Below, one piece after another: positions 1-25,711 of a DNA stretch of 25,711 nt; positions within the stretch are counted from its first letter, which is position 1; the number at the start of each line of letters is the position of its first letter. The stretch lies in IMG/VR virus record IMGVR_UViG_3300008114_003566, positions 1 through 25,711 of that record. The stretch is one strand, 5' to 3'. The notes under the pieces were generated by a model. The model saw only the letters and a program-made list of their open reading frames with translations, searched no databases and had not been told where the DNA came from. Made by a program: the position numbers and the translations under genes. This stretch comes from a virus.

Positions 1-240
1 ATGACAAAAAACCTTATTTTATTTTTTATTTTAAGTGCTTGTGTTACTAAGCAAACTTTAAAATTTCCATCTTATATAAATCCTCCTACGGACGAGTTGA
101 ATCAACAAATCAGTTCAATTTGTAGATTTAATAATTGCGATCATATTATAAAATATCTAAATCAAAGCCATGATTTTAGACTTAGATATGATTTGTTTGT
201 AAACAGATATCAAAACACAGTTTTAATAACTATAGAATAA
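1..240 (+). CDS. o-spanin-like outer-membrane lipoprotein (second copy)
   Basis: A small predicted lipoprotein. A short hydrophobic N-terminus (residues 5-11) runs into a lipobox LSAC at 11-14, so Cys14 would be lipidated. The mature part is about 65 residues with two further cysteines in the pattern IC-x4-C, then a short helix-like tail. The lipobox and this Cys/Asn/Tyr-rich C-terminal pattern resemble the o-spanin candidate at 6149-6430, so the two may be paralogues. In the spanin family the outer-membrane lipoprotein joins an inner-membrane coiled-coil partner to fuse the membranes at lysis. No i-spanin is visible here because the gene begins at base 1. The bases ATGA at 1-4 would let an upstream gene end there. 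The signal peptide is short (13 residues), so the true start may lie before the window. Its stop overlaps the next ATG by one base (TAATG). Lipoprotein call good; spanin role inferred. Confidence 0.6.
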   Translation: MTKNLILFFILSACVTKQTLKFPSYINPPTDELNQQISSICRFNNCDHIIKYLNQSHDFRLRYDLFVNRYQNTVLITIE

Positions 241-1100
241 TGAAACTTGGTAAATTAGTCTTATATCCCAAAGCTATTGAAATTGCTTTTGCTACATGTC
301 TTTTGTCTATGATGAAAGAGACTGTAAAGGTAATCAGAACAGATTATATCGGGAATTTATCTACTTTAAACAAATCTAATCGTCTAGATGCTATACGCAC
401 TGACGACTACATAGATGACCTTCAGAAAATGCAAAGGAAGACTGAGAAGTCTTTGAATATAGACAATGTGATGTTGTCTGGTTGCGTAATTCTTTTTGGA
501 AAGAGGCTTTTAAGATTTTCTAAAAAAGAACTGAAAAAGACTTTTAAGAAAATGAGGGATCAAGACACTGGGGAAAGTAAAGATTTAGATCAGATGCTTA
601 AGTCTTTCATTACATCTAACCAAGATTTAATGAGGATTATAAGAAGAAATCTTTTATATAAAACTGTAAAGACAATCAAAGATGGTTTTGCATCTGGAGA
701 TGATTTAGAAGATATAGAAGAAGAAATCAACGATCATATAGAGTCTATGGAAGGTTTGGTTACATTTAGTGCTAAAGAGAATATAAAGCAACTACATTTA
801 AATTACTGTAGATATAAGCTACTTAAGTTTGGGCTTGATCTATATATATGGGCAGATGTCGGAGATACTAAGGTTAGACCTAGTCACAGAGTTTTGAATC
901 AAAAAATCATGACATGGAAAGATGCAACAATCTATAGAACTCGTGGTAATGATAAGTGGAGAAAAAAATCATCTATAGGAGGGGTTCAAAAACAAGTAGG
1001 AGAAGATAATAATTGTAGATGTAGTTTTATACCCATAATTTCTTCTTATGAAGAAGATGATGATAATTATTCTGAAGAAAGCGATGATGATTTAAGCTAA
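240..1100 (+). CDS. Minor head protein, SPP1 gp7 / Mu gpF-type head morphogenesis protein
   Basis: Predicted minor capsid or head-morphogenesis protein of the SPP1 gp7/Mu gpF family, which sits inside or near the portal and takes part in head assembly and DNA ejection. The N-terminal two thirds is charged and helical. The family signature is near the C-terminus: DVGDTKVRPSHRVLN at about 206-220 (the usual 'D.rvRpsH..ldG' motif), followed by a Cys-rich NCRC at 258-261 matching the family's closing 'NCRC'. The last 20 residues are very acidic. The start is fixed by TAATG overlap with the upstream lipoprotein gene. In related phages this gene follows the portal, so the portal probably lies upstream of the window. 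Confidence 0.85.
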   Translation: MKLGKLVLYPKAIEIAFATCLLSMMKETVKVIRTDYIGNLSTLNKSNRLDAIRTDDYIDDLQKMQRKTEKSLNIDNVMLSGCVILFGKRLLRFSKKELKKTFKKMRDQDTGESKDLDQMLKSFITSNQDLMRIIRRNLLYKTVKTIKDGFASGDDLEDIEEEINDHIESMEGLVTFSAKENIKQLHLNYCRYKLLKFGLDLYIWADVGDTKVRPSHRVLNQKIMTWKDATIYRTRGNDKWRKKSSIGGVQKQVGEDNNCRCSFIPIISSYEEDDDNYSEESDDDLS

Positions 1101-1189
1101 ATCTCTACTATATATTGTATTAAAAATCTATAGATATGTATTTATCTACTATATCTAGTGGTTTTGCGTGCGTTTTTTATATATTTTAC

Positions 1190-1218
1190 TTGAACTTTAC
1201 CTTTTCTTAATATACTAT
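1190..1218 (+). promoter_or_regulatory. Possible sigma70-like promoter before the capsid genes
   Basis: The 151-base gap 1101-1251 is the longest non-coding stretch in the window. It holds TTGAAC at 1190-1195 and either TATACT at 1211-1216 (15-base spacer) or TACTAT at 1213-1218 (17-base spacer). A transcript from here would give a short leader for the protease-scaffold and capsid genes. No clear Shine-Dalgarno precedes the ATG at 1252. There is a weak AT-only inverted repeat at 1131-1148 but no terminator. Such matches arise easily by chance in DNA this AT-rich. Confidence 0.3.
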
Positions 1219-1251
1219 TAATGTAGTTAAATTAATATTAATACATTCTTA

Positions 1252-2430
1252 ATGATTGAATTCAGAGAAGATGCTACTTTCAAACCTAAGTTAAAAAAGA
1301 CTAAAGAGGGTTATTTAAAGGGCACTGCTTACATATCAAAGTTCAATAACGTTCAAAGATACTTTAATAACGATGGTTCTGAAAGGCTTGAGTTTAGACC
1401 TAAAGAGGAAGTATTGAAACAAGAAGCTTTGGAGTCTCTTAAGGGTATAGTAATTACCTGTGAACATCCTAGGGGTAGTTTTGTAGATTCTACGAATGTT
1501 GATAAATTCACAGTTGGATATACTGGAGAATCTATAATTATCAACGAAAATAAAGTTGGTATAAATCTTACAATCACACATAAAGATGCAATAGCTCAAA
1601 TACAAAGAGGCAAGCGTGGTTTATCTGTTGGCTATAGTTTGACTTTAAGAAAAGAAGATGGTGTGTTTGAAGGTAAAAAATATACACATGTACAAGAAAG
1701 TATTATAGCGAATCATTTGTCTATAGTCCAAGAAGGCAATGCTGGACCTGATGTAAAAATTAACACAGATTCAATGCAAAATAACGCAGATTCAATACAA
1801 CAATATCGTGTTGATAGTTTTGAATTTGAAATGGAAAACAAAGAGGTAGATATGGATTCCGCACAAGAAAACGAAGTTAAGGAAGTCGTTGAAGACAAAG
1901 TTGAAGTTAAAGAAGTTGTCGAAGACAAGGTAGAAGAGAAAACTGAAGAGAAAACTGAAGAGAAAACTGAAGAGAAAACTGAAGAGAAAACTGAGGATAA
2001 AGTAGAAGCTTTTGCGACTGCTAATACTGATTCTTTAGAATCTGCTATTAAGAACCTTAATAGTTTAGTCGAGAAATTAACAATTATAAAAAATAACAAC
2101 GACTCTGATAAGGGTTTTCAAGAAGCTGTCTTTGCTAGATGTAGTCTTCTAGATAACGCAAAAAGAGTAATGAACGTTGATAGATTACATGACAAATCAG
2201 ATAGGTTTGTGATGGAGGAAGTTTTAAAGTCTAAAGATAAAACTTTAAATTTAGATGGAAAAAGTGAAGATTATGTAAAAGCTAGGTTTGATCTTTTGAT
2301 TGAGTCTGTAAAAAAAGATCCGATTAAAAAACAAATACAAAACTTAGATAGTAGTTTTTATATAAAACCAAAAGCACCTGAAGAATTAAGTTTCCAAGAT
2401 TTAATTAACGAAAAAAGACAAAGCAAATAA
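1252..2430 (+). CDS. Prohead protease / scaffold fusion, DUF2213-type
   Basis: Predicted capsid maturation protease with a C-terminal scaffold-like region. The first ~165 residues fit DUF2213 phage proteins: a conserved 'VITCEHP' at 67-73 (His72) and 'GKRGLSVGYSL' at 120-130 (Ser125), likely catalytic His and Ser by analogy with phage maturation proteases. Residues ~195-255 are a highly charged Glu/Lys/Val linker containing VEDKVE repeats and five EEKT repeats. Residues ~290-365 are helical and match the C-terminal part of the same proteins ('YVKARFDLL'). A protease with an attached acidic coiled scaffold next to the decoration and capsid genes is a familiar layout. No strong ribosome-binding site is seen before the ATG, but no earlier in-frame start exists. 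Confidence 0.75.
   Translation: MIEFREDATFKPKLKKTKEGYLKGTAYISKFNNVQRYFNNDGSERLEFRPKEEVLKQEALESLKGIVITCEHPRGSFVDSTNVDKFTVGYTGESIIINENKVGINLTITHKDAIAQIQRGKRGLSVGYSLTLRKEDGVFEGKKYTHVQESIIANHLSIVQEGNAGPDVKINTDSMQNNADSIQQYRVDSFEFEMENKEVDMDSAQENEVKEVVEDKVEVKEVVEDKVEEKTEEKTEEKTEEKTEEKTEDKVEAFATANTDSLESAIKNLNSLVEKLTIIKNNNDSDKGFQEAVFARCSLLDNAKRVMNVDRLHDKSDRFVMEEVLKSKDKTLNLDGKSEDYVKARFDLLIESVKKDPIKKQIQNLDSSFYIKPKAPEELSFQDLINEKRQSK
1933..1992 (+). repeat. Five perfect 12-bp tandem repeats (EEKT) in the protease linker
   Basis: The unit gaagagaaaact occurs five times head to tail without mismatch, encoding EEKT x5. It is followed by a degenerate EDKVEA. It sits just after two imperfect copies of a VKEVVEDKVE unit. 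Because the unit is 12 bases, gain or loss of copies keeps the reading frame. Confidence 0.95.
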
Positions 2431-2440
2431 AAGAGGAATT

Positions 2441-2908
2441 ATGACAAGTTTTGCATTAAGTATTGATAGTTTACAAGTTGGGCAAAGACCTAACACAAAT
2501 ATATGTATGATAGATTCATACATTGCTAAAGAAGATATTGAATTCGGAAAGCCAGTTCTTAGAGAGGTGGTAAATGGAGTTATGGTTGTAAAAAACTGGG
2601 TTGCGGGAACTGCTGCTGATCTTGCAAAAACTTTTGCAGGTATATCTTTCTATACCCAAACATCAGCAAATAAGTTTTATGACGATACAACTGGGAGTGT
2701 AATTTCCGCAGGTACTCTTGGAAACTTTATGAGGTTTGGAGATCATTTAATAACAGCATCAGTTGCAGTGGTAATTGGAGATGCTTGTTACATAGATGTA
2801 GCAACTGGGAAATTTACAAACGTAGCAACAAACAATTTAAAAATCGGTAGATTTTATACTACAACTACAGCTGTAGATCAACCAGCTTTAATTTATTTAA
2901 CTTTTTAA
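2441..2908 (+). CDS. Head decoration / capsid cement-like protein
   Basis: A 155-residue, mostly beta-predicted protein without membrane segments, placed between the protease-scaffold and the major capsid protein. The order protease, small decoration protein, capsid is standard, and the sequence has the look of capsid cement proteins: an early phrase 'IAKEDIEFGKPV' and later 'GDACYIDVATGKFTN' resemble the 'v...i..G.pV' and 'Gd.vYvd..tG..t' phrases of phage structural proteins in this position. A good ribosome-binding site (AGAGGA) lies 5 bases before the ATG. Family assignment is from position and these phrases. Confidence 0.65.
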   Translation: MTSFALSIDSLQVGQRPNTNICMIDSYIAKEDIEFGKPVLREVVNGVMVVKNWVAGTAADLAKTFAGISFYTQTSANKFYDDTTGSVISAGTLGNFMRFGDHLITASVAVVIGDACYIDVATGKFTNVATNNLKIGRFYTTTTAVDQPALIYLTF

Positions 2909-2920
2909 TAAGAGACGATT

Positions 2921-3994
2921 ATGTACCAAACTCAATATAATACACACAACCTTGATGATAAAAAAAGATTTAAATCAGAAAGATTTGTAAATTTTCAATT
3001 TCAAGATGGCAATACATCGTTGTCAAATAGATTTAATACCGACGCTTCATTCTCTGCTTTATTTGAAGAACAACTACAAATGTTAGATAATACAGTAATG
3101 GAAGTAATGAAAGCCGATAGGACTTTCTTGCAAGATATACCAGTACAAGCAGGGCAATTAGGAGCTACTACACATACTTGGTTTATGAACGATATAAACG
3201 GTAAAGCGGGTTATATCTCTGATTATTCAACAGCTTTGCCTAAAGTTGGTATGACTGGAGAAGCTTATACTGGTAGATTTTTAGATTTTGGAGTTGCTTA
3301 TGATTTAAGCGTTAGAGAGATACAAGCTGGTAATAAAGCTAACGTAGACCTTGAAGATGGTTTATTAAGATCGGCTACTAGATCTTTAATAGAGCTTCAT
3401 GATAACACTGCTTATTTTGGAGCGCCTGCCAAGCAAGTTTATGGCTGGTTGGAATATTCAGATAAAAACACAAAAGCTCCTTCTAGTAGAAGAGTTACCA
3501 CTCTTGAAGCGAGTGGAGCTAGTGTGTCTGCCAAAAAATGGGCAAATAAAACTGCGGATGAAATCATGAAAGATTTAACTGATATAGTAAATGCAATAGA
3601 TCTAAGAACTAATTCTAAATTTATGCCTGATACAATCTTGTTGCCTACAGAACAATATCAAAGAGCTAATGATGTTAGGCTTTTAACTACAGCTACAACT
3701 AGTGTGTTAGAAGAGTTTAATAGAAAATATCCAGATATAAATGTTATAAAAAGACCTATTCTAAAATATGCAACCGATCCAATAACTGGTCTTGTTATTG
3801 GTGGATTGCTTGGTAAAGATGCGATGATAGCTTATAAAAACGATAAACTTTGTTTTAATCAAGTAATTACAGAAGTAATGAATGTTTATCCAACTCAAGC
3901 AGTTAATTTGGCATATACAACAAATTTCACAGGAAGACATGGTGGTATTCAAATGAAACTACCTGAAACTCAATGTTTTATGTATGGCATCTAA
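2921..3994 (+). CDS. Major capsid protein, DUF2184-type
   Basis: A 357-residue predicted major head protein. Its layout fits the DUF2184 group of HK97-fold capsid proteins seen in several myophages: an N-terminal arm, then 'QLQMLDNTVMEVMKADRTFLQDIPV' spread over about 50-75, a 'YTGRFLDFGVAYDLSVREIQAG' type segment around 122-143, and a central region with 'LIELHDNTAYFG' and 'MPDTILLPTEQYQRAND'. The C-terminal half contains a GRHGGIQMKLPET phrase near the end, close to 'GR.gGv....P', common in these capsids. It lies 12 bases after the decoration gene, and its stop overlaps the next ATG (TAATG). Confidence 0.85.
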   Translation: MYQTQYNTHNLDDKKRFKSERFVNFQFQDGNTSLSNRFNTDASFSALFEEQLQMLDNTVMEVMKADRTFLQDIPVQAGQLGATTHTWFMNDINGKAGYISDYSTALPKVGMTGEAYTGRFLDFGVAYDLSVREIQAGNKANVDLEDGLLRSATRSLIELHDNTAYFGAPAKQVYGWLEYSDKNTKAPSSRRVTTLEASGASVSAKKWANKTADEIMKDLTDIVNAIDLRTNSKFMPDTILLPTEQYQRANDVRLLTTATTSVLEEFNRKYPDINVIKRPILKYATDPITGLVIGGLLGKDAMIAYKNDKLCFNQVITEVMNVYPTQAVNLAYTTNFTGRHGGIQMKLPETQCFMYGI

Positions 3995-4356
3995 TGGTTA
4001 AAACACCAAAAGAATTAATGGCAATAATAGCTCCAGAGTTTACATCTCCAAAATACGATGTAGACGGAGCTATTATTGTTGCTAAAATCAGAGTAGATAG
4101 TTCGCTTTCTTTTGCCCCGCCAGAAGAAACATATAATATGCTTATAGCATATCTTGGGGCTCATATACTAAGTATAGGCGGTAGACCTCTTGGAAGTAGT
4201 GGGGATATATCTAGTATGCAAGTTGGGGCAGTTTCTGTTACATATTCTACAAACAAAACATCTCCAAAAAGTGCCATGACTGGTTTAGCTCAAACTGTTT
4301 TTGGTAATGAATATATACAACAAAGTCGTCCTTATAGATTCTCACCAACAACTTAA
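3994..4356 (+). CDS. Head-tail connector protein, DUF4054-like
   Basis: A 120-residue predicted connector or adaptor protein. I chose the ATG at 3994 because it overlaps the capsid stop as TAATG, the coupling used elsewhere in this genome; an in-frame ATG at 3973 lies inside the capsid gene. The N-terminal 'IAPEFTSPKYDVDGAI' and central 'YNMLIAYLGAHILSIGG' fit the DUF4054 pattern ('FP.fa....dav...l..A....' then 'a.a.l.AHlL'). The rest ('VGAVSVTYS') is also typical of these connectors. Such proteins form a ring below the portal. It belongs to the head operon. Confidence 0.75.
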   Translation: MVKTPKELMAIIAPEFTSPKYDVDGAIIVAKIRVDSSLSFAPPEETYNMLIAYLGAHILSIGGRPLGSSGDISSMQVGAVSVTYSTNKTSPKSAMTGLAQTVFGNEYIQQSRPYRFSPTT

Positions 4357-4369
4357 ATTAAAGTATTTT

Positions 4370-4822
4370 ATGTCTGCTTATTTACAAGATGATGATTCAG
4401 AATATAAAAAATTCAAAAGTAAAATAGACGCTTCTAACGATTTAGAAGTAGCTATTGGTATACATGAAGATGCTGGTTTTAATGAAGAAGGAGAAGATAT
4501 TTTACAATATGCTATTTGGAATCATTATGGAACAGCTAATATACCAAAGAGACCTTTCGTAGATTTAGCAGCCGATAGAAATAATAACTGGCAGAAATAT
4601 GTTGAGGAGGCTTTAGGTAATGTCATAGATAAAAATACATCTTTGAAAATCGAAGCTGAGAAGGTTGGAGTTATTGCAGTTAAAGATATGAAGGCTATTA
4701 TAGAAAATAAAGAAATTCTGCCTATGAATGCTCTTTCTACTATTAAAAAGAAAGGCTTTGATCATCCTTTAATAGAAACAGGGGCTTTAGTAGACTCTAT
4801 AAAATACAAGATTCATGAATGA
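4370..4822 (+). CDS. Neck / tail-completion protein
   Basis: A 150-residue protein in the head-to-tail neck position. It contains 'VAIGIHEDAG' early, then 'ILQYAIWNHYGT', 'IPKRPFVDLAADRN' and 'PLIETGALVDSI' at the end. This series (value of G.. , 'A..nEfGt..iP.RPFl', then 'PLi.TG.l..sI') is the pattern of virion-morphogenesis and tail-completion proteins of the HK97 gp10/Mu gpG type. Two start codons exist. I prefer the ATG at 4370, which follows the previous stop by 13 bases, over the one at 4301, which would overlap by 56 bases; neither has a clear ribosome-binding site. It overlaps the terminase start by 8 bases. Confidence 0.75.
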   Translation: MSAYLQDDDSEYKKFKSKIDASNDLEVAIGIHEDAGFNEEGEDILQYAIWNHYGTANIPKRPFVDLAADRNNNWQKYVEEALGNVIDKNTSLKIEAEKVGVIAVKDMKAIIENKEILPMNALSTIKKKGFDHPLIETGALVDSIKYKIHE

Positions 4823-6152
4823 TTATTCAAGTGATGATATAAATGAGTTTTTAAGATTACATCTTCCAGCTTGGCTTAAAGCACACGACCAACCTAATTT
4901 TTTTCAGAAACATTATTCTTATATATATTTAGCAGGCGGAAGAGCTAGTGGTAAAACTTACATAGTTGCTCTTTATCTTTTACTACAAGCTATATCAAAA
5001 CCAAAGCAAAAGATCTTGTGTACTAGACAGTTTCAAGAGTCTTTGAAAAAAAGCGTTGGAGCTTGTTTGATAATTATGATTCACAGTTTGGGACTTAGAA
5101 AGCATTTTAAGATTACAAATTCTGAGTTTGTATATACACCGAATGGTTCAGAGTTTTTGTTTAAAGGATTTGATAGAAACAAAGATACTATTAAGGGATA
5201 TCATGCATTAACCCATGTATGGATAGAAGAAGCAGATAGTTTAACTCAAGAAAGTTGGGATTTACTAACACCTACTGTGTTTCGTACTAGCGAATCTATG
5301 TTCGCTTTGTTTTCTGAGGAAAGTTATAAACAAGAGCAAAAAGAATCTGACGCTCAAATTATTATTACAATGAACCCTAAATATGAAACAGATTGTTTAT
5401 ATAAATCTTTCATGTTAGCTAAAAAAGTACCTCCAAATTCATATATTAAAATACTGAACTGGTATCAAAACCCATTTTTTAATCTTTCAATGCATAAAGA
5501 AAGATTACATTGTCTGAAAAATGCTCCAGAAATTTATAATCATATTTGGGAAGGAGAGTTGCTACAACATTCAGATTCTCAAGTATTCAAAGATAAATGG
5601 TTCATTCAAGATTTTGAAGAAGATGAAAACGCTGAAAAATATTATGGTATAGATTTTGGTTTTGTGCATCCATTGGCTGTAGTAAGATGTTATATTAAAA
5701 ATAATTGTATTTATGTAACCGATGAATTTAAAGGTGTTGGTGTTGAAAATCATGAAATTTATGATTTATGTATACAAAATATTCCAGGTATTGCTCAAGG
5801 AAAAATATACGCAGATTGTGCAAGACCAGATACTATAACTACTTTAAAAAGGCAGGGATTAAACATAAAACCAGCTGATAAAACTTCTGGTGATAGTAAA
5901 TCATCTTATACAGAAGATTCTATTTCCACTATGAGATCTTATAAAATAATTGTTAAACCTCATTGTATTAACATGATTAGTAACCTGCAACTATTCTCTT
6001 TTGAAAGAGATAAAAGAACTGATGAAGTTAAAAATGTTTTAATAAAGAAAAACGATGACTTTATTGATGCTTTAAAATATGCAGTATGGCCAGTCATTAA
6101 ACAAAGAAAATATGATTATTCTGGTTATGCAACTTTAAATAAAATGTTTTAA
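4815..6152 (+). CDS. terL: Terminase large subunit
   Basis: The DNA-packaging motor: an N-terminal ATPase that translocates DNA and a C-terminal RNase-H-fold nuclease that cuts concatemers. Walker A is GGRASGKT at 41-48, Walker B is HVWIEEAD at 134-141, and the coupling motif is ITMNP at 183-187. The nuclease shows its three acidic clusters: GIDFGF with Asp279, YADCARPD with Asp333, and DDFIDALKYAVW with Asp413-Asp417. Length (445 residues) and motifs fit the Terminase_3/6, PBSX XtmB-like group. It is the last gene of the + strand operon. Its TAA at 6150-6152 shares the palindrome TTAA with the stop of the opposing spanin gene, leaving no room for a terminator between them. The small subunit is not next to it; the best candidate is at 24336-24806. 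Confidence 0.95.
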   Translation: MNDYSSDDINEFLRLHLPAWLKAHDQPNFFQKHYSYIYLAGGRASGKTYIVALYLLLQAISKPKQKILCTRQFQESLKKSVGACLIIMIHSLGLRKHFKITNSEFVYTPNGSEFLFKGFDRNKDTIKGYHALTHVWIEEADSLTQESWDLLTPTVFRTSESMFALFSEESYKQEQKESDAQIIITMNPKYETDCLYKSFMLAKKVPPNSYIKILNWYQNPFFNLSMHKERLHCLKNAPEIYNHIWEGELLQHSDSQVFKDKWFIQDFEEDENAEKYYGIDFGFVHPLAVVRCYIKNNCIYVTDEFKGVGVENHEIYDLCIQNIPGIAQGKIYADCARPDTITTLKRQGLNIKPADKTSGDSKSSYTEDSISTMRSYKIIVKPHCINMISNLQLFSFERDKRTDEVKNVLIKKNDDFIDALKYAVWPVIKQRKYDYSGYATLNKMF

Positions 6153-6430
6153 TTATTAATTAAGGGCTTATATAAATTATAGATAGTTTTAAATCTATAT
6201 AGTTTATTTAAAAAATTATTTATGTTAATACATTTATCTATATTATAAGAACATAAAAACTCTAAATCATTAGCTACTAAATCACCTGCAACAGGAAAAT
6301 CAGGTAGTACTATGCTAGTTATACTTGGATTACAAGTCTTTTTTGCGCATGCGCTTAATGTTTGACTTAATATCAACATCATTAACATCTTTGATAGCTT
6401 GTATAACATCTTCCTTAACTTGTATAACAT
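6149..6430 (-). CDS. o-spanin (Rz1-like outer-membrane lipoprotein)
   Basis: Outer-membrane subunit of a two-component spanin, acting last in lysis. A signal peptide ends in lipobox LSAC at 25-28, so Cys28 is the predicted lipidation site. The mature part is about 65 residues with three more cysteines and ends in a Tyr/Asn/Lys-rich helix. Its first 101 bases lie inside the i-spanin gene in another frame, as in lambda Rz/Rz1. Start is uncertain: ATG codons at 6430, 6409 and 6388 all give a hydrophobic N-terminus, the first two being copies in a 21-base repeat. A 6388 or 6409 start gives a more usual signal length. It is the last gene of the - strand operon and converges on the terminase. Confidence 0.8.
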   Translation of the reverse strand: MLYKLRKMLYKLSKMLMMLILSQTLSACAKKTCNPSITSIVLPDFPVAGDLVANDLEFLCSYNIDKCININNFLNKLYRFKTIYNLYKPLINN

Positions 6431-6608
6431 TTTCTTGAGATTTATTAATTTCTATATTTTCATCTAAAGTTTTTTTTAATTCTTGTTTTTCATAAATAAG
6501 TTTTAAATTTTTTCTTACTAAATAAAAGCCAAAAAAAGCTATGATTACACCAAAATATTGACGGATAAAATTAAAAACTGCGGTAAAAATTTTAATAAAA
6601 CTAAACAT
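6330..6608 (-). CDS. i-spanin (Rz-like inner-membrane coiled-coil protein)
   Basis: Inner-membrane subunit of the spanin complex. Residues ~5-31 are hydrophobic, including VIIAFFGFYLV at about 21-31, and anchor it in the cytoplasmic membrane. The rest is a charged periplasmic helix with a coiled-coil look. Residues ~58-79 show three heptad-like units starting ENVIQVK, EDVIQAI and KDVNDVD. It ends with a basic KRMRKKDL. The ATG lies in the last codons of the endolysin gene (ATGTTTAG), an 8-base overlap, and the o-spanin begins inside it. Endolysin, i-spanin, o-spanin is a classic Gram-negative phage lysis order. No holin is adjacent. Confidence 0.8.
   Translation of the reverse strand: MFSFIKIFTAVFNFIRQYFGVIIAFFGFYLVRKNLKLIYEKQELKKTLDENIEINKSQENVIQVKEDVIQAIKDVNDVDIKSNIKRMRKKDL
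6368..6430 (-). repeat. 21-bp tandem repeat shared by both spanin genes
   Basis: Reading the - strand, the 21-base units beginning at 6430 and 6409 match at 17 of 21 positions and both begin ATGTTATACAAG. A third, weaker unit starts at 6388. In the i-spanin frame the repeat encodes successive seven-residue coiled-coil units. In the o-spanin frame it encodes MLYKLRK, MLYKLSK and a third Met-starting unit, multiplying possible start codons. Confidence 0.85.
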
Positions 6609-7077
6609 CTAAATCCCATAATTTAGCTTCTAAAGCTCTTCTATTTACCAGACCATTTATGATTTTATTACCTATACGTACAAAACCTATTTTACTATCA
6701 AACAATTCAACTTTAGCTTTTTCTAAATTTTTCTCATTAATAAGCTTTAAAGCTTTACTACTAGCAAATTCACCACATCCAACATTAAATACTAAAGATA
6801 TTAAAGCAGATATTTGATTTGCAGTTAAATTAACTTTTATTAATTTTTTCAAACAATTAACTGCATCTTGTAAATCTTCGGTCAATAGATCATCTGCTTG
6901 TTTTGGAGAAATGCCGTTTTTATATTTAACTTTTTCAAATTCATTTACTACATGACCATATCCAACAGTAAGTTTGCCTGCTAAACACGGATATATAGCA
7001 CTACTAAACTTTTCAAACTTTTTAACTAAACTAATTGTAGCGTCTGTAATTTCAATCTTCATCACTTGTAAAACCAT
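6601..7077 (-). CDS. Endolysin, T4-type lysozyme (GH24 muramidase)
   Basis: Cleaves the beta-1,4 glycan bond of peptidoglycan at the end of infection. The catalytic pattern E-x8-C-x5-T of the lambdoid and P22-like lysozyme group is present as Glu22, Cys31 and Thr37, within 'KKFEKFSSAIYPCLAGKLTVGYGH'-like spacing; Cys replaces the T4 Asp, a known variant. The C-terminal 'VNRRALEAKLW' matches the family's 'l.RR..E..lw'. There is no hydrophobic signal-arrest-release segment, so release should need a holin. Two starts are possible: 7077, or 7062 (Met6), which overlaps the previous stop less. Length of about 155 residues is normal. Confidence 0.9.
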   Translation of the reverse strand: MVLQVMKIEITDATISLVKKFEKFSSAIYPCLAGKLTVGYGHVVNEFEKVKYKNGISPKQADDLLTEDLQDAVNCLKKLIKVNLTANQISALISLVFNVGCGEFASSKALKLINEKNLEKAKVELFDSKIGFVRIGNKIINGLVNRRALEAKLWDLDV

Positions 7078-7675
7078 CTTTAGTACTTAAATCTGAATCG
7101 TTGTTAATTGTATCATCTTTTGACAATTCTTTTTTTACAGAACATATATTATTAACAGATCTTTTAGATTGACCATTTGGCAATATAGAATGTTGAAATT
7201 CATATAACTCATCAATATTATTAATAGTTTTTAACAATTTAGATAAACAATTAAAACTATTTTTAATTTCTCTTAATTTTTCAAGAAAATCATCATATTC
7301 TTCATAGTCTTTTTTTGTATATTCTATAGGTAACTTTATTCCTATGTTATCTGGTATAAAGGTTCTAAATAAATTATCTAAAGTAAATAATGCAACTGAT
7401 GCCTTTAAACTTTTCTTCGTTAAATCATCGTACGCAAGATCTGCGGATTCTTTTAACAATTCATACATCGGACCTTTGAATCCTTCTATAACATAACTTG
7501 GAAGTGGAAATTGAGGATTTGGGTAATTTTCGCTATCAGATTGCCATATTTTTAGGTCAACTTCGGAAATTAAAGCATCAAAACAGTTCTTTGAATCTAA
7601 AAAATCCTTAGCATCATGAAAAAAGAAGTTTGAGCCGTTTTGATTCTTATAAAAATATAGATATATATTAGACAT
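7052..7675 (-). CDS. Unknown protein between fibre and endolysin genes
   Basis: A soluble 207-residue protein that I do not recognise. The N-terminus (MSNIYLYFYKNQNGSNFFF) reads like a beta strand pair. The centre (95-150) is helical with an acidic stretch, and the C-terminal 45 residues are polar Ser/Asp-rich and probably disordered. It overlaps the fibre stop by 8 bases and the endolysin start by up to 26 bases, so it is translated with them. Position right after the fibre is where many phages keep a fibre-assembly chaperone, and that is the likeliest role, but no chaperone motif is visible. Confidence 0.6.
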   Translation of the reverse strand: MSNIYLYFYKNQNGSNFFFHDAKDFLDSKNCFDALISEVDLKIWQSDSENYPNPQFPLPSYVIEGFKGPMYELLKESADLAYDDLTKKSLKASVALFTLDNLFRTFIPDNIGIKLPIEYTKKDYEEYDDFLEKLREIKNSFNCLSKLLKTINNIDELYEFQHSILPNGQSKRSVNNICSVKKELSKDDTINNDSDLSTKDGFTSDED

Positions 7676-9572
7676 TGACTATTTGACCTCCGTTGATTGC
7701 ACTTGTAGATCCTAAAGTTCCAGATTTTAGGTATAAATAACCATTGATACCAGATATTTTTATATCTGGTACAGTTAAAGAGTTTGTATTTACATAATTA
7801 TTGCCGTTTAAATAACATAAGCCGGTTTGATTATATGTATTTGTGTTTTCAAAAAATAAACTACCTTTTGTATTGTTAATATTATCAGCATATTTAATAT
7901 TGCTATTATTTATAGTAACAACGTTTTGTTTATACTTAGGATCTATATAAAATAGATTACAATAAACAATCTCACTTTGTGTAGCCTCTGATATTTCAAT
8001 ATTAGTATCTGATAAATTAAAATTACCAGAGTATAAAAAAATTATATTATTGTAATTACTTGGTTTAGTAATATTTAATATTAAATTAATTATTGTTGAA
8101 TTCATATTTATTTCAAGAAGATATGGAAATGACCTTGTTGCATTTATTGTATTTGTAATAGTAATATTTGTAGCTATTAATTCTCTCATACCATTTAGTA
8201 TATTAGAATTTCTAGCAAATATTTGACCAAAATTTACAAACTCTGAATTTTTAATATTTAATCTACCCATGTAGTCATCAACAGGGTTCAAAAAAGTATA
8301 ATTTTGATTACCTTGGTTTACATTAATAAACAATGCATTTACTATAGAAATAGTACAAACAATCAGATTTGTACCAGCAAAAACATTATAATTTAATTTA
8401 AAAGTAGAATCTGTTATGGGAAAATTTGTTTTCCACGTCCCAGTAAATATAGGACAAAAAATACAATTAGAAATATTAAAAACACTCCAGCAAAAATTGT
8501 TAACATTTTGATTAGGTAACATAGTAACATTTACATTACCCTCAATAGTTATCCAATTCAGCTGATTCGCACCAATGTCCATCATCCCATTTGAAGGCAT
8601 TGCAACTTTTAACCCTTGCCCAGTATAATTATCTCTAAATTTTATTAAAACTCTTCGTCCGCCTCCATTTCTACCATAATCTTTTATTATTCTGTCGTAA
8701 GCTGTCTGTAACAACCTATTACTTACTTCTGGCTCATCTGGACCAACATACACAGTTATATCATAACCTGGCGGGGGATTGTCTGGATCTACAGGAACTG
8801 GTAATTCAGGCTCTTGCATAGTGAACATGTTCTTGATGAACTTTTCACCATCATAAATTCCCAAAATAGTTTCATTTGGCTGTAGACTAAAAGGCACACC
8901 GTCTCCGTCTGGGTCTGATAATAATTTTGGACCTAAGCCGTCAACATTAATATAAATCTTGCCATTACTCATATTTTCTACACTATTATTTATAATGCCA
9001 GAAGTAAAAACAATGGACATACCCTCATAATATGAAGTTTTATAATATGATGTAGCAGATGTTAAGGTATATAGTGTAAAATATTCTTGAGTAGTATTAT
9101 CGAATATAATTTCTCCAACAGATAAATATTCGTTAGTATATTGTCTATCTATGTTTGTTTGTATAAAAGAATTATTACTGTAAATAGCTTCATAAAACTT
9201 TCCAGTTTTTAAAACTGCATTTTCTATTACATTAGTAATTGGGTTTGTAAAAGTAGTTTTAAAATCTATATAACCCAAAGATCCAATTTTAATTTTAACT
9301 AAATCTGTAGAATTAATAGGCGATATAAACTTTATAGTCATACCATCGTAATACTGATCTAAAGAACCAGAGTTTGAAGGAGTTAGCAATAGTCTATTAG
9401 CTAAAGGACTCGTTGCATTAAAACCGCTTACTACAGAATTACCTATTTGCTTTACTAAATTAGACTTAGTAATTTTATAATCTTCGTTAGTTTCCGTTTT
9501 TCTTATATGAAAAACTGTAGTGTCTTCCAGAGTAGTTGTTGCTTCTAAATCAGAAATTCGTTTATCAACCAT
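7668..9572 (-). CDS. Tail fibre / tailspike-like receptor-binding protein
   Basis: A 634-residue modular adhesion protein. Residues 1-45 (VDKRISDLEATTTLEDTT region, ending 'ITKSNLVKQIG') match the N-terminal phrase seen in many phage fibres. Two fibre-like repeats follow, each starting 'YY-D/E-GM-T/S-I' at about 79 and 182 and ending in an 'I..GLG'-type turn. A Pro-rich linker with a Pro-Pro-Pro run lies near 255-270. The remainder, about 275-634, is Asn/Ile/Thr-rich with short repeating strands, like a beta-helix tailspike; its opening 'LLQTAYDRIIKDYG' and 'LNWITIEGN' resemble the start of such beta-helices. Whether it has depolymerase activity cannot be seen. It should determine host range. 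Confidence 0.75.
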   Translation of the reverse strand: MVDKRISDLEATTTLEDTTVFHIRKTETNEDYKITKSNLVKQIGNSVVSGFNATSPLANRLLLTPSNSGSLDQYYDGMTIKFISPINSTDLVKIKIGSLGYIDFKTTFTNPITNVIENAVLKTGKFYEAIYSNNSFIQTNIDRQYTNEYLSVGEIIFDNTTQEYFTLYTLTSATSYYKTSYYEGMSIVFTSGIINNSVENMSNGKIYINVDGLGPKLLSDPDGDGVPFSLQPNETILGIYDGEKFIKNMFTMQEPELPVPVDPDNPPPGYDITVYVGPDEPEVSNRLLQTAYDRIIKDYGRNGGGRRVLIKFRDNYTGQGLKVAMPSNGMMDIGANQLNWITIEGNVNVTMLPNQNVNNFCWSVFNISNCIFCPIFTGTWKTNFPITDSTFKLNYNVFAGTNLIVCTISIVNALFINVNQGNQNYTFLNPVDDYMGRLNIKNSEFVNFGQIFARNSNILNGMRELIATNITITNTINATRSFPYLLEINMNSTIINLILNITKPSNYNNIIFLYSGNFNLSDTNIEISEATQSEIVYCNLFYIDPKYKQNVVTINNSNIKYADNINNTKGSLFFENTNTYNQTGLCYLNGNNYVNTNSLTVPDIKISGINGYLYLKSGTLGSTSAINGGQIVNV

Positions 9573-9578
9573 AATTAC

Positions 9579-9956
9579 CTATACGATACTATTATCTTTT
9601 ACTTTACGCCAATTAGTGCCATCGCTAAATGCAATACATCCGCCTGTATCTAGATCTGATATAAAAATCGTACTTCCAGCTGGTTTTGTGGACGCAGCGG
9701 GTTTATTTGCGTTGGTATAAACTCTATTAGTTCTTTCATCTAAATATTCTATCCATAACGCATTATAATACTGTAAATAGTTATAATCCCCCCTAGCTAA
9801 ACCTTTGTTTATTGGGATGCCTTTATCAGTAAATAACTCAGGTATAGAATCTGGTCTGTTCCAACCCTGTGCTTCTTTCCCAGTTACTGGGTCTATTCCA
9901 GTTTCGAACTCTTGTATTTTTGCAAGATAAGGTATTTTATCGGGTCTATTTACCAT
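9579..9956 (-). CDS. Small fibre-associated / baseplate-to-fibre protein
   Basis: A 125-residue protein between the DUF2612-like wedge gene and the large fibre. It has the phrases 'GKEAQGWNRPDSIPE', 'YNYLQYYNALWIEYLDER' and a C-terminal 'AGSTIFISDLDTGGCIAFSDGTNWRKV'-type segment. The last part resembles the Gly-rich 'g..vyvtd..gG..a.sdG..Wr' module common in phage and prophage fibre proteins. No signal or membrane segment is seen. It probably forms a short fibre or joins the fibre to the baseplate; this is inferred from position and that module. An AT-only tetranucleotide repeat lies just upstream of its ATG. Confidence 0.65.
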   Translation of the reverse strand: MVNRPDKIPYLAKIQEFETGIDPVTGKEAQGWNRPDSIPELFTDKGIPINKGLARGDYNYLQYYNALWIEYLDERTNRVYTNANKPAASTKPAGSTIFISDLDTGGCIAFSDGTNWRKVKDNSIV

Positions 9957-9960
9957 AATA

Positions 9961-9987
9961 TTATTTATTTATTTATTTATTTATTTA
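9961..9987. repeat. (TTAT)6.75 tetranucleotide repeat upstream of the fibre genes
   Basis: An uninterrupted TTAT array lies between the wedge gene and the small fibre gene. On the - strand it reads TAAA-type repeats starting within the wedge gene's stop. It provides stop codons in all frames, and occupies the place where the ribosome-binding site of the 9956 start should be. Copy-number change would alter spacing, not a coding frame. Confidence 0.95.
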
Positions 9988-10552
9988 ATCGTTCCATTAA
10001 TCTTCCACCTATAAACTCTACTTCCTGTCCTTCTACCGTGAATTCATCAGATAACGAATAGAGTGAAGATGGCTCAGTTACTTCACCAGTACTCAATAGT
10101 ACATTATACTCTAAACCCTGAGAATCCACAATTATTTTATCTTTATTAGGTCCTACGACTAAATTAAAATCTTCTAAATATCTTTCTGCAAAAGTAAATT
10201 TTGTATCTGAAAAATCTTGATATAAGAAAATCTTTTTTATACCAGCTAAACATAATTTTTGCATTTGAGAATGTAAAAATGGTAAAACTATTTGAGCATA
10301 GATGCGTTTTCTATAGTCTTCATCGTTTAAACCGTATCTTTTTATACCAGGAATAGTTCCTATTCTATCTAATTGAATACCAAAAGCTGTGTCTAAATGA
10401 CATAAAGTAGAAACATCATAAATTGCATCTTCTAAAGCTTGCTCTTGCTCCATAATGACTTCTAGAATCATATTTATAACAGAGCTATCTTTATACTGAG
10501 ACATTAAGCGTTTTTTAGCTAACTCAATTTTATTTGTAATTTTTTGAATCAT
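9977..10552 (-). CDS. Baseplate wedge protein, DUF2612 / P2 gpI-like
   Basis: A 191-residue baseplate protein that closes the wedge and connects to fibres. The segment from about 47 to 90 ('DAIYDVSTLCHLDTAFGIQLDRIG..PG..RYGLNDEDYRKRI') carries the family pattern of 'd..la.G.qLD.iG.i.g..R.g..D..YR..i' with YRKRI at its end. The C-terminal part is beta-rich. It follows the J-like gene with an ATGA overlap, the order J then I used in P2-like and Pam3-type baseplates. Confidence 0.8.
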   Translation of the reverse strand: MIQKITNKIELAKKRLMSQYKDSSVINMILEVIMEQEQALEDAIYDVSTLCHLDTAFGIQLDRIGTIPGIKRYGLNDEDYRKRIYAQIVLPFLHSQMQKLCLAGIKKIFLYQDFSDTKFTFAERYLEDFNLVVGPNKDKIIVDSQGLEYNVLLSTGEVTEPSSLYSLSDEFTVEGQEVEFIGGRLMERLNK

Positions 10553-11979
10553 ATTTGTAAAATAGTTATTTTGCTTATATCTGTTTTTTGAACTTGAGAC
10601 TTTTGAACAATAATATTTTCGCTAATTAAAACACTAGGTTTTTGCTCGGTTACAGAACCAGCTAGTGTTATTATTGCAGAAGTTACACCAGGAACGCTAT
10701 ATATACTTGTAAATAAAGATTGATATAAAACACTTTCGCCCACACTTAATTTCGAAATCTGAGACACAAGATTACTTTTAATCAAATCATCTCCATCAAT
10801 TGGAAATATATTAACATCTTTTGTTATACGTACATCTACATAAATATAAAGAAAAACAGGTCTTGAGAATTTAATAAAATGCTCAAATCCTGTACTGTCT
10901 TTGACTGGGACTGATAAGTTTCCGTAAGCCTGTATACCAGCTCCTTTGTTATCCCAAATAGTTTGAGCTATTGTTAAATTATCACCACCACTTACTAAAG
11001 CTTCAAAACTATGTGGTGGTATATTATTTACAGTCGCATCAGTGGCATTTTCTATAATTAAAACAGATGTAACCCCAGTTAAGTTTAAAAGTTTACCTCT
11101 TATAGCATCAACAGTCCCAGATCCGATAGACCCTAAAGATAACTCCCTTCTAATTCTTAATTCTTCATCCGTTTCTAAATTTCTACCAAGTTCTGGTGAA
11201 AATTCATTTATTACAGATATCCAACCAGCAACAGGCGTTTGTATATTTACTAAAGAATTAATTGCTAAACTTATATAACCTGCATCTGAAGCAATAAAAG
11301 TAGAAAGAACACTTAGTTTGTCTATAGAAATATATTGAGATACATAAACCTCCATTGTTAATTCAATGTCTGTACTTTTTATAAATAATTGATTATTTAC
11401 ATTACTAGCTTCAACTGGTTGATTACTTTGATTTATAAAAAACATCAGCTGATTTGTAATATGTTCTACAGTATCATTTTCTTGTTTTATGTATGAAAAT
11501 TTTTGATCATTTATAAACACAGAATATTCAAAATTATTTTGTACAATATCTTTAACATCTAAATATATTTCATAACAAGCTTCATTTGTAATAGACTCAT
11601 CTTTCGTTAATAAAAAAATTGTATTAACATTATTAGCAATAACCTGACTATTTGAAGGAATTAAAATTTGATTTTTACCAGTAAGCTTTGCTAAAGTAGT
11701 TGTTTTTGTAGCTTCCAATCTTTTTATTTTTGCATATGCACAGATACCATCTAAAGCTACACCAAAAGCCGTATCGGGAAATATTGAATTATAAGCGCTT
11801 TCTATAGCTTCCCAGCATCGAGCCTGAGATTCTGCGTAAATTGTAACATATTGCATATTAACAGAATTTGGATCTGTATTAACATCTCCGAATTTATCTA
11901 TTAAACTTTCTTGTATTTCTTCAGTTAAAACTTCAAAAGTCTTTCTATTAAAACCAGTACTAGTTACTCCGTAAGTCAT
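10549..11979 (-). CDS. Baseplate J-like wedge protein (gp47 / gp6 family)
   Basis: A 476-residue predicted baseplate wedge subunit forming the ring around the hub. The C-terminal half carries the family signature: 'ETDEELRIRRELSLGSIGSGT' at roughly 272-292 followed by 'VDAIRGKLLNLTGV', 'ENATD', 'PPHSFEALVSGGD' and 'KGAGIQAYG'. The N-terminal 'FEVLTEEIQESLIDKFGD' is the usual helix of the family. It overlaps the gp25-like gene by ATGA and the DUF2612-like gene by ATGA, so the three wedge proteins are made together. Confidence 0.92.
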   Translation of the reverse strand: MTYGVTSTGFNRKTFEVLTEEIQESLIDKFGDVNTDPNSVNMQYVTIYAESQARCWEAIESAYNSIFPDTAFGVALDGICAYAKIKRLEATKTTTLAKLTGKNQILIPSNSQVIANNVNTIFLLTKDESITNEACYEIYLDVKDIVQNNFEYSVFINDQKFSYIKQENDTVEHITNQLMFFINQSNQPVEASNVNNQLFIKSTDIELTMEVYVSQYISIDKLSVLSTFIASDAGYISLAINSLVNIQTPVAGWISVINEFSPELGRNLETDEELRIRRELSLGSIGSGTVDAIRGKLLNLTGVTSVLIIENATDATVNNIPPHSFEALVSGGDNLTIAQTIWDNKGAGIQAYGNLSVPVKDSTGFEHFIKFSRPVFLYIYVDVRITKDVNIFPIDGDDLIKSNLVSQISKLSVGESVLYQSLFTSIYSVPGVTSAIITLAGSVTEQKPSVLISENIIVQKSQVQKTDISKITILQI

Positions 11980-12335
11980 GCTTCACCTTCAATTACAAAA
12001 CCGTTTCTATCTTTTACTATAAAAGATACATTTATTAATTCACTTCCTTCTTTTCTAAGGATTTCAACTTCTATAATTTCTGCGACTTCAGGAATTCCTT
12101 GTAATTCTTTTATAAAAAGATTTCTTATTGATTCTTCAGAACTTGATTTTGTAAAAACATATTTTAAATAATCAACACCATCTTCTAGATTTAAAAAATT
12201 ATCTCCTGTAAAAAACAACAATCTAGTTTTAATTTTTTGCAAAGTAATCTCTCCATCTCGAGTAAATCTAATATCTCCATTCTCTATCACTAAATCATGA
12301 GTAATTGGATTTAAATATAAATCTTTAATAGTCAT
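11976..12335 (-). CDS. gp25-like baseplate wedge protein
   Basis: A 119-residue sheath-initiating baseplate protein of the T4 gp25/P2 gpW type. 'DLYLNPITHDLVIENGDIRFTRDGEITLQKIKTRL' pattern at the N-terminus (quoted here in part: GDIRFTRDGE at about 20-29) and 'GVDYLKYVFTKS' near 53-64 fit the family's '.....q.ir.rL.t..GE....p..Gvp'. The C-terminal 'EVAEIIEVEILR' fits 'p.v..v..v.v'. In contractile tails it links wedge to the first sheath ring. It overlaps the spike gene and the J-like gene by four bases each. Confidence 0.85.
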   Translation of the reverse strand: MTIKDLYLNPITHDLVIENGDIRFTRDGEITLQKIKTRLLFFTGDNFLNLEDGVDYLKYVFTKSSSEESIRNLFIKELQGIPEVAEIIEVEILRKEGSELINVSFIVKDRNGFVIEGEA

Positions 12336-13141
12336 ATAGGAGCCTCTGTTTGAGCTGGAATAGCAGCAGTTGGACTACTTCCAACAACTGGTTTTGAGTA
12401 CATATGTTTATGATCTTTCAATGAAACTATACCAGCTTTTACATCTCCAGTAGCTTCAACATCTCCAGCTACTTTTAATTTAGCGCCAACTTCAAATGTT
12501 TGATTATTCTTTCCAAATGCTTTACCGTCCAAATGTAAATCACCCTTTATATTTAAATTTGCAGTGTCTAAATTAACATTACCTGTAGATTTAAGATGAA
12601 CATCTCTACAATTAATTGTAGCATCATGGTCTAAATTTATCTCAGCTGTTTTCGAAGAAATCTTTAAATGATTTTTAGAATCAATTTCAACATCTCCGTT
12701 TTGTTTTATTTTTATAGTTGTACCAGAGTAAAAAATATTTAAATCTTCGTTATTTTCTATAAGATTAGGTTTGTTAAATTGCTTCAATCCCAAAATTGCA
12801 ACTGCATCAGATAAATGATGAGTACGTTTCGTTTCTGGTTTTTGATTAGATATTCCAGTTAACCAATTTGTTATATCTTTATCTGCAAAAAATACTATAC
12901 AGGAATCTCCAGTTTTAACTGGCATAGTTATATAAGCACCTCCAGAAGATGGCATTATAATAGGCACACCTGATATAACTGGATATTCTGTAAAAGAATT
13001 ATCATCCTCTTTCTTTTTAGAATCTATTTTGATATTTGCTTTTTGCGTTTTAAAATCATAAGATTCAATAATTCCTGGCATACAAACATTTATAGAGTTC
13101 GTAATTTTTGTTTGTAAAGCTTCTAAAAACTCATTATACAT
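12332..13141 (-). CDS. Baseplate spike / central tail needle, Gp138-type N-terminus
   Basis: A 269-residue membrane-piercing spike. The N-terminal ~110 residues form an OB-fold-like domain as in Gp138/gp5 spikes: 'CMPGIIESYDFKTQKANIKI', then 'YPVISGVPIIMPSSGGAYITMPVKTGDSCIVFF'-type phrases and 'HHLSDAVAI' near 107-115. From about 128 the sequence is a repetitive beta helix with 'I.I...gdveI.s.nhl.i...' pattern. Residues 243-246 read DHKH and end with a Pro/Ala-rich tip. The HxH pair at the tip is where P2- and phi92-like spikes bind a metal ion. It follows the hub gene by 6 bases. Confidence 0.88.
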   Translation of the reverse strand: MYNEFLEALQTKITNSINVCMPGIIESYDFKTQKANIKIDSKKKEDDNSFTEYPVISGVPIIMPSSGGAYITMPVKTGDSCIVFFADKDITNWLTGISNQKPETKRTHHLSDAVAILGLKQFNKPNLIENNEDLNIFYSGTTIKIKQNGDVEIDSKNHLKISSKTAEINLDHDATINCRDVHLKSTGNVNLDTANLNIKGDLHLDGKAFGKNNQTFEVGAKLKVAGDVEATGDVKAGIVSLKDHKHMYSKPVVGSSPTAAIPAQTEAPI

Positions 13142-13147
13142 TTCAGC

Positions 13148-13969
13148 TTATCTATCTACTACAATAAGTTTAGTATACCACTCATTACCCATATTGTCAC
13201 CAATGTGAGTTAATTCTTTTATCAAAAAAGTACCTTTTAAAGAGCTACTATCTATAGAAATTAAATCTCCAACTTCAAGCTGTGGGTTTAATAAACAAAC
13301 TACTGAATATTCACCTTTTTCTTTTTTTTCAAAGTCTTTGTTTTTAATTGTTCTATTTGGACTTTCTATTAAACCCGTTTCTGCAGATAATAAAAAAGCT
13401 TTTAAAGTTGTCGATGAGTTTTTTGTTAAAATTTGTATTTGCCCATTTTGTATAGACCATTCAAAATCATATTGCATAGCCAAATCTTGCAATGCATCAG
13501 ATACAGTGCCTACAAAACTATAGCCGTTTTTTATGTTCTGAGGTTTTAGATTTGAAAAGCGTAAAGGTAAATTTATTTTTTGAATTATAGTATCAATTAT
13601 AGTTTTAGTAGATGTATTTTCAGCAAATGAAAGCTGAATATAATTGTTTTTTATAGCTTTAAATCCATCTTTAGAATATATAGTAGTTACAATATCTGGA
13701 GCATAAATATAATGTGTTACATCACTTACATTACCTTGTGCTATTTTTATCAAACCCACATCTTCTGAATATCCGCACTGCATTTCAAAAAAAGCATATT
13801 GCTCACTACTAATAGCATTTCTCTCTTTCTCTGATAAATTATAAATATCAACTCTAGAAAAATTACTTTTTAATTGCAAACTTTTTTTTATTTCAAATTT
13901 TATTTTTAGATTTTCTATTAATAAATTTGGAGATATAGTTATACTATATATTCGATTAAAACTAACCAT
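13148..13969 (-). CDS. Baseplate hub protein (gp27 / P2 gpD-like)
   Basis: A 273-residue predicted hub that joins tail tube and spike. The start at 13969 is chosen because the ATG overlaps the previous stop as TGATG; a longer reading from TTG at 13993 exists but would lie within the plug gene. The sequence 'SRVDIYNLSEKERNAI' near 37-52 (numbered from this start) matches the hub phrase 'n.l.i.iyNLs...r..i', and 'VTIYSKDGFKAI'-like, 'SDALQDLAMQYDFEWSIQNGQIQI' and 'PQLEVGDLISI' phrases are the expected order. It lies directly before the spike gene. Confidence 0.82.
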   Translation of the reverse strand: MVSFNRIYSITISPNLLIENLKIKFEIKKSLQLKSNFSRVDIYNLSEKERNAISSEQYAFFEMQCGYSEDVGLIKIAQGNVSDVTHYIYAPDIVTTIYSKDGFKAIKNNYIQLSFAENTSTKTIIDTIIQKINLPLRFSNLKPQNIKNGYSFVGTVSDALQDLAMQYDFEWSIQNGQIQILTKNSSTTLKAFLLSAETGLIESPNRTIKNKDFEKKEKGEYSVVCLLNPQLEVGDLISIDSSSLKGTFLIKELTHIGDNMGNEWYTKLIVVDR

Positions 13970-14319
13970 CAAAAAATCTTTAAATTTTGCCAAAAAGGAT
14001 CTTCTGCCAAATCTTGTTCAGTTAAATAAAACATAGAAAATTTATCTGCTAAATTTTTTTCATCTATTTCTTCTGAATTGTCAAAGGAAGGTAAAACAAT
14101 TAAATAACCTTTTGGCTTCTTTACACTTTGTACATTTTTTAAAATATTAGTATAAGGAACTAAAGAAAATCCACTTACAACATCTTCATCATCGCTTTTT
14201 ATATCGAAGCTCCACAAACCAACTCGTTCATTCCATTTAAAAACAAATGTAAAAACTTCATTATCTATGATCAAATTTTCTTTATATAAAAAATTATTTT
14301 TTAATATTATTTGAATCAT
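13969..14319 (-). CDS. Baseplate plug protein, Pam3 gp18-like
   Basis: A 116-residue protein between the Dit-like and hub genes. The N-terminal strand 'IDNEVFTFVFKWNERVGLWSFDI' (about 20-42) fits the plug family's 'l.g..y.l...yN.r...W.ldl'; the following 'GFSLVPYTNIL' fits '..g..lv.g.dLl'. In cyanophage Pam3 the equivalent plugs the baseplate channel between hub and tube. Its start overlaps the Dit-like stop (TAATG) and its stop overlaps the hub ATG (TGATG). The call rests on this motif and the gene order. Confidence 0.75.
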   Translation of the reverse strand: MIQIILKNNFLYKENLIIDNEVFTFVFKWNERVGLWSFDIKSDDEDVVSGFSLVPYTNILKNVQSVKKPKGYLIVLPSFDNSEEIDEKNLADKFSMFYLTEQDLAEDPFWQNLKIF

Positions 14320-15005
14320 TATTTAAAAGGATTTAAATTAGTTAATTTATCAAGTTTTTCTTTTAAATTTGTTTTAGTTTTTTCCTTTTCTACAGTGTTT
14401 AACTCTTGAGTATCTCCCTTACCTAAACTTGCTAAATTAGAAACTCCAGGTAATGAAGATGGAGCGATCGCTCTTTTAACATTAACTATTTTACTAGTTA
14501 CAAATTTAATCTGTTTTAAACTTATACTAAACTCCAAAGCATCTCCAGTCTTTTTATCGCTAGAAAAACTTAAAGTCTCTATAGCCATATTATCATATGT
14601 TTTCATCTTTGAAACTATACTTACCAAAGTTTTATTTTCTTTTAAAGTCTCTAAATAGTTAAAAGCTAAAATCTGTTTCTTACTTGGTCCAGTAATATAA
14701 TTATAGATATTACTTGCTATATTACCTTCAAAAAAACCTGTCAAAGTATTTATATCTGATAAATATAAAGAATTATTGGTAATCAAACCGTCCATTTTAA
14801 TGACAGTTGGATTGCTATAAATATGATCTGATATATTTGAACCGTTTGAAATTGGATGGTTTGTAATAGTGTTAGAATAGTCAATAACTTCAACCATTGT
14901 AGCATCTAAAAGCAAATCTCCAATCTTTCTTTTAGAACCAACAAGATAGTTTTTTCCAAGTAAAGCTATGCTACTTATTGAAGCTATGAGTGAAGTAGTA
15001 GACAT
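14319..15005 (-). CDS. Dit-like distal tail / baseplate protein
   Basis: A 228-residue predicted tail-tip adaptor. The region 'DATMVEVIDYSNTITNHPISNGSNISDHIYSNP' (about 33-65, here described rather than needed in full) matches the N-terminal domain of Dit-like phage tail proteins: hydrophobic start, 'hP...gs.isDHi....' and then 'IKMDGLITN'. The C-terminal 40 residues are Lys/Thr/Leu-rich and probably a flexible helix. It lies between the tape measure and the plug, the position of this protein in Pam3-type myophages. Confidence 0.78.
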   Translation of the reverse strand: MSTTSLIASISSIALLGKNYLVGSKRKIGDLLLDATMVEVIDYSNTITNHPISNGSNISDHIYSNPTVIKMDGLITNNSLYLSDINTLTGFFEGNIASNIYNYITGPSKKQILAFNYLETLKENKTLVSIVSKMKTYDNMAIETLSFSSDKKTGDALEFSISLKQIKFVTSKIVNVKRAIAPSSLPGVSNLASLGKGDTQELNTVEKEKTKTNLKEKLDKLTNLNPFK

Positions 15006-15017
15006 AAACTATATACT

Positions 15018-16496
15018 TTATATACTTAGATTATTTACCAAATCAGAAAAATTTAACTCAAGTTCTTTTTTTATTAATTCGCTAATGTTTAAAGCCGTAG
15101 ATCTTGCTTGGTCAGCAGTGACATTATCACCTACAGAAACATTATCTATTTTTATAGAGAAATTAGGACTTAAATTTATATTTTGAGATTTGGTTGTGTT
15201 TTTATTAAAATTAGAACTTATAAAATCTGGTTTAAAAGGTTCTGGTGTAAAAAATTCACGATTAGGATTAAAAAAAGATTGTTTTGATAATTCTTTTTGA
15301 TTTAAAAATTGTGTATTTAAAGATTCTTTATTTGGTTTAAAAAAAGAATTTTTAGAAACTAAATTAGAACTTAATTTTGAATTAGAATCTTTATCATTAT
15401 TTTGATTAAAACTTGGAAATTTAAAATTTATATTACTTAAACCCTTAAACAAAGTCATAGTTTGATTTGTTACAGATAATACAGATTTAGAAAAACTATC
15501 TAATACACCTTGCCACTTTTCAAATTTTCCAAAAACCAAACCAAATACTGAATCTATACCTTTAGTCCAACCTATTAAATCTTCAAACACATCATTTAAA
15601 GCTATAACACCAACAGTTATAAGTTTAAAAGTTCTAGAAATTGGTAAAAAAAGCGGTAATACATAACTAAATATTACTCCAACTCCAGACATAGTTTGTT
15701 GTAAAAAGCCAAATTCTTTTTCTAATTTTGAAACGTAATTAATTAAAGAGCCAATCGGTTTTAAAACAGAACCAAAAATATCACCCAATAACATCAAGCC
15801 CTTTCCTAAAACATTTGTTAAAATGTTTGATAAATTTCCTATAAGTTCTTTATTTTGTAAATACCAATTCTTAAAACTAATAGTTAATTTATTAAAAACA
15901 GGCATATAAGATAAACCGATTGTAGTTCTAATATTATCTAATATTGTACGAAACTCAGCCCAGTTTTTAATATATTCTTTAGAATCAGCAATGTTTTTAG
16001 GCGTAAATATATTTGTTAAATTAGAGGCTTCTAACATTGATTTCTTAAAAGAATCTGATGATTGCTTAAAAACATTTGCTAGTTTTTTATTTTTATCAAT
16101 CATTAAAGATTGTAATGTATTTAATCTTAAGAGAGGATCTTTTATTTTAGAAACTTTATCTGCAAATCCAGCCATTGTCTTAGTAATCTCTCCGTAAGAA
16201 TTACCAAATTTTTGAGACACTAATTCTAAAGCTTGGATTTTTCCAGATGTTAAACCAGTTTTTTTGGAAAGCTCATCTAAAGAATTTGCAGTTTTTGCAA
16301 CACCCAAAGCTACACCAGATAAAACGACATTACCAAAGAAAATCCCCCTAGTTGCAAATTTTAAACTGTTGAAACTTAAATTTAATTGATTAACATTCTT
16401 TTTTAAAGAATTGATAGATTTTTCATAATCACCAATTCCTGTTTTATTAATTCGGAAACCAAGGACTGTAACTAATCTCCTTAAAACTGTGCTCAT
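15018..16496 (-). CDS. Tail tape-measure protein (short)
   Basis: Sets tail length and helps DNA passage. It is 492 residues, short for the family. The N-terminal 'MSTVLRRLVTVLGFRIN' and the following helix are typical; 'LDELSKKTGLTSGKIQAL' at about 73-90 is the common tape-measure phrase. A hydrophobic segment lies around 272-300 ('VIFSYVLPLFLPI'). The C-terminal ~130 residues are Asn/Ser/Phe-rich with repeated 'SFFKPN', 'SFFNPN'-like pieces, then a helix. Using the usual rule of about 1.5 angstrom per residue, the tail would be near 70 nm. AAGGA lies 7 bases before its ATG. It overlaps the chaperone-position gene by ATGA. Confidence 0.85.
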   Translation of the reverse strand: MSTVLRRLVTVLGFRINKTGIGDYEKSINSLKKNVNQLNLSFNSLKFATRGIFFGNVVLSGVALGVAKTANSLDELSKKTGLTSGKIQALELVSQKFGNSYGEITKTMAGFADKVSKIKDPLLRLNTLQSLMIDKNKKLANVFKQSSDSFKKSMLEASNLTNIFTPKNIADSKEYIKNWAEFRTILDNIRTTIGLSYMPVFNKLTISFKNWYLQNKELIGNLSNILTNVLGKGLMLLGDIFGSVLKPIGSLINYVSKLEKEFGFLQQTMSGVGVIFSYVLPLFLPISRTFKLITVGVIALNDVFEDLIGWTKGIDSVFGLVFGKFEKWQGVLDSFSKSVLSVTNQTMTLFKGLSNINFKFPSFNQNNDKDSNSKLSSNLVSKNSFFKPNKESLNTQFLNQKELSKQSFFNPNREFFTPEPFKPDFISSNFNKNTTKSQNINLSPNFSIKIDNVSVGDNVTADQARSTALNISELIKKELELNFSDLVNNLSI

Positions 16497-16717
16497 TTTA
16501 AATTCCTTGTGAAAGATAAAGAAGCAATAAACTCATCAAGATCTCTAAGTCTTGATCTATATTTTCCAATCAAAAGAGCAACCTCTCTTGTTGTTAGTTT
16601 TAATACTTCGTATTTCGAATCAATTGAATTAATTAAATGATGTTCTAACCCTGAATCACTAAAATCTATTTCTATAAAGTCTGGATTTGAATTTTTAACT
16701 TTTGTATCTTTTGTCAT
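16493..16717 (-). CDS. Putative tail assembly chaperone
   Basis: A 74-residue acidic/helical protein in the position of the tail assembly chaperone, between tube and tape measure. It has 'TTREVALLIGKYRSRLRDLDEFIASL', a helix with an alternating charge pattern (about 42-67), and no membrane segment. Sequence alone would not identify it; position does. In most contractile and long-tailed phages this slot encodes one short and one frameshift-extended product that coat the tape measure. Only one short frame is seen here. Confidence 0.6.
   Translation of the reverse strand: MTKDTKVKNSNPDFIEIDFSDSGLEHHLINSIDSKYEVLKLTTREVALLIGKYRSRLRDLDEFIASLSFTRNLK
16496..16502 (-). other. T TTA AAA heptamer: candidate -1 ribosomal frameshift site
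   Basis: The last two sense codons of the 74-residue gene are TTA AAA, preceded by T, so they form an X XXY YYZ heptamer in the zero frame, directly followed by its TGA. A -1 slip would place the ribosome on the tape-measure ATG in frame. An AAGGA lies immediately upstream. It may simply be the tape-measure start region; see findings. Confidence 0.35.
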
Positions 16718-16721
16718 AATT

Positions 16722-17141
16722 TTATACTATTTCTTTTAAAGAACCAAATGATTTAGTAGCCTTCATCATTTCTATTGTAAAAGCTGTATTCCTCGTTGCG
16801 TTTGAAGATAAAACCCCACCTAGTAAGTTTACGATGCATTCAGCACAATCAAGCACTGTATCAGTACTTGAATCAACAAACCTGACAGGAAATGAAATGC
16901 CATTTTCAGCCATGTTACTAAGAAAACTTATAGAACTTGAGCCAATACCCAAAGTCACTGTTAAAATTATATTTCTATTATGTAAAGCTCTTCTAAAAGA
17001 ATTACCATCTATATCATTATCTGTCTCATATAATGGACCAGCTACTTCATAAGTAATCCAATCTCCAATGATACCACCTTCTATTCTTTGAGGACCTACA
17101 ATAAGTGAATGTTTTTTTGTATCTTGCGTCTCTGTTGTCAT
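16722..17141 (-). CDS. Tail tube protein, DUF3277-like
   Basis: A 139-residue tube subunit. The sequence begins with an N-terminal tail, then 'HSLIVGPQRIEGGIIGDWITYEVAGPLY' (about 11-38), 'DGNSFRRALHNRNIILTVTLGIGSSSISFL' (45-74), and ends with 'TRNTAFTIEMMKATKSFG'. These match the DUF3277 structural family: dGe..r....d..giitltL...s..n..l, then t..W.i......i. It follows the sheath and precedes the chaperone and tape measure, the standard myophage order. AGGA is present upstream of the ATG. Confidence 0.85.
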   Translation of the reverse strand: MTTETQDTKKHSLIVGPQRIEGGIIGDWITYEVAGPLYETDNDIDGNSFRRALHNRNIILTVTLGIGSSSISFLSNMAENGISFPVRFVDSSTDTVLDCAECIVNLLGGVLSSNATRNTAFTIEMMKATKSFGSLKEIV

Positions 17142-17163
17142 TTTTATATTCCTATATTTTTAA

Positions 17164-18225
17164 TTAAGCATTTAAAGCAGTTACTATTCCATAAATAGTC
17201 CCAATTTTTTTGATTGCATAACTTAATGTAAATCTAAAACTAATACCATTTAAAATTCCAGATGCACGGTCTTGTTCAGAAATGTTATTTAAATTTGGCA
17301 TTGCCACATCGCTACTTAAAACTCTTTCTATCACTCCTCTATTAGCAGCTTCAATTAAAGCTTGCATAATAGCTCCAGAGACCAAAGAAAACCCAAATGC
17401 GTTATAAGGAACAATAGGTTTAGATAAAAAAACATTAAGTAGATTTTCTTTAATTGTTGTTATAACCCAATCTTCGAAATAAGAAATTTCAAAAGCATTT
17501 CCATTAGCAACTTTACCGCAATTCACACCGACTCTTGGGTTTGTTTCGTTAGAAACATAATCATAATAATTTATGTTATTAGTCTCAAGGGCTAATTTTT
17601 GAGTACTATTTAAACTAGCTGGCTGAACACCTGAAACATCTAAGAAACTCAAAGTGTAAGTTCCAGCATCCCTAGGTAAAATAGAACCCATAATAGCTGC
17701 GTTTGGGTAATCGTTATTAGCATCCTTAAAAAAGGTAACAACTCTTTTATAATTTTGATCTTTGAAATACTTAGCCAAAACAATTTCTTTCCCAGGAATT
17801 ATATTGACAGCAAAAACTTGCTTGTTAGCTTCTGTTGCTACGGCTAAAGCTTTTAACTCATCGTCTATAATATCTGCAACTGTAGCAGTAGGGGCAACTA
17901 TTACGCAATATGCATATTTACCAGAATTAATAAATCTTGTATGTAATTGAACCCAACTTTCTGCAGATTTTTTTTGACAAATAAAAATTCTAGAAGCACT
18001 CGGTTGTTGTAAAAATATTTTTGATGCACATTTATATTCTTCAGTAGAAGCACCTTGCGCGCTCGGTGGGTAATCAACCAAAACTTCTCTTAAAGATTTA
18101 TATTCTTTAATAGTTTCATCGTTATTTTTCGAATTACCAAGTATTAAAATTGTAGAAAATTGCTGTCTTGTAACTCCGAGACTTTCTCTCGTAATAATTA
18201 TATCTCCAATTAAATCATTTAACAT
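17164..18225 (-). CDS. Tail sheath protein, DUF3383-like
   Basis: The contractile sheath, 353 residues. 'RQQFSTILILGNS' near 20-32 and 'YKSLREVLVDYPPSA' at about 41-55 fit the N-terminal sheath domain; 'PSASRIFICQKK' at 75-86 follows. The core 'AAIMGSILPRDAGTYTLSF' and 'GVQPASLNSTQKLALETNNINYYDYV' segments fit DUF3383 sheaths ('...p.a......ls.....l...n.N.Y......'). The C-terminal 'YAIKKIGTIYGI' completes the typical end. AAAGGA precedes the ATG. Its presence shows a contractile-tail phage. Confidence 0.9.
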   Translation of the reverse strand: MLNDLIGDIIITRESLGVTRQQFSTILILGNSKNNDETIKEYKSLREVLVDYPPSAQGASTEEYKCASKIFLQQPSASRIFICQKKSAESWVQLHTRFINSGKYAYCVIVAPTATVADIIDDELKALAVATEANKQVFAVNIIPGKEIVLAKYFKDQNYKRVVTFFKDANNDYPNAAIMGSILPRDAGTYTLSFLDVSGVQPASLNSTQKLALETNNINYYDYVSNETNPRVGVNCGKVANGNAFEISYFEDWVITTIKENLLNVFLSKPIVPYNAFGFSLVSGAIMQALIEAANRGVIERVLSSDVAMPNLNNISEQDRASGILNGISFRFTLSYAIKKIGTIYGIVTALNA

Positions 18226-18230
18226 TTATA

Positions 18231-18845
18231 TTATTCCTTTATTATTGTCTCTGTCGTTAGAAAGCTCTCAAAGCTATCTAAACTATTGTTTTGACTATCT
18301 ATATTATAAACTATATTATCATCTTTATCTACAATAATCGTATCGTTATTTACTTCATCTGTAATTTCTATATGCCTTATAGAGTTAATTATGTTTGAAA
18401 TATTTTGATTATAGCAAATTAAAAAATCATAAACAGCTCGATATTCATTCTTTGCAGATAAGGCGGTAGGTAAATATATAATATCCGATAAATCTCTTAC
18501 GTAAGCTATCTCTCCTTGAAATACGCGATAATAAGAATAATTATCAAACCCAAATTTTATTTTGTTAAGTAATTCTGTACATTGGAACATATCGTCGCAA
18601 AATGCTTGTATTTGTACAGTACCATTCATTAAATAAGTTCTCTTTTCAACTGTATTTAAAAATTGATCTGTCTCGTGTTTTGTTATACGTAAACCTTCTA
18701 TTTTTTGACTAGAGATACTAACTGTAATAAAAGGTTTTGTAGGATTTGGAGCGTTTTGATTTGCTATGTTAACTTTAACTGAATTATCATCTACACATTT
18801 TATAACAAACTCCAGTAATTTTTTATAAAGATCTTTTTGTAGCAT
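18231..18845 (-). CDS. Neck / tail terminator-like protein
   Basis: A 204-residue protein between head closure and sheath. 'IANQNAPNPTKPFITVSISS' (about 27-46) is the common terminator phrase 'q.ap.P..Pyi.v', followed by 'GTVQIQAFCDDMFQCTELLNKI' (~74-95), and 'AYVRDLSDIIYLP' (112-124). These fit phage neck terminators of the gp12/LIC_12616-like type. The C-terminal 50 residues are acidic, Asn/Asp-rich and unlike the family, and probably disordered. It overlaps the previous stop by one base (TAATG). Confidence 0.72.
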   Translation of the reverse strand: MLQKDLYKKLLEFVIKCVDDNSVKVNIANQNAPNPTKPFITVSISSQKIEGLRITKHETDQFLNTVEKRTYLMNGTVQIQAFCDDMFQCTELLNKIKFGFDNYSYYRVFQGEIAYVRDLSDIIYLPTALSAKNEYRAVYDFLICYNQNISNIINSIRHIEITDEVNNDTIIVDKDDNIVYNIDSQNNSLDSFESFLTTETIIKE

Positions 18846-19204
18846 TATTCTAACTCTACTGCAATTAATTCATAATGAGATAGGTACGTCATATCAAATA
18901 TTTTCTTTTTCAAGATTAAATATTTCTTATTATATAACATCACTATATCTGGATTTGTTTCATTTTCTTCTGATGAAAATAATTCTGTATCTGTATAAAT
19001 TAGATAAGATGATTTTTGTCTATAACCTTCTGGTAAAATTTGAGTGATTTCTCCAGGCGCTGGTTGGACCGACGCTTCTATATCAAAAAACGTTTCCTCT
19101 CCATCTTGCCACAAACCAAGATTTAATGAGTCTACATTTTGTACATAATAACCAGGTTGTTTTCTAAAAACTTGAATTTTTCTTTTAAAAATGTTTGGAA
19201 TCAT
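18845..19204 (-). CDS. Head closure / neck protein
   Basis: A 119-residue protein starting inside the last 20 bases of the MFS gene. 'FFDIEASVQPAPGEITQILPEGYRQKSSYLIYTDTEL' lies at about 38-74: 'SVQP' followed by 'LPEG.R' and a beta strand ending in 'YT' is the usual pattern of head-closure proteins in neck clusters next to terminator and sheath. It has no signal or membrane segment. It is the first of the neck and tail structural genes on this strand. Confidence 0.72.
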   Translation of the reverse strand: MIPNIFKRKIQVFRKQPGYYVQNVDSLNLGLWQDGEETFFDIEASVQPAPGEITQILPEGYRQKSSYLIYTDTELFSSEENETNPDIVMLYNKKYLILKKKIFDMTYLSHYELIAVELE

Positions 19205-20336
19205 TAATAAATCTATATTTCTTATAAAAGAATAATAAACTCATTGAAGTTAATAGTAAACTAAATATGAATACATATGAAAAATTATAAGAAACTAAAT
19301 ACCCACCTATCAATGCAGCTATAAAACTTCCAAGCCCTACAAATAAATTCATTACACCGCAAGCTGTGCCGTATTTTTCTTTTGAAACATTATTAAATAG
19401 TAACTTTGTAAAACAAACTTGACTACCTACTCTTTGTATACCCCAAAAAAACAAAGCTAAAAAAGCCATTTTTAAATCTAAAGTTTTACAAAATATAAAG
19501 ATTGTATTAAAGATCACTAAACTAAAAAAAGTTATATAGACAGCTATTTTTTTATGTTTGGAATCTAAAATCATTCCTAAAAACGGAGCGATTAAAAATG
19601 ATATACTATTAAATATTCCTATCGCACTTAAATAGAACCATGGTTCTATAGAGTTTTGTTTTAAAAACAATATAATTAAACCGTCATTAAACCTTGCACA
19701 GAAAAATAAAAATATTATTATATATAGTTCGTAATTATCTTTTATAAGTTCAATTGATGAATATTTCGCAGTTTCTTTTTTTATAATTTTCTTTGTAAAA
19801 TCTTTCATTAAGCAACTTAAAACAAAAGATATAAAACATAAGAATGTAGCAAAGATTATTAAATTAGCAATTAATGCAAAACTTAGTTCTTTTGACAGAT
19901 AAAAAGATGTAACAATAGATCCAAACACACACCCTAAAGCTCTAGAAGAGTTTAGTATACCTAAAGACATTCCTTTTTTATGACCACTCATAACACCAAC
20001 GAAAGCATCTCTCGGCGATGCAAAAAAACCATTGCTAAGCCTCTCTAAAAACTTTGTAGATATTAAAGTATAAATATTTGGTATTATTAATAGAAGTTTT
20101 GAAAAGAAAGCTAATATTATTGCTATAAAAAACAATCTTTTTTTGTTTTTCAATTTATCGAATAGATATCCAGATATTAACTTTATAATATTTGATGAGA
20201 ACTCCCCTACTCCTTCTATTAAAGCAAAAAGAAAAAGAGATATACCGATTACTTCAACGCTTAACAAAGGTATAATAGTCATGCCTATCGTAGTTGATGC
20301 GGCAAGTAAGAAGTTTATTATATATAGATTAATCAT
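19185..20336 (-). CDS. MFS transporter, 12 membrane segments
   Basis: A complete 383-residue major facilitator superfamily protein, a secondary carrier of the inner membrane. Twelve hydrophobic segments can be placed, six on each side of a charged loop at about 178-200. Motif A is present in the 2-3 loop as GYLFDKLKNKKR (56-67), and a second copy-like 'GMILDSKHKK' in the 8-9 loop (254-263). Residues 107-111 (SPRDA) match the PRDA signature of a bacterial MFS group annotated without a firm substrate. Start is ATG with ATGA overlap to the upstream gene; its last 20 bases overlap the head-closure gene. So it is inside the phage operon, not an insertion with its own borders. Base composition looks like its neighbours. 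Substrate cannot be told. Confidence 0.92.
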   Translation of the reverse strand: MINLYIINFLLAASTTIGMTIIPLLSVEVIGISLFLFALIEGVGEFSSNIIKLISGYLFDKLKNKKRLFFIAIILAFFSKLLLIIPNIYTLISTKFLERLSNGFFASPRDAFVGVMSGHKKGMSLGILNSSRALGCVFGSIVTSFYLSKELSFALIANLIIFATFLCFISFVLSCLMKDFTKKIIKKETAKYSSIELIKDNYELYIIIFLFFCARFNDGLIILFLKQNSIEPWFYLSAIGIFNSISFLIAPFLGMILDSKHKKIAVYITFFSLVIFNTIFIFCKTLDLKMAFLALFFWGIQRVGSQVCFTKLLFNNVSKEKYGTACGVMNLFVGLGSFIAALIGGYLVSYNFSYVFIFSLLLTSMSLLFFYKKYRFINDSKHF

Positions 20337-21010
20337 TTAAATAAACTGATCAACATAATAGCTACACAAGTAAAAAAAATAGTTAGACAAGTAGTTATAG
20401 CAATGTCAAATATGTCAAATGACAACAACCATAAATAAAATACTTTTAACAAAGGTGTTTTAGGAATTGGTGAGTTATATAATTCTAGTAAATCAAGAGG
20501 ATTGTTAACTGTACTTAATTTTTGTAGTATTATGTTTTTTAAATATTCTCTTACTATAGAATTAGTTTTATAAGATTTTATAGATGGTTTAATTAATTTA
20601 TCTAAATAAAAAGTAAAGTTATTAAGAATTATATTAGTTATAAATAATTCAAAAGCTTTTATTTGAGGACATCTTCTCATATAGGGTTTTCCTGAAAGTA
20701 AACATGGTTGTTTATAATCTGGAGATCTCATTAGTAACATTTTCAATAAAAAAAACTCATCTACAAAATCAAGGTGTGCAAATAATTTTTCAGATATGAT
20801 TTTTTCTAATATAAAAATTGATTTTTCTGTAACTTCGTTAGAGTTTAAAACTATATCAAACGTTGTTTTGTTTAAAAACTTATTGTTCTTATTAACTATT
20901 TCAAATAATATATCTATATCAAAATCATTTTTTGCAATTTCAAATAATTTATCAACACAAATTTTAGAGTCTTTAAAAAGACCTATTAAAACTTCAGATT
21001 TTGTTTTCAT
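20333..21010 (-). CDS. Unknown protein with C-terminal membrane anchor
   Basis: A 225-residue protein that I do not recognise. The first ~195 residues are soluble, mostly helical and Lys/Asn/Leu-rich, with a short Cys/Pro-rich piece 'PCLLSGKPYMRRCP' near 101-114. A single strong hydrophobic segment lies at about 200-222, ending in a short 'SLFK' tail, so it may be tail-anchored. It lies just upstream of the MFS gene and overlaps it by ATGA, so the two are translationally coupled. A partner role with the transporter is possible but unproven. Confidence 0.6.
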   Translation of the reverse strand: MKTKSEVLIGLFKDSKICVDKLFEIAKNDFDIDILFEIVNKNNKFLNKTTFDIVLNSNEVTEKSIFILEKIISEKLFAHLDFVDEFFLLKMLLMRSPDYKQPCLLSGKPYMRRCPQIKAFELFITNIILNNFTFYLDKLIKPSIKSYKTNSIVREYLKNIILQKLSTVNNPLDLLELYNSPIPKTPLLKVFYLWLLSFDIFDIAITTCLTIFFTCVAIMLISLFK

Positions 21011-21014
21011 TTTA

Positions 21015-21227
21015 TTATAAATCGTATAATGTTTTAAGGGTTTTTTCTAAAATCCTAATGGTTATTAAAATAATAAAGAGTACAAGACTAATTGATATAT
21101 AAATATTTGTAAAATAACTTATTATAACATAAGTACTTTGCATTGCTACAAACAAAGCTAATGATAAAATAAAAGGAAGTAATAATATGTCTAACGATGT
21201 AATTAATATTTTTTTTAATAAATCCAT
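21015..21227 (-). CDS. Small two-helix membrane protein (holin candidate)
   Basis: A 70-residue protein with two long hydrophobic segments (about 8-31 and 36-58), a basic start (MDLLKK) and a charged end. Size and topology fit class II holins, which release the endolysin, and no other holin is evident near the endolysin. It sits about 14 kb upstream of the lysis genes, which weakens that idea. AGGAG lies 7 bases before the ATG, one of the strongest ribosome-binding sites in the window. Other small membrane proteins would look the same. Confidence 0.6.
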   Translation of the reverse strand: MDLLKKILITSLDILLLPFILSLALFVAMQSTYVIISYFTNIYISISLVLFIILITIRILEKTLKTLYDL

Positions 21228-21232
21228 ACTTT

Positions 21233-21379
21233 TTACTCCTTTTTAAATAGATTGGGCTTTGATAAATCCGAACATTCTTGAGTTGTACCATCTGGGTTTT
21301 CTATCCATACATATCTTTGAACATTATGGAACTTTGCTTTTGTTTGTATTATTTCTTCAGGAAAGTAAAAGTGTACCAT
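21233..21379 (-). CDS. 48-residue conserved-looking small protein
   Basis: A short open frame (ATG at 21379, TAA at 21233) filling an otherwise empty 158-base gap. The protein starts MVHFYFPEEIIQTKAKFHNV and contains 'YVWIENPDGTTQECSDL' and an end 'NLFKKE'. The 'W.dnpdGTt' phrase is seen in small phage proteins, and the translation is soluble and free of low-complexity. It begins 6 bases after the stop of the 118-residue membrane-protein gene and ends 5 bases before the next ATG, and its last codons carry the AGGAG used by that gene. Function unknown. This spacing makes it likely real. Confidence 0.6.
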   Translation of the reverse strand: MVHFYFPEEIIQTKAKFHNVQRYVWIENPDGTTQECSDLSKPNLFKKE

Positions 21380-21385
21380 ATGCTG

Positions 21386-21742
21386 TTATTTATTTGAATT
21401 TGATTGGGAAAAAGAATAACAAATAAACCAAACGGAAAAACCTATTAATACAACAAAGGTAATAAAACCAGTCATCAATCCAACGATAATCTCTGATGTT
21501 ATCCAAAATTTTAATAACCAAAAAAATGCTTTAGATATAAACACTCCTAAAATCATTATAAGAAACATCAAACCAAAGAACTTAAAGCCTGACGGAAGCA
21601 TTGACTCAAGAGCCAAATACTCCATTTCTCTTTCTAACCTCTCTCTTTCTCTTATATTGCTTTCATAGCCATGAATTCTTACTCTGCAATCAAAACAAAT
21701 ATAATCTCTACAACAATCAGGATATGATTTTTTATTATTCAT
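21386..21742 (-). CDS. Membrane protein with N-terminal Cys cluster
   Basis: A 118-residue protein with no recognised family. Residues 10-19 hold CC-x4-C-x2-C, which could bind a metal. A charged helix with an Arg/Glu run follows at 29-41, then two hydrophobic segments at about 53-77 and 84-111. It is one of a row of small membrane-protein genes and ends 6 bases before the 48-residue gene. It could be a membrane-tethered accessory or a lysis protein; the sequence does not say which. Confidence 0.55.
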   Translation of the reverse strand: MNNKKSYPDCCRDYICFDCRVRIHGYESNIRERERLEREMEYLALESMLPSGFKFFGLMFLIMILGVFISKAFFWLLKFWITSEIIVGLMTGFITFVVLIGFSVWFICYSFSQSNSNK

Positions 21743-21743
21743 A

Positions 21744-21974
21744 TTACTTACTATGTATCATCATAAAATCTTGTAACTCTTTTAAGTGAGAGTCTACTTG
21801 TTCAGGCTCATCGCTCAAATTAATATCTTTTCCAGTTTTTACAAAGTAATAAAATTCAGCAACTTCTTCTATTAAATTGTTTGGTCCTAAAATATATTTT
21901 GAAAAAATCCCAAAACATAAAATTATTCCAAAAATAAATTGCTTAGTTAAATATTTTTTTATAAAATTTATCAT
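21744..21974 (-). CDS. Small membrane protein, one N-terminal helix
   Basis: A 76-residue protein with one hydrophobic segment (about 13-30) after a basic start, then 'LGPNNLIEEVAEFYYFVKTGKDINLSDEP' as a soluble tail and an ending 'MMIHSK'. The 'GP.N.iEE.AE......tG.din.s' phrase recurs in small membrane proteins of phages; I know no function for it. TAAGGCG about 10 bases before the ATG may serve as ribosome-binding site. A candidate promoter lies just upstream, so this may be the first gene of the downstream tail operon. Confidence 0.6.
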   Translation of the reverse strand: MINFIKKYLTKQFIFGIILCFGIFSKYILGPNNLIEEVAEFYYFVKTGKDINLSDEPEQVDSHLKELQDFMMIHSK

Positions 21975-22007
21975 TTTAAAACGCCTTATTTTTTATTACT
22001 TTGTTTT

Positions 22008-22035
22008 ATTATATCAATCGCTAAATCTATATAAA
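22008..22035 (-). promoter_or_regulatory. Possible promoter upstream of the small membrane-protein genes
   Basis: In the 68-base gap between the 304-residue gene and the 76-residue gene, the - strand has TTTATA (22035-22030), a 16-base spacer and a perfect TATAAT (22013-22008). The 76-residue gene's ATG at 21974 follows about 33 bases downstream. It could drive the membrane-protein, MFS and tail genes. Such boxes are common in AT-rich DNA, so this is tentative. Confidence 0.35.
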
Positions 22036-22042
22036 GAAGTAT

Positions 22043-22927
22043 TTACTTTTTTAAATTTAAAATCTCGATCTCTCTTCCCAGTCTTCTCATCTCACCTATC
22101 ATATTCGCATATTCAGCATCTTCTTCATCTAACTTTCTCTTTTCTTTTACCTTTTTAATTTCTATTAAAGTTTCAGATGCTATTTTTTGTACATGTAATT
22201 TTGAATGAGATTGATAAGAATTAATCAAATCAATCATTTCTTTATCAAATTCTTTAGACAATTTGTATAAACACAAAAAGGCTTGTTTGACAAAAGACAC
22301 CCTGTCGTCATCAAAATATGGCTTCATGATTTCTAAGATTTGCTCTTTTAAAAAAGGAAATGATTTAACAAGTTTTGATTGAAACCTTAAAGTTTCAATT
22401 TGTATATATTCGTTTTTATTATCCAAATAAGATTTAGATAAATTAAATATTTTTTGTATAACTGAATGATCTTTTTCGTCTTTTAAGTAAATGCGAATAA
22501 AATTAAAAAATTTGTTTAGGTCTTGAGAGTGATATGAAAAATCACAACCGAAAGTCTCAAAAATTGAAATTATAAAATCGCTCCTTGTTTTTTCTGGATA
22601 TTGGTTTATCAGCGGTATTAAACAGTATTCTCTATATATGAATTCTACCTCCTCCAAACTATCTTTGTAGTTATAACTATTTTTCAACAAATTAATTATT
22701 TCAGATTGAAGAGTTTTAGAATGCTTTCTGATAACGTTTGAAAGATCGTTTACAATACTCGACCCATGTTCGTCTACCATAGTAAAAAAAATTAATTTTG
22801 AAATTTTTTCTAAAATAGATTTTTCGGATTCTTTTGAAAGATTAACTCTTTTATAATCTTCTTCGTGTATACTATTTAAATCAAAGTAGAATTGTTCTAT
22901 ATATTTTCTTTTCATTTTTTTTTTCAT
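22043..22927 (-). CDS. Alpha-helical repeat-like protein (HEAT/ARM-like), unknown function
   Basis: A protein of about 295 residues, helical throughout and without membrane segments. Helix pairs such as 'FIRIYLKDEKDHSVIQKIFNLSKSYLDNKNEYIQIETLRFQSKLVKSF' and 'FDDDRVSFVKQAFLCLYKLSKEFDKEM' (both longer than quoted in part) look like HEAT or armadillo repeats. The last third is rich in Lys/Glu and ends as a coiled coil. I do not recognise a family. Start is uncertain: ATG at 22927 or 22915, or a TTG at 22957. A run of ten A lies between the first two. No strong ribosome-binding site precedes any of them. It follows the helicase gene by 43 bases. Confidence 0.6.
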   Translation of the reverse strand: MKKKMKRKYIEQFYFDLNSIHEEDYKRVNLSKESEKSILEKISKLIFFTMVDEHGSSIVNDLSNVIRKHSKTLQSEIINLLKNSYNYKDSLEEVEFIYREYCLIPLINQYPEKTRSDFIISIFETFGCDFSYHSQDLNKFFNFIRIYLKDEKDHSVIQKIFNLSKSYLDNKNEYIQIETLRFQSKLVKSFPFLKEQILEIMKPYFDDDRVSFVKQAFLCLYKLSKEFDKEMIDLINSYQSHSKLHVQKIASETLIEIKKVKEKRKLDEEDAEYANMIGEMRRLGREIEILNLKK

Positions 22928-22970
22928 TAATTTAGTTATAATTGCTTTATATAACAACGTTAACAGTAAG

Positions 22971-24335
22971 TCAATAAGTTTTATTTAAAATTAATGAATT
23001 TAAAAGATTTTCTTGTGTTAAGTTTTTGTTTAAAAGAGCTTGGTAGATTCTTTCATCTATGCAATTTTTTGCAATTAAATGATTAATTTTTACAGATTTT
23101 GTTTGTCCTTGTCTATGTAGTCTAGCGTTGAATTGCAAGTAATGTTCAAGGTTCCAAGTCATACCAAACCAAATTATTGTAGATCCTCCATTTTGTAAAT
23201 TCAAACCCATTCCAGAAGATGCAGGATGACATAAAAGTAATTTTATTTTTTTTTTATTCCATTGTTCTACAATTGTAGAAATATTATCTGAACATAAGAT
23301 TTTAGCGTCTGGAAATCTTTTTTTTAATCTTATTAAGTCACTTTTAAAATTGTAAGCAACTAAGATATTTTCATTTTTATTATTTTCAATAATATCTTCT
23401 AAGGCATCTAATTTAGAATTATTTAACTCAATTATATTTTTGTTTTCATCGTAAATAGCGCCATTACAAAATTGCAGAAGTTTATTACATAAAACTGCTT
23501 GTGTTTGAGCAACTACAGTATCATTTTTCAATTCTAATATAAAATCTTTCTCTAGTTCTTTATATTGTTTTTCATTTTCTAGATCTACATAAGTAACTAA
23601 ATCAATTCTTTCTGGCAAAGAAATATAATCAGAGGCTTTCAAAGAAAAAGCTATATCTGAAATTTTATTAAATAAATCCTTTTCATTTTTAGGAAAACAA
23701 TCATAAAAGAAAAAAGATCCAGAAAACTTATTTGTCTGAGTTTTGTAATTAAAATTTTCAGAAATAAATTTACTCATTGATTTTTCAAGCCTTTGCCCTT
23801 TGTCCATCAAATAAATTTGCGCCCATATGTCCATCAGACCGTTCGGAGACGGTGTGCCTGTTAGTTCTACCAAATAATCGCTTTTGATCTTAGAAAGTGC
23901 TTTAAAACGCTTAGATTTGGCATTTTTAAAACTAGAAGCTTCATCAATGACAATCATATCGAAATTAGATATAATTTTTTTATTTAAAGACTGTAATAAA
24001 TCTGGGACCGTTTCTCTGTTTGTAATGTAAAGTTGAGTATCTTGTTTAAAAGCTTTATCTCTTTTTGGTTTTAACCCAGTACATATAGTATATGTAATAT
24101 CTTTAGTATGTTCCCATTTTGATAATTCATTATGCCAAACATTTTTAGCGACTTGAAGCGGAGCTATTATTAAAACTCTTTTAACTAGATTTTCTTTTAA
24201 AAGATCTGATATAGCAGTTAAACTAATTATAGTTTTACCGCATCCCATATCTAGATGCAAAGCACATTTTTTTATAGTTTTGATTTTACTGACTAAGTTT
24301 TTTTGATAATCATGTAAATCATCTTTTAATCTCAT
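22971..24335 (-). CDS. SNF2-family DNA helicase/translocase
   Basis: A 454-residue superfamily 2 ATPase. Motif I is MGCGKT at 30-35, motif II DEAS at 131-134, motif III LTGTPSPN at 158-165, motif V SSGMGLNLQ at 373-381 and motif VI QFNARLHRQGQ at 401-411. The 'Q' lead and 'HRxGQ' in motif VI are the SNF2/DEAD-like phage type. No nuclease or DNA-binding extra domain is visible. It begins immediately after the terminase small-subunit-like gene, as TAA-ATG, so the two are cotranslated. Such enzymes remodel DNA or DNA-protein complexes and occur in many phages; its exact role is open. Confidence 0.92.
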   Translation of the reverse strand: MRLKDDLHDYQKNLVSKIKTIKKCALHLDMGCGKTIISLTAISDLLKENLVKRVLIIAPLQVAKNVWHNELSKWEHTKDITYTICTGLKPKRDKAFKQDTQLYITNRETVPDLLQSLNKKIISNFDMIVIDEASSFKNAKSKRFKALSKIKSDYLVELTGTPSPNGLMDIWAQIYLMDKGQRLEKSMSKFISENFNYKTQTNKFSGSFFFYDCFPKNEKDLFNKISDIAFSLKASDYISLPERIDLVTYVDLENEKQYKELEKDFILELKNDTVVAQTQAVLCNKLLQFCNGAIYDENKNIIELNNSKLDALEDIIENNKNENILVAYNFKSDLIRLKKRFPDAKILCSDNISTIVEQWNKKKIKLLLCHPASSGMGLNLQNGGSTIIWFGMTWNLEHYLQFNARLHRQGQTKSVKINHLIAKNCIDERIYQALLNKNLTQENLLNSLILNKTY

Positions 24336-24806
24336 TTACTCTTCTTTGTTAAGATGTTCAAAATCTTTTTCAATTTGCTCTTTTGTTTTAGAAAAAGAGG
24401 GGTTTTGAAAAGTAATACTAATATTTGCTGGAGTATCAGATTGATTCTTTAATTTCGATAATTTTTCATCTATATATTTAGCTGCATCAAGTCTAAGTTT
24501 TTCTTGAAGACTATTTTTCATAATGTCTATTATTATTTTTATTGAATCAATAGCATATTTAGCTTTTGAAATATCTATAGCATCTTTTAGTTCTTTGTTT
24601 CTAGCTTTTAAACGTGAAAGAGTTTCATGACAAACCCCAACATATTGCTTTGCAATTTCTTTTTCTGAATATCCTTGAAGTACTAACTCACTTATTCCTA
24701 ATATTTTTTCTGATATTTCTTCTTCAGAAGAACCTAAAATTGATAAATTATTTAAATTAGTTGAATCGCTTTTTTTATCTTTTGATATTGTTTTTTTTTC
24801 TTTCAT
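24336..24806 (-). CDS. Terminase small subunit candidate
   Basis: A 156-residue protein with a helix-turn-helix-like region at 36-70 ('SELVLQGYSEKEIAKQYVGV' then 'CHETLSRLKARN'), a helical middle (70-120) and a tail with 'ANISITFQNPS'. The pattern HTH, then 'A...K...ID...I...I......kLR.DaakyidekL', then a short 'i.i.' tail is the layout of Sf6/P22-type terminase small subunits that bind the packaging site. It is 18 kb from the large subunit and on the opposite strand, which is unusual but not excluded. It could instead be another HTH DNA-binding protein. It overlaps the previous gene by 4 bases. Confidence 0.6.
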   Translation of the reverse strand: MKEKKTISKDKKSDSTNLNNLSILGSSEEEISEKILGISELVLQGYSEKEIAKQYVGVCHETLSRLKARNKELKDAIDISKAKYAIDSIKIIIDIMKNSLQEKLRLDAAKYIDEKLSKLKNQSDTPANISITFQNPSFSKTKEQIEKDFEHLNKEE

Positions 24807-25183
24807 AAAAAATAATTATATAGATCAAACTTTAAATTTGTAATTATGTCAAATAGTACAAAACCCAAAGTACATTGAAAAGCAATTAAAGAAAAATTAA
24901 TTTGTTTTATTTTGTTTTCTAGAGCCGAAGAAATTGTTTCAAGTAATTCTTCAGAATTAGAACTAAAAATAAATTTTTTATATTTAAAATTGCATTTGAT
25001 AGATTGTATACAAGAAATCAAACAATAAAATAATAAAAACTCAATTATAATTAAAGTTAAAATATCTTTTATATAAAAGTTAAAAGTTATTATGCAGATT
25101 AAATATATACAAAGTAAGGATAAGGATTTTTTATGTATTTCTTTAACATAAGAATTTAAAAATGTACTTTTAAACTTTTGCAT
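24803..25183 (-). CDS. Membrane protein with about three hydrophobic segments
   Basis: A 126-residue protein without a recognised family. Two adjacent hydrophobic segments lie at about 20-38 and 42-61, then a charged soluble stretch (62-95), and a third hydrophobic segment (98-118). Its start overlaps the end of the upstream gene by 14 bases and its end overlaps the terminase-like gene by 4. Size and three-helix layout would fit a class I holin, but the soluble middle is long and lysis genes are far away, so the function is open. Confidence 0.55.
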   Translation of the reverse strand: MQKFKSTFLNSYVKEIHKKSLSLLCIYLICIITFNFYIKDILTLIIIEFLLFYCLISCIQSIKCNFKYKKFIFSSNSEELLETISSALENKIKQINFSLIAFQCTLGFVLFDIITNLKFDLYNYFL

Positions 25184-25643
25184 TATTACCGACGTTAAAA
25201 TTTAAGTAAAAAGGAGAAAGATCATAATCGACAGACCCAGATAAAAAATTTTGTTTTTCTTTTATGAAAGAAAGGCAGGCAAAAGTTGCAAGCAGACTTT
25301 TAGTTCTAGCGTTTAAAATAGCAATTTTAGTAAGTTTATCAAATGGATAATCAGCTAAATGTATCCTAACATCCTTTTTGCCCTTTTGTTCTTTTATAAA
25401 ATCAAAACTTTCTAAAGAGGTCGGTTGAAATTTGTTATCGTTAACAATTACCTGTGAAAGAAAATTTAAAAGAACTAATCTTAACATTCCGCTTAAAGAA
25501 GAATTATATAAAACTGCTAATTGCTCTAAAGAACTTTCTGTAGATTCACAAACGCTAAAACTAACACAATGTAGTTTTTTCTTAATTAAATTAGGTTTTA
25601 AAAGCTCTTGTAAAACTTCTTTTCTTTTTACTTCGTTTATCAT
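25170..25643 (-). CDS. Possible tandem ribbon-helix-helix DNA-binding protein
   Basis: A 157-residue soluble protein. Two stretches each look like a ribbon-helix-helix unit. The first (about 25-66) has strand HCVSFSVCE, helix SSLEQLAVLYN and second helix 'SGMLRLVLLNFLSQV'. The second (91-130) has strand DVRIHLADYP, helix FDKLTKIAILN and then 'ARTKSLLATFACLSFIKEK'. Both show the 'strand, L..lA...., S..l......fl' RHH pattern. A monomer with two units would act like an RHH dimer, as a repressor or packaging-site binder. This rests on pattern alone. It shares ATGA with the end of the partial gene upstream. Confidence 0.5.
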   Translation of the reverse strand: MINEVKRKEVLQELLKPNLIKKKLHCVSFSVCESTESSLEQLAVLYNSSLSGMLRLVLLNFLSQVIVNDNKFQPTSLESFDFIKEQKGKKDVRIHLADYPFDKLTKIAILNARTKSLLATFACLSFIKEKQNFLSGSVDYDLSPFYLNFNVGNNAKV

Positions 25644-25711
25644 TTTAAACCATTTACTAATTCTTTTATTTTATCTGTTGTCATTAGCTTAATATATTTG
25701 TTATATATATA
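25640..25711 (-). CDS. C-terminal end of a gene running off the window
   Basis: On the - strand the frame is open from base 25711 to a TGA at 25642-25640, and this TGA overlaps the ATG of the next gene as ATGA, the spacing used throughout this operon. The visible 23 residues end in MTTDKIKELVNGLK. An ATG at 25682 would give only a 14-residue peptide, so a gene continuing upstream is more likely. Nothing can be said about function. Confidence 0.4.
   Translation of the reverse strand, partial: YIYNKYIKLMTTDKIKELVNGLK

Follow-up and report, generated by a model that had tools for sequence, protein, structure and literature searches.

An MFS transporter subfamily with fixed gene places in two types of phages, probably of Rickettsiales-like endosymbionts

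Background

Transporter genes have been found in phage regions before, both as uptake genes among the auxiliary metabolic genes of phages and as MFS genes that two studies mention in prophages predicted for Paenibacillus larvae and Acinetobacter baumannii (PMC9341999, PMC6193963). The mere presence of an MFS gene in a phage region is therefore no novelty. However, the available text of these two reports deals with predicted prophages and describes neither a conserved subfamily nor a conserved gene place, unlike the subfamily shared by two phage types that is presented here. Among viruses of eukaryotes, the giant viruses Orpheovirus, Indivirus, Hokovirus and Bodo saltans virus encode proteins that have the MFS fold in common with the phage protein and show 15-17% identity to it in structural alignment.

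The gene studied here lies in a viral DNA stretch of 25,711 nucleotides (IMG/VR record IMGVR_UViG_3300008114_003566, positions 1 to 25,711), which we call the window. A sequence-only reading of the window had considered complete MFS permeases within a tail operon to be rare in phages, and the searches support rarity. A tblastn search with the MFS protein against 50,697 phage records at a threshold of 1e-5 returned no relative, the one match being at chance level (E 3), and the relative encoded by contig L031 found nothing significant as query against phage records. With a Rhizobiales cousin as probe, the only match was a partial one, to a "hexuronate transporter" of two records from Acinetobacter phages. 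Among predicted viral structures, the significant matches belong to giant viruses, herpesviruses and baculoviruses, all of which infect eukaryotes. The MFS protein of the window is a phage-borne accessory transporter, of a known kind, that belongs to a distinct subfamily with fixed places in two phage types.

The transporter gene and the fold of its product

The MFS gene is an intact reading frame that starts with ATG. Pfam MFS_1 (PF07690) covers residues 4-341 of the product with an E-value of 1.6e-27, far beyond chance, and an AlphaFold (AF2) model built from six sequences (pLDDT 83.4, pTM 0.84; an input of two sequences had given pLDDT 44) shows twelve membrane helices, in agreement with the two six-helix halves typical of the superfamily. 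Motif A was read directly as G55-YLFD59-KLKNKK between helices 2 and 3, with a repeat in the second half, G253..D257, between helices 8 and 9; both are kept in the phage copies. The reading frame, the Pfam match over the whole length, the model and the motif together uphold the earlier description of a complete 12-segment carrier. Solved MFS proteins match the model over residues 1-377 with Z up to 37.8, the closest being OxlT, MFSD10, FLVCR2, VMAT and NorA at similar Z. In the Foldseek comparison the multidrug exporter NorA was the top match and VMATs ranked high, although such neighbours of a predicted structure would inform on the fold and not on the substrate. A sequence search of solved structures with the MFS protein found nothing relevant. 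PHROG 2034, an MFS-like family of unknown function, matches the protein with an E-value of 2e-12, best in the second half; it was rejected as a phage-specific family since it is a generic MFS profile with matches in all 14 control genomes.

Two hallmarks of DHA1 drug:H+ antiporters are missing or faint. Motif C (GxxxGPxxGG) is absent from helix 5, where the window and its sister phage read GCVFGS and contigs L031 and L036 read GCVLGA, the GP being retained in L033 only. The multidrug resistance profile TIGR00880 gives a weak partial match of 34.1 bits, its cut-off being 131. In those phage copies whose sequence reaches the first membrane segment (TM1), the D..SSE..H signature of the cellular PRDA-type branch described below is also missing; it is replaced by STTIGMT (ATTIGMT in L033), as it is in a pseudogene from a Megaera plasmid. 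Since STTIGMT/TTIGMT stands where the cousins have D..SSE..H, their coupling mechanism may be lost in the phage clade. In our reading, the protein is a functional carrier whose substrate or coupling site has changed.

Genomic organization of the window

The contig bears sheath, tail terminator, terminase, capsid and helicase genes, and the MFS gene lies between phage genes. On the minus strand the MFS gene is preceded by DNA-binding-type ORFs, an SNF2 helicase, a HEAT-like ORF, three small membrane ORFs and a 225-aa ORF, and is followed by genes for head completion, tail terminator, sheath, tube, tape-measure, baseplate, fibre and lysozyme (Table 1), of which tape-measure, baseplate and fibre were assigned by gene position. 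Its place is therefore where the block of helicase and small membrane proteins gives way to the connector/tail block. The proposal that the transporter lies inside a structural or tail operon is accordingly only partly right: the gene is at a block boundary, after the helicase and the small membrane ORFs and at the upstream edge of the tail block, and related copies in another phage type sit in a replication operon. An ATGA sequence couples it to the 225-aa ORF, for whose product no Pfam, PHROG or PADLOC match was found, and it overlaps the head-completion gene by 20 bases; both junctions are in the window as first described.

Table 1. Features of the window (coordinates in the window) and contigs with MFS relatives
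Feature	Position or record	Strand	Size	Evidence or remark
MFS transporter, complete	19185..20336	-	383 aa	ORF, Pfam MFS_1, AF2 model, solved-structure matches, relatives
Protein ATGA-coupled upstream of MFS, one C-terminal membrane segment	20333..21010	-	225 aa	ORF
Head-completion (head closure-type) protein	18845..19204	-		phrog_939 "head protein" 4.7e-19; 81% in L003
Tail terminator	18231..18845	-		PF23961 7e-14; phrog_1232
Contractile tail sheath	17164..18225	-		PF11863 4e-20; phrog_205 5e-54
Virion structural protein, tail-tube position	16722..17141	-		phrog_280; order as in Acinetobacter phage Mithridates
Small ORF, two membrane segments, between helicase block and MFS	21015..21227	-		ORF
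ORF, two membrane segments	21386..21742	-	118 aa	ORF
ORF, one membrane segment	21744..21974	-	76 aa	ORF; 75% identity in L003
SNF2-type helicase	22971..24335	-		Pfam, PHROG; MFS relatives adjoin this gene in other phage group
MFS relative (L031)	3300035181_001389		42 kb	L032 is nearly the same phage
MFS relative (L033)	3300044655_003102		50 kb	
MFS relative (L036)	3300037488_003206		32 kb	

The plus strand carries the head genes and terminase (1-6152), the minus strand nearly all of the remainder (6149-25643), and the two blocks meet tail to tail beside the lysis genes. In the DUF2213 head-block protein (1252-2430), EEKTEEKT-type repeats that are almost identical follow one another. No tRNA was found in the window, and it gave no match to the PADLOC defence-system models.

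Comparison with a second contig and a sister phage

A second contig (IMG/VR 3300008120_001445; L004) is 100% identical to the window over 16510-25711, which includes the MFS gene and both its borders. The two assemblies differ at 16447-16510, where the window has 62 bases and the other contig about 243, and the tail-chaperone ORF of the window is shortened there to 74 aa from 135 aa; this may be a genuine deletion or an assembly error. A diverged sister phage (L003, contig G001, 3300035438_002148, 28.6 kb) matches the window in gene order and has the MFS gene at the same place. An assembly join or a private insertion at the MFS gene was rejected on these two grounds, the identity of the second contig and the conserved order of the sister. 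For an artefact of assembly, contamination from a host or a single recent insertion, the one point in favour is that the two assemblies do differ, though not at the MFS gene; given the G+C and third-position G+C of the gene, which agree with the rest of the phage, in addition to the identical contig and the kept order, we regard this possibility as extremely improbable.

Fifteen genes shared by the window and the sister phage were compared. The MFS protein has the highest amino acid identity among them (91%), the lowest dN (0.045) and the lowest dN/dS (about 0.08, bootstrap 0.05-0.12), whereas the surrounding virion genes are 42-81% identical. The corresponding identities and dN/dS values are 81% and 0.13 for head completion, 81% and 0.12 for the helicase and 56% and 0.31 for the sheath; as these are Nei-Gojobori estimates for AT-rich sequences, several of which approach saturation in dS, the ranks are more reliable than the absolute values. 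A recent horizontal replacement between the two phages as the sole cause of the 91% identity was rejected because the dS of the MFS gene, about 0.58, is not near zero, and for the same reason constraint on the protein is needed. The MFS gene is under strong purifying selection. A mild local drop of dS across the 225-aa ORF, MFS and head-completion genes is possible. The pair of copies in L031 and L036 is likewise constrained (dN 0.07, dS 0.74). The 225-aa ORF evolves unusually fast (57% identity, dN/dS about 0.65) though its coupled MFS partner is the slowest-evolving gene; its product could be a partner or a host-facing protein.

The sister phage retains the upstream ATGA but has an 11-base gap in place of the downstream overlap, so the coupling on both sides is not conserved. 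The long residence that the sequence-only reading drew from two-sided coupling is nevertheless supported, by the shared place in the sister phage, by the purifying selection and by the finding of neither a recent private insertion nor an assembly join.

Relatives in a second phage type

MFS proteins 38-46% identical to that of the window were found in L031, L032, L033 and L036, by stepwise widening of the query and pattern-based scans of the collections, so that the number of carriers is a lower bound. Apart from L032, which is nearly the same phage as L031, these are three further contigs of an unrelated podovirus-like group. L031 and L033 belong to a phage type with TerL of phrog_38 and portal/adaptor proteins of phrog_1216/332; the terminase of the window is Terminase_3/phrog_2, the portal of the sister phage is phrog_146, and the sheath of the window has no match in the records of L031 and L032.

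In L031 and L033 the MFS gene lies between the genes of a VRR-NUC nuclease and an SNF2 helicase and overlaps the latter by 1 and 23 bases, respectively. Contig L036 starts inside its MFS gene, which also overlaps the helicase gene. The isolated Vibrio phage 1.017.O and Pseudoalteromonas phage AL keep the order polymerase, nuclease and helicase, with the last two genes overlapping directly and nothing between them. Because the joint is closed in these two phages, the MFS gene looks inserted there. In L019, a related helicase-bearing phage in whose record no MFS gene was found, ankyrin-type genes occupy the same joint, which thus behaves as a cargo slot; contig L025 does not extend far enough on that side to cover it. 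The MFS subfamily accordingly has fixed gene places in two phage types.

Other genes of these contigs deserve mention. A podovirus-like phage with an MFS gene, G011 (L053 covers its positions 1-17700), has three regions of note at 11876-13471, 10308-11876 and 1842-2975; it encodes a GroEL-type chaperonin, a type I restriction-like DNA methylase, accompanied by several specificity-like ORFs, and a patatin-like phospholipase. L036 encodes at 4345-5013 an outer-membrane beta-barrel protein of 222 aa (PF13505), whose gene adjoins a lysozyme gene.

Cellular relatives and probable hosts

The cellular cousins of the phage protein form a widespread MFS_1 branch that is 21-25% identical to it over the whole length and carries the signatures IEGxxE, SGxxxD and PRDA. 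Members of this branch, with the pattern IEGxxE...SGxxxD...KGxRxxPRDA, occur on plasmids of Sinorhizobium, Paraburkholderia, Cupriavidus and Nostoc, and the plasmid genes often adjoin metal or efflux genes (dmeF, SMR/crcB/arsC or FTR1). The phage clade has kept motif A, IEGxxE in helix 2, PRDA in helix 4 and RF[SN][ED] in helix 7. However, it differs from the cellular branch in the exchange of D..SSE..H for STTIGMT in TM1, in the loss of KGxR in helix 4 and, mostly, of the GP of motif C, and in a QR that has newly arisen in helix 10.

The nearest cellular relative is a decayed MFS gene on plasmid p1_M_poly_crypto of "Candidatus Megaera polyxenophila", a member of the Rickettsiales (NZ_CP104167.1:6525-7400). 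It has the subfamily signatures STTIGMT, PRDAF.GV and RFNDG and is 37-46% identical over its pieces but, unlike the intact phage copies, is broken by stops and frameshifts. The other matches of this plasmid to the phages are limited to helicase-like, regulator-like and ankyrin-like genes, with no virion gene among them. In the IQ-TREE analysis the Megaera piece groups with the phage copies in a single clade with 100/100 support on a long branch, far from ordinary cellular MFS proteins; the tree does not resolve the branching order within this clade, and phages may have acquired the gene from Rickettsiales or passed it to them. Two pattern scans of GTDB and genome contigs, which detect close relatives only, found no cellular relative. 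The proposal that the gene was captured from a host is thus sustained to the extent that a cellular origin, though an old one, is likely, with the Megaera gene as nearest relative.

As to the hosts, the four plasmid matches listed first, of 398 records, for the XRE regulator of the sister phage all come from Megaera/Megaira. Ankyrin-repeat proteins are encoded in the sister phage (L008, 3614-4486 and 13566-13970) and in L019 (7298-9989; phage G003), the L031 and L033 records include patatin-like proteins, and the G+C of these phages is 28-33%. The Megaera gene, the XRE matches, the ankyrin and patatin genes and the low G+C together indirectly favour Rickettsiales-like endosymbionts of protists, which are probably the hosts.

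Function of the transporter

We looked at how conservation is distributed over the helices. Among the window, L031 and L033, 44% of residues are invariant in the cavity-lining helices 1, 4, 7 and 10, against 35% in helices 2, 5, 8 and 11 and 14% in the peripheral helices 3, 6, 9 and 12. This gradient is matched by 19 of the 495 possible helix quadruples and was not significant in a circular-shift control (73/321). Helix 1, which bears STTIGMT, is the most conserved stretch.

With moderate confidence we take the protein to be a working phage-encoded MFS secondary transporter, present in at least two unrelated tailed-phage groups whose hosts are most likely Megaera-type bacteria, that moves a small metabolite and likely imports it. 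The carrier would be made by the phage during infection, would insert in the inner membrane of the infected, probably Rickettsiales-like host and would move its substrate by alternating access. Most likely it would add to what a metabolically dependent bacterial host takes up from the eukaryotic cytosol, a presumed direction and supply that are guessed from the metabolic dependence of such intracellular hosts.

The opposite direction has evidence of its own. The protein could be an exporter of a toxic compound (an antimicrobial, a metal complex or waste) from the infected cell or lysogen, in the manner of drug:H+ antiporters, and the top rank of NorA, the high rank of the VMATs, the partial TIGR00880 match and the metal or efflux genes beside the plasmid cousins agree with this. 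The neighbours of the cousins and the NorA match indeed lean toward export. However, the GP of motif C is missing in the window, the sister phage, L031 and L036 (though present in L033), the acidic residues of the cousins' TM1 are gone and the TIGR00880 score is far under its cut-off, so that we consider an exporter unlikely. To prefer import over export is a guess, which the loss of motif C somewhat favours and the efflux-type genes beside the plasmid cousins speak against.

Two further roles are harder to reconcile with the data. Many phage-encoded membrane proteins function in superinfection exclusion, and small membrane ORFs adjoin the MFS gene; the fold might then serve as a plug or receptor mask that alters the envelope and not as a carrier. 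But exclusion proteins usually diversify, while the MFS gene evolves slowest of the fifteen genes, its conservation peaks in the cavity-lining helices, it is common to unrelated virion types and it lacks a PADLOC match, all of which make this role improbable. Metabolite transport and superinfection exclusion were both among the functions offered by the sequence-only reading, and the former fits best: slow evolution, the sharing of the gene by unrelated virions and its replication-gene neighbours in one group suit a metabolic role better. It is similarly doubtful that the gene is moron-type cargo, exchanged among Rickettsiales plasmids and phages, that serves the bacterium or lysogen and not the replication of the phage. 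The related decayed copy on the Megaera plasmid would agree with such traffic, as would the cargo slot at the VRR-NUC/helicase joint; yet no integrase was recognised in the window, and the tight operons with replication or virion genes would point to expression in lytic growth.

Conclusions

Beyond a transporter of a small metabolite, a wider and distinctly tentative proposal is that the MFS subfamily, rebuilt at its transport core with a new helix 1, may serve unrelated phages of intracellular Rickettsiales-like bacteria as a common tool, with which they would tap the eukaryotic metabolite pool through the bacterial host. Little is known about the phages of obligate intracellular bacteria of protists, and the subfamily offers a specific marker gene for them as well as a protein that can be tested. 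It also indicates that phages carry complete 12-helix carriers as standing equipment. The stronger constraint on the transporter than on the virion genes, together with its presence in unrelated phages, suggests that phage growth in these hosts is limited by membrane transport.
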